64,000 nucleotides of DNA from Antedon mediterranea (Eukaryota; Echinodermata; Crinoidea; Comatulida; Antedonidae), in NCBI RefSeq assembly GCF_964355755.1, contig NC_092672.1, positions 6,634,001-6,698,000 on the forward strand. Reading direction: 5' to 3'. Every line of letters begins with the position of its first letter. Position 1 is the stretch's first letter. The position numbers were made by a program, and so were the translations under genes. Under the pieces are notes generated by a model, which was not told the origin of the DNA, ran no database searches, and was given only the letters and a program-made list of their open reading frames with translations. Below, piece after piece: positions 1 to 64,000 of the stretch.

Positions 1-295
1 TATCTGATATTTGTTAAAGAAGGCACGCATTTATTGAAAGTTGTATAGGATGTGCGTATGGTTTCCACAATATTATTGTAAATAACAATATAAATTTAAA
101 ACTAGAAAAGAAAAAAAAAAATAAAAGCACTAATAGAAGTGGGTGTACTGTCAGTAAACATTATTTCAACAATTAAAGGTATTAGGCCTATTTGGTAAAA
201 TAATATTATTACATTATTCCCATGACTGTAACATTACAGCTGAGGACAAAAGTATGCATTTAACATAGTATATTTAACAATGTACTTTACTACAG
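1..295. other. intron 3' end upstream of the YHYH exon
   Basis: No coding signal is visible. The stretch ends in a pyrimidine-containing acceptor (ctttactacag, AG at 294-295), so I read it as the end of the last intron of the YHYH gene that enters from the left edge. It holds one copy of the palindrome TAGGCCTA near 183. Confidence 0.55.
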
Positions 296-657
296 GAATT
301 TCTATCAACGGTATACCATTCTACAATCCATGGACCAATGATGGACAAAATGCTGTCCTCGGGGAGAGATTCGACGACTGCGATGGTCACCCGGATAAAC
401 GAGGTCGATACCATTATCACAAAATGCCGAGTTCATGTGTCTTCACCGTAGAGGAGGGCGTTGCTTCGACTATTATAGGTGTTGCACTCGATGGATTTCC
501 GATCTACGGACCAATTGACGAAGATGGCTCTCGACTGAGGACGACCGATCTTGACGAATGCCATGGCAAACACGGCACAGACGGAAAGTATCGGTACCAC
601 GTGACCGACGATTTTCCCTACATACTCGGATGCTACAAGGGAGAAGTTGGCAATTAA
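296..657 (+). CDS. YHYH-domain protein, terminal exon (gene runs in from the left)
   Basis: The open frame matches the YHYH domain family, named after its Tyr-His-Tyr-His signature; the biochemical role is not established to my knowledge. Visible marks are a GISINGIPFYNP start, a DDCDGHPD segment, GRYHYH about 38 residues into the exon, a GVALDGFPIYGP core, and a second DECHGKHG...YRYH half followed by FPYILGCYKG, which is how these proteins end. An ATG at 280 opens the same frame, but a splice acceptor at 294-295 falls just before the conserved region, so I take 296 as the exon start, entered in phase 1 with the split glycine codon. The stop is TAA at 655-657. Only about 120 residues are here, so the N-terminal part lies outside the window. 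Candidate poly(A) signals AATAAA occur at 656-661 and 733-738. Confidence 0.9.
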
Positions 658-740
658 TAAAAGCCAAGATGGGGGAACACACCTCACCCAGTGTCACTAG
701 ATAGCATCTAACTGAATATTGCAAGTCAGTTAAATAAAAG
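658..740 (+). other. 3' UTR of the YHYH gene with AATAAA
   Basis: AATAAA at 733-738, 76 bases after the stop, is the likely poly(A) signal; another overlaps the stop. Bases about 698-729 resemble one arm of the fold-back repeat at 43350-43388, so the UTR has probably taken in a repeat fragment. Confidence 0.5.
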
Positions 741-2318
741 TGTAGGTGTGGGCATATTTGATAATGTTAATGCGTGTTGTTCCTGTGCCTTTTTCCAGTG
801 CTTCGGCCATTTTTCGAAAATTTCCCTGTACTATTAAACTAATTTTGTTTTTCTTCCGACAAATAAATACATATTTTCGAAATAATTTCTATTAATGAAT
901 TGTATTAATATTAGTATGTCTCATTTGTTGTGATCCGTTTAGGATTTAAATTTGCATTTATAAATTAGTAAAAGTAGGCCTACAGTATAACAAATAAATA
1001 TAGACAATTATTTGTCTTTTGTCATCATATTTTGTTTCTGACTATAATATTTCAAATTATTATACATTACTAATGACTATTATATTCATTTACTGGTATT
1101 TTTTTTTAAATCTCTAAACTGATTTAAAAACCAACTAATCTCCTGATTTGACACCAATAAAGAACACTCCCACTAATACCGGAATGAAAAAGTCAAACGG
1201 ACAATTGTAAAGCCTCATTCTCACTGGACTAAGAGATAAGGATCATTGTATTATTGCGATTATATGTGACCTTGTGATTACTATTTTTATAATAAATTAG
1301 AAAAAAAGTGATACAAATACACACATACAAATGTCCTATAACTGAAGGAAAGACGGAATGAAAACTAATATATTTTACTATTATTGTTTTGACGGATTCA
1401 TCTCATCAGTTTTGAGAAAAACAATTACAAATGGTCATTTTAATTGAGAAACAAACAATTAAACAACGTCAAATTTAACCCATCTATAAAAAAAGACAAA
1501 AGGCTTTCACGTGATTTTACGCTAAATAAAACATACTTAAAGAATTGGTTCGGTAGTAGTAACAATAACAAGTTACCAGTTTTAAATGTAGCTCAGGGTT
1601 TAAATATATTGTTTATTATAAAATATAAACATTTACAACAACATGAATTGTAACTTCAGTTACCTTTTGTCAGCAGAGAAGCAGAACGAAAAAGTCATTA
1701 CAAAAAAGTTATGTGTGGCACCACTTTTTAAAATTAAATATAGGCCTATGCATAGCGAGTTATCAAACGTGGTTTGCTCGATTTTTGTGTGGACAAAATG
1801 CGAAATTAAAGTTAAGGGTATTTCTCGTTCTTGGTCATGTCAATGCAAGTATTATAGTTATTAGTATGCAGAAACACAGCATTCTTGCTGGTATTCCGAC
1901 AAGTATTCCGAGTCTACTAATATAAGCCTGTATATTGTTGTCAGTAGGAAGCCAGTTATGAGACAAAGAAGAACAAAAAGGTATTTTTTTGGCCATCATT
2001 ATATAGCTTTTAAATTTTGGAATAATATACTTTAGTGGCAGGCCTACGGATATGTGAAAGAAACATTTGTTTACAAAAAATATATTATATATATTTTTAA
2101 TATATTACAAATAATATAGTAGGCCTATTGAGTTGGATCCTGGATAAGGGAGTATGGTGAAAAGTGGTAAAAATGAATATTACATTTTTCTCTTGGAGCA
2201 TAGGCCTATAATGAACTCGGTTAGTTCAACCAAGCCAGTAGGGATGGCATTCATATAATGGTTGAGGCACAAATGAATAATTATGGAACACAGTAGGCCT
2301 ATGCCTCGAAATTTTCTT

Positions 2319-2450
2319 TTTTTAGTCGCGTGCAAACGCGACTCTACAGCTCACTAACACTATGTTGGTCTGTCGGTCGGTAAACACTAATTCAAATTTG
2401 AGCACGCGACTGCAGCTATGTATATATCCTTGTTAAGCAAGAAAAACCAC
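2319..2450. repeat. dispersed inverted-repeat element, AGTCGCG family
   Basis: Starts TTTAGTCGCGTGC, contains CTACAGCTCAC and (GGTC)n-like sequence, and ends GCACGCGACTGCAGC then ATGTATAT. A second copy with the same order of motifs and a longer GGTC tract is at 39774-39925. The ends are inverted (AGTCGCGTGC against GCACGCGACT), suggesting a small non-autonomous element. Confidence 0.6.
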
Positions 2451-5129
2451 GTGACTCAAGATCTCTACAATCACGGTGAAAACGAGTAGGCCTATTGTTG
2501 TTATTAATTATATCGATCCAAAGGAAAAAAATTACTGAAACTATGTATTTGAATTACTAGAGAAACTCCAACCGCCAGTAATGTACTGTAAATAAATAAA
2601 TTAACTAGTTTTTAAACGGTTGAGTTAAGGAAATGTGTGAGATAGAAATATAACAGGAAGCATTAAATGCGGTTGATACTTAATCAAGTACAAGAGAAAA
2701 ACAACATTTACGCCTATTAATTTATCAGCACACGTCAAAAAAGGAAACCACCATTTACACACAAATTGGTTCGCAAGAATCGGAAGCGTGGGTTTATGCC
2801 ATGCGTGTTCATATTTTCTATAATGTTCTTTTGGTGACGCGATCAAATGCGCAAACCAATCAGAGACTAATTCGGATTCGCTCGACTTGTGGAGTTTCGT
2901 GCCATTTTAAAGCACGAGTTCATTAGGATAATTGAAATCATTAATAATGTAATTGACTTCCGATTTCATTACGTATTACTTTTAGTGCGCGTGTGATAAA
3001 CACATCCATTATTCAACGAACAATGTTTGACCTGATCCGCGTTGTTATCTATTTGACCTTTAACTCAATTTCCTGATATTTTCATAACGCTGTTCTTTTG
3101 TGGCATTTGCCAACAATATTTCAAGGTAAAGCTTTTTCTAGCTATGTAGGCCTATAGTACAGTATAGTTGTTTCATATTGCTACAAACAGTAATTTGTGA
3201 CGTTAAATGAGTCATATAATATTTAGGAGCATAGTCAACCTGTTTATTATTAGCATTAACGGCGTTACGGAGAGTGGAATGAGTTAATGGTCTTCTCATC
3301 ACAGAACAGAGAGAGGTCAATTAATATCTTTGATTTTGTTATAATGGACTTGTATTGATTGAGCTAAATGTACAGTACTCGTGAATTCTTCAATAGGTGA
3401 TAGCATATTCAATTCATAAGGCTATATAAACAAAAGTTCAATTCAGAACACGGATATCTAACCATGTAGAAATATCGGGTGTATAAAGTAAGGAAACCAG
3501 AGCAGAACAGCATTTACACGGTAGGTTTAACTTCTTGTAAAGGACATAGTATAGTTGTATATTATATTGAATACTGTGCAAGGTATATGATTTCCATTTT
3601 TACCACGTACTAAAGGCCATAGCAGCGGGAAGTGCACCGATATTCAGTCTTGTTAGCTCCGATTTATCAACAGGCGTATACAGTTAAGTAAGTATGCCTT
3701 CGCCTAGCTAGTAGACAAACCACATGAGATTGCCACAGGAAATTTTAACAAGCTTATTTAAAGAGTTTGTCAGTGGTTCAACGTGCAAGTAGGATTTAAT
3801 AACCTCCGATTTATTGCCTTAGTAATGTTTAGTTAATTCCGAGTTTAGGTAGGCTGGTCGTGTCAAAAGCAGACGATATTGTAATCCTATGGTTTAAGTA
3901 GCAAAATATGACATTTTATGTGTTCTGTGTGCTCACTAAGACAGGTTTCTTCAATGTATTTACACTCATATTGTCTTTCGAGTAGGCATACTCAGACAGA
4001 GGTCCAGGGGAAGCCAGGCTCTTTGAGTATAAATAAAATAAAATATAATAGGTCGTTTCAATCGATTTCTGAGCTCATACAAATTCCGCCTAGAAGAATA
4101 CAATTATTTTGGGTTACGCACTGGTCCTGATGCGCCACTGGTTATATTCACGCAAAATCTAGTCTTCGTATAGACATGGTATAGATACTGTATTTTCTGA
4201 AATTATATACGATACGTCATAGAAGTCTTACTTTCTATTTCATTTTCAACAATTTAATGATTTTGCTCTTGAAAAGTGAGGGGGATATCCCCCACTAAAA
4301 CTATAGGGGGGGGGGGATTTCCCCGCCCCCAAGATCTGCGGCGGTGAATATATAACCGTGCTATATGTACACCATTTGGTCTAATTCCTACATTGTAGTT
4401 TGTATATTGTTTAACAAGGGAAGACTAAGGAGTGAATTGTAATTTCATGTACTCTTCCCTGATTCAACACGAAGGACACACTTGGTTCACTGAACTGTAT
4501 TAGGCCAATTTCCTGATCCGTTTAAATTAAAGGAGTGTCGAGTCGATATGGCAAATTACTCCAAGCTAAGACTATCGATTATAACTAGATGTGTTCAGAT
4601 TAGACATGGATTCATTCAAGGCGATGTAAACACAGCATAGAACCAGGTCTTACGAGATAAAATATCAAGTAAACAATGCTTCTGCAGTTCTTTAAATACA
4701 TTTTTAATTCGACGATGTATGAGCGTGTGTTTCAAGGTGTTTATGAATGAGGCAGTAAACAGATTATAACCACCCCTAAACAATAGCATGAAAACATAAA
4801 GGAAATGAAATGTAGTTTTACTGCGTAACTGCAGTGGAATAATGTTGACATATACACATAATATTATAGTCAAAATAGTCAATAGAGTAGGCCTACCCAA
4901 GTAAAGAAATCCGTACTTAGAACTGTATCGAGGGTTTGAGATTTTTTATTATTTATCATCCAAGTCGTTTTCACACCTTCAATAACAGTTACTTTAGTAC
5001 CGTATGTAAACTATAAAATAATGGAAACAACAGAAAATGCTATATATAGATATTATTCGTAGATTTGAAATAGGAAGCCAATGCAGGATGCCAAAAGATA
5101 CAAGATCTTGAGTCGGGTGTGACTGAGGC

Positions 5130-5190
5130 AAGGGGTAGGCCTACAAGGGGTAGGCCTACAAGGGACAGGCCTACAAAGGGACAGGGACAA
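5130..5190. repeat. short tandem repeat, 15-bp unit with AGGCCTA
   Basis: Three adjacent copies of a unit of the type GGGGTAGGCCTACAA, the last degenerate, followed by an AAGGGACAGGGACAA tail. Confidence 0.75.
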
Positions 5191-5956
5191 CCGGGATGAA
5201 AATAATATGATACTCTATCTGTTTGAATAGCTAAATTCGTAAACCGATGAACAGAAAAGCATACTGCCTGCATTTCTATATTTAGTCGTCTAAACGTGTA
5301 AAATCATGACGTGAATCGAGGTGTAATAAACAACATATGGTAGATTTTTTTAACTTGGCAATTAGATTGAGATGATCACTGATATGTGACTCGACACTGT
5401 TTCAACTTTCAAAGGTACTTTGTTGCTACAATTATAGATTATAGATAATATTACATAAAAACAACTAAAACAACCAAACCAAAAGGTTATTTAGAAAGGG
5501 TTGAACTTTATATTTTTGCACATGACCCTAACCAACATACGCGATAACCAGAGATGGTGTTTGTACGTTACGGATAAATATACAAAAAAAGAAACCTGCA
5601 ATAAAAAATCACTCACGAACCGACTTAATAATGTTCTGTTTTGTTATAAAGCCAAATGTATCATCGCAAATGAAAGTGAGTCAGTCATCGGAAGTACAGA
5701 CAATTACATTTATCCAAAATGTGATGTCGCGCGTTTAAAAAAAAAATTAATTTGAGTAGGCCTATGGTGTGGAGGTTAGACTTATTGAATCGTAAAAACA
5801 ACTTCTTCGGAGGAAAGTTTCGTTTTGTCGACGATGCCACAATAATAAAGATATGTGTAACAGAGCTTAATCTGCAGCGAATTGAAAACAAAATGTATAG
5901 GCTGCTAATCATTAACAGACGAATGTATTTTTTTTAACAGGTCTCTGATTGGCGAG

Positions 5957-6089
5957 ATGTCGCAGAGTAAATTTTGCAAAGGACGCGTACTTTCTGTAAC
6001 ATTACCAGGTGTTGTGTTTGTTGTAATTGGCTGTTTCTTTTTTATTTCAAACCAAAATGAATACTGGACAAGTGTATTATATAAATCAG
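5957..6089 (+). CDS. sulfotransferase exon 1 (cytosolic tail and membrane anchor)
   Basis: Begins at the ATG in gcgagATGtcg, encodes 44 residues plus one base and ends at tcag/GTAAGG. It contains the whole hydrophobic signal anchor (VLSVTLPGVVFVVIGCFFFI). It is chosen as the start because it supplies the anchor the family needs and its phase-1 end fits exon 2. Confidence 0.88.
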
Positions 6090-8388
6090 GTAAGGACAAG
6101 TAAAAATTGAAGACACAGTCTAACTAGTGTCAAGGTTTAAAAGTGATTTCCATGTGTGTAGATAAGTTGACAAAATCAACCTGTCAAATTATTGTTTACA
6201 AATTTAATACACATCCAGCGGCGGGAAAGTCAATTAAACTGGTTGGCTGAACTATAATGTATCGTGCTTAAGCTAGATAAACTAGGTATTAGTTAACTCT
6301 GGCACTTTTTCATAATTGAATCCATAACCTTGGAATTAGAAGGCAAGCTCTTTAACCACAAGCTACAAGCTAGAAAACTACATTTTACCAACGTCTTGTA
6401 GGCCTACTATATATACATAGAGCTATAAAATGTTATTAACAACAACTATATTTACTCGTCTCTTTCAGGAACAATGACAGCGCCCCCATTTAAACAGACA
6501 CTACTTCGAAAGCAAGGCAAGGTGAGAGATCGCCAGTATCTCATTAATATTTATTAGGCTGGCAGTATTATTTCCTGGAAAATTTAATAGCAATTGTTAC
6601 GTCACTATAAAACTACTTAATTATTGAATATTATGTATACCAGTTAAAACATAAATTCTTTTTCATAAAATAAAATAATTATAAAGCATGAAATAACAAT
6701 TTTAGACAAAACAAATCAAAGGCTTAAATTCAACACAATAACATATTTTATTTTAACGAATAATACAATTTAAGAACTTAAATAAGGGATTGGTTGATTT
6801 TATTTTTAAATTCTTAAATTATCCGCTAGCCAACTGTAGAGTCTATCAATCAATAGGCTTATCTATAAAATGTCGACACATTTTTTTTTCTTGAAACACA
6901 TCTATAATTACAATAATATTAATCAATTTAAAATTTCATTTTGAGTAAATTTAAGTTAATTTGTGACATGATTCTGAACATCGAATGTCAATTTACACGC
7001 TATGACGACAGCATAAACGTACGCCACAATTACACTCAACTCAATTTATATTTAAATAAAACCAGAAAGGTTAGGTTATAAAGTTCACATTCAATGTTGG
7101 TACTACGGCAATACTTCCCGATCTTAATAATAATCTGATAGATATCGATATTGTAAATAGAATAGCCGATTCTAGATACCGCGGTGTACAGTATAGACAA
7201 ATTCTGTATCACAAGTGTACTTGTGACGATAGGACCTGCACCTAACCTTAACGTACAGTGTGACACATATATCAGTAAGGGGTTATCAAACTGGACATAT
7301 AATACTTTAAATATTACAGAGAATTGGGTGACTGTACTGACAAATAATACTGTATTAAACGCATTTTCGTAAGATATTTTAGCGTGTGCATGGGGACAAG
7401 TCTGTTTCTATATATATATTTCCACACGTGGATATAGACTACCATATGGTACTCTATGGCACGCCGACGGGCATAAATATGTCACTCTATCGGTAACGAT
7501 TAACAATTATACGTATAAATAAGTACCTATTCTTTATTCTAATATATTGCTTTCTTTCAGAGCGTCAAAATACCATTTTTAATTAATCAACGAGAAATTC
7601 AAGAAGGTAGGCGCAGGCACTTACAAACGGCTTGTTCAAAACATTACAGCCAGCCTAGATATGATGTCATTAAAAAACCACCGTGGAATATATTTCTAGA
7701 CACAACTCATAAAATATTGTACTGCAATGTGCCAAAGGTTGCCTGTACGAGTTGGAAACGGGTTTTATTGGTTTTGACTGGAGTAATGAAACACACTGAT
7801 GATATGGAACAGAAAGTTGTTAATAGGTACGGAAAATCGCAGCTAATTACGCTAAGTAAGATACCTCAGAACGAACGACAGAATGTTCTAGATACGTATA
7901 CAAAATTCATGTTTGTGCGCCATCCATTTTCACGAGTTTTATCGGCTTACAATAACAAGATAAATCCGAATTCTTCTGCAGGATGGGACTCTATGCGGCG
8001 CCAGATTGCGTCGATAGACGGCCAGGGAAAAGATGCAACATTCACTAAATTTTTAAAATATATAATTCCCATGTCTCCTTCTGACGATGATCGACACTGG
8101 AGCACCACTACTAAACTTTGTTTACCATGTGACATAGACTATGACGTCATTGGAAAATTTGAAACACTGTCCGATGATGCCAAATATATATTAAAATTAG
8201 CCAGTGTGGATGATCTGGTTGAATTTCCTTCCGCGCAAGGAAGTAGTCCAACGAACAGTTCCAAAAAACATACTTTACAGGAACAGTTTGACGGCGTGCC
8301 GCTTAACATTATTCACGGAATTTATGAGAAATACATTCTAGACTTTCAATTATTTAATTATTCTATACCAAAGTTAACGTTCTTCTGA
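5957..8388 (+). CDS. carbohydrate sulfotransferase, Golgi type II (complete gene, 3 exons)
   Basis: Exons 5957-6089, 6469-6521 and 7561-8388 join in frame (phases 1 and 0) into a 337-residue protein, the usual size for the chondroitin 4-O / dermatan / HNK-1 / GalNAc-4 sulfotransferase family (Sulfotransfer_2). These Golgi enzymes move sulfate from PAPS to a glycan. Residues 11-30 form one hydrophobic anchor after a short basic tail, so type II topology. The 5'-phosphosulfate loop is CNVPKVACTSWKRV (117-130) and the 3'-phosphate loop is VRHPFSRVLSAY (180-191). HW at 241-242 and the LCLPC...YDVIGKFETLSDDA block (248 on) are family hallmarks. N-glycosylation sequons are seen near 199, 294 and 328. 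The exact acceptor sugar cannot be read from sequence. An acceptor-like ttttttttaacag ending at 5940 suggests an upstream untranslated exon. Poly(A) signal candidate at 8721-8726. Confidence 0.93.
6090..6468 (+). other. sulfotransferase intron 1
   Basis: GTAAGG ... TTTCAG intron of 379 bases; holds one TAGGCCTA at about 6400 and nothing else recognisable. Confidence 0.8.
6469..6521 (+). CDS. sulfotransferase exon 2 (stem region)
   Basis: Short 53-base exon between tctctttcag and aag/GTGAGA. It encodes a polar, basic stem segment (TMTAPPFKQTLLRKQGK) with no conserved motif. Evidence is the splice signals and the exact phase match with both neighbours. Confidence 0.8.
6522..7560 (+). other. 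sulfotransferase intron 2
   Basis: GTGAGA ... TTTCAG intron of 1039 bases. AT-rich; two overlapping short frames at 7036-7372 on opposite strands look like chance. No repeat family recognised. Confidence 0.75.
7561..8388 (+). CDS. sulfotransferase exon 3 (catalytic domain)
   Basis: Entered in phase 0 after ttgctttctttcag; carries all catalytic motifs of the family and the stop TGA at 8386-8388. The frame is open from the acceptor through the first motif, so the 5' 156 bases, which lack an ATG, are coding. Confidence 0.93.
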   Translation, partial: SVKIPFLINQREIQEGRRRHLQTACSKHYSQPRYDVIKKPPWNIFLDTTHKILYCNVPKVACTSWKRVLLVLTGVMKHTDDMEQKVVNRYGKSQLITLSKIPQNERQNVLDTYTKFMFVRHPFSRVLSAYNNKINPNSSAGWDSMRRQIASIDGQGKDATFTKFLKYIIPMSPSDDDRHWSTTTKLCLPCDIDYDVIGKFETLSDDAKYILKLASVDDLVEFPSAQGSSPTNSSKKHTLQEQFDGVPLNIIHGIYEKYILDFQLFNYSIPKLTFF

Positions 8389-9526
8389 TCTGAATTCGGA
8401 TTGGATTTCTTAATTAAATCTGAGACATGCAATTCAAATGAAACTTGACAAGATTCTGAGGGCGTACCACCTCCGCCTACACTTAAATTCCCTGCAGCAG
8501 CTTAAGATCTCCAAAGCGTATACATTGTGACAACTATGTAGGTCTGTATGAACAGTTTATTAGACCAACCACCAAATTAACACACCCAAGAAACTTACCC
8601 ATTTTTTAAACAAGAAAAAGCTTTTTAAACATTATGCCTAATAGAGGGAAACGACGAACAGATTTGATACAGAGAGTGTAATAAGCCTGCTATAAAATCT
8701 TTTGTTGGATATAGAATCATAATAAACCGTTGGGGGCGCCGATGTTTACTGTAGGCCTATACATGGGTTTTCTAAATAGTAAATGTATATTCCTGGCGTA
8801 TTATTATAATAAATACCGTACCGTAATTGTGTGCGAAATTATTTAGGCCTTAGTGCCCACCATGGTGTAGGCGGCCTACTAGGTGTCTGGGCCAAAGCAA
8901 CGATGATGACTATTCAGCAAAGGTACAGTCTGACAAGTAAACAAACAGGGTCACAGACAAGTTGGGTGATGGGTGTTCCTCTAATGTTTATAGAGAAAAT
9001 AAGATTATAAAAAAGTCATCGTGAATGAAAGTTTAAAAATACGATGCCAAATATGATATGTTTAGTTGGAAGAAAAATGTGTATATCGTTGTGATAAAGT
9101 AGGCAAACATTTGCTACTTTTTATTACCAGTCTTCAATATTTATGTTGTTTTTTATAATAAATTTGAATAAGAATAATTAATTATATCGTATCTTTAGCT
9201 TTATTTAGATTTGGTAATTGAGGTATGGTTGTAAATTCTGCAACCTGACGTGAATTGAAAATGCAGTACATAATGAAAACAGACCTACAAGCTCCTGGTG
9301 GTTGGGTTATACAAATTATTATGAAATATACCGTATACAAAACTAACGATAGAAAAACAAACCCAACGGATTGGGATGACATATAGAAGTATAGACTCAG
9401 AAGTACGTAGACACTATTTTATTTGCGTTTTACTCACTAACAGTATATTGGTCTTAAAGCTAAGATATATATTATTCACTCATTAATTGTGCAATGTCCC
9501 CGCATGCGCACAATGAATAACATGAC
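8389..9526. other. sulfotransferase 3' UTR and intergenic DNA
   Basis: AATAAA at 8721-8726 is the best poly(A) signal candidate. TAGGCCTA occurs near 8753. No further gene is seen. Confidence 0.55.
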
Positions 9527-9712
9527 TTAAGGGCCTTTCACACCTGTTCCGGCACGGTTCCGGTCCGGCGCCGGAAAATTCAATCGAACGTGAATGTTTC
9601 GTTTTCACGCGGCTAAGCGCATATGGATTGGCGCATAGCCGCGTGGAGCGTCGTGAAAACAAAACATTGATGTTCGATTCGCCGGATCGGAACAGGTGTG
9701 AAAGACCCTTAA
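9527..9712. mobile_element. 186-bp palindromic MITE with TTAA ends
   Basis: Terminal inverted repeats begin TTAAGGGCCTTTCACACC and end in its near-complement AGGTGTGAAAGACCCTTAA, with second inverted pairs inside (GTGTTCCGG-type and CGCGGCTAAGCGC / GCGCATAGCCGCG). TTAA at both ends is consistent with a 4-bp target duplication of the piggyBac/Kolobok type, though it may be part of the repeat. It is more GC-rich than its surroundings. Confidence 0.75.
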
Positions 9713-9760
9713 AACGGTAATGGGGAGCGTCCTATTTGCCAAAGTTGACTGTACATAAAA

Positions 9761-10166
9761 TACCACAATAGTTTTCCGCCAATAATATCGACCCAGACTA
9801 TTACATTGTCATCGCAACTGTTGTATTTTTTTGGTAAGATGCTTGCTGTAGGTACACTTTTAAACATTTAAACACAAATATTTAGGCCTATTTAAGAAAT
9901 ATGAAATTAGAAAATACAGTATTCTTAAACTCATTTGACCTAATAATTGCATTAATGCAACTGCCATCGATTAATTATTCATATATTTCTTGTTTTCCTT
10001 CGTAGGCCGATTACTAATTTAATACAAATTACTCCTATATTTTAACAAAGATAATCACGTTTTTAAAAGTGTACCTACAGCAAGCATTTTAGCAAAAAAA
10101 ATACAACAGTTGCGATGACAATGTAATAGTCTGGGTCGATATTATTGGCGGAAAACTATTGTGGTA
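9761..10166. repeat. fold-back element with ~105-bp inverted arms, just 5' of the receptor gene
   Basis: Arm 9761-9868 reappears as its reverse complement at 10062-10166 with few differences (both include ATAGTTTTCCGCCAATAATA and its complement), spaced by about 190 bases of AT-rich DNA. The right arm ends 79 bases before the receptor ATG, so it overlaps the promoter or 5' UTR region. Confidence 0.85.
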
Positions 10167-10244
10167 TCAGAAATACTTTAGTTGGATACGCTTATTGGAG
10201 CGTCTACTGCCATTACAATCAGACGAAAAGACCGTTTTACAGAA

Positions 10245-10296
10245 ATGCTAACTTTATTTTGCATCATATTAGTTCTTACGAGATTCGAAAATACAG
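10245..10296 (+). CDS. nAChR exon 1 (signal peptide)
   Basis: ATG in cagaaATGcta; encodes MLTLFCIILVLTRFENT and one base, then GTAAGT. Hydrophobic core and phase 1 end match exon 2. ttttacag two bases before aATG could be an acceptor for a leader exon. Confidence 0.85.
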
Positions 10297-13200
10297 GTAA
10301 GTTCTGATATTTAATATCAGTATGTCTATATCTAACATTTTAAATGTTTATTTTGTATAAAATTGCGCTTTCCCCCTTTAAATTGTGTGATCTTTGGGTC
10401 TTTGAGAATACAGTACAATACAATATATTTAACTATATACTTTACTAGAGATACAAAAAAGAAAAAACTTAATATCTTAAAAGTAATAGATTTACATAGA
10501 CAACAAATACTTACTTTTATGTTCCAATATGATAAAGGTCAACTTCCATTCTCTATAATATCATTATTTAAAAAACCAAAGACTGTCCATTTTTATTATC
10601 TTAAGAACTCAAATTTACTTTATGTTCCTTTTGTAAGACTTAGCAAAAGCCAATTTTTTATTACAGTTCATGGACCTAAATTATGGAATAACTTAAAAGA
10701 GAATCTAAAAAAATGTGAAAATGCAAAAATATTCAGACATCAAATTAAGTTTAATTATTTGGAAAATTATCATTCATAAATATATTATTATTATTATGCC
10801 ACTTTTATCTAATTTGTACACATTTTTATTTTGTATTTATGTTTTGTTGGGTCTTTCTGAAACAGGCCTTGGCCTCTAAGTCTGATCCAAATTAATGAAA
10901 TCATTATTTGTTTATATTGTTTACTTTGTTTAAGTTTTCATTAATTGAATAAATGTGAAATGAAATGAAATGAAATGATAATAATAATCGTCTGGCTATA
11001 TAGGATGCCGATACCATAAATTAAACTATGTATTTCAATCAATCAATCACTCGTTCGATTTATATAGCGCCATTCCAACATTCATTGCTCATGGCGCTGT
11101 AGAAAAAAATCAGAAAAGGTGAGTTTTGAGTAGTGACTTAAAGTGACTCAATAATGATGTGTGTTTAATGTTCAAGGGTAGGTGGTTCCAGAGCCTAGGT
11201 CCAGCAACACTGAAAGTCCGATCTCCCCAACTATGTTTGCTCCTTGGAATGTCCAGTAGCACCTGATGACTAGATCTTAGTTCTCGCTTTCCCTTCTTGA
11301 CTTTCAACAATTCTGAGAGATATTTTGGAGCGCAACTATTTAGGCATCGGAACACCAGCAGCAGGATCTTAAATTTAACACGTGACTCCATGGGTAGCCA
11401 ATTTAACTCTTTGAACAATGGTGTGACGTGATCATAGTTTTTGGCACACATCACCAAGTGAGCTGCCCAATTTTGCAATATTTATATGAATGCTCTTTAT
11501 GTACTTTCAATAAATCCTATGTTCTTTCTTACTTAGTTTTGAATGTAACCCTTAAGCGTGGTTCCCACTAGCGACGCAACACAAGGACGTAACGCAACGC
11601 AAGTGAATTGACCAATCACAAGCGATGGCTTATTCGCTTGTGATTGCTAAAGCTTGGTTCCCACTAGAACGTAACGCAAGGACGTAAACGCAACGCAAGA
11701 GTTTTAACCAATGACAAACGAAGTTATAGACAGTTAGCAATCACAAGCGAATAAGCCATCGCTTGTGATTGGTCAATTCACTTGCGTTGCGTTACGTCCT
11801 TGTGTTGCGTCGCTAGTGGGAACCACACTTTAGTGTCTATAACTTCGCTTGTTATTGGTTAAAACGCTTGCGTTGCGTTTACGTCCTTGCGTTACGTTCT
11901 AGTGGGAACCAAGCTTTATTGATGAGATAATTAGAAAGAGATCTCGGGAATGTTTGCTTGCTCTTCAAGTAATTACAGTTATTGACTATTCGCCTGTAAC
12001 AAAAAAAAAAACGTACAAAAAAGTCATTGTATCACCTAAAAAGAGGTACCGGTATACATTATTGAAAGAACGTGAAAAACATCATAATAAAACAAGCAAT
12101 TTATTTATGGAGAAATGATGTATAAATCAATCAGTGACTTTATTTTAACAACTGCAATGTCGTAAAGATCATTGTAAAAAAAAATCACTACTACAAAAAT
12201 AGGCCGTTAAAAAGAACGCACGTTCAAAATAACTACAATATTGTACTAAAAAAAAATTATCGCATGATAAAAAAAAATTGAAATTGGAAAATCAGTACTA
12301 AATCGAAACGCTAACCATGTAAATAAAATGATGAATGATCTAGTTCCATCTTATTTCGAACATGGGCACTATACGAAGCTGGCCCGCCGGATATGGTAGT
12401 GATATGACATCATCATGTCTATATATGGGCACATCACATTTTTTGTCACATAAAGTTTGATAGTGCAGACAGAGCTTAGGGGCAACAATTTCAAATACGG
12501 GTACGGGTAAACTTGTGCTTGAATAGCACTCTTAGTTTACATGCACATTTATGTACTAACAGTTATGCGAACGTTTTTGTGCATGTGGTATACACGGTCT
12601 TGGTCAATTGGTATCACAAGCCAACCACGACATTAAAAGAAAGGCTTAAGCCTAGAAACATATAAAATACACGCTGTCAAGTAATTAAGCATATAATTAG
12701 GCCTATAAGTATGTTTTCTTAGAATAAAATTTAGTATGTATTTCTAATTTGACGTATTGTTTTTATTTACTATTCGTAAATTTTCCCCTTTCATTACTTT
12801 ATGCCACACATCTTTGTTTTGTAAGTGTTTGTATACGTTTTTAGTTTATAAATATTGTAGTTTTATATATAATTACTGGATTTACAGTTGATGCAGATGC
12901 GATTAACAATGAAGCTAAGTTGATAAATAATCTGCTGGCGAACTATCCTCAACCATCCGCTAGACCTGTCTACAATGATTCTGATGCCGTTATCATAACA
13001 TACCGTTACCTTGTAACGCAAGTCACTGAATTGGTAAGTATGAAAACGCAAGACCTTTCATAAAACTTGGTTCCCACAAGAGACGCAACGCAAGGACGTT
13101 CAAGCGCAACGCAAGTGATTTGACCAATCACAAGCGATAGATTATTCGAACTGTCGTTTGTGATTGGTTCCTCAGTCGCTTGTGTTCCGTCTACGTCCTT

Positions 13201-16200
13201 GCGTGGCGCCTAGTGGTAAATTTAGGAAGAAAGTTTACCTTCTCGATATCAAACTTCATAATTTATGTTTCTACAAATGCAATACGTAACACAAAGCTTA
13301 TATCAATTAGTGGATCTACTGGTTAAACAATTCGAAAGGGTACTACCAAATGAAACAATTACAAACATTTCAATATTCGATTTAAAATATTAAAAAAAAA
13401 TTGGAATCCTAAATCACATTATTCTGGCCCGTGTTAATAGTAATATTAACAATAAAAAGATACCAGAGGAAATTATTTTCCGGCGCAACTAGAGCGTGAA
13501 AATATGTAACTCATACGTGATCAAAATAACAATTAGAAATTGATTGACTTTACAAATTGTAAAAACCGTAAACATTCTATAAAATAAATGGTTCTAACAT
13601 TTTACTGTGAAAAGAGGCATTTATTCTTTACAAAAATGTTCGTAATCTCAAGGTCTGTATGGTAAACTGATACATACACCCATTTTATTAATTTAAAGTA
13701 TTACGCTACGATGAACTCGTTTTACAAATGTTGATTCTTATTCGTTACCGTCAATGTCGATTCTCGTTTTCGCTATGGTTTCTTTCAGTACGAAAGACGT
13801 CAATTTACTCGTTTAATATCATTTTAAGGGTGATTTTTTGTCGAAGACTACGATCTAACCGTTATTATATTTCCAAAGTGTAGGGCCTACACTATTTACC
13901 ATGACTGATCAGTAGCATAAGCATGATTCCTGATGTAATCGAAAGCTTGTTACCCAATACAAACCATGTAACTGTATCTTAAAATACAAATATAATTAAA
14001 AGAATTTAAACAATTATTACATTTGTTGTAAAAAGCCTTTACGTATACTTTATATCAATTTAATTAATGGGGTTAAGCTTACTTCACCTGCAGATACTCC
14101 AATCGAATACTTCTCTTTGTTTGTTGCTTCTTATAAAGTTATTGATTCGATCGATATGTGATATTAATTATTACTATAATCAATATATCCACACCTTCCA
14201 TATGATACTGGATCAAACAATGGTGTAAACTATACACGAGCAACAGTTTAGGTTTACATATAATATTTTAAATATAACTTATACACAGTAACTATGTACT
14301 TTGTGTGACGTCACGATTACACGTTCCTTAACATCAACTAATGTAGGCCCAAAGATTCTAAGCGTATTAGGACTAAAACATTATTTATCATTTATGGTAA
14401 CCAATATTTTTTTTTATATTTATTATTTTAATTTAATGAATATGTAATTGAATTCTATGGTCAAATACACCACTTGACTCGTAATTATTATTTATTCATA
14501 ATGTAAACACGTCAAAAACCGAGTCATAATAACGGTACAGGCTCATGTTTAAACTTGCCACCGGCAAAATTCTTTTCATTGTAATTAAAGGCTTACACTA
14601 CATTATCATAAATACTTAAAGGACAACTTTACCGAGAACCATACTTTTGACATCCTATTAAGGTTGTATATATGATTTCAGAACAATAAAAAAATAGGAA
14701 TTATATATGTTTACCATAGAGGGCGCTACAGTTATAAAGGTTAATAGAGGGTGCTACAGTTATAAAGGTTAATAGAGGGCGCTACTTTAATTAAGGTGTT
14801 ACAGTTTTGATTAATAGAGGACGCTATTGTTTTAAAATTGATCTAACTAAATATAATATACACTAAACTGTGTGTTTGTATAAAAAAATTATGTAGCAAA
14901 GAGACAAAAGATTACTACAGAGGGACTAACAAAATTGTTTAGTGTTCATCCCAAGGTAAAAAATATAAATATCTTCAGTTATACACTGAATTTGTACATA
15001 CACCCAGTTTATTAATTTAAAGTATTACGCTACAATGAACTTTGAAATTGTTACAAATGTTGTTTCTTATTCGTTACTGTTAATGTCGATTCTCCTTTTC
15101 CCTATGGTTTCTTTCAGGACGAAAGACGTCAATTTATATCGGTGAACGGATGGATGGCACAGGTAAGTCTATTCTCAGGGCGACCGTTCGTTTATTATGG
15201 TTTTACGAAGCCTAATGGATCAATGGGCTTAAGAAGGTTGTTGGCTGTGAGTGATGAATAAAGCGTTACACCTTTATGATCAGCAACATTTGCAAAGTAA
15301 TGTATTTATTTTTAAGAATGCGACATCTGTTAAAACAACTGTTAAGAGCAGTTTGTATTATGGTCATTTTTGAAATAGTTTGGATAATAAAACTTAGCCT
15401 AGTATGGGCTACCGGAAAAGGATGGTCAGTTGCGCAGCAATTATGTGTCTGAATAATGTTTTATTTAGGCCTAAGCCTATACAGAATGTAAACTTAACAA
15501 GCAAAGATTACTACTAAAGAGTTCGATCTAGGAAGCTTTACGTTTTAGTAAATTACTATAATATGACGTCACCAACACTTTAATATAATTGTATATATAG
15601 CGATAATCCATGTGCGAATGTGAAAAAGGCTTAATAAGACGAATTACAACACAAGGTAGTAACCATTTTAATAACTGAAAATTAATAACAGCAGTAAGGC
15701 CTAACGGTCCCGTAAAATTACATCTCGCTAAATAAAGACAAAATAATCGGTTTCATCAGGAAAGAGTGAATTCACCTTTTTCTGGTTTAATTAATGTGAA
15801 TATGGTTTTGTACTGATATTCTATGTTATTTTCTTACAAAAGAAAAAGAACAAATTCTTGCTAACAATTTTCGATAGACATTTACATCATCATCATAGAA
15901 CTTTCTAAGGGTTTTCTCGTCTATATCATCTCGATACTAGAGAGGTTTTGCAATCTTACGAATACGATAACGAAAACGGATACGTCACGCACACGTATTC
16001 GTTTTCGTAAGCCATAAAAAAATCTGTTTCGCATGGCAACGAAATATTGAGGCGCGTCCAAAATATGACTGCGGTAAGTTTGAGCGATGCGCGGGTACGT
16101 GTTGCTTGGTGCTTGTCTGCCTAGGCCTAGCGTAACATCAAAGCGAATGAGGACTTTAAAAACTACTATTTATCAAAATTGACTTGGCATTTTAGTAAAT

Positions 16201-19200
16201 TATTTTAGTAAATTACTTTCAATAAATCTATAATTATATTATAATCATGAATCATTCCTGATTTAAATGCAAAATGTGCAAAATAGATCAAAAACTATAC
16301 TCGTTTTGTAGTTACGAATATGACTGGTGATATTCGTCAACACGAATACGCTTTACGAATATGAAATGGGGATCAGCTCAAAAGTTTCACAAATGTATGA
16401 CGTATCCGTTTTCGTTATCGTATTCGTAAGGTTGCGAAACCTCCCTACTGTATGCGAGCACCATCCTGGTTAGATCTTGCAACGCAAACGCAATTTATAA
16501 CCAGACCATATAACCCCCCAAGGGCAATCATTAACGTAACATTTCCATTTGTATCGATCAAGACTTGGACGGATCACCTGATGGTATGGAACGCTTCTGA
16601 GTATGGTGGATTGGGTACGATAAAAGTTGATAAATCAGCTATATGGATTCCAGACATAACGTTGTATAACAAGTAAGTAGGTAGTGGAGCTGTAGCTTGG
16701 TGGTTAACGTGCTTGTTTTCCAATATCAATTGTTCAATGCCTCAAATTTTACGATTCATTACAAAATATTTTTTTTGTTGGCCGAATTCTGTCGTAAACG
16801 ACAATGCCAGTTAGTCTTACATTCATCTGAATGATGACGTAAGCCAGGACTGTTTAAAGCACCTTTGGCTGGTCTCAAAATTGACCAAAGGCTTCTTTCG
16901 TCTAGTATCCACTTTAACCAGAGAAGAGGCATAAGCCAATACATCTGAGGCAGATACTAGATGCAGGGGCTGCCATAAGAGTCAGCAGTGCTGATTTCAA
17001 AAGCCTGATGAGACCCAAGCTCCCGGTATTCCGAGCGTATCCGGACAACTACCCCCTGGACAATTACCACCCGGACAATGACCCTTCTAGGACAACTACC
17101 ACCCGGACAATTACCACCTAGGACAACTACCCTCTAGGACAACTACCCCCTTAGGACAACTCCCACCCGGACAACTACCCCCTAGGACAACTACCCTCTA
17201 GGACAACTACCCTCCTAGGACAACTACCCTCTATTCCAACTGCTATTCCCCTAGGACAACAACACCCTCTGAACAACCACACCTATATCATGACACCTAC
17301 ACCTTGGGTTATAATTACGATCTTGTAAAACTTACTGAACTTTAAAACATAGGGAGGAAATCGTTTTTCATAGTTTGACCTAGAAGTTTAAAAAAAAATT
17401 AATATCGCTACAGTTATTACAAAATATACTACAAATGTTAGGTACATACGTCGATATTTTAATAATTTCACCTCAAATATTGTTAAATATATAGTGTGGT
17501 ACAACGCCCCTCGTAGTCCCCTCTTTACACACCATTTGATTTTACAATACAATTAGCACCAAAAAGAAGCAGCTTGTTAATTTGGTTACCAATCCTAAGC
17601 TGTAGTTGTTCCTAGTGGGTAGCTAGAGGGTAGTTTTCCTAGGGGGTAATTGTCCAGGGGGTTATTGTCCGGGTGGTAGTTGTCCGGGTGGTAGTTGTCC
17701 TAGACCCCCGAGATGATCTCTTATAAAGCTCTAACCGGGCCCAACGTTGCTTAACTTCGGTGATCTGACGAGAACCGGTGTTTCGACGTGGTAAGGCCGT
17801 ATAATTACAGAGTTACTCTTTGTTGAATGCGTATGTAAACAAGTTTATACGTTGAGGATCTGTGTAACATATTTTTAGTGCTATACTACAGCTGGATGAC
17901 ATTATTTTCATGATATTTGCCTACACATATTTAACTAATTTATACATTATTATGTCCAGTACAAGTCGTCACCCGTAAATACGATACACCGTGCTTAATT
18001 AGAAAATAGTCTTTTTAATTACAAAATAGGATATGGGATAGAATTACTCAATGTTTTTATGAGTAGCGTGTCTAGTCTCATGAGACATTGCAAGATACTG
18101 TAAACTTGACCAATCTAGTTTATTAAATGAAACTGCAACGGTCGTCTATATAAATTGTATGGTATAGAAGATGATGATACATACATATATTAGTAATTCA
18201 GCGAAGTTTTATTAAAAAGTAAATCCAGTTGACTAGATTTTTCATAATAGTCTATATTAATACTACCCGAATGCATGATAATATTCATAACCATATAAAT
18301 TATATGGATAAACTAGATAATTATTAGTAAATTGTTAAAGAATTTATTATGTTTAAGTAACTACGATTAGTGTAAAAATAGCTCTGAAACAACAATTTGT
18401 TCATCTGCCACATAATCCAAATGGTAGTGGTAATTCTCCTAAAGATTAGAATTGGCTATAAGGTAGACTGGCCCTCTCATATACAGCTTAGGTTTGTTAT
18501 CAAGTAGGACTAATGCAACGGTGGTTGTCTACAGAGAGATTTGATTTAAATCAGCTTTGATCTGTTATGATTTCGTTAAAGGTTATGATAAAAACACGAA
18601 CCGTATCTTGAACGCGCTATTCGGAAGTTTATGCGTATGCGTGTCTATATTTCCACCTACTATTTTGCAGCACAAACAAAAAGACGGTAACTAATCGGTG
18701 CTCAAGAGGAGTGTTTCATTCACGTAATTAAATTCGACGTGTTTTATTTTCACACACTTGTTTTGATTGTACACGTTCCGACGACAACAGAAATGATCAC
18801 TCTGCGCATGTCTACAAACGTTGGATACATTTGAACGAAACTGTGGCTTCTTAGTTTTTCGTGACGTTAATCGTCGCAATAGCATAATAAAAGTATATAT
18901 TAACTTATACGTGTCATCGTCATATAAGAATCTCAATATTAAATAGAAGTGAGAACACTTTACGCTATTCTTAAATTGCTTGGCGCCTAAAAACTATTTC
19001 ATAATAGCGACACAAATGCATTTAATGAAGATATTTCACATTGGTTTGTAAATTCAACGATTAATTTTAATGAATAGCAATCTCATCGAATATATGGCTT
19101 ATAAAAATTACCACACTATCAATGATGGATATACCTACAACAGCAACAAGTATACATTTTCTACACCTGGTCATTCTATATGACTACTCGACAAACTAAT

Positions 19201-21884
19201 ACATGACAATCATAGGCCCAATAATTTACATCGCGCTGAGCAGTTCATTATTATATAAAGAAAAACACATATATAGGGTTTCGATAAAAATAAATTTGCT
19301 GAAGAGGTAGAACCTGGTTATTTCTATACGACGAAGTAAGTGTCAGGGGCCCAAAGTAGGCCACCTTACATCATAATAACGCTTAACATATATATTATGG
19401 TCCACGTGTGTTGGTATTAAAAATCCGCTTTGCTTGTGCACCCCAGCACGACATAGTGTTATAATGTTGTCTAAGCCACTGCTGAGTTGATTGTATTTTG
19501 TTTTCATTTTACAGTGTAGACGATAAATTTGAAAGTGTCAAAGACGACATCCCGTTATCCATCGATTCAGATGGATCAGTTATCATGGCATCTCCAGCAA
19601 TCTACACTGCATTTTGCAAGATGGATGTCAAATTCTTCCCATTCGACAAACAAGTTTGCAAATTTAAATTTGGATCTTGGTCGTACGGAAGTCAGGACGT
19701 TGACGTCGAAGCAATAACCGGAGAGGCTAGTAACCAGAACGAATTCCAGGAGAATGGTGTCTGGGATTTAGAATATGTCTCCTTCGAAAAGAACGTTATT
19801 AAGTATGACTGCTGCCTACACCCATTTACAGACATCACTATGTCAATTGGTTTAGCAAGGCGATACCAATCTTACATTGGCAATGTCCTAGCCCCGTGTG
19901 TGTTGCTTTCATTTTTAGCAGCATTCGTCTTCTATCTCCCGGCAGAATGTGGTGAGAAGATATCATTTTCTATTACAAATCTATTGGCGATTGTCTTGTT
20001 TCAACAATTGATTGCTGAGTCATTACCGCCATCTGATGAAACTCCTTATATTGGTGAGTCAAAGAATCTAAACCGCCCCGTTATTTAAACAATACCATTA
20101 AAGTTTTCTAATAATGAGATGCCAATTATCAAACTCCGAGTTCGAATCTGGGCTTCTTTTCAAGATAGTAATGGCTTATTTTCGAAATAATCTATTTGAA
20201 TATCAAAGGAACAGGGTCATGTAATGCCCAGATAACTCGTGATGTAGATATAATGTACGATCAAATTTATATCATACATTTATTTTACAGTTTGAAATGG
20301 TAATCACAAATATGTAAAATTGGCAAGTAATATCTAAAAAATCCTATTATTGTAGTAGAAATTCACAAATTAAAAATATACAGAATTAATTTCGAAAAGA
20401 AGCCCACAACTTTTGTTTGCAAAGTAATTTCGGAAAGAAGCCCATCTTGAAAAGAAGCTCATCTTTAAAAGAAGCCCACCCAAGAGTATTAAAAAAGAAG
20501 CCCAAGGGCTTCTTTTCGAGGTTTTACAGTATTTTAGTTTAGCACAATACTACGGAATAATTGATTATCAAACACAAAAAAACAAAACTGTCATTACATT
20601 CCTTTAGTAAGCTAAGGTCTCTGGTCAAACCACTTACTGTAATTACATAGTACCTACTGTAGTGAGATTAATAGACAAGATACAATATGTTGTATTCGTC
20701 GCCTCAGGTCAACATGTCAGCGGATTCGTAATTGCAAGTCATGTTTCATTTATGTTAGAAATTCTATGACAGACATGTGAATAACAAGTAATAATCTATT
20801 AAAAAGGATATTACCAAAATTTAAATTATTTACAGGGTTCTGAGAGACTATCAGTAATCCATAGCCTACCAAATTAATCGAAAAAAATATATTAACTGCA
20901 ACGAATTATACAAATTTAAATAAAATGTTTCAAAGTCAACGAAATAGAAAAAAAGTAAATCAGTACCGTAAAGTTTGAAATATCAACACCTAACTATCAC
21001 CATGATGGTTTATATATATAAAAAAATATAGGTGAATCTGGGGGAATGTTAACAGTTGCGTAGAATGTTTAAAATATTATTTCTCTAAGAACAATAAGCA
21101 ACCTATATGCTACTAACTTTTAAAGCTGATATGATTATACGAATCTTACATTAGAATTAGTTCTGTGGTTTAAATATTTCTAGTAATTAAGAGTTCACTC
21201 TTCCATCATTAAATTTAGAATTAAAAAAAATGCCAACAGCAGATAGAAAAATACACAATAGTAGGATTGTAACTAACAAACGTATCCCTAAAAGCCCGCG
21301 GATAGAATAATCACAACTTCGACGTAAGAAGATAATACTACATGCATAATGTTGCAATATATGTCATAAACTTATAATTCAAACAATACGGTATTAATCT
21401 TTGGCTGTTTTCATTTTTTTTTACAGCAAGCTTCTTCACACTCATAATCTCACTGGGATGCATATCTGTGGTAGCGACGTCTATCATTCTAAAAGTTCAT
21501 TACGGAAGACACAAGAAGCCCGTAAATGCTGTCATCAACAAATACATCGTGAGAGGCTTAGGATCATTCTTGGGAATTTATAAGGACCAGAAGTGTACCG
21601 TCATGGGATCATCACAATGCTTCAAAAGAGTACACCCTTCTCCCGTAGTCATCACAGACATCACTAAGAAGAACAATGGCGTCAACCCTTCAGAAGAACT
21701 CAAAGAGATAATGGCAGATATCAGAAAGTTTAACGAGCAAATCGACGAGAGGAAGAAGGAGGAAGAACTTTTGGAAACATGGACGGATCTAGCGAGTGTA
21801 CTTGACCGAATCATGCTGATACTATGCATGTTCATTGTGTTTACAGCATCTATAGTTGTAACAATTAAGTTAATAAAAAGATAA
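10245..21884 (+). CDS. nicotinic acetylcholine receptor alpha-type subunit (complete gene, 6 exons)
   Basis: Exons 10245-10296, 12888-13033, 15118-15162, 16563-16672, 19515-20053 and 21427-21884 join without a break (phases 1,0,0,2,1) into 449 residues. Family: pentameric Cys-loop cation channels of the plasma membrane. Seen: signal peptide (1 to about 17); loop D Trp in WTDH (83-86); loop A WIPDITLYN (109-117); Cys-loop Cys152-Cys166 with exactly 13 residues between and FPFD inside; loop B Trp173; loop C Tyr215 then Cys217-Cys218, the vicinal pair that defines alpha subunits; M1 about 238-260; M2 267-286 with Glu at -1' (265) and 20' (286) and Leu at 9' (275), which indicates a cation pore; M3 about 299-320; a ~104-residue loop; M4 about 425-444. 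The 45-bp and 110-bp exons 3 and 4 have the classic sizes for this family. Loop C has Phe222 where the second aromatic is usually Tyr. Poly(A) signal candidate at 22155-22160. Subtype cannot be assigned by eye. Confidence 0.95.
10440..10985 (+). mobile_element. LINE 3' end (CR1/L2-like), sense to the host gene
   Basis: The frame ending at 10779 shows the C-terminal tail typical of CR1/L2-type reverse transcriptase ORFs: LQ/HRQQILTFMFQYD near the start, LPFSI, then GPKLWNNLKENL before the stop. About 200 bases of 3' UTR follow, ending in a short (TGAAA)n tail at 10959-10979. Only the 3' end is present, as expected of 5'-truncated LINE copies. The reverse transcriptase core is missing. Confidence 0.75.
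11038..11478 (-). mobile_element. LINE 3' end (CR1/L2-like), antisense
   Basis: On the minus strand, 11478-11110 encodes the C-terminal region of a non-LTR retrotransposon ORF2: QNWAAHLV...DHVTPLFKELNWLPM, then KFKILLLVFRCL, APKYLSELL, and GDRTFSVAGPRLWNHLP before the stop. A GCGCTATATAAATCGA sequence and an (ATTG)n tail at 11037-11048 mark the 3' end. It is 5'-truncated and lacks the catalytic domain. It belongs to a different subfamily from the neighbouring copy, whose tail is (TGAAA)n. Confidence 0.82.
11554..11916. mobile_element. 181-bp inverted-repeat MITE (family A), interrupted outer copy
   Basis: Ends AAGCGTGGTTCCCACTAG and CTAGTGGGAACCAAGCTT. The copy is split at about 11649 by a second, oppositely oriented member (11650-11830). 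Family members at 13064-13218, 22185-22367, 23000-23180, 23339-23470, 23472-23652, 27768-27870, 56088-56225 and 58983-59163. The interior is itself semi-palindromic around GACGTAACGCAACGCAAG and CACAAGCGATGGCTTATTCG. Confidence 0.88.
11650..11830. mobile_element. family A MITE, nested copy
   Basis: Complete 181-bp copy, AAGCTTGGTTCCCACTAG to CTAGTGGGAACCACACTT, inserted into the outer copy and flanked by TA on both sides (11648-11649 and 11831-11832). The flanking outer sequence continues after it, which gives the target duplication as most likely TA, the Tc1/mariner signature. Confidence 0.85.
12394..12478 (-). mobile_element. family B inverted-repeat element, fragment
   Basis: Reads in reverse the family B order: AAGCTCTGTCTGCACTATC, ACTTTATGTGACAAAAAATG, TGATGTGCCCATATATAGAC, ATGATGTCATATCACTACC. 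The left half is missing or diverged. Confidence 0.7.
12888..13033 (+). CDS. nAChR exon 2 (N-terminal helix and first strand)
   Basis: Flanked by gatttacag and ttg/GTAAGT. Encodes the family opening E.KLINNLLANY...RPV and the strand ending VTQVTEL, 49 residues including the split valine codon. Confidence 0.93.
13064..13218. mobile_element. family A MITE, divergent copy in intron 2
   Basis: Starts AACTTGGTTCCCACAAG 31 bases after the exon 2 donor and ends in a degenerate CCTAGTGGT. Middle keeps GACCAATCACAAGCGATAG. Shorter than the 181-bp consensus. Confidence 0.75.
13671..13807 (+). pseudogene. decayed duplicate of nAChR exon 3 and its acceptor
   Basis: About 137 bases match 14995-15131, running from the intron (TACATACACC...ATTAATTTAAAGTATTACGC) through the polypyrimidine tract TATGGTTTCTTTCAG and the first 18 bases of exon 3 (ACGAAAGACGTCAATTT). 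After that the copies diverge and the frame of the extra copy reaches a stop (TAA) within 13 codons with no good donor in the expected place. Either a failed exon duplication or a relic of a former alternative exon. Confidence 0.8.
14718..14830. repeat. tandem repeat, ~33-bp unit
   Basis: Three to four copies of TAGAGGGCGCTACAGTTATA followed by AAGGTTAA, the last ones degenerate. Confidence 0.8.
15118..15162 (+). CDS. nAChR exon 3 (45 bp)
   Basis: Fifteen-codon exon DERRQFISVNGWMAQ between ttctttcag and cag/GTAAGT. Both its size and its position just before the WTDH motif are typical of this gene family. A degenerate second copy lies at 13789. Confidence 0.93.
15163..16562 (+). other. nAChR intron 3
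   Basis: 1.4-kb intron; its last third is a 510-bp inverted-repeat element. TAGGCCTA occurs near 15468 and 16122 (the latter within the element). Confidence 0.8.
15938..16447. mobile_element. 510-bp terminal-inverted-repeat element with TA ends
   Basis: The two ends form an inverted repeat of about 48 bases: the left GAGGTTTTGCAATCTTACGA, then ATACGATAACGAAAACGGAT, is mirrored at 16397-16446 with three or four differences. TA sits outside both ends (15938-15939, 16446-16447), as for Tc1/mariner insertions. Further internal inverted copies of CGTATTCG occur at 15993 and 16345. No transposase frame is visible, so it is non-autonomous. Confidence 0.8.
16563..16672 (+). CDS. nAChR exon 4 (110 bp)
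   Basis: Entered in phase 0 after atcgatcaag and ends aacaa/GTAAGT in phase 2. Encodes TWTDHLMVWNASEYGG through WIPDITLYN. The frame stays open 111 bases upstream, but the acceptor at 16561-16562 gives the classical 110-bp size. It is crowded by repeats: an inverted-repeat element ends 115 bases upstream and a SINE-like sequence begins about 8 bases after it. Confidence 0.93.
16681..17040. mobile_element. SINE body with tRNA-like end and 5S rRNA 3' remnant
   Basis: On the + strand 16681-16745 looks like a tRNA-derived head: A box TAGCTTGGTGG (10 of 11 to TRGYNNARNGG) and B box GTTCAATGC (fits GWTCRANNC) 30-odd bases later. On the minus strand 17040-17013 reads GGAATACCGGGAGCTTGGGT, close to the 3' end of 5S rRNA. 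The ~270 bases between (with TCTGTCGTAAACGACAATGC and AGATACTAGATGCAGGGGCT) are not coding and behave like a SINE body. Which head drives the element is unclear. Confidence 0.6.
17041..17711. repeat. fold-back minisatellite element (GGACAACTACC arrays)
   Basis: Left arm 17041-17250 is about a dozen 16- to 18-bp units of GGACAACTACCCCCTA; right arm about 17600-17708 is the same array inverted (GGTAGTTGTCCGGGTGGTAG). The ~340 bases between are AT-rich and unrelated. The element splits the 5S-derived sequence, whose two parts abut it on either side. Confidence 0.85.
17712..17804 (-). pseudogene. 5S rRNA-derived sequence, 5' part
   Basis: On the minus strand the run starts ACGGCCTTACCACG, continues AACACCGGTTCTCGTCAGAT, CACCGAAGTTAAGCAACGTT and GGGCCCGGTTAG, which follows 5S rRNA in order, including the internal promoter (GTTAAGC...GGGCCCGGTTAG). 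After about 75 bases it becomes degenerate, and the last ~25 bases of 5S lie 670 bases away at 17040-17013. Not a functional 5S gene; either a 5S pseudogene or the head of a 5S-derived (SINE3-type) element. Confidence 0.8.
19515..20053 (+). CDS. nAChR exon 5 (Cys-loop, loops B and C, M1, M2)
   Basis: 539-base exon between ttcattttacag and ATTG/GTGAGT. Carries the Cys-loop, Trp173, the Cys217-Cys218 pair, M1 and M2 in one piece. Confidence 0.96.
20054..21426 (+). other. nAChR intron 5
   Basis: 1.4-kb intron. Near its start a repeat unit AAAAGAAGCCCA occurs several times with inverted copies (20149-20524). Elsewhere AT-rich, nothing recognised. Confidence 0.8.
20131..20530. repeat. inverted/tandem AAAAGAAGCCCA repeat element
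   Basis: GGGCTTCTTTTC at 20149-20160 and 20507-20518 with five complementary GAAAAGAAGCCCA-like copies between 20396 and 20505, two of them fused into a palindrome AAGAAGCCCAAGGGCTTCTT. Looks like the ends of a fold-back element. Confidence 0.65.
21427..21884 (+). CDS. nAChR exon 6 (M3, cytoplasmic loop, M4)
   Basis: Entered in phase 1 after tttttttttacag. Encodes M3 (ASFFTLIISLGCISVVATSI), a basic stretch KVHYGRHKKP, a charged loop rich in Lys and Glu just before M4, then M4 ending in TIKLIKR and TAA at 21882-21884. Confidence 0.94.
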
Positions 21885-22184
21885 TATTACATATTGTAAT
21901 TTGGTCAATATAATTGTATACATCGTAAGAACTAATTAAGGGCAGATTACCCCAGCTACCTCTTGTAGATTAACGACATACGTTATACTTCCATATATAA
22001 AAACAAACAAAGGAGAAACCACGAATCACTACAATATAATATTTAAAAACTTAAAAGGACAAGGTAAATGATAAAACTTAATTCTACATCCAGTTCAAAC
22101 TACAGTTGAACCCATTTTGATCTACTTAGACGAAAGTTACGCACTGTACTAGTAAATAAAACAAAAGTTATTATAATAATAGTT
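21885..22184 (+). other. nAChR 3' UTR
   Basis: AATAAA at 22155-22160 lies 271 bases after the stop and is the first good poly(A) signal. No other feature. Confidence 0.6.
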
Positions 22185-22367
22185 AAGCGTGGTTCCCACT
22201 AACAACGCAACGCAAGGACGTAACGCAACGCAAGTGAATTGCCCAATCACAAGCGATGGCTTATTCGCTTGTGATTGCTAACTGTCTATAACTTGTTGCT
22301 TGTCATTGGTTAAAACGCTTGCGTTGCGTTTACGTCCTTGCGTTACGTTCTAGTGGGAACCAAGCTT
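22185..22367. mobile_element. family A MITE
   Basis: Full-length 183-bp copy, AAGCGTGGTTCCCACTA to GTGGGAACCAAGCTT, followed by TA. Confidence 0.88.
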
Positions 22368-22999
22368 TAATAATAAGAATAGAATAGAATAAAATCCTAT
22401 TAAAGTGAATACCACTTATTATTTTACTTAAATGAATAACTTGGTGTTTTTTTATTAATGGATACATCTCACTTAAGTGTGATTTGTATGAATATGGAAA
22501 TAGTATTTTGGTAGTGTTACTTGTTGGTAGGATGTTTAATGTGATTTTCTTTTCACCGATTGTTAGATTATTAGTAAATATCATATTACAATAATCAGAG
22601 ACCATTAGAATTATGATAAATGTCCGTATTATAAATTATTGTCAGAAAATGTTACAGAGGTATTTCCTAATAAAACATTTCAAAGCATATGGCTCCGAAC
22701 AGCCTACATCGTTTTATTTCAATTATCCATGTTGTCGCAAATACATTCGAACGGTCAGGGCTGGTTTGGTTGGCTATATTAAGTGCACAGACGACATGGA
22801 ACCAGGTACATGAGTGAACATAATTCAAAGCCTGTAAACTAGCATTTATTGAGTTGTTGAGTGCAGTGCGTTTTTTATACCGGAAACGCGTGTTGATTAA
22901 ATCTATCCTTTCATCCATTTTGGTAAAACGAATTAATTTGAACTTCGATATTAGAAAAAGTCAATTACGTTGCGATTACGTCCCGCCGTTATGTCCTTT
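22368..22999. other. gene-free stretch between two family A elements
   Basis: AT-rich DNA. Open frames on both strands at 22613-22918 overlap each other and match nothing I know. A GTAC-rich acceptor/donor pair is not convincing. Nothing further seen. Confidence 0.5.
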
Positions 23000-23180
23000 A
23001 AGCTTGGTTCCCACTAGAACGTAACGCAAGGACGTAAACGCAACGCAAGCGTTTTAACCAATGACAAGCGAAGTTATGGACAGTTAGCAATCACAAGCGA
23101 ATAAGCCATCGCTTGTGATTGGTCAATTCACTTGCGTTGCGTTACGTCCTTGTGTTGCGTCGCTAGTGGGAACCACACTT
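23000..23180. mobile_element. family A MITE
   Basis: Full 181-bp copy in the orientation AAGCTTGGTTCCCACTAG to CTAGTGGGAACCACACTT; TA follows and the family B element begins directly after. Confidence 0.88.
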
Positions 23181-23181
23181 T

Positions 23182-23326
23182 AAGCTCTGTCTACACTATT
23201 ACACTTTATGTGACAACAAAATGTGATGTGCCCATATATGGACATGATGATGTCATATCACTACCATTTAGGAATATCACTACCACTTTTTTGTAAAATT
23301 AGTTTGATAGTGTAGGCAGAGCGTTA
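23182..23326 (+). mobile_element. family B inverted-repeat element (best copy)
   Basis: 145 bases from AAGCTCTGTCTACACTATTA to TGATAGTGTAGGCAGAGCGT. The ends are inverted repeats of about 18 bases. Contains TGATGTGCCCATATATGG and GATGATGTCATATCACTACC. Other copies at 12394-12478, 29035-29146, 44195-44300, 53604-53700 and 60434-60572. No coding capacity, so a MITE. Confidence 0.8.
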
Positions 23327-23338
23327 GGAACCACGCTT

Positions 23339-23470
23339 AAGCTTGGTTCACACCATAGAGACGCAACGCAAGCCTGTAGACGCAACGCAAGCGAGTTGAC
23401 CTATGAAAAGCGACAGTTTGAATATGTCATTGCTTGTTGCGTTGCGTTACGTCCTTACGTTATCAAGCTT
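23339..23470. mobile_element. family A MITE, shortened divergent copy
   Basis: AAGCTTGGTTCACACCATAG to CGTTATCAAGCTT, about 130 bases. A stray family A end (GGAACCACGCTT, 23327-23338) precedes it, so the cluster grew by repeated insertion into or next to earlier copies. Confidence 0.75.
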
Positions 23471-23471
23471 T

Positions 23472-23652
23472 AAGCTTGGCTCCCACTAGCGACGCAACAC
23501 AAGGACGTAACGCAACGCAAGTGAATTAACCAATCACAAGCGATGGCTTATTCGGTTGTAATTGCTAACTGTCTATAATTTCGCTTGTCATTGGTTAAAA
23601 CGCTTGCGTTGCGTTTACGTCCTTGCGTTACGTTCTAGTGGGAACCAAGCTT
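23472..23652. mobile_element. family A MITE
   Basis: Full 181-bp copy, AAGCTTGGCTCCCACTAG to CTAGTGGGAACCAAGCTT, followed by TA. Confidence 0.88.
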
Positions 23653-24809
23653 TAGGATGCCGAATTAGTTGTGTATACCCAGGATGCCGCATACGCACCT
23701 AACGCGATGAGAATGCATGAATGCACAGTTGATCTCGAGAAAATCACAGAATCAAAATTAATTTCAATTAAACCAACATATTTCTAGTGTGACAAGTTCC
23801 CTTGATACTTGAATTGATTTTATGTGACGTAAATGATGTTTATATAACATATTCACCTCAAACATATACTATGGGTTTAAACAAAAATTGAAAAAAGTTA
23901 CAATCTTGAAAGTAAAAAATGATGATAACATCTTTATTGATTAGTAGGTCAAATATATGAAATATTGGAAATTCATTAATGAGTTTATTAAGATAGACAA
24001 TAAATATAATAACTTTAAATATAAAAGCATTTAACTGTATCATTATTATTGAATAGCCACACTAATGTGGGGATTTAATATAGCCCACTCACTGTTATTA
24101 ATGTGAAAAATATACTTTCAGTTACGTGGTACGATTATGAATTTTCTCAACAAACATTAACACCGTGCATTTTCAATGAATTCAATATGCATATTTAAAG
24201 CAAGACTATTAGAAAATAGAAAAAATCGATAAAAATAATCCGAAAAAGCACACAGTAGGTGAAATAAATGACGACAGTAGAACGATTGTAATAGTCATAT
24301 TGACTTTTATAAATGACGTGCGCATGTAATACGCCTGTCGCAATGTTCTGTCTTATCGTCGTTATTTTCTCGTATCGAAATTCCAAAACATAATCAATGC
24401 CAGATTAATGACAATGTTTAGTTTGCATAGCAAAGTGTATAAACAATCTATCACCAGCGAATTCTGACAACCAACACAATTGACTTTGTATTACATACTC
24501 AGTATTACATAATTCGTAACTGTTTCATTTATTTATGAATATTTTCCTTTTCGCATGTTCGTACCGAATCAATTAATCAGTTATATCATTAAATTTCCAC
24601 ACAAATGTTTTATACATTAATGGTAATATTTGCCATATTTTATTAAACGTTGCCTTATTAATCAATATCATTGAATAATAATGTTTTCAGCGTGATTCGC
24701 ATACGGATTGTACATAATGTTTATTCCACCGTGTTGGTGTTGTGCCAATAGGCATACAATCAAGAAATACTTACGATTAATAGTTATACAATTATGCAAA
24801 GCTATAATA
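23653..24809. other. AT-rich intergenic DNA
   Basis: No gene, RNA or repeat family recognised. Antisense frames at 23858-24043 and 24195-24386 are rich in Ile and Phe as chance AT-rich translations are. Confidence 0.55.
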
Positions 24810-24879
24810 ATAGTGAAGCATTTATACGTTCAATACCAATATAATACTGAACGTATTGAACGTATAAATGCTTCACTAT
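24810..24879. repeat. perfect 26-bp inverted repeat with 18-nt loop
   Basis: Bases 24810-24835 are the exact reverse complement of 24854-24879; neither side extends further. Loop is 24836-24853. A transcript would fold into a strong hairpin of precursor-microRNA size, but the perfect pairing also fits a small inverted duplication. Confidence 0.85.
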
Positions 24880-25084
24880 CTGTCTATTCTCGTATTATTG
24901 TCTTCATCTTCAATCATATTATATCATAATCGCCCATAACTATCATTTTTATCACCACCAATACAATCAACCATATAATGTATACACATCCACACCACCA
25001 ACGCCATGGTATGAGAACAAACACTCATATCACCGCAACAATATTCCCAACACAAATTGCTACTATTAGAATTACCAATATTCA

Positions 25085-26795
25085 AAAACATCAAAAATAC
25101 AACATACACCTTCGCCACCTTCTACAATACCATAAAAACGTTACCATCAACACTACTACCGTCACCAACACCTTCGCTACCTTCTACCATACCATAAAAA
25201 CGTTACCATCAACACTATACTACCGTCACTAACACCTTCGCCACCTTCTAGCATACCATAAAAACGTTTCTATGAACACTACTAACGTCACCAACACCTT
25301 CGCCACCTTCCACCATACCATAAACACGTTACCATCAACACTACTACCGTCACTAACACCTTCGCCACCTTCTACCATACCATAAAAACGTTACCATCAA
25401 CACTACTACCGTCACCAACACCTTCGCCACCTTCTACCATACCATAAAAACGTTACCATCAACACTATACTACCGTCACTAACACCTTCGCCACCTTCTA
25501 GCATACCATAAAAACGTTTCTATGAACACTACTAACGTCACCAACACCTTCGCCACCTTCAACCATACCATAAACACGTTACTATCAACACTACTACCAT
25601 CACCTTCGCCACATTCTACTATACCATAAAAACGTTACTATCAACACTACTACCGTCACCAACACCTTCGCCACATTCTACTATACCATAAAAACGTTAC
25701 TATCAACACTACTACCATCACCTTCGCCACATTCTACCATACCATAAACACGTCACTATAAACACTACTAACGTCACCAACACCTTCGCCACCTTCTACC
25801 ATACCATAAAAACGTTACCATCAATACTACTACCATCACCTTCGCCACATTCTACTATACCATAAAAACGTCACTATAAACACTACTAACGTCACAAACA
25901 CCTTCGCCACCTTCTACCATACCATAAAAACGTTACCATCAACACTACTACCGTCACCAACACCTTCGCCACCTTCTACCATACCATAAAAACGTTACCA
26001 TCAACACTATACTACCGTCACTAACACCTTCGCCACCTTCTAGCATACCATAAAAACGTTTCTATGAACACTACTAACGTCACCAACACCTTCGCCACCT
26101 TCAACCATACCATAAACACGTTACTATCAACACTACTACCATCACCTTCGCCACATTCTACTATACCATAAAAACGTTACTATCAACACTACTACCGTCA
26201 CCAACACCTTCGCCACATTCTACTATACCATAAAAACGTTACTATCAACACTACTACCATCACCTTCGCCACATTCTACCATACCATAAACACGTCACTA
26301 TAAACACTACTAACGTCACCAACACCTTCGCCACCTTCTACCATACCATAAAAACGTTACCATCAATACTACTACCATCACCTTCGCCACATTCTACTAT
26401 ACCATAAAAACGTCACTATAAACACTACTAACGTCACCAACACCTTCGCCACCTTCTACCATACCATAAAAACGTTACCATCAACACTACTACCGTCACC
26501 AACACCTTCGCCGCCTTATACCATAATATAAAAACGTTACTATGAACACTACTAACGTCACCAACACCTTCGCCACCTTCTACCATACCATAAACACGTT
26601 ACCATCAACACTACTACCGTCACTAACACCTTCGCCCCCTTCTACCATACCATAAACACGTTACCATCAACACTACTACCGTCACTAACACCTTCGCCAC
26701 CTTCTACCATACCATAAAAACTTTACCATGAACATAACTACCGTCACCAACACCGTCTACCATACCATAAAACGTTACTATCAACACTACTTTAC
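25085..26795. repeat. minisatellite, ~62-bp unit with 542-bp higher-order repeat
   Basis: About 28 units of the type CATACCATAAAAACGTTACC + ATCAACACTACTACCGTCAC + CAACACCTTCGCCACCTTCTAC, with shorter variants lacking CACCAAC. Bases 25381-25922 recur almost unchanged at 25923-26464 (I saw one difference). Flanks at 24940-25085 are similarly rich in CCA and may be degenerate units. Confidence 0.95.
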
Positions 26796-26839
26796 CAATA
26801 CCTTCACCATCAATAAATTTACCATAAACATTCCACATC

Positions 26840-26895
26840 AGCGCTTAGAGAAGCTTGCTTGTAGAGCGCTATATAAGAATAAACTATTATTATCA
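26840..26895 (+). mobile_element. LINE 3' tail fragment
   Basis: CAGCGCTTAGAGAAGCTTGC then GTAGAGCGCTATATAAGAAT and an ATTATTATT tail: the usual 3' UTR ending of CR1/L2-type LINEs. No coding part remains. Confidence 0.6.
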
Positions 26896-27767
26896 TTCAC
26901 CAAGAATATCATACCAACATCAAGTTTACCATCAACACTTAAGTTCCACCAAAAAGCTGCGATCATCGTTAGAATCACCAATTATCTGCATTGTCAATAT
27001 CATACTAATATTCAGAAATGTTTTTTTTTTCCAACAGAAAGTTATTTGGGAAATTATCGTTATTAATTTTGATGCCGTGATCGACAGATTAATAATTCTT
27101 GTGAAACGTTAATTTTGTGTAAGTCATCGTGGAGGAGTAATCAATCGGATCTCAAAAGGGAAATCACACAGAAAACATGATATGAATAAACATGATAATG
27201 CTTATCAATTGCATGCCTCTTGGGCCAAATTTAACATGATGATGAAGGAATATTACCCAAATTAAAGGAGATATGTATCTATCAATTATTCGATCTTGAT
27301 GAGTTTATAATGATGAAAATTGATAATGTTTCATAAGATTCCCTTGAGTTTGTTTGTATATCACCATCTGTGGGAGTAAAGGAAGGAATGTAATTATTAT
27401 CTCGAAGGGTTAACTTATAAAGAATGAATCCGAGAATACACAAATTGCATAATGCATTATCAACCTGAATTCTTCATGGAATTTTACTTGTAGCAGTAAT
27501 ATCGGGTTTTAATTTTCAGTAGTTCAGTTCAAGATTACAAGTTCATGCCCCTTGTGTCAATTATATTACTGCTACAGGATATATTGCCTAAACTAAATGC
27601 AATATATCTATTAATTATTATCACATGGATGCATTCTAGGCAATGTGAGGAACATGCTGATAATTATTGAAGAACATGCGGTAAAAAACAAGATATACAC
27701 GTGATTGAAAAGTCACTTGTGTTATTTTAACCATGGAGGTAAATTACCAGGCCTAGGTATAAGCCTA

Positions 27768-27870
27768 AAGCTTGATTCCCAGTAGGACGCATTCACAAGC
27801 AAGTTCGGATAATCCGTCGCTTGTGATTGGTCAAATTACTCGCGTTGCGTCATAGTTGGAAGTAATCTTC
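27768..27870. mobile_element. family A MITE fragment
   Basis: AAGCTTGATTCCCAGTAGG followed by CGCTTGTGATTGGTCAAATT and GCGTTGCGTCA; about half of the element is missing. Confidence 0.65.
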
Positions 27871-29034
27871 TAAGCAATTTGGGAAATCATTGAACAAATT
27901 CTATATCTATATTTTCTGTAATATAAGTAGTTATAAATGTTATAACTTTTAATGATTTATTCAATGATTTTCCAAATAAAGTGTCCTTCCACCATTATTT
28001 CCCTAATCCTCTCTGCTTCCAGAATATCTTACATTATTGGCAGAAATCGATTATTATTAACGTCACATGTTCAGTTGCAATTATCAAACAATTTAACATA
28101 CCGAACTAGAACATGGAAAATCTAATTATTTGCAACATTAACGTTTGAAGTCGTCTGTATACTGATGTAAATTTAATTATACAATAAATTCTGTATGGCG
28201 TACATGCACCGACCTTTCAATAAGAAACTCCTTAATTCATTTCAATTCTATGAGTGCTACTGCATGATCCAGTACTTTGCCTGTTTTGTCATTTATAAAT
28301 TTTTCTTCTACGGAAGTGATTAACTTTATTAAAACTACAAAATAATCTATTCAAAGTCTGATTTTATTAATCTTTATTTTTCATGTGTTTAAGGGACAAT
28401 ACATCTTCAAAATATCGAATCGATTTTTAGTCTCTAGAAAATTTGGACACTTAACATTAAACCCTTTCACGAAAAACATGGTCTGGGATAATAAGCAGTT
28501 GAAATCTATTTAAGTGGATACGATTAATGCGCAGGCAATTTATATAGGCACAAAATACATGTCGCCATTTGTGTGTTTTATCAATAATGTTAAAACCACT
28601 CAGTATTTCAAAATAAGGTATTTTGAGTTATTTATTGTCACTTTCAATTTACTCCACTAGGCTATAATGTCACGCTGTACACGTCTTCAATAGATATTTT
28701 GACGACGTTTTTATTTTTTTTACCAAGTTTTATTTCCAAGAAAACGACTTGAAGCTAGAATTAAATTGGCCAAAAATAAAAGGCTCACAATATTTTTCTG
28801 CAGAAAATTTATTCTACAGAGTTTCTCGAAACATGTCACATTTTAAGGTAGTCTGCTTATTTATTAAACGCCTCAATATCGGTATTTTAACATAAAAATA
28901 TTAAATGCAAAAGTATGAAACAAAAAAAAGACAGAATAATAAAAACAGATCAAAATATGAAAACAGATGCAAAATTAGGTATGAACAAAATTTACATAAT
29001 CTGGAGTGAACACTCATTGTGCGGACGATTCCGA

Positions 29035-29146
29035 ACGTCTACATTACCGGTATCAAACTAAGTTTAACAAAAAGAGTGATATGCAAAATAATTATGACGT
29101 ACGTGGGCATATCACATCAAGTGCGTAAGTATAGACGGGGCTTTAT
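29035..29146 (-). mobile_element. family B element, degenerate
   Basis: Minus strand reads AAAGCCCCGTCTATACTT, GATGTGATATGCCCACGT, GCATATCACTCTTTTTGT, AACTTAGTTTGATA and GTAGACG, keeping the family B order. Confidence 0.6.
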
Positions 29147-30327
29147 AATATACTAAAAATTACATAGAAAACGAAGACAAATTCCTTAATCTTTTCACGT
29201 GTGCAAAAATCACAACAGGTACTAATAAGAAAGAACTGTTAAATGTTTCTTTTGTACTGAAGTTTTTTACAATTCATGATGAAACGGCAAACATGTCGTA
29301 ACGTTTATGGTTTTCTCTGAATCTTGCGATCATTTGAATCTTGCCGACACATGTTTCTTACGAACATTGTTACGTCAACCAAAAAAAAAAGATTTAATAC
29401 AGTTTTAACAGTTTCGATCATTTCTACTCTAGCTTAGCAAACAAGAAATATTCAACACTTTACCGTAATTACAATAGTGAAATTACATACACAATTAGAG
29501 TACATAAAGTAAATTTTGAGAGAAAAATAAATTGTCTCTCAGGAAATCAGCAGGGTAGAATGATGAAAACATATAAACAAAGAATTATAAGATTTAGTAG
29601 TTAAACACATGGACATTAGGGAGATAAGCATTGGTAGATGGTGATGATTGAATCTGTCCATAAGAGCGTGAACACTAATGCTTTTCTATTCACATCTACG
29701 TAACACATGCTTAATGAGAAGTCAAATACTACAGAGAATGACGAAAACAGATCGATAAATTAAGTAAAATTACGAAATCTATTTAATGAGTACAAAACAA
29801 CTTGTTTTTTTCTTTTCATTCTTTCCATGTGTTTTTTCCATATTTGTAGAAACATCTGAATGTGAAATTCAGTAAATTAGTGGTGATGGCCTATCTTGGC
29901 ATAAGAAATCAATTGGTATAGTGAATAAGGATATAAAAAGGGTCTTAACAATCTTATATTTTATCCAATCAAATGTCTAATATATAAGTCTAGGCCTACA
30001 CAATTCAAATAAAGCATAGGAGATATAAACACATTATATACCGTAGTCCCATAAATTGACTATGATTCGAACCTGCGTGCTGTCGCTAACAGGTCTCCAT
30101 CAATATACCATGCTTCATGGTTGAAATAACTACCAGGTAGGCTGGTACATTGTATTATTAGGCATATTCAATTAAAGTTCTATTTTGGTTAGACACGAAC
30201 CTGTGAAATATCACTACAGGACGAGTACCATACCACAGAGTCACATATATCAAGTCACATAAAAAAAAAAACCCATTAACATGTGTATGTTCAGAAGAGT
30301 GAAATGGACATTGCATATTATGAGAAT

Positions 30328-30456
30328 TCCTCCTTTGGGACACTCCTATTAAGAAGGAAAGACAGGCAATAATTCCTATTCAAGGAACACCCTTATTACG
30401 GGGTACCCTTTGTTGGGTTCCGATGGTGTCCCCTTAATAGGGGTTCTATATTATTT
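30328..30456. repeat. dispersed repeat family D (GTGTCCCC.. type)
   Basis: CTTTGGGACACTCCTATTAA ... GGAACACCCTTATTACGGGG ... GATGGTGTCCCCTTAATAGG, GGTTCTAT. Related stretches at 40455-40596, 41685-41742, 61268-61415 and 62450-62535. Confidence 0.65.
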
Positions 30457-32964
30457 GGTTTAATCAGGTAAGAGTGAAAACCATCCCTGGTTTAATACAT
30501 TTTTGAAGCAAGTTTATTTAACTATAGAGAATATGACATTAAACTCTATTTGAAGCAATAAAGACATTCTGTTTTAAACTTCTTTCTACACCGTCTAACT
30601 TTATAACAACATCAATTTATTCAAATACAAAACAATGTCACATATTTTACTAAATTGAATCAGAATATCAATTGAATCAATATGATATGGTTTTCTTTAA
30701 AATTATGAAGAAACCATCACCATGCTACTCGATACAAAGAAAGATCGTAACAATACGCACACATTCGTCTCTTTAACAATTTAATAAATGAAAATCCACA
30801 CACACATCAAAGAAATATGTGTTACATACAATAACTAATATAAATGAGTACACAAGAGTGTTCACACATCGATACAATGTGATAGTGTTTCTGAAATTCT
30901 ATTTTTAAACATTATTACCTTGAATATGAATGAATAATATAGTAGTGAACTTGTTAAAAGAAATACGCATACAATTCGCACAAGGAGCAATAAATTTGGT
31001 GTTGCTATTCTTTAAAGCAAGTACGTTGGCTATATATAGCCAAATTATCTAACACAGTGTCACACGTATCACATGTGGGATCTGTATATTTAAGCTTAAT
31101 GTCATGTGATGAACGTGGCACTTTTGCATTTGATACTGGACAAATTAAGATGCGGGACTGAAAATTGACTAATAAATATTGGCTGATTACACGTATCACT
31201 AATTACAGTTTCGTCATTGTTCCTCTCTTCGCATGGTTTATATCAAAATGTTGAGAGAAGGCTGGTCCCCACTGGTTTCCACATGGAACCGTGCTTTGTT
31301 GTTTTCCCAGGACTTTACCAGCAGAGGCACTTGATGAACTCGATTTTTCCACTACTAATCCAACATTCTATGCAAGTCGAAACATAATCTAATTTGAATT
31401 TATAGAAAAACCTTTGATCACGTAGTTAGAAAAAGTACAGAAAATGAGCTATGCAAATGAAGTATTCAATAATCCATATCGTCATCACTTGAATCTAGGA
31501 TGGACATGGGTAAAATATAGAGAAACGTTTCAAATACCTCACACATGCGCACAGTGACTCATATACAAGATAAAATGTTTAAAGAAAAAAAGATGTTAAA
31601 TCTGGTTTACCATAATAATGGTCCTGTTCGTACAATATAAAAGTATAACTAAAACAAAATTACAGAGAGACGCTAAAAACTACTACTTACCAAAACATAA
31701 AAATGATAAAATGACAATGCTATAGGTGTCTGTAAATGCTTGTACAGTACCCGCTCTATGTAAGCTATCACTCTCCGAAGTTTCAACGTTCAATGGAATG
31801 GGGGAGATAAATAATAACTGTTCTCAATAACTAAAGATAAAGATGTCATTGTCTCAAACTTTTAAATTAAACAATTTATCTGCACATAAATTAATGCATA
31901 ACATTAGTATGTATGAATATCCATACATTATTTATGGAAGGCTGAATGAGTAATAAAGTGTATGCATAAATCATGAATATAGTGAGTATATTATGTATTA
32001 GGTAATCTTACATGCCTTTTAGGCAATGATTGATGCAATAAGCGAGTCTTAAAGAATAGAGATTACTCAAACTCGATTCAGAGAATGCCTACTTGACCCC
32101 GTACCATATTATTAGTAACAACATACTTTAGTATCTAACATAAATAATAAAGATAATAGCGAAATTTTGATTGCAAAAAACGATGAAGCAATTCAACAAG
32201 ACGTCATAGTCAACTGCGCATGTCTACAAACCAACAACGTGCATGAACAACTTTTACTAACGCCGAATTGATTTTAGACATAGCGCAGACAATCAAGCGA
32301 GTCTTCATCAGTCAGAGTTAATATCCTTACAGCAATCTATCTAACTATAATTATATTCCGAAACTATGTTTCAGAATTTCTGAAGCGTAGACACGGCAGC
32401 TATCACAATACAGATTTACACTGTTCAGAAGTTACTATATAACACGTCATACAATCGGAAGTCCCTATCATGCTCATTCAAACATCAGTTCTTCTTTTAA
32501 GAATATAAAAAGGCGTGAAATTGGCTGGCTAACCTGGATATGTCGACCGAAATATGTTCAGTTTAATCGCCCATGGGTAAAAACGGATAGCGCGTCACCA
32601 GCATTTAGCGTGCATCCATCCCATAATGCCTTCGGCTACATGTTGCGCAGCAACCGAAAAGATAATTTTGTTTTACGTTGTAGATAGTGATACTAAAGTA
32701 CTGGTTATTATAAAATTCGACTGAACTTTGTATTTACTATTTCAAATTATCGAATAATACATGTTTTTCTTACTAATGTCAATTAAAAATGTGTTTGATG
32801 TTAACGAATGAAATACTTTATTTTTGGAGCTTGTTCTATATTATCATGGTATAGGCCTATCAAATTTAGTAAACAACGCGCTGGTACCACTAATTGTAAT
32901 TTAGTCTACCTTTTATTTTGTTGACTGATTTATGTGCATGTTTGGGGAGAGGTTGATAAAGGAT
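30457..32964. other. intergenic DNA
   Basis: AT-rich. One family C fragment at 31043-31120, TAGGCCTA near 32853. No gene recognised. Confidence 0.5.
31043..31120. repeat. dispersed palindromic repeat family C, fragment
   Basis: ACACAGTGTCACACGTATCA then CATGTGGGATCTGTAT and ATGTCATGTGATG match the left half of family C. Better copies at 37018-37130, 51999-52138, 56666-56780 and 62052-62186. Confidence 0.55.
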
Positions 32965-32969
32965 CAATT

Positions 32970-33285
32970 CCTTTCCTTCCTTCGATGGATGGATCCGATT
33001 TATTGATATTTTACATAATGCGTTTTCAAAGACATTTGACCCGTTTACATTGTCCGTGTGTTCCCTTCCTTCGTTCGATGGATGGATCCGATTGATACTC
33101 ATGGAATTCACACTTCTATCTTTTACATAATGTGTTTACAAAGATATTTGACGCGTTTACATTGTCCGTGTGTTCCCTTCCTTCGATGGATGGATCCGAT
33201 TGATACTCATGGAATTCACACTTTCATCTTTTACATAATGCGTGTACAAATCCATTTAACGCGTTTACATTGTCCGTGTGTGTTC
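32970..33285. repeat. tandem repeat, ~112-bp unit, three copies
   Basis: Three units of CCTTCCTTCGATGGATGGAT, CCGATTGATACTCATGGAAT, ACATAATGYGTTTACAAAG, GCGTTTACATTGTCCGTGTG; the first unit lacks part of the middle. Confidence 0.85.
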
Positions 33286-33297
33286 AAAACCCGCTAG

Positions 33298-34779
33298 CGA
33301 AGACAATTTTAAACTATCATTAGTCATGCACTTTGAATTATCTTGTAATAACTACCATTTTAATATAGTATCAATGACTATTAATATAATGTAAATCCCT
33401 GTCCCATAATACCCTTTGAAATGTCATTGTATCATATTATGAGTTACAGTCATCTAAGTAGTTATAGATTACATGATTTCAATTAGACTTAGATCGACCA
33501 GTTATTTTCTACTTAAAGGATTTAAATGGTATCCAATGGGGAAAGGCCTAAATTTGTGCATTTTTAAAATACCTGGAAATGTATCGATATTTGTAAACGG
33601 TTTTGCGTGGATAGAAATGAATTGCGTGACGCGGAAACACCATGTACATACAGAGTACCTCGACGTTTGGATTTGTGCGCTTTGTAAAAATAGTAAATTT
33701 CGAATTCCACCATCCATACCACCAACATTTAAAAGCGCTAGAGATGCTTGATTTATTGGGCGATTCCATTGCGTGGACCATGATGTAGGCCTACACGCAA
33801 AGAGAGGTAAACATTGTGCTATGGGGGAATGTGTAATGCGTCATGGGAAGAGCTTGATAAAGTAAAGCATTATGGTATATAATAATTGTGTTTTCACTTA
33901 ACCAATGATTCAAAAACCGTCTGAAAAACACCTATAAAACATTGTATTGGTACCAATCGTCGTTGCCAACATAAAACTTTTCAATATGACGTCATAATTG
34001 TCTTATTTCATAGGTAGATATATTAATTTAAATATGGTCATTGGAAAATGGATTTATCATGTTTATATTTACTCGTAATGTTTTTAGGCGGGTGGTCTAA
34101 AACTAATGGCCATTTTCCATTAATTAATCAAAATAGTCCTGGTGTCCGATTTTGGCAAAAAATAAATGAATATAACGTTCATTTGGACTATATCAAACGG
34201 ACAACAAAGGCAAATCTGTTTACACTTTTTTCTAGGTTCACACTCTTTACTGGACATTTCTCCTCATTCGTTCAAAGAAAAGCGTCATTCAAAAAATCAG
34301 TATAGGCTAATACATACAATACTATATGCCTAATATAATGCGAAAACATAGCAAATTGTATACAATATATAATACAGAACAGTATAACTTAATATAATAA
34401 TCTTAAAAGTCAACCATTTATTGAGATTAGTTTTAAATTCAATTAAGATACTCTCACCATGGTTGGTTTCGCGTGGTCACGCGTAGATTGGCTCCGTTTG
34501 TTTTACTACACTTCGTCGCGTCGTGGGAGCGTCAACCGCTGGAGCAACCGTACGCAATAGGCAATATAATACATCGATATAGTCCTGTCTTCATTTCTGT
34601 AAGGCTCAGTCATTTTGTCGAGCTGCCTACACTGCTTCTGACGCACTGGAATACGCATTATCATACAAATCAGCGGTCAGGAATACAAGAACAAATGTAT
34701 TACAATGGATTTTAGCTAAATAGGAACGTTTACAATTGTTTTGCAGAGATTTTAAAGGTGATATATTTTGTAGCATACG
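33298..34779. other. upstream region of P2X exon A
   Basis: Two open frames (33473-33751; 34048-34305, the latter starting with a hydrophobic MDLSCLYLLVMFLGGWS) are not recognised and could be chance. 34463-34560 is richer in G+C and CpG than its surroundings (GTTTCGCGTGGTCACGCGTA, CGTCGCGTCGTGGG), which could be promoter or 5' UTR. ttttgcag at 34739-34746 is a possible acceptor for a leader exon. Confidence 0.4.
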
Positions 34780-34934
34780 ATGGCAAGGAGAAGGCGAATA
34801 TTGCCACTGTGGTATTGGTTACATTTAGATGCTTTTCTTGAGTATGACACGCCACAAATGGTTAGAATACAAAATTGGAAAGCTGGACTCTTAAACAGGA
34901 TTATTCAACTTGGTCTTATTGTATATATATTCAG
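34780..34934 (+). CDS. P2X receptor first exon (copy A)
   Basis: ATP-gated P2X channels open with a short cytosolic tail, a YDTPK/R motif and TM1. This exon gives 51 residues: a basic start MARRRR, then DAFLEYDTPQMVRIQNW, KAGLLNR and IIQLGLIVYIF (TM1 start), ending ATTCAG/GTAGGT in phase 2. That order and spacing (YDTP...NR..QL..) is diagnostic for the family. Later exons (extracellular cysteines, TM2) are not seen in the next 14.7 kb. Gln replaces the basic residue of the conserved TPK/R site. It may be an alternative first exon of the gene starting at 49612, or a separate or dead gene. Confidence 0.85.
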
Positions 34935-35925
34935 GTAGGTAAGGTTATTATTACTGTATATATATTATGTACATTTAATTTACATTATATATTGGAATGG
35001 CCCACTAAACTGTCTTTGATATCAGAAAGGTTTTACCAGAAATTATGACAATATTATTCAAGATGCCCGGTACGCATTGAACTAGGCCTATATAATTACA
35101 CATCTGAAACACGGGACGTTTTTTCCGCCAAATTTGACTTAGTTAGAAAATAGAATTAAGCACTCATCCTGTGCCTGTGTGTACATCGTCCATTTTACGA
35201 CTCCGTCGATACCTTTAAATAATTAAGTTATTACATTCGAATGCTTTGTAAAATAAAACATTTAACACAATATTTGATAATACAGTGTCTAATACATAGT
35301 ATAGTCTTCGTAACACTCTTATAGGAAATCAAATTTTCAAGTATAAAAGCACTCAGGCAACCCTAAGATTATTAGATAGACAATACTAGATTGAGACATG
35401 CACAAGGATGTACACGAATAATTTAAGAATTTCCATATCGTACATAAACATCTACACGAATTGATATTTTGTTTATAAGTTTATTAATATGGATCATATT
35501 ATACATAAAAAGAAATTGAATTGAATATTCATATTATAGATATAAAATATTTTCCACAAATCTCAACAGTGACAGCAAACATTGGTAACATCAGTGACCC
35601 CCAGGGGTTAAACATCGGGGTGAATCAAACTGGTTATGCATAATTATTTTTCAGAAAATGTCACATTATTTTTAATTATAACTTTAAAACAGCCAAAATG
35701 ACTAATTGTGACCACCTACCTGTACACAAAAGTACTACTATCCACGTGCACGTATGTTAGGTTAGCAACCTACCCTCGACACAAACGTACTATATTAACA
35801 TGGCCTACCCGGACGATATAAGGTGAACGGATACTATTATTGTATCCCCATAGTATAGGCCGACATCACTCCCACAGCTCTACAATACAACATTTAACCT
35901 TTACTGTTTCTCCACTTGGAACTAT

Positions 35926-36042
35926 CTAGTGTCACATACGTATGTAGCACTTGTATTAGGACTATGTTAAGGTTAGGCATAGCCTATGAAACAGGTTTCA
36001 CATGTGATTCATATGTGACAGTGTACAGAGTTTCCCTATGAA
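35926..36042. repeat. dispersed repeat family C
   Basis: TAGTGTCACATACGTATGTA ... GGTTTCACATGTGATTCATA, TGTGACAGTGTACAGAGTTT, CCCTATGA; ends echo the start in inverted form. Confidence 0.55.
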
Positions 36043-37017
36043 ACTGAAGAGTCAATGAGACGGGCTTTATACTAGATTAATCTATGCTTCTTTTAACGAC
36101 TGTCATCGTGCGTTTGTAATTGAAATGCCAACATGTACTCGTATTCAGAGCATGTCCAACGGAATGTTAGCAGGTAATGGTAATTTACAAAAACTCTTCA
36201 GCGCAAGTGTGCTAATATTTGCTTTGATTTGTTCAGTGCTCAGAGCATTTAGGTAGCAAAATTAGTCGTGCTGTATGAAAATTACAAGAAAATTATATAT
36301 GTCTAGAGGCGGTTGGCGAACAACATACTGTATACCCAGGTTTCCTACCTGTGTACATTGCATTTAGTTAATAGCCGATTAGTGTATTAATAGTAATACA
36401 GTTTCTTCGTATTCATTTTAACTAATTTCTGTAAATAATACTATTACGTAACACTAAAAGGGTCACTTTTAAGACTGACGCGTGTTTGTGCGATTTAGCT
36501 ACATGTAAAATTTAAACGAGACCTCAACGCTGAGAGACTTGCTCTGTGGCTGGCACATTCCGTGGCGAGATACCCAATGATCCGGCGGTAACAGAAGGTC
36601 CCTCAAGCTTGGAAGGTCAGTGGATAGGGTACATGTCCTGAAATTGGTTACAGACTGTACCCAAAAGAAAATCAGATGATTACAGAAATCAATAACATAC
36701 AAAAAGCCGTGACGTGTCACACACATGACGAGACGTCGTTGAAGACATGAAGCATTGAAGAGAAACAAGATGAAGAATCGTTGGCAAAGAAATCGTAGGA
36801 AGACAGACACGAGAACCTAAAGTTGTGTTGACGAGTGATTAGAATGAACACATTATTATACTACTCTGAACTAGATCGCATAGACGTCTAACCTAATCCA
36901 CTAAATCATAAATGTAGCCTAACACTGAAATAAAGTCTGACGCTACGAAAGCAAATGGGTAGCAGAATCTCGGTATTGTACTTCCGAGATAAAGGATCCC
37001 ACGTAAAATACATAATG

Positions 37018-37130
37018 AAAGCCTGTATCATGGACTCTAATCTAACCCTTAATCTAATCTTCCGTGTTACAGGTATCACACGTGAACAGCATGTGATGCT
37101 GTATTACGGAATTTACCTATAATTCCGACT
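37018..37130. repeat. dispersed repeat family C
   Basis: GCCTGTATCATGGACTCTAA, TCTAACCCTTAATCTAATCT, GTTACAGGTATCACACGTGA, GCATGTGATGCTGTATTACG, GAATTTACCTATAA. Confidence 0.65.
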
Positions 37131-38049
37131 AAAATATTGTGGAAATACAGCACTGGTGATTGGTTTTGTACAGATAATTCAAGGACATTATCTGCCTTAA
37201 GACCAACCATAATCAGTCTTTAACAAAAGATGAATAGCTTGTCAGATACAAATGCACTATTAATATTACCTCTTAAATTTTTTTATCACATTAATTAGTA
37301 ATCAATGATCTTCCTAATTATAATCGCATTTTTATACAAGCAATTCTGTATGGAATACAAACGACCAAGTGTATATAGTACGACCGCTACTTTCAGTTCA
37401 CAGCCTAATGGTCCTTGAGGAATTAGAGAGTCGTAACCTGTTATAATTAATTAAATATTACTTTCTTCGATTAGCCTTTAGTTAATTACTAGATAGCACT
37501 AAATTATCAGTTTTCCTTATATAGTTTGTAAATACGAAATACAAAGCTTACATTATAATTTTACAAATAAACATCACTCTTATTAGTGCATGGTTTATAG
37601 TCATAAGGAGATAGTGATCATGACGTAACAACGCGGTCGCCACCATTACCTCCACAATAAATTCTAATTTAATATTACACCCATCTTCATTAAACCAACA
37701 TTAGAACCACAAACCTAATCATCATTGATGTGTTGATCACTATCACTATGTCGTAATCACCACCACCACCACCACTCTGTAAGCATTATGTATTTATTGA
37801 TTTTAATCAACACAATCGTCTTTACATTTTACATGTTTGGCAAACATGAATCAATATTACGTTGATTATCAAAGAGCTCACAATGAGAAATTAATTTTAG
37901 TTTTTATATTATGTAGGAACATACTTCACAATCATTAAACATTACGGATGACATATGAGTTTGATGTATAACATAATATAATGATTAGGTCTATCGTTAC
38001 GGTTGGTATATTATTATTTAATCTTTATCAATTTTCATCTTCATCATCC

Positions 38050-39340
38050 ACAATTAAAATATTGTGTAACTAGTACACTGATATAACCCCCTAGTCGTCT
38101 CAAAAGATGTACTAGGTTTATTAAAATACACACAACCACATTCAAAATATTGAACTAGTACACCAGTGTAACCCCCTACACTGACTCGTCTCCAAAGATG
38201 TACTAGGTTTATTAAAATACACACAACCACATTCAAAATATTGAACTAGTACACCGGTGTAACCCCCTACACTGACTCGTCTCGAAAGATGTACTAGATT
38301 TATTAAAATACACACAACCAAAATCAAAATATTGAACTAGTACACCGGTGTCACCCCCTACTCGTCTCGGAAGATGTACTATGTTTATTAAAATACACAC
38401 AACCACAATCAAATATTGAACTAGTACACCGGTGTCACCCCCTACTCGTCTCGGAAGATGTACTATGTTTATTAAAATACACACAACCACAATCAAAATA
38501 TTGAACTAGTACACCGGTGTAACCCCCTACACTGACTCGTCTCGAAAGATGTACTAGGTTTATTAAAATACACACAACCGCAATCAAATTATTGAACTAG
38601 TACACCGGGGTAACCCCATTCTTGTCTCAAACGATGTAATATGTTTATTAAAATACACACAACCACAATAAAAATATTGAACTAGTATACCGGGGTAACC
38701 CCCTACTCGTCTCGAAAGATGTACTAGGTTTATTAAAATACACACAACCACAATCAAATTATTGAACTAGTACACCGGGGTAACTCCCTTCTTGTCTCGA
38801 AAGATGTACTAGGTTTATTAAAATACACACAACCACAATCAAATTATTGAACTAGTACACCGGGGTAACCCCTACTCGTCTCGGAAGATGTACTAGGTTT
38901 ATTAAAATACACACAACCACAATCAAATTATTGAACTAGTACACCGGGGTAACCCCATTCTTGTCTCAAACGATGTAATATGTTTATTAAAATACACACA
39001 ACCACAATAAAAATATTGAACTAGTACACCGGTGTAACCCCCTACACTGACTCGTCTCGAAAGATGTACTAGGTTTATTAAAATACACACAACCACAATC
39101 AAATTATTGAACTAGTACACCGGGGTAACCCCATTCTTGTCTCAAACGATGTAATATGTTTATTAAAATACACACAACCACAATAAAAATATTGAACTAG
39201 TACACCGGTGTAACTCCCTACACTGACTCGTCTCGAAAGATGTACTAGGTTTATTAAAATACACACAACCACAATCAAAATATTGAACTAGTAGGCCTAC
39301 ACCGATGTAACCCCTACTCGTCTCGGAAGATGTACTGATT
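38050..39340. repeat. minisatellite, 14 units of ~91/84 bp
   Basis: Unit starts TTGAACTAGTACACCGGTGT, continues AACCCCCTACACTGACTCGT, CTCGAAAGATGTACTAGGTT and TATTAAAATACACACAACCA. TTATTAAAATACACACAACC occurs 14 times. Variants lack ACACTG or read CCGGGGTAACCCCATTCTTG, and these alternate in a pattern, so there is higher-order structure. The sequence just after the array (39341-39420) is shared with a single-unit copy at 43574-43700. Confidence 0.95.
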
Positions 39341-39773
39341 TTTTTTTTTTAAATCCATTGTATATAATGGACCTACGATTTGTAGTCTTTATTCGGGAAG
39401 ACGACCACCGGAGTGAGCCGAACAATTACCGATATAATGGCTACTGCTCGGCCACTCGACCAATAAAATAACATAGGCTACAATATAAATAACATACAAA
39501 TGAAAAATGATGTTGCTCAAATGAACCAGCTATAAAGAAGGAAGGCAACAGATTGTTGATATACGATTGGGTATTTGAATTATGGATTGATGGGATAATA
39601 AAATAAATCACAATACAGTGGAGCATGGAGTAAATACAAATTGAATGAGCTGCTGATATTAAAATCCTGCATATGTTACTATGAATATAGTCCTACAGTA
39701 ATTCCGAAATAAATTCAGTTACAGTAACGCTACAGAAATGTATAATATAATAGGTACAGAACTATTTAAAAAG

Positions 39774-39925
39774 CGTTTTTAGTCGCGACTCTACAGCTCA
39801 CTATGTCGGTCGGGTCAGTTGGTTGGTTTGTCGGTCGGTCTGTTGGTCGGTCGGTCGGTAAACACTAACTCAATTTTGTGCACGCGACTGCAACCATGTA
39901 TATGTGCTTGTTAAAGTTACCTTGC
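39774..39925. repeat. AGTCGCG family element with (GGTC)n tract
   Basis: TTTTTAGTCGCGACTCTACA, GCTCACTATG, an expanded GTCGGTCGGTC tract, GTAAACACTAACTCAATTTT, GTGCACGCGACTGCAACCAT. Second copy of the element at 2319-2450. Confidence 0.7.
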
Positions 39926-42240
39926 GTTAGGACGAGGATGAATATGCCAATAATAATGTTAGGCCTCGAATTTTACTCGAAACTACACGCGCGTACCCAA
40001 TGTACAGTACTGCAATAATAGATACACTTGCATTGTACTGGTAGGCTTTTGGTTTACATATTATTAAATATTACTAATAATAAAAATGTATACATTGGAT
40101 CATAATAAAATGTGTATTGCAAATGCTACGAGGTCATTTTTGTAATATGCCTAAATTACAATTTCATTAAGTTCTATCACATGCTCTCAAACTATAATCA
40201 ATCAAAATCAATCAATCAAAATCAATCAATCAATCCAAATCAATAGCTTACAAAATATCTGTTACATGTATGTTTACCTTATTACGATCTAATTATTATT
40301 TATTGATTTTTGTTTATCACATAAAATATATATTTTTAAATGCATTTTCTCATTGTTAGATGCTAATTTAAACAAATGAAAATGAAATACAATAACAACT
40401 GAGTTTGTAGTTTCGTGTACGATACTCGCTCTGTAAACAGAGGAACCGTATAACATCTCCTTTAGACACCAGGGACACCTATTAAGGGAATCCTTTCCTG
40501 AAATAATTGAAGAAAATATATCTTATCGCCAACCTCAATGAGACACCGTTTTGGGTCCTGCAGGTGTCCCCTAAATACGGGTTCTACTGAACTGTTTTCA
40601 GTATTGCTTGGTGTGATTAAACATATGTACAGTATAACTAATTTTAGCTAGATAGGTAGGTGTTTAGAGAAGGGAGTGCTGTGGAGGAGGAAGGTGGCTT
40701 TATGTGTGGTCTAACTTTCTTACTACTACAACATCTAACTGAGCATCAACCACAATATATATTTTATTCCAAATTTATATCCATGCCCTACATATCATCT
40801 GATAAGATTATGTCAATTAAGAATTGCCATTTACACAGATATAGGATTACGGTTGTAAAAATAAAACATTAAAACAATAGTTTCATTACGTAATCAAAAC
40901 TCAAGCAGCCATGGAGAATTTAACATTTTCCTGGAAAACGATTGAAAACACGTTGTAAATGTAGATATGTCGCATGACAGTATACAGTATTAATATGCAA
41001 CGGATAATAACATAAATGTAATACAAGAAGCGAAGAACAAATAGTAGCGATTTAACAACAATTCACCAAAAGCGGGAAAAAAAAGAAAAAAAAGTGATGA
41101 ATGTTGACAAATTGATACAAAGTAAACTCTATCACTAGATTATCCCAAAGAAGTAATGGATTAGTAATGGATTAGTTATCTAGACTAACGCTTATTACGA
41201 CTCGATACACGATTATACTGTTAGTTCTTGATTCCGTCAATGACATAAAACACACATTTTGACACTCACGTTGAAAATGGCGATGAAAACTAGTACGGGT
41301 TTTATAAGCGCGCTTCAACTTGTTTTCTGTTCGGTACGTGGCGACGATACAAAACACACATCGGCGACTGCCAACATTACATACACTTGCGAAACCACGA
41401 AACAGAAATGGAAAACGATCAGGAAACATGCATTTTGACACCATATTCAAATAATGGTAGGCCTACTACTGGTAATATTAAAGGTAGTAGAAGCGCAGGT
41501 GAACTTGTTTTCTTCTCGGTACGTGACGACGATTTCGAGTCGAGGTGCCGAGCGGTTTAGACAGGTGGCGTTGCAAACTACAGCCATACGGTTTTTGAAC
41601 AGTCAGATCTCGATTATTTTATTTTATTATTATTTTTATTATTTTAACATTTTGTAGGCCAGTATACACATCTTTCGGAAAGAGTAGGGGGTTACCTCGG
41701 TGTTCTTGTCCACTTGGTCCCCTACGTATCGGGTTCTATTGTCGACCCAATGAGATGAAAAGGAATTGTGACTTTAATGACGATGACGTAATGACGAAAT
41801 TATAGCCGACGATCACGAAGATTATACACAATATTGAAAAGCAAGAAACAAATGTAGTAATTGATCCTCAATTATTTATGTTTGGCATATTTAGTAGATT
41901 CATTATTATTATTATAACGAATCCGAAATTACTACAAAAAATGTGATTTCAACACCGTTTGTATCTGACACTTGCACCGTACCGTGTCTTATAACTAATT
42001 ACAAAATATGTCTCAAATCTTTAGAGCTTATTTGAGCTGTAAGATTGCTTCTAAGTAAACTGCTGAAGTTATATTGCCATTGAAGTGAATTTTAACTAAT
42101 GGAAAAATCTAGAGCTGCACAGTAATAGTATATGTAAATTAAAACTGTTAAAACTATTCCTGGAAAACATGCTGAAATATATACAATGAGTTCTAGATCA
42201 AGGATCGGTGAAAGAAATGTTGTTTTAACTTACCATGACC
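39926..42240. other. intergenic/intronic DNA
   Basis: AT-rich. (ATCA)n-type simple repeat at 40195-40245, family D copies at 40455-40596 and 41685-41742. A CTTGTTTTCTGTTCGGTACG segment at about 41310 recurs as CTTGTTTTCTTCTCGGTACG at about 41503. Open frames at 41172-41450 (-) and 41454-41657 (+) are not recognised. Confidence 0.5.
40455..40596. repeat. dispersed repeat family D
   Basis: CCTTTAGACACCAGGGACAC, CTATTAAGGGAATCC ... GAGACACCGTTTTGGGTCCT, GCAGGTGTCCCCTAAATACG, GGTTCTACTG. Confidence 0.65.
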
Positions 42241-42254
42241 ACCATCAAATGTCA

Positions 42255-42575
42255 CGGCTTTGTTCGAACGAGAACTCGTTCAAGGGGTGAGCATTGCACG
42301 GCTTTATTCAAACGAGAATGCGTTTGCGGTATAATGCACAACTTATTCGAACGAGAACGGGTCTGCGCTATAAAATACACGGCTTATTCGAACGAGAACG
42401 AGTTTGCAGTATAAAATGAACGGCTTATTCGAAGGGGAACGCGTTTGCGGTATATAATTATGCACGGCTTATTCGAACGAAAACGCGTTTGCAGTATAAA
42501 ATGCACGGCTTATTCGAACGATAACGCGTTTGCGAAATACAATACACGACTTATTTGAACGCGTTCTTTAGTCTA
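42255..42575. repeat. tandem repeat, ~45- to 60-bp unit, about seven copies
   Basis: Units of the form CACGGCTTATTCGAACGAGA, ACGCGTTTGCGGTATAAAAT. Copies vary by several bases, so the array is older than those at 25 or 54 kb. Confidence 0.85.
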
Positions 42576-43339
42576 GATTACAAAGAGGAAGGTGGCGTTA
42601 AAATGTGATGAATCCCATATTGGGAGCTTCGCACTGGCTAATTTTAAAATACATACTCAGGGTGTACTATGCGTCTAAAACAATTACCAATTACATAAGA
42701 TCAATTAAATACAGTATATTAGTCTGAGAATAAAATTTATTCCCATAGAATACTGTGAACTTCGCGCTGGCAACCCGAGTAAGCTGTGCGACTCTCTATA
42801 AAAGTACATAAGGTATACACTAATGAAAACGGTACATTTTACAGTATGATGAAAAACCTAACATACTGTAATAAAGGCTGGAATATGACAAGTATAAAGA
42901 TTAAGAACATTTACAAGTAAACTTCTATAAAATCAGTGACGCAACAACTGAGGCATACACTAATGTCTGCTCTAATCTTACCGGTAAATCTACGGTTTGA
43001 AAAAACAGTGTGCAAATACATGCGTAATTCAATAATGACTTCATATTAATGTATACAGGCATTAATGTAAAATAATGTGTTATTTTCAGAGTTTTCCCAA
43101 GGCATTATAGCCTTAATGAATAGGGAATAACCTCACATGATTATAAAGTCGTCGACGTCATGGCGAATCTACATTTCAATACACTCACTTACTATCAATT
43201 TCTTTTGATTCACTAATGACCTAACAAGGAGGTAATAATTTGTATCTGAATGAGACTGAAATGTTTCAATGTATACACTGTTATCTTTTGACATTTTATT
43301 AGTATATTCTGTAAACATCACAATTATCCATGATCACCC
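42576..43339. other. gene-free stretch
   Basis: AT-rich, nothing recognised. Confidence 0.5.
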
Positions 43340-43349
43340 GATTCTGCAG

Positions 43350-43450
43350 ATGTCATTAGATAGACGCTAACTGACTATTGCAAGTCATCGCGAGTCGGCT
43401 TACTCGTTTTTAGGTGACTTGCGATAGTCAGTCAAAATTCATCTAGTAAC
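43350..43450. repeat. fold-back repeat
   Basis: Arm 43350-43388 (CATTAGATAGACGCTAACTG, ACTATTGCAAGTCA) is inverted at 43412-43450 (TGACTTGCGATAGTCAGTCA, ... CATCTAGTAAC). A relative of the left arm is in the YHYH 3' UTR near 698-729. Confidence 0.7.
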
Positions 43451-43573
43451 AGCTACAGACTCGGGTACCATGATTGAAATATTTAAATTGAAATATTTTT
43501 ATTTATACTGGGCGACTTCTTCAATCAAAGACTGGTCTCCCAGGGGGCCCAGTTATGATCAGTGGCTGTGATT

Positions 43574-43735
43574 TACTAATAAACCGGGGTAACCCCTACT
43601 CGTCTCGAAAGATGTACTTAAGTTCTTTAAATTGCACACGAGCTAGATGTGTACACTGGACCTACGTTTTATAGCTCTTATCCGAGAAGACTCGTTCTAC
43701 CACCAGAACCATGGAGGTAGAACGAGTCTACTCGG
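43574..43735. repeat. single-unit relative of the 38-39 kb array with shared flank
   Basis: One unit part (CCGGGGTAACCCCTACTCGT, CTCGAAAGATGTACTT) followed by a flank ACTGGACCTACGTTTTATAG, CTCTTATCCGAGAAGAC that parallels 39369-39410. It ends in a small inverted repeat around CCATGG with GTAGAACGAGT arms. Confidence 0.7.
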
Positions 43736-46700
43736 CGTCAACTTTGCAAGTCGAAATGTGTTAAGTAATTGAGCAGTGCTGAATTGGCACGTGGATAATA
43801 TGATTCTTTATGATAATTTTTCGTATCATGCTAGACGACACATACAAAATCCAGGATCAATTAATGGTTTCTATATAAGGTGGCCACCTCATTCAGCCAA
43901 TCAATTAACCTTTCGGCAAACTTAGCTAGATTAACTATTAGACTGATGGTTCAAAGATCGCAATAGTCGCAAAAAATGAGCTTTTAAGAGCAGTAAGTGC
44001 GCCTTTAGCGACAGTTTAGCGCTTACATTTGCTTTGTTTGTGCCATCGACTAAATAAAAAGTCACATGCTACATATCCAAAATGGCATTTATCACTATCT
44101 TTTCTTAAGTTAAGAATTGCTTATATTTAAAAAGGCTGTATTTATCAAACCAGTTCTTATTACTTATGGACTATGTAATCTGTCTATCAAACAATAAAGT
44201 GACAAACAAAATATGATGTACCCATAATGGACACGATGACGTCATATCACTACTACATTTGGGCACATCACACTTTTTTTTGCCAAACTAGTTTGATAAA
44301 AGCTGAAAATTCAATATTGCATGTAAAAAAGCGTTGTTCCAAATCGATTAATTTTATATGAAGATATAAGTTGTATCATTTTAACTAATCAGTCTAGCCA
44401 TCGCTGGTGACAGCTAAATTACGTTGGTTGTGTCTACTCTGGTACCCGTCCTTGCATTTTGTTCTTAAGAGTTTAATGACAGTCTTACTATATATAACGT
44501 TTCAAGTAATTAGGATTTAAAGTATAGTTACTAATTTTATATTATATAACCTTGAATATGTGCGTATAAATATTGACATTGTATTGTTTGGAACGTTTAG
44601 TCTAGACAATATTCAATGTTGCTGGTTTAGTAGATAAAGCATCATTCTCCACAATATCATTAAAGTTAATGTCGATTAATTGTATATTAAAAAAAAACAC
44701 AATAACAAAACGAACAATGTTAAGAAATTAGGTCACTGACGTCTCGTTCTCTCGCATGTTGAATTTTTAACTTAGATAACACGGCCGCGTTTCCTATACA
44801 TTAATCAATATAACGATCTTATGACTTAGCTAGGACTTAAATTGTATACAATCTATTTACCTATAAATGCAATGAATCAATTGCTTTTTCATAATCCAGA
44901 TATAATGGTTGAGGCGAAATCAATCATATGGTTGAAAACACAAACTCGTCTACATACGAGTGAACGTATTATAGTTATTTTTCATTTATATTGACGCGTT
45001 TAAAAGTCATCACACGCATGTCGTCATTTTTTTCACCAAGATGACGCGTTAAAAACCCTAGATTAATATCATAATGTCAATTTTACAGTAAATTTTAATA
45101 ATAAATTGACGCGATTGTAAACGAGTTAACGCATTATATATAAATTTCACAACTGCAAGTATAGACAAATTTAAATTACCATATTAAAACTGTTGAAAAA
45201 ATGATATTATATTATAAATCTATCAAAAGAAAAAATTATCCTAATAATTTACGTTATTTGTGACGTTACTATACAAACTTTGTGAAATTAGGCTGCTGCT
45301 ATCCGATTATGTGATGTAGATGGTTACAGCAAGGCAATCCAACAACAGGGTGATGCCGCTCCGGAGATCAAAAACTTTATATGTGGCTGCGACAGTTACA
45401 CGCCCCTACAGATACTGCACACGAGGAGAATAATATGTACATAGTACAGTACTGTTGGTATTTTTCAAATCAAATCAAATATATCAAATAACTGTTACGA
45501 ATTCATCTTGGCAAGTCAAGCTCAGTGTCCTGTTGTTGTTAGATTGCCTTGGTTTTAGTAACATTTTTTCTCTACAGAGGCTACTAATAGAGTGAAGCTC
45601 AAAATCTCAATTTGGCAAACTTCCTTAGTTTCACATACCCTCCCTCATCATGTTTAGCCTCGTGATATATTTTACCAATCATTTGTTTAAAAAAATTACT
45701 ACAAATAAGTAATTAGAATGCTTAGCTCTTCTGAACTGATTTCATTAAAAAAAATAAAAGCTACGATAAAAATGTTTTATTTTTTATATAATTAACAGGA
45801 CACTTTCCCGTGAAACAGAACGAGGGCCAATATGGTGTAACACCACTACAAGTGTCTTCTAGGGATTATATGGTATATATTTTGACATTTACAATTACGT
45901 ATTCAAATGTAACCAATTACACCGTGATTAATTGCAGTATTGTTATAGCTATTTATAGTCGGAAATAACTAAAAGTCCTATAAAAAAATATTTTTATTAT
46001 ATAGCCCATATTAACAAGAACAAAATCCCAAATTTAATTATGTAGAAGGCCTTACCGAACACTAGAAAGTAAATGATACGTTGTGTGTTCATAAGCGTAA
46101 AGTTTCGGTTGTAGAAATAGATGGCGCAATAACTAATTTCCATACTTGCAATGCAACAGAGCTAGAAACGATAGAGGGCGTTAAGTTTCAAAACAATATT
46201 GATACTGATGCAATTAGCCAGTACGGTATGAAATTACCTTCCCTAATACTTTAACGTGAATTATGATACCTTTTATTGTTATACACAATTCATAAAACAC
46301 CGCTGAGAATAGTTTTTACAATCACTGTTTTTAATATGAAAATACCGAGAGTATTTTTTTATAGGAAATCGATAACAAACCGACAATAAATCATTAGAAA
46401 ATAATACATGAAATAGAAACATTTGCACACAGCAGCTGATCGAATAATAGAGGACGACAAACGAGTGAGATTTATCTGATATTCGATTTGTTTTAAATGT
46501 TCATAACAACACATATTTATCACCCACCTGACGAACGACGGAAGTACGTAGTACTTGTCCCTCTTTTCCAAGCGGCTTTTAAAATCCAAACAAAGTGCTT
46601 TTGTTTAATGCGTCTCCCGTTATAATGTATAATCCAAATGGCAAAGCAATGTTAAAAACACACACGCGAAAACATACATACTGAGGAATATATCTCAGAC

Positions 46701-47760
46701 AAACAATTTACGTCCCAGAATGTATGCAAATTAGTCTCCAAGCGGCATTTTTCACAGTACAAACTCGTTCGTGGATAATTGTAGTGCAAAATGATTTTGT
46801 CCTAGCGCCCCCTATGTGTTTGATTATCAGCCCGTATCCTACTGTACAGACAGTACAATTCAACTTCTCCTTATTTCACATTAAATGTCTATCATTTACT
46901 GTGTAGATATTCTTTGACTAGAATTAAAGTGATCGAATAACGAAAATTATGGCTACAGATTCAATTTGAACCATTATTACTTTATAGACTACATTTATGT
47001 ACTCTGACGACATACAATATTTAAACGTATGTTTAAAAGATGTATTGTCCTCCAAAAACATAAAAAATGAAGATTGATAAAAAGACTTTGAATAGGCAAT
47101 TTTTGCAGTTTTAATAAAGTTAATTACTTCCGTGGAAAAAACTAAAAAAAACCCCCAAAAATAAACGATTAAATTCAACCAAAAACCCATTGACTTCCAG
47201 TTAATTTAATTTTTTTTTTTGCTTTAAATGCAGTTTTGTTTACAATTTTTGGTCAAAGTTAATAATTGTTATGTGAGATTAAAATGGCACATTCAACAAA
47301 AACAGGAGAACAATATCTTTAAGTGAATGACAGAGAACATTTACTTAAATGTACGTAGCAGTTAAATACTTATATAGTAGAAATATAAGCAACAAACTTG
47401 ATTGAAATTGTAAAAAAACATCTTTGCTCGAAGAATGATAATAACAAGAACGCCAAATAAAAAAGGAGTGTAATATCGGTTTAGATTTATTTAGCAATGT
47501 ATATTGACATTGTTATATACATTAGTAAAAAAGGTTCATCTGGATCACTGTATAGTATATTAAATAGTAAAATTTTCTTTTGGATGATCCAAAGTCGAAT
47601 AAAATTCGTAAACTTACGTTTTTTACTCTAGCTTTCGCTGGTCAAACGACGCAGCTTAATCATGAGTGAGTCTCTGTATATACAATATTGCAGGGATCTT
47701 AGAGATAAAGGTTTATTTTCTTTAGCGGTAAGATACTTTTTAAAAAAGAAATATATCACA
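43736..47760. other. gene-free stretch
   Basis: AT-rich. Family B copy at 44195-44300. No P2X or other exon recognised; open frames at 46359-46589 and 46924-47190 (both minus) match nothing I know. Confidence 0.5.
44195..44300. mobile_element. family B element, degenerate
   Basis: TATCAAACAATAAAGTGACA, AAATATGATGTACCCATAAT, GGACACGATGACGTCATATC, ACTACTACATTTGGGCACAT, CAAACTAGTTTGATA: the ordered family B motifs with diverged ends. Confidence 0.6.
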
Positions 47761-47763
47761 AAG

Positions 47764-48572
47764 GGCCTGTTTCTGCTGCAACTGCTCAAAATACGGTATA
47801 AAATACGGTATTTTTTATACCGTATTTTTTAGTACCCCGTTTCTGCTAACAATACTTCTTGGGTGGTCGTGTTAAATTTCATCTTTTTAACCCAAATTGC
47901 CATTCATTTATTTGATCGATAATTAAAAGTCGCAATAAAGGAAGTTTTACGTCTCACTTTCAACAGCCTAGCCCCTAGTGATAGAGATGTTGTGAGAGCA
48001 CAGAAAACATCGTAATGGGGACAATTAATTCGTTCCCTCCCCGAGTTATTGTATTTTGCAATGTTGTACTGCTTTCGCAGGCTCTTCAGCTTTGAGTTTA
48101 CTTGCTTTGGAGACAAGTCTATTCCATACTCCTGCTTTATTTTTTTAGAAATGTCTTTATAAATGTGGTTGTCCCTTTTATTACCTTTTAGTTGGCCAGA
48201 CATTTTAGCTTCCCCACACAAATTTATTTAGTAAAACTGTGACGTCTTCGCTCCACATTTTCGCCGAATATATATATACACGTGTGTAAAACAGCTGATA
48301 GCGACAGAAAATAAAAATACGAATGTTGACCTCTGTCATGTAAAAAAAAAATACGGTATTTTTTATTGGCAGCAGAAACGGGTACAGAAAATACGGTATA
48401 AATTTGTAAATACCGTATTTTATCCACAAATTTTGTGGGGAAAATACGGTATACAAAATACGGTATATTTTTTATGAGCGCAGTTTCTGCTGCCAAAAAT
48501 ATACCGTATATATACGGTATTCAAAAAATACCGTATAATATACGGTATTTAGTTGGCAGCAGAAACAGGGCC
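47764..48572. mobile_element. 810-bp DNA transposon derivative carrying a Myb/SANT remnant
   Basis: Terminal inverted repeats GGGCCTGTTTCTGCTGCAAC and GGCAGCAGAAACAGGGCC, with AAA (or AAAG) outside both ends as the possible target duplication. Inside both ends are many copies of AATACGGTAT/ATACCGTATT: three near the left end (47794-47836) and at least eight near the right (48350-48550). Between them, on the minus strand, is a frameshifted Myb/SANT-like DNA-binding domain. This combination points to a PIF/Harbinger-type or similar element that has lost its transposase. Confidence 0.82.
47904..48258 (-). pseudogene. Myb/SANT-like DNA-binding domain, frameshifted
   Basis: The likely start is ATG at 48258-48256 (MWSEDVTVLLNKFVWG), the usual first helix; around 48215-48225 the frame shifts by one base and the domain continues GEAKMSGQLKGNKRDNHIY, KDISKKIKQEYGIDLSPKQ, VNSKLKSLRKQYN, SGRERINCPHYDVFCAL. 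This is the trihelix type of Myb/SANT domain found in the accessory protein of Harbinger transposons and in host genes derived from it. The family usually has a W at each helix; the first is present. After FCAL similarity stops. No DDE transposase is in the element. Confidence 0.78.
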
Positions 48573-49541
48573 AAAGAAAATCATGAAAGTTTCATACAAT
48601 ACACACTGGAAAAGATGTGAAAAATTTAAACTGTTCACAGAGATTACTTATTTATATATATACAGATGAAAATATAAGAAAATAACAAAAAATGGAGAAC
48701 GTCACACATGATAAAAATGACTCCAAATATCATAGTTTTAATAATAAACCACTATTGCTGAAATTCAGATAAGATTAGTCAGGGATGGCGATCCCCCTGG
48801 GCCGAATTATTCACACATTACCATACACGTAGCATGATAGGCTACTTATCTATTCCCAGGAGCCTAACCACTGAACTATCATACTTGTTTTGCTATAAAC
48901 AACAACGTCTGTCTAATAACTGACGTAGATGACTATTAATTAGTAAATAATAACAACACGTGTAGTAGCTGAGAATGGTTTATACATGATAAAGATGATA
49001 AATCAAGGACAAATATCTAATTGTGATGTTTAAATTTTATCCATTTTAGAACAGTATAGCGCCCCCTGTAGTCAAGACGGCACATAAACTAATCAAGTCT
49101 TTTCACTTCTGAAATCTAAACTACGCATTACGTTCATTTCGGATGAGCACAAGACTTATAGAAAGTGTCTATGCAAGTATACCCATTTCCAGCACTAGTT
49201 TTCCAAAGTAAAACAAAAAACTAAAGTATCTTAAGCTATTGAATTTAAAACACAGCCATGTGAATCGACGACGGTGGACCCGACTTTGGACGACGACGTT
49301 CGGCGATAAATATCTGTAATTTATTAAATCTCTGAAGGAATAAAACCGGCATTTATAAGTTCTTCAGTAGGATTATTGTGCCGATCGCCGAAACTTTTAA
49401 TCATGCAATGTACTTCACTTTATATGGAACTCTAGTTGTCATACCTTCCAGGATTGTTGGTGCTCCTTTACGAATTTTAGAAATTTCTAAAATTGGAACA
49501 AATTCGGGTGATTGTTGCGTTTTCACTTGTGTGACCACGTG
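48573..49541. other. upstream region of P2X exon B
   Basis: Contains a tRNA-like A box on the minus strand near 48877 (TAGTTCAGTGG), possibly a truncated SINE, and otherwise AT-rich DNA; GACGACGGTGGACCCGACTT near 49267 is a small GC-rich patch. Confidence 0.45.
48838..48893 (-). repeat. tRNA-derived SINE head, truncated
   Basis: Minus strand reads TATGATAGTTCAGTGGTTAG, GCTCCTGGGAATAGATAAGT, GCCTATC: a perfect A box but no clear B box, so a decayed head rather than a tRNA gene. Confidence 0.4.
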
Positions 49542-49549
49542 TATATAAA
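49542..49549 (+). promoter_or_regulatory. TATA box of P2X exon B
   Basis: TATATAAA 63 bases before the ATG. Transcription starting about 30 bases downstream (near 49575) would leave a short leader and would skip the out-of-frame ATG at 49557. Confidence 0.5.
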
Positions 49550-49611
49550 TCGTTGTATGTTATCTGTTGAGTGTTTTAACAGAAGATCTTTTTATAAAGG
49601 AAGCTATCATT

Positions 49612-49775
49612 ATGTCGTCATTTAAGAGATTCCACACTGCTGCCTCTATGTGGGGTAGAGCTACATTAGACTCGTTTTTGGAGTATGACACCCCTAAGAT
49701 GGTTCATATTAACAGCTGGAAGGCCGGTGCAACTAATAGACTTATACAGTTGTTGATTATCACATATGTAGTCGG
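49612..49775 (+). CDS. P2X receptor first exon (copy B)
   Basis: Encodes 54 residues: MSSFKRFHTAASMWGRATLD then SFLEYDTPKMVHINSWKAG, ATNRLIQLLIITYVVG (start of TM1), ending GTCGG/GTAAGC in phase 2. FLEYDTPK, NRLIQL and YVVG are the classical N-terminal signature of ATP-gated P2X channels, and the Thr-Pro-Lys site regarded as a kinase target is intact. Compared with copy A it shares LEYDTP.MV.I..WKAG..NR.IQL. A TATA box is at 49542. The following exons were not found in the remaining 14.2 kb, so intron 1 is long or the gene is broken. Annotated as a partial gene. Confidence 0.88.
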
Positions 49776-51089
49776 GTAAGCTATATAACATTAATTATTA
49801 ATGTAAACAAATACACTACGTGTCTTAACATACCGACACACGAACGAGTCATGTCAATGAATATGTAGGCCTATTCTTGAACGTTTTTGTTTATTTTGAT
49901 TATTGTGCAGAGCTAGGATAGACAATTAATTCTCAATGTACATATTGGTATATTTATGACGTCCATGTAACGTGGAGGAAGTGTAGCCTAATACCGTATG
50001 CCAACTCAAAACTATCGTTCAATATATAATTTCCACAACACATGCCAATGCATTTTAAGTACCCTTTTGTGGTCATTGTCTAACCCAGTTCCATAAACTT
50101 GTTTGTATATTAATATTAATACCATATTTTTAATTAAATCAAGAAATATAATAATGTACAATTACGACAGTACGTCTCTGATCTACAATGTCAACATTAT
50201 TATATATAAATTACATGGGTTATATTAATTAGGCATCAAAAGAACCCCAAAACACGAGCGTAACTAAGCATGCCTGCGCAGCATGATATCACTGTGGTCT
50301 TCCTACTGCCAATAAAAGTCTCCTTGGAATGCAATAAGGGTGGTAATAAGATAGAAATGTAGCAATGTTATTATGTATGTTATTTCCTATTAGACCTAAT
50401 TAATTAATTTATTAATTTCCGAAACTATTATATTAAACAGTGTGGTGTCATGGTGTCAATATTTAGGTATGTGCAATTATTTAAATAATAATTTTAGTTT
50501 AAATGTAGTGTATATTGCAATCACTTATTGTACAAGTTCTGAATAATTGATTTCTAAAACAAAAATTCAGATGAAAAAACAAATTCCAATCCACAATGAA
50601 CAAGAATATTAAATTAATTAAATAACTCCTGCAGATGTATAAATGTATATTTCCAAGATAATTAGAACAATCGTTTCAACGAAAACAGGTACCGTATAAT
50701 AATAAAAAATGATTATACGAATTCTAAAAATAGATTGATGAAATGTATAACATGTGGGCATTCGTTCTATTATTCGTAGCTTGATCAATATAAATTACTC
50801 TAATCTATCTGCTTAGATTTGCCATTGGAGTTATAGTTTTAAAATTCGCGATTATAATTCAATATTGTTATACATTATGTATAATTATATAATTAATGAA
50901 TTGTCTGTACCTTGTGTATGCATCATAGAATACAAATAATCACCGTAATTAGGTTTTATTTCTGTAAACAATACTTCGCGTTAAAGGGGTACTCCGGGTT
51001 TACATAATAAGTGGGGTTATCAATGTTGTTGCAAAGTTGTATATGTTAAAACAAACAATAGCAATTTTAAACCAGGTACTGTATAAGGA

Positions 51090-51470
51090 TGACCAGACTC
51101 ATCCGAATCATAATCCGAAACCGACGTTCGTGTAATGTGTTAACTCCGATAAAACTCCGATGTACGCTCAATAACTTCGACTAGTTTTCATAGGTTATTT
51201 TGTGACCATTTAAATAGTGTTCACACGGTAGTTAAACGTGTGTAGAACCGATGTAAGCTGATATGAACCATATACGAGTTACAACCGACGTTCTTGTAAT
51301 TCCGATAAAACTCCGATGTACGCCTAATAACTCCGACGGTTTTCAGAGCTTATTTTGTTACCATTATTAAGCAGTGTTCACAAGGTAGTTAAGCGTGCAT
51401 AGAACCGAGTTAAGCTGATTCGAATCATATCCGAGTTACAAACAAATTTTTGTGATCCGGTAAGCCTTTT
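51090..51470. repeat. imperfect tandem duplication, ~160-bp unit
   Basis: ACTCCGATAAAACTCCGATG, GTTCACACGGTAGTTAAACG, GTAGAACCGATGTAAGCTGA and CATATACGAGTTAC recur about 160 bases later as GATAAAACTCCGATGTACGC, GTTCACAAGGTAGTTAAGCG, ATAGAACCGAGTTAAGCTGA; a third partial unit begins after. Confidence 0.75.
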
Positions 51471-51998
51471 ATACCTCCGTTATTAATTTCGATGATTTTT
51501 AGAGAGTAATGTTATATCACATGTTTGAACGCAAGTTAAGTTGATTGATTGATTGTATTTAATCGTGACCGCCGTGAAAACATAGACTTAAATTGTAGTC
51601 AAAAATTAAATACATAATTCAATTTCTATTGATAGTTTTATGATAATTAGTCACTAAAACAGTAAAACCTTTTTAATAATACGTGTATTTTAACTGTAAA
51701 AGGTTTAATTGTGGAGCAATTAAAAAAAAAATTAATGAATAAAAATATTCAATGGAGATGCCGTACTACATCAATACCTATTGAAATGAAAATTTGTAAC
51801 TGTTTTCTCAATAATTATAATTTAAAACTGAGATTTTCAGTGACTGGAGATTTACGTTCACTTATTTTGTAATAAAAAGTTTTATTGGCAAAATGATTTC
51901 ACAGCAGATGCAAACGATTACATGTTTCAACCGAAGTGGAATTGTGCTTCTACCGATTTTTTTGTACTGAATCTCCTTATAGAATTATATGTCCACTA

Positions 51999-52138
51999 TC
52001 ATAGGCAAAGTCTGTAATACAGTGTCACACATGTATTACATGTGACGCCTGTATTAAATTAAGTTTAAAGGTAGGTTAGACTTATATTAAGGTATCAGAT
52101 GCAATACATTATGAGATGCTGTCACCGAATTTGCCTTG
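51999..52138. repeat. dispersed repeat family C (full copy)
   Basis: CATAGGCAAAGTCTGTAATA, CAGTGTCACACATGTATTAC, ATGTGACGCCTGTATTAA ... GATGCAATACATTATGAGAT, GCTGTCACCGAATTTGCCTT. The two ends are inverted versions of each other. Confidence 0.7.
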
Positions 52139-52309
52139 TTAAAAAGCTGTATAAATTATACATACAACACCGAGAATGATTTCATAGATGTGAACAATTA
52201 ATATGTTTCAACCAGCGTGGAGATGTTGTGGTTGTAATGGTGTTTGATCAGATGATGTTTCAAATCCTGTCTGATAGGCCAATTATTGCCACGATCCGAC
52301 TGCCTGGGA

Positions 52310-52625
52310 AAGGGGACCTAAAGGAGGGGTATTCAAAGGGAGGGTGATAAAGGAGAGTCGAACCAGGGGGATTGGATACAAAGGGGAGGCCTAAAGGAGG
52401 GGTATTCAAAGGGAGGGTGATAAAAGGAGAGTCGAACCAGAGGGATTGGATACAAAGGGGAGGCCTAAAGGAGGGGTATTCAAAGGGAGGGTGATAAAAG
52501 GAGAGTCGAACCAGGGGGATTGGATACAAAGGGGAGGCCTAAAGGAGGGGTATTCAAAGGGAGGGTGATAAAAGGAGAGTCGAACCAGGGGGATTGGATA
52601 CAAAGGGAGGCCTAAAAGAGGGGAG
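52310..52625. repeat. tandem repeat, ~75-bp purine-rich unit, four copies
   Basis: Unit GGGAGGCCTAAAGGAGGGGT, ATTCAAAGGGAGGGTGATAA, AAGGAGAGTCGAACCAGGGG, GATTGGATACAAA. Because 75 is a multiple of three the minus strand reads through as a repetitive Pro-rich frame, which I do not regard as a gene. Strand asymmetry (nearly all purines on +) is marked. Confidence 0.92.
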
Positions 52626-53603
52626 GGGGTGAATAGAAATGGCGGTGTGTACACTTTTGATGTGAAGGGATTACCATCAATTGAGTGATAGATATTATTA
52701 TTATTATATATTACAGTAAAACAGTAACAATACTGTCCTTCGCTAGATTATAAGGAGAATTTCATTTGTTGCAAATTGCGTACTATAACGTCAATGTTAA
52801 TCCCACTTACAGAATTCCCACAATGATGAAAACAGGCAAACAAATATCACCGTTCTCATATGATGTTTATATTCTATCTATCGATCAGTTGATGAATATT
52901 AATTATTTTCATAAATTGTATGTTTTCAAAATATTCTGATAATGGTGATAATAAGTCATTAATATAAAATTAATAATAAATATGACATTGAATATATTAC
53001 GGTACAATGCACGTGTCCACGTGCCTTCATTGAAATGGACGTGTCTTGGTTACAATACTTATTTCATTACAACATTAAACGCAACTGAATAATACAAGAT
53101 ACACAAGGGAGTTGTAGGCGATATAAATATGACATTTACGTGTCTAAGTTATCACTTCTTATAACTTACAGTGGAGAAGTTCTATCGCGCTAACATCAAA
53201 ACTCGTGCTATACCAAATTAAGAAATGACTTTACGATGAGCTTCAGCGAATTAATTCACTCGAATAATCTACTGCCCAGTATAATAATCAAGTTCATATT
53301 ACAAAAACTCGTTACAAATTCCATATTTATAGTACAAGAAAATTACAATACATGCATTGTCAATTATTGTTGCCATGGTAAAGCTATAGTTATTACGGTA
53401 AATTTGATCCAGTTTGTCAGATACGCAAGGAATTTCATGTTTAGCAAACATGAAAATTTATCTTTACCGATTAGTTACTAGAAATTAAATTATAAATTTA
53501 ATTTCACAGAATATAATGGCGCTCTGTATATATTGTTTTAAAGGACCTGGTTAAGCGTTGTTTGTATGTCCATTGCCACAATTGCAGAAGTTTTTCTTTC
53601 CTA

Positions 53604-53700
53604 AAGCTCTACCTACACTATTAAACTTTATGTGACAAAAAATGTGATGTGCCCATATATGGACATAATGATGTCATATCACTACCATATCACTACCTAA
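53604..53700 (+). mobile_element. family B element, truncated
   Basis: AAAGCTCTACCTACACTATT, AAACTTTATGTGACAAAAAA, TGTGATGTGCCCATATATGG, ACATAATGATGTCATATCAC; the right end is missing. Confidence 0.75.
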
Positions 53701-53789
53701 TATTATATTGAAATTGGTAATTGTTGAAAATAGCACGTATTTTTGCAGACTATCTAATAGACATACATTAACACACATTGGTTTTCAGA

Positions 53790-54402
53790 CAGGTGCGCGC
53801 ACATACATGTATGCAGTAACGATTATAGTACCTTATCAGGTGCGCGCACATACATGTATGCAGTAACGATTATAGTACCTTATCAGGTGCGCGCACATAC
53901 ATGTATGCAGTAACGATTATAGTACCTTATCAGGTGCGCGCACATACATGTATGCAGTAACGATTATAGTACCTTATCAGGTGCGCGCACATACATGTAT
54001 GCAGTAACGATTATAGTACCTTATCAGGTGCGCGCACATACATGTATGCAGTAACGATTATAGTACCTTATCAGGTGCGCGCACATACATGTATGCAGTA
54101 ACGATTATAGTACCTTATCAGGTGCGCGCACATACATGTATGCAGTAACGATTATAGTACCTTATCAGGTGCGCGCACATACATGTATGCAGTAACGATT
54201 ATAGTACCTTATCAGGTGCGCGCACATACATGTATGCAGTAACGATTATAGTACCTTATCAGGTGCGCGCACATACATGTATGCAGTAACGATTATAGTA
54301 CCTTATCAGGTGCGCGCACATACATGTGTATGCAGTAACGATTATAGTACCTTATCAGGTGCGCGCACATACATGTATGCAGTAACGATTATAGTACCTT
54401 AT
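53790..54402. repeat. 47-bp tandem repeat, 13 copies, near-perfect
   Basis: Twelve copies appear identical at 47 bases and one carries two extra bases (GTGTATG near 54327). Each unit begins CAGGTGCGCGCACATACATG and ends GATTATAGTACCTTAT. Each has a 23-base alternating purine/pyrimidine run including the 12-base palindrome CATACATGTATG. The end is sharp at 54402. Confidence 0.98.
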
Positions 54403-55549
54403 TTAAGATAAATAATAATTCCACGTTGAGTTTGAATTGTAAAATAATTTTTGGAATACTGGCGCCAAAATAATTGCCAATGTTCGATCTAGTTATCGTT
54501 GGAAAAACGACCTGATTTCCACTTGTCAGATCACAGAAAAGAATTTAGGATAACGTTGGCAATAAAATACTGGTATGAAATGTGATCAAATGTACTAATC
54601 TCTTTAAAATATACATTTTATAAATTATCTATATAATTATATATTCATTAAATCTTTCCTAACAAAATATTCAAACATTACGGTATCAAGTGTACGGTGT
54701 AGTCGCCATAGATTGTCTTCTTTATCAGTACCGTACCATGAATGGATGACTAATTGTTTAACGCTAATAGTTTCATTTTATAATCATTCGCGAAAAACCT
54801 CACGTAAATTTGAAATTCTAGTTTTTTATATCTTATCTTTTGCAATAGTTTTGCTATAAAATTCGGTATAAATACTTTACACTTTAAATTTGAGAAAAAA
54901 AACATGACATACATCCAAAAGTATTAGAAACATTCGTGAGTTACAACTGTGGCACTAAGTAAGATTTGTACTCTGGACTTGGGGATTTGACGACAAATCT
55001 GTTAAGCACTTAGTATTCTAAACCCTATTTCCCTCTGTAAAGTCATATGCACGCGATATTGTAATTTGAATATAATTTTTCTCTTATTAATAAGTAGTTA
55101 AGGACGTACTCAAGTAGCATAAACAATCGAAACCTGGAAAGTAGGTTTATCCTTACATATAATTTGGTAGAAACGCTTCTTAAAAAAACGCGCCGGAAAT
55201 TAACATTCTCGTTTAGGGATAAAAACAACACACGGAATATTAAGCCATCTCGGTAGTGTACATAGATCAATGTAAATTGAACCTTATTGTAATTTTTAAA
55301 CTAAATAATTTATATTCCTCCAGGGGATAATAGAGAGGCATAGCAGTTAATTGGTGGATATATTAAATAATGTTGCATAGATGAAACACTTTCAACTAGT
55401 AACTTAAGCGTCTATGCACACGTTTTTCTTGTAATTTGATTTACTGCCCATCTATCTGTTTAGTAATCTAGCTATCTAAGCAGGTATTATTGTGAGTCTT
55501 CAACATTTTAGTATTGATGAATGTTGAAGCTTTGGCGACGACGGTATAT

Positions 55550-56075
55550 AATAGGAAGCTTTCGATTTGCGGCGATCGACGTCATGTAAATTCATTGTGC
55601 GCATGCGGGGAAGTTAGGATGTGCTTCAGTTTTAGTTTTTAGGTCAGTCGGAGATTTTTTTTCTTGCATAAGTTGGGGACCCATGTGAAAGATAGCCAAA
55701 CTACTTCCTAAATACAACTAAACCTAACCATCTAAATAATCTCTCTCACTATAAAGTAAAAATAAGTTGCTTGTGGGATTCGAACCCCATACATCGACAT
55801 GTAGTCTCAATATAGTCTAATCCACTCGACTACACAGATGGCTCGACAGAAAACGTTTGCAATAGCGAATTGTAGTTACCTCAATTCGCTTCTATCGAAT
55901 CAATTCTTACGTCACACCTTATTGATATGCCTAATGAATATTCATGTTTATTTTGTGACGTTTTATTAGGGGTCCCAAACTTATGCACGAAAAGAAATAT
56001 CGCGTCCGGGCGACGACCGAAGACGCATCTAACATGGATTTTCCACTGGTCGTCGCAAATCAAAAGCTTCGAACG
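55550..56075. mobile_element. candidate inverted-repeat element with internal tRNA-like sequence
   Basis: GGAAGCTTTCGATTTGCGGC near 55551 is echoed in reverse by CGTCGCAAATCAAAAGCTTC near 56052-56071. The inverted match is about 21 bases with three differences. Function and borders uncertain. Confidence 0.45.
55765..55848 (-). pseudogene. tRNA-derived sequence (SINE head or tRNA pseudogene)
   Basis: Minus strand has a perfect A box TAGTCGAGTGG (55832-55822) and a perfect B box GGTTCGAATCC (55786-55776) with about 35 bases between. The acceptor stem does not pair and only three base pairs of the T stem form, so it is not a working tRNA gene. Confidence 0.6.
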
Positions 56076-56087
56076 ATATATTCTAAA

Positions 56088-56225
56088 ACTTGGTTCTCAC
56101 TTGAAATGCAGATAGTTTGACCAATCACAAGCGATATATGTCATTCATTCATTCATCTTTATTTAAAGATGCCGCGTACGTCCTTGCGTTTCCTCCCAAT
56201 AAGAACGGTTCCTGGTTGCGCGTTT
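56088..56225. mobile_element. family A MITE, degenerate
   Basis: AACTTGGTTCTCACTTGAA, TTGACCAATCACAAGCGATA, an inserted (CATT)n stretch, then GCGTACGTCCTTGCGTTTCC. Ends decayed. Confidence 0.55.
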
Positions 56226-56665
56226 TAAACTTTGTGGATTTACAAAAATCACGTACACTTAAAGGTGCGCAGAAGTAAGTTCTAGGACGTGATAAGAATA
56301 TACGATAATCCATTGTTTTATGCAGAATAATTTCTGATTGCAAAACCGCGTAAGGTCCATCAAAATAAAGGGCTTAAGCATAGTCTATTCAAAATCTTAT
56401 TTGTATAACTTCCACAGTGAAAATAATCCGTATAAAACGTTAAGTTCTACCACCGCCAGCAAACCAATTCGCTAATGTATTGTTAGTTATGAATAATCCC
56501 AACTAATGACACTTCAAATGTGAGTAATATATAAATAAATCACACCTTCGGGGTATGGTACTTTGCTTGATCACTCATTCTTACCGTTTACCACCTACCA
56601 AATTAAACATCGTATGCTCACTCAATCAATCCTTGATACTGAGTCTATATTTGTACACAATTACT

Positions 56666-56780
56666 TTGATACACCATCACATGTGATGCCTGCATCCTAG
56701 GTCATAACCTAACACTCAACTTAACCTTCCGTAATACATGTGCTATGATGTGACACTGTATTATACAATTTGCCTATGAC
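56666..56780. repeat. dispersed repeat family C
   Basis: TTTGATACACCATCACATGT, GATGCCTGCATCCTAGGTCA, TAACCTAACACTCAACTTAA, TGCTATGATGTGACACTGTA, TTATACAATTTGCCTATGAC. Confidence 0.7.
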
Positions 56781-57238
56781 AATAGAAATACAGTAAAAGC
56801 ATCGAGTGGTCTGTTTTACCTAGTTTTGAGAACCTTATTATTATTATGTGTATCACGGAAAGTACCTAATATATGATAATGTTTGCTAGTCTATTACTCT
56901 TATTGTTAGAAGATTAATTGAGGATTGATACAAATTAGTCAATGTGTTAGGCCTAATAGTGTTATGATTGGAAATAAACTCGCCTGGTTCGCAATGAAAA
57001 AACACAATAGGACATAAGAAAAGATGAGTTGAGTATGTTGAAAGTGTCAAGCGCATTTTAATCACATTATGTATGTTTAACTTCTCATAATTTTAGAATG
57101 CACAGTGATCCCTGCATTAAAAATAAAATATAATTTGAAGAGCAAACCCTCCAGAACAAAAATAAAGAAAAAAAAAATCAATACAGGTTGTAGCAGATCG
57201 ATTCTGCGTACTGTATCTATAATGTATACAGTATCATA

Positions 57239-57340
57239 GTCAAATTCGTTGATACACTGTCACATGTATTACATGCTATAAGCCTAACTTTAAACATAAT
57301 AAATGATGACACCTAATGTGACCCTGTATTACAGTTGATA
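57239..57340. repeat. dispersed repeat family C
   Basis: GTCAAATTCGTTGATACACT, GTCACATGTATTACATGC ... GACACCTAATGTGACCCTGT, ATTACAG. Confidence 0.6.
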
Positions 57341-58149
57341 CCGGACACTCCCATATGTGGAGATACAATATAAGGAGAATCATTTGGACAATTTAGGAAC
57401 CCATAATTTTCGATTTTCATTTTTCTATGAAATTCATAATATGCAGTAAACCTTTACAAGCGACAAAAAATGCCACATTGAATATCATTCTGTATAATGT
57501 AATATGATAGTCTACGTGACCAAGTAATTAGAATATAATTTAGACTTGATCAGATATAATGTGAAATCGCATCCACACGAATGAACCAGTGCAGAATTAT
57601 ACTTTCAATAGTTAGGATTAAGGCAAACAATCTCGGGGGAATATAATTGATATTGAGGCGAAGTTTACCTGAATGTGGCAACAGAAAAGCATTTATTATT
57701 TTATTTATAATAGTTTATAACATCATCGCTGGTAAAAATAGATTCCCTACTTCTTACCGTTATTTCAAGACTGCCTTAAAAAACAATGTGCAGTGGAATT
57801 GCGTTGTGAGCAATTTTAACATTTACTAGACATTTAAAGATACAGATAGGCCCGGTAGTTAAAGACAGTCCAATACTAAAGTATGATTGTATTAAGGGCA
57901 TTAGATTGTTTTAATTATGTCTCTCTGAGATCATTGACACAGTAGTGTTATATGTTTTATTCCTTTTGAATCTCCGCTTCTATCGAATCAAGATGCCGTC
58001 TGGGTAATTAGCGAGTTAACTCACTGTTGGATACGCGTTGACATTTAAATTGAAACTATTTGAATTATTGATTAATTATTTACATATACAATTTTCCTTT
58101 ACTAACCAATAGATAATAATTATAACAGTAACAAATACTAGTTTTGGAA

Positions 58150-58680
58150 AAAGTCAGCAGCAGCCCTCGTCACGCTTATCAAAGACACACTCACCTTGAC
58201 AATTACCAATCCTATACCAAAAGACCGGTCGCATCACAGTCCAGCACGACCACCACAGCGAAAAAGACCCTACCACCATTGCTAACCAAATAGACAACAC
58301 GCTACGACAACCAAGACTATAACCAGCCTATCACAACATGAAAACCTCAACCAAAAGACCTGTAACACCATAACCACCACCACCAAAAGACTAGTAACAC
58401 CACCACTAAAAAATCGGTAACACCACAACAACCATCACCAAGTAGCCAACACCACCCATCAAAAAGACCGGTTAAACCACAGCCACTACCACCTTTACCA
58501 AAAAGATCGGTAAACCACAACCGTCCTCCACCCTTACCAAAAAGACCGGTTAAACCACAACCACCACCACACCTACCAAAAAGACCGGTAACACCACAAC
58601 CACCACCCCTACAAAAAGACCGGTATCACCACCACCACCCCTACCAAAAGGCCGGTATCACCACCACCAAAAGACTAATA
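58150..58680. repeat. CCA-rich degenerate minisatellite with AAAAGACCGGT
   Basis: Repeats of about 35-45 bases of the type CCACCACCAAAAGACCGGTA, ACACCACAACCACCACC. AAAAGACYGGT or a close variant occurs about ten times. Strongly strand-asymmetric (almost no G on +). Confidence 0.85.
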
Positions 58681-58982
58681 CTGATAATGCAATGAACATT
58701 TTAAAAGAAACAATCAATCATTATCAAATTTGCGAAATTAAGTAAGGTTAAAGCACTACTAAATTACAGATTAATTTTAATCATCACCAATCTTGAAACC
58801 AAATTTGAATTACTTGGTTAGTTGAGTAAGATTGATGGAATCTCCAGGGGGGAAAGATACAGTTTACACTATATGTACAAAACATTATGTGTTGGAACGC
58901 TGTGTTTGTCAACCAATTATGATAATATAGGAAATACATATTTATAAAAACAAAAACGAAACACTTAAGTATTATGAAATTA

Positions 58983-59163
58983 AAGCGTGGTTCCCACTAG
59001 CGACGCAACAAAACGACGTAACGCAACGCAAGTGAATTGACCAATCACAAGCGATGGCTTATTCGCTTGTGATTGCTAACTGTCTATAACTTCTCTTGTC
59101 ATTGGTTAAAACGCTTGCGTTGCGTTTACGTCCTTGCGTTACGTTCTAGTGGGAACCAAGCTT
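58983..59163. mobile_element. family A MITE
   Basis: Full-length 181-bp copy, AAGCGTGGTTCCCACTAG to CTAGTGGGAACCAAGCTT; preceded by TA and followed by TC (a decayed TA). Confidence 0.88.
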
Positions 59164-60433
59164 TCGGCTCTATCAATAAAGTTTGCTTTTGTTGTTTGTG
59201 TTTAATTGTAATGTATGTTTTTAGTTATTCTTTCTTCTATAATTATGACAGTGGTACTATGTTAAACACGGTATACTAGGTTAAACAACACGGTATACTA
59301 GGTTAAACACGGTATACTAGGTCAGGATTTGAACATAGCAATCTAGGATTTGTAAGCAAGAATGCTGATACTTCCTTATCTTCTAAAAACATTATTTGAA
59401 AAATTTATTTTCGAAGCCTTAATTTTTATATATTTAACAAACGTAAGTATTTCATCATATTATTCAAGTTACTCTGGATTCCAGACGGAGTTTTGACTTA
59501 ATATTAGTAAAAAAATAAATATTTTGGCGTTTCATACGTATAATATTTGAGCTTGATATTTTAGGATCAGAAAAACATCGAAAAGTCTCGAAATAACTAC
59601 AGACTTGGGGAAAGTCTACATTTAAGTGATCACACTATAAATAAAAGTAGTATTTACAATAAAGATCTGGTCATCCAAGTCAAATACTATTACTAAAGGG
59701 TTGAAGGCGAATGCTCGACCCTAACAAGCGATATGGATGACGTATTGGCAATTACTACTATACTCATTAATTACGCATTAAAGAGATAAAAAATAAATAA
59801 ACGAGGTATGATGATTATTCGTTTTAATTATAAAAACAAGGACATTTAATTGTCAGTACTAATACAAGTAACCTTATTCGGTAAGTTCAAAGGCATACAA
59901 AACAATGGGTTAGATATGAAATCGCTTCAGTGCTTCGTTTTTATTAATAAAGAAAAGACTCAGTTCATCATGAAAATCGTACGAAATTTAATGGGTTATA
60001 AAAAATGAATGAGCTATACAATCCTATACTTATTCATTTTAATGCTAAATAATCATTTAATACCAATAGCCTCTATAATACAATTAACCGTCCCCTGAAA
60101 CTCTACTAATTAATACCCCACTCACTGCACCAAATATTGCCAACTGAACAATATTGACATCGAAAGTAATTCATCAAAAGCACACTTTGCTATAAATTAA
60201 TATTATTGCACATGACCCTAACTAAATTACGAGATAACCAGAGATGGTGATTGTACGTCACGTATACAGAGATACAGATACATAATTTTTATTGAACCTA
60301 GGCGGTTCATAATAGTAGGCTACGACACATCTTCATGGATTATAAATAAAAGTTAAACAACAACAAATAGGTCATGTAACTGCTTCCGGTTAATTTCAGA
60401 AACGTTTTCCAACCATTAGAAAAAAACATTTCT

Positions 60434-60572
60434 AAAGCTCTGTCTACAACTCTGTGAAATTAGTTTGGAAAAAATGTTTAATGTACCCAAATGGTGTGAT
60501 TATGTCATCGTGTCCATATAAAATGGTCACATAACATTATTTTGTTACATAACGTTTGATGATGAAACTTTT
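60434..60572. mobile_element. family B element, degenerate
   Basis: AAAGCTCTGTCTACAACTC, AAATTAGTTTGG, AATGTACCCAAATGGTGTGA, TTATGTCATCGTGTCCATAT, TTTTGTTACATAACGTTTGA. Confidence 0.65.
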
Positions 60573-62051
60573 TCGATATAAAATCAGTGAGATTGTAGTC
60601 GTTTGGTGTCTTGTTGACTAATATTAATTTCCATAGAGTTTACTACGCTACTTATTTAAACTCATGAATTTACAGAACAATAGTTTGGGTTTCTATCTAA
60701 TAAAACAGTATAACATAATCAAACTTTGTTGGGTTCTACAAATTATCTGATATAGAATAACCCATATGTGCCTCATTGATTCAGAGTTGATTTTTTTTTT
60801 AAAATCGTGGTCATTAAGTAATACTATCACTAGACTTTAAATCCATTTACAACCTCTACTTTTGATTTATCATTACATATTATAATATTGTAATGTTATA
60901 CTGACCATGGACAAACGATCCATGCATAGGCCTAAGCCTATTTTCCAATCATTAATTGAGAAATAGAATTTTGATTAAATCAAAAGTGAAATAACACAAT
61001 TGGAATGTTATAGTATTGTTGTCTACTTCCCACAGACATCAAATATTTGTTTTTTTTAAATCACAATTTTGAGTTTTGACCACCAGCCATCTGATTATAT
61101 AATCTCTTGTAATTAAATCGATTAAATGTCCCGTGTTTGCACTACAGTGTTTTAATATAAAAATCAATTGCGTGACTCACAAAAATCTTTTCAATATCAT
61201 TACCATGTTCAATAGCAGTGTTAATATAATGTTTAACACGAGCGTTAAACGGCGATAGGCGACATCATCACTAGATAAAGTGTCCTTTTAATAAGAATGT
61301 CGCCTGAGTAGAGGTTCGTCATGATGTTTAAACATATTTTGTATTATATACATAGGAAAAAGTGTACCCTTATACTATGGAATGTCCCCTGAATAAGGGT
61401 GTCCCACAGGAGTAAATAGTACGATTGTTGTGCGCATGCAACGACTTTATGCGTGTTGATTATCTACATCGAGTTAATCTACATCTTTACCAGGAAAATA
61501 ATTTGTTCTTACTCAACTCTCTTTAAAAATAGGCCTACATATATTTGTTTATTATCGTCACTAGAACAACAATGCTCTTTGTTTGTCATTTTGATTAATT
61601 CTTTTGATATTACATATTTATCTGACCACGAATTACTTAAAAAAGTACTGTGTTTACAATGTATGTACTGAACACCTGTTAAGATAGAAACAATTGATCA
61701 GATAAATTCAGATTATAATATAAATGCGATTGATTCAGCAACCGTATTTCAATTTTCTATTTAGTGAAAACACGTGTTGACATAGGTAACTACCTCCTAC
61801 AATACATAATGTTAATAACAAAAGTTTACGTAAATATGATGTAAATATGACGTAAATATGACGTATCGTCATTATAAAAGTGTTATTAAATTAATGAAAG
61901 AAGTACAAAAACAGATGTTGTGGTCTTAATATATCAGAGACAACTATCCACACAGTCGCCCTATTGGCATAATGTAATGAAAGTGTAGCTATACACAAGA
62001 CACTTAATTGTAAATTTAAGTGGTCGCTTATCGGTACTGTATTTAGTCCAA

Positions 62052-62186
62052 TATCATAGGAGACAACATCACATGTGACAGCTTTTATCATAGACGCTAA
62101 TCTAATCCTTAACCTAACTTTTCATGATACAGGCATCACATATGAAACACATGAAATGCTGTTTTACAGAGTCTGCAATGATACTA
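62052..62186. repeat. dispersed repeat family C
   Basis: ATCATAGGAGACAACATCAC, ATGTGACAGCTTTTATCATA, GACGCTAATCTAATCCTTAA, CTTTTCATGATACAGGCATC, GAAATGCTGTTTTACAGAGT. Confidence 0.65.
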
Positions 62187-62449
62187 GATAACATTGTGGA
62201 GATACAGCAATGAGTGTGGATTTTAAGTAGGTTACAGAACCTTTGTGGCTGTCAGCGCCCTATACCTGGTTTAATAATTGAAAAAGGACACTGTACTGTT
62301 TGAGGGAGTTGATATCTGTTATGTATGTTTAATTACACATCTGTCTCACGGGACCTCGCATTAAACATAATAATAATAATGTTGTAGAAAACAACATGCA
62401 TTGTACCGTAATAATGCAAAAGCATGTCTGTAAAATACAGCAGATCAAC

Positions 62450-62535
62450 TACTTTCGGACATCCTTATTTATAGAACATCTCTGTTGGCTCCTAAAGGTG
62501 TCCTCTATACTAAAGGATCTACTGGGGGCTGTATA
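62450..62535. repeat. dispersed repeat family D
   Basis: CTTTCGGACATCCTTATTTA, TAGAACATCTCTGTTGGCTC, CTAAAGGTGTCCTCTATACT, AAAGGATCTACTG. Another copy lies at 61268-61415. Confidence 0.55.
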
Positions 62536-63254
62536 ACAGGGTGTGTTGTTAGACTATAATTTAAACTGTTGGATTATTGTGCACCAGATGTTAAACATAA
62601 AGTCAGTTTAAATAATAAATATAGCATGGTTTATTTTGTTAAGCATAATCAATAATATTTTCCCTATTTATTGATGTAAATTTACCAACACCATTAATAT
62701 ACAAACTTGCTTAGTTTTTCAACTATTAACGTTAAAATGTCTCCGCCAAAAGTGCTAATTTTAGAACATAATGTCATTGTCGAGCATTAGTTCATCAACC
62801 CATAAATGTATCTGTTGGGAATTAAACCTGTGATCTCTAGTGTACAGGGCAAGTACCAGCAGTGTTAGGTAATAGTTTCTAAAACATCCAATTAACTTTA
62901 CTAGAACTTTAGAAGCATTTTAACCCGTATTGAGAGCAACAGTTGCGGAACGGAACAGTAAGTGTGTCCATCTCCTGAATTTAACAGTGGCACTAATTGT
63001 GAATCAAATGTCTTTTTCTTTGGTAGATTTTGGTATATGGATAGGAATATCCAAATGTTTGTACAGTACAACAAACAAAAGTTACAAAATGATTCTGTTT
63101 GTAAATATTTATTTAAAATGAGTGTATCTGCTGTCTAGTTGGTTTGTAAATTAATTTAATGGTTGAAATCAATATACGGAGAAATTAAATGGTCGGCTTT
63201 AATTAAGTGACCAGTAGCTTAAGTTTTGAATAACATACACATCGGTTTAACTGT

Positions 63255-63450
63255 TGTTAGAATAAGGAGATTATTTAATGTTAGAGTAAAGGGATTATTA
63301 ATGTTAGAAAAAAGGGAATTATTAATGTTAGAATAAAGGGATTAGATTAGATTAAGGGGATTGGTTATTGTTAGAATATGCATAAAGGGATTGTTTATTA
63401 TAAGAAATTTTTTTTTTTTGTGAGAATAAGGGATTTTCATTGTTAGGATA
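63255..63450. repeat. tandem repeat, ~25- to 30-bp unit
   Basis: Degenerate units of GTTAGAATAAAGGGATTATT + AATG, six or seven copies, decaying to the right. Confidence 0.8.
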
Positions 63451-64000
63451 AGAGGAACATGTAAGTGAGGATGGGGGTTGATAGGAGAGAAATTTACGAT
63501 TTTATGAATAAATACATCAATACAATTTCAGTAATACAAGAATTTTCAAATTATATATAATTTTGAGAGAGACGGTTAGTAAAGGAAACCTTTGAATTGT
63601 GAGGACAAGGTATGGGAGGAGGGATGGTGCTTGTGGAGTAGTAATCAATTAACGCAATATACGGTAAGTTCCGTAATACTTAGCCAATTAATACAAATAC
63701 ACAGGCAGAGGCACGATAAACAAGTTTCCTAAATATCTAATTTGAACACAAAACCAAATAATCTATTCTTACAATAAATTAAAAAACTTCGTGTAAATTG
63801 GCATCTTGAATCATTAGCAATACGGTAAAATCACTTTTTTTTAAATACATGTTGATGAAAATAGATTAAAATTCGTAAGATAGTAAGGAGTTCTTAAAAC
63901 AATGATTATTACATATTGAGTGTCAAAATATTGAATCTCAGCACAACGAGTGTGTAATTAATTTGATGAAGTATACCTTGTATGTTTAGTGCCTGAATAT

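Follow-up and report, generated by a model that had tools for sequence, protein, structure and literature searches.

Two candidate alternative first exons of a P2X receptor gene in the crinoid Antedon mediterranea

A region of the Antedon mediterranea genome appears to hold one P2X gene with two alternative first exons, here called 1A and 1B, that derive from an old duplication of exon 1. On the genomic sequence we give this reading a probability of roughly 0.74. The window is the stretch of 64,000 nucleotides that was analysed (C3:6634001-6698000); the next 28 kb to the right were also read, 92 kb in all, and positions beyond the right edge of the window are given as window-equivalent coordinates. 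The gene is on the plus strand and would cover at least 34780-88777 (window-equivalent), a span of 54 kb that lies partly beyond the window. Transcripts starting upstream of exon 1A would reach exon 2 by splicing out an intron of 32.2 kb, and transcripts starting at exon 1B, behind a TATA-like box, would cross an intron of 17.4 kb. The two predicted isoforms, A and B, would have the ATP-binding ectodomain and TM2 in common, and would differ in the cytosolic N-terminus and in most of TM1.

The two first exons and the shared gene body

An earlier sequence-only reading of the window had described two P2X first exons, both ending in phase 2 on a consensus donor, and both were confirmed at the positions it gave (Table 1). 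They are separated by 14,677 bp. Each start codon is preceded by an in-frame stop, which begins 9 nt upstream of it in exon 1A and 66 nt upstream in exon 1B. A possible acceptor upstream of exon 1A would permit a 5' UTR exon further upstream. In the interval between the two exons there is also a Myb/SANT-like open frame, at 47907-48227 on the minus strand.

Table 1. Features of the P2X locus, in window coordinates (window-equivalent beyond position 64,000)
Feature	Position	Strand	Sequence or basis
Possible splice acceptor AG of exon 1A	34745..34746	+	TTTACAATTGTTTTGCAG, 33 nt before ATG; pattern only
P2X exon 1A, coding	34780..34934	+	MARRRRILPLWYWLHLDAFLEYDTPQMVRIQNWKAGLLNRIIQLGLIVYIF + 2 nt (phase 2); 155 nt, 51 codons
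Exon 1A splice donor	34935..34940	+	CAG|GTAGGT after 34934, 8/9 consensus positions
TATA-box-like TATATAAA	49542..49549	+	70 bp before exon 1B ATG; pattern only, AT-rich region
P2X exon 1B, coding	49612..49775	+	MSSFKRFHTAASMWGRATLDSFLEYDTPKMVHINSWKAGATNRLIQLLIITYVV + 2 nt (phase 2); 164 nt
Exon 1B splice donor	49776..49781	+	CGG|GTAAGC after 49775, 7/9 consensus positions
P2X exon 2	67162-67345	+	AG/GT borders, continuous frame
P2X exon 3	70362-70433	+	AG/GT borders, continuous frame
P2X exon 4	82780-82849	+	AG/GT borders, continuous frame
P2X exon 5	83037-83136	+	AG/GT borders, continuous frame
P2X exon 6	83361-83447	+	AG/GT borders, continuous frame
P2X exon 7	84103-84229	+	AG/GT borders, continuous frame
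P2X exon 8	85937-86064	+	AG/GT borders, continuous frame
P2X exons 9-10	86472-86628	+	AG/GT borders, continuous frame
P2X exon 11	88664-88777	+	AG/GT borders, continuous frame

Exon 1A retains the core YDTP..NR.IQL, and its TM1 stays hydrophobic (mean hydrophobicity 2.19, vs 2.24 in exon 1B). When its peptide is searched against the whole 354 Mb genome, only three matches are found at E <= 10: the exon itself, exon 1B (E 2.5e-10, 56% over 43 aa) and exon 1 of the other P2X gene of this genome (E 5.1e-8, 47%). Judged from these matches, the likeness of exon 1A to P2X first exons is not due to chance. Extended by the start of exon 2, the peptide finds, at E <= 0.001, 15 different P2X sequences with solved structures, P2X4 being the best at 2e-9. 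Taken as single exons against the Pfam P2X profile, exon 1B scores 31.6 bits and exon 1A 26.8 bits, just below the 27-bit cut-off. Exon 1A is absent from the matches of the Pfam P2X search of the genome at E <= 0.001, a search that can overlook single exons (exons 1A, 3, 4, 6 and 11 are not among its matches).

The sequence-only reading saw no second P2X exon, which holds inside the window but not beyond it, where exon 2 begins 3,162 bp past the right edge. It had proposed extending the sequence to the right and searching for exon 2 and a ten-cysteine ectodomain, and both were found. One set of exons 2-11 lies at window-equivalent 67162-88777, on the same strand as the two first exons; its borders are predictions, picked to suit AG/GT and the P2X reading frame. 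There is no N across the 92 kb read. No last coding exon beyond exon 11 could be located with confidence. The first base of exon 2 completes the split codon left by either first exon, so that the joins read YIF-S-YVIVWNHGYQ from exon 1A and YVV-G-YVIVWNHGYQ from exon 1B, and isoforms A and B stay in frame through exon 11, at 398 and 401 residues. Against Pfam PF00864 (cut-off 27) they score 417.1 and 422.9 bits, covering profile positions 1-360 of 361. In isoform B numbering, the ten ectodomain cysteines are at 138, 148, 154, 170, 182, 188, 236, 246, 280 and 289, all in exons common to both isoforms. Isoform B also has KVKG at 77, NFR at 309 and LTKAFG at 326, which we take to be the lysines of the ATP site and the NFR motif. 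The protein resembles P2X4-type ATP-gated channels, with 46.3% (isoform B) and 45.5% (isoform A) identity over about 390 residues to a human P2X4 sequence that agrees with the stretches of PDB chain 9bqh compared with it. It differs from them in its two candidate first exons, and in that isoform A is without the basic residue of YXTXK/R. Conserved lysines and NFR-type residues of P2X receptors are described as taking part in agonist binding (PMC2633282).

Searches for a second gene and for other uses of exon 1A

Two adjacent P2X genes had been one alternative in the sequence-only reading. In this case exon 1A would open a complete P2X gene of its own, adjoining that of exon 1B, and it does have its own start. 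Its flanks also show no similarity to those of exon 1B: searched against the genome at E <= 0.01, 701 bp around exon 1A and 481 bp at exon 1B have no match but themselves. The same result led to the rejection of a recent segmental duplication, although this search of flanking DNA did not even connect exon 1A with exon 1B and is blind to old duplications. A second set of exons 2-11 was found neither between exons 1A and 1B nor in the 34 kb to the left of exon 1A. The Pfam P2X search of the genome gave 12 exon matches, all of them either in the gene studied or in one paralogue, which lies at C3:4.196-4.201 Mb, 2.5 Mb from the locus; in all, the genome yielded two P2X genes, with three sequences of exon 1 between them. 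Searches of the 92 kb in six frames, with human P2X4 and 11 exon peptides, gave no other P2X-like exon apart from the match between exons 1A and 1B, and the lowest E values outside the gene's own exons, that match again aside, were 0.31 and 0.12. The region contains no N, and the genome-wide family search is one that can miss single exons. Since one downstream exon set and only one other P2X gene were found, two adjacent genes are very unlikely, and this alternative was rejected as close to refuted.

Two other origins of exon 1A were considered and rejected. A retrocopy does not fit, since exon 1A has kept its splice donor and runs on into sequence that does not resemble exon 2. A copy of some other exon of the gene was looked for across the 92 kb, where the only non-self matches at E < 0.1 are those of exon 1A with exon 1B.

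It is also conceivable, if quite improbable, that exon 1A is used in a different manner, being spliced to the region upstream of exon 1B or to a non-P2X exon; the product would be either a non-coding leader or a short peptide with the N-terminus and TM1. Four acceptor-like sites lie within 312 bp upstream of the start codon of exon 1B (the exons would begin at 49368, 49436, 49452 and 49481, the nearest 131 nt before the ATG), and the 14.7 kb interval, with its Myb/SANT-like frame, may hold other exons. However, exon 1A is intact as P2X coding sequence and has the right phase for exon 2, and its joins to the four sites run into a stop in the joined frame in every case (4/4). Splicing of exon 1A into these sites was therefore rejected, and a transcript with exon 1A would yield a P2X protein only by skipping exon 1B and joining exon 2.

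Divergence and constraint of exon 1A

The remaining alternative, also raised by the sequence-only reading, is that exon 1A is an orphan, either a duplicated first exon or the sole remnant of a tandem P2X gene, which lost its role recently and is now drifting. We consider this unlikely, but it is the main rival of the reading with two alternative first exons. Exons 1A and 1B differ at 55 of 129 nt and are identical in 24 of 43 residues. In 20,000 runs of neutral substitution from exon 1B to the observed distance, a mean of 12 and a maximum of 21 of the 43 residues stayed identical, and the frame stayed open in 10%. When half of the differences were taken as neutral, the simulated mean of 25 out of 43 matched the observed 24 (open frame in 23%), so that the identity test rules out only drift over the whole distance between the two exons, and the observed identity fits an orphan for which half of the divergence was neutral. 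The start of exon 1A, its 51 codons, its phase, its donor (8/9 consensus positions, vs 7/9 in exon 1B) and the core motif are all still present. Under neutral substitution starting from exon 1A, the probability of staying intact is 0.19 when 0.1 substitutions per site have accumulated and 0.02 when 0.3 have. Once indels are included at an assumed rate, the share of runs that leave the exon undamaged is 5% for 0.1 neutral substitutions per site and 0.5% for 0.2. Set against an old divergence, the intact start, frame and donor thus make long neutral drift unlikely.

The age of the duplication can be gauged from the paralogue. Exons 1A and 1B are 58.5% identical over 41 aa, vs 58% over 48 aa when exon 1 is compared between the two P2X genes, and seven of the nine other exons of the two genes are 42-59% identical (exon 4 gave a chance-level row only, and exon 7 none). 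The divergence of exons 1A and 1B is therefore close to that of the paralogues, and the duplication of exon 1 looks old. With the paralogue as third sequence, exon 1A has 9 unique residues vs 2 in exon 1B (relative-rate p = 0.035), and this quicker amino-acid change is a point for the orphan, as is the loss of the basic residue of TX[K/R]. A further point is that the changes unique to exon 1A show no excess at third positions. By codon position 1, 2 and 3 they number 8, 4 and 6, vs 3, 5 and 12 in exon 1B (totals 18 and 20; Fisher p = 0.12), but these polarised counts are weak, as there are 43 codons and their third positions are saturated. The NG86 method gives dN 0.41 for the pair with dS saturated, and no usable dN/dS. 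Exon 1A thus seems to have changed faster at the protein level, which could reflect either weaker constraint or selection to differ. On balance the orphan is weakened by the undamaged exon and the drift simulations, and gains from the faster protein change.

One gene with two alternative promoters and first exons was the simplest model of the sequence-only reading. Both exons have the same phase and the same strand and are in frame with a single exon 2. Together with the undamaged exon 1A, the unlike flanks and the one exon set found in the 92 kb, this argues for the first-exon part of that model; the use of two promoters is presumed.

Predicted isoform properties and related P2X systems

If both first exons are used, the isoforms would differ at a conserved cytosolic motif. 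Isoform B and the paralogue have YDTPK, in agreement with YXTX[K/R], while isoform A has YDTPQ. In the other features compared, isoform A does not depart from the family: together with exons 2-11 it has the Pfam match, the cysteines and the ATP-site residues of a P2X receptor. In the description of a tardigrade P2X (PMC2633282), the YXTX[K/R] PKC-type site is given as the only feature that every P2X receptor characterised up to 2009 had fully conserved. Mutants of P2X1 and P2X2 suggest what its loss may mean. In P2X1, R20C is reported to lower peak current with decay time unchanged, phorbol-ester potentiation is lost in R20C, R20A and R20I alike, and R20A and R20I retain potentiation by mGluR1alpha (PMC2704932). 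In P2X2, T18A is described as fast desensitising (PMC7008354), and the equivalent threonine is retained in isoform A. By analogy, isoform A may have lost phorbol-ester (PKC-pathway) potentiation and possibly carries a smaller current. Because the P2X1 R20 mutants lose phorbol-ester potentiation and isoform A keeps the T18-type threonine, altered PKC-pathway regulation would be the safest prediction, and a change in desensitisation is less certain.

An alternative first exon of a P2X gene is a mechanism already known from rodent P2X7K. There, an alternative exon 1' in intron 1 of P2rx7 is reported to replace most of TM1 together with the N-terminus (42 vs 39 residues), giving a receptor that is more sensitive to agonist, deactivates more slowly and is preferred in T cells (PMC9329894, PMC3360091, PMC4436801, PMC3407210). 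The swap of exon 1 alone alters the sensitivity of cell types to ATP and NAD+. The crinoid gene would be alike in that its two first exons exchange the cytosolic N-terminus, with most of TM1, on a common body. The differences are in the order of the exons, the type of gene and the lost basic residue: the rodent alternative exon lies downstream of the canonical one, whereas here the divergent exon precedes the canonical-looking one by 14.7 kb, and P2X7K is given as identified only in rodents (PMC9329894), whereas the present gene is an invertebrate P2X4-like one. Expression is proven for P2X7K, whereas the crinoid pair is known from its genomic sequence. Among invertebrates, the Aplysia gene AcP2X likewise has two splice forms, but these vary by a deletion/insertion of 147 bases, and the passages available from that source do not describe alternative first exons (PMC7943599). 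The same source mentions at least two P2X genes with numerous isoforms in sea urchin and acorn worm, so that annotated isoforms of the alternative-first-exon sort may exist in databases. Among the matches listed from the open-licence literature, none described alternative first exons for a P2X gene from an invertebrate.

More tentatively, and with rather less confidence than an even chance, the two first exons could be an old pair kept by selection, about as old as the two-gene P2X family and independent of rodent P2X7K, through which promoter control would set PKC-pathway sensitivity and perhaps gating, by choosing between a channel that has the near-universal YXTX[K/R] site (B) and one that does not (A). 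The N-terminus and TM1 of P2X receptors contribute to gating, desensitisation and regulation. If the reading of one gene with two first exons is true, a single gene could give two differently regulated ATP-gated channels, and the K-to-Q difference at the motif described as the most conserved cytosolic feature of the family would be a natural experiment on the role of that motif. As an invertebrate example independent of the rodent one, the gene would be the second of its kind and would suggest that the choice of first exon is a recurrent means of tuning P2X channels.

Genes and open frames to the left of exon 1A

The closest recognised gene on the left side of exon 1A, the first of the two candidate P2X first exons, encodes a Cys-loop receptor, judged by eye to be nicotinic-like, and two of its segments match Pfam Neur_chan_LBD and Neur_chan_memb. 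Between its exons sits an 85-nt match to a 5S rRNA model of 120 positions; it may represent a pseudogene or a SINE of 5S origin. Further left, a single long open frame matching Sulfotransfer_2 is predicted to be a carbohydrate-sulfotransferase-like gene, and another open frame carries a YHYH domain, which to our knowledge is rare among named animal proteins.

Features in the window and the second P2X gene (C3, the contig of the window)
Feature	Position	Strand	Details
YHYH open frame	244-654	+	81.5 bits
Sulfotransfer_2 open frame	7543-8385	+	188 bits
Cys-loop receptor gene exons	16401-21881	+
Cys-loop receptor exon, putative	16401-16673	+	by eye only
Cys-loop receptor, Pfam matches	19486-20085, 21378-21881	+
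5S rRNA match	17720-17804	-	46.9 bits (gathering 38)
Tandem array	38048-39293		85-bp unit, about fourteen copies, 88% match
Myb/SANT-like open frame	47907-48227	-	48 bits
Inverted repeats	48469-48580
Tandem array	53790-54402		47-bp unit, thirteen copies, 99% match
Second P2X gene	C3:4.196-4.201 Mb	-

Repeats around the candidate first exons

Of the two tandem arrays, the longer-unit one lies between exons 1A and 1B and the other in the intron after exon 1B. The interval between the two exons also holds an open frame for a Myb/SANT-like DNA-binding domain, perhaps part of a DNA transposon. Inverted repeats are found close to it.

A second P2X gene

This genome contains a second P2X gene, which is compact, its exons from the first to the one for TM2 fitting into ∼6 kb, whereas the P2X gene here extends over at least 39 kb.
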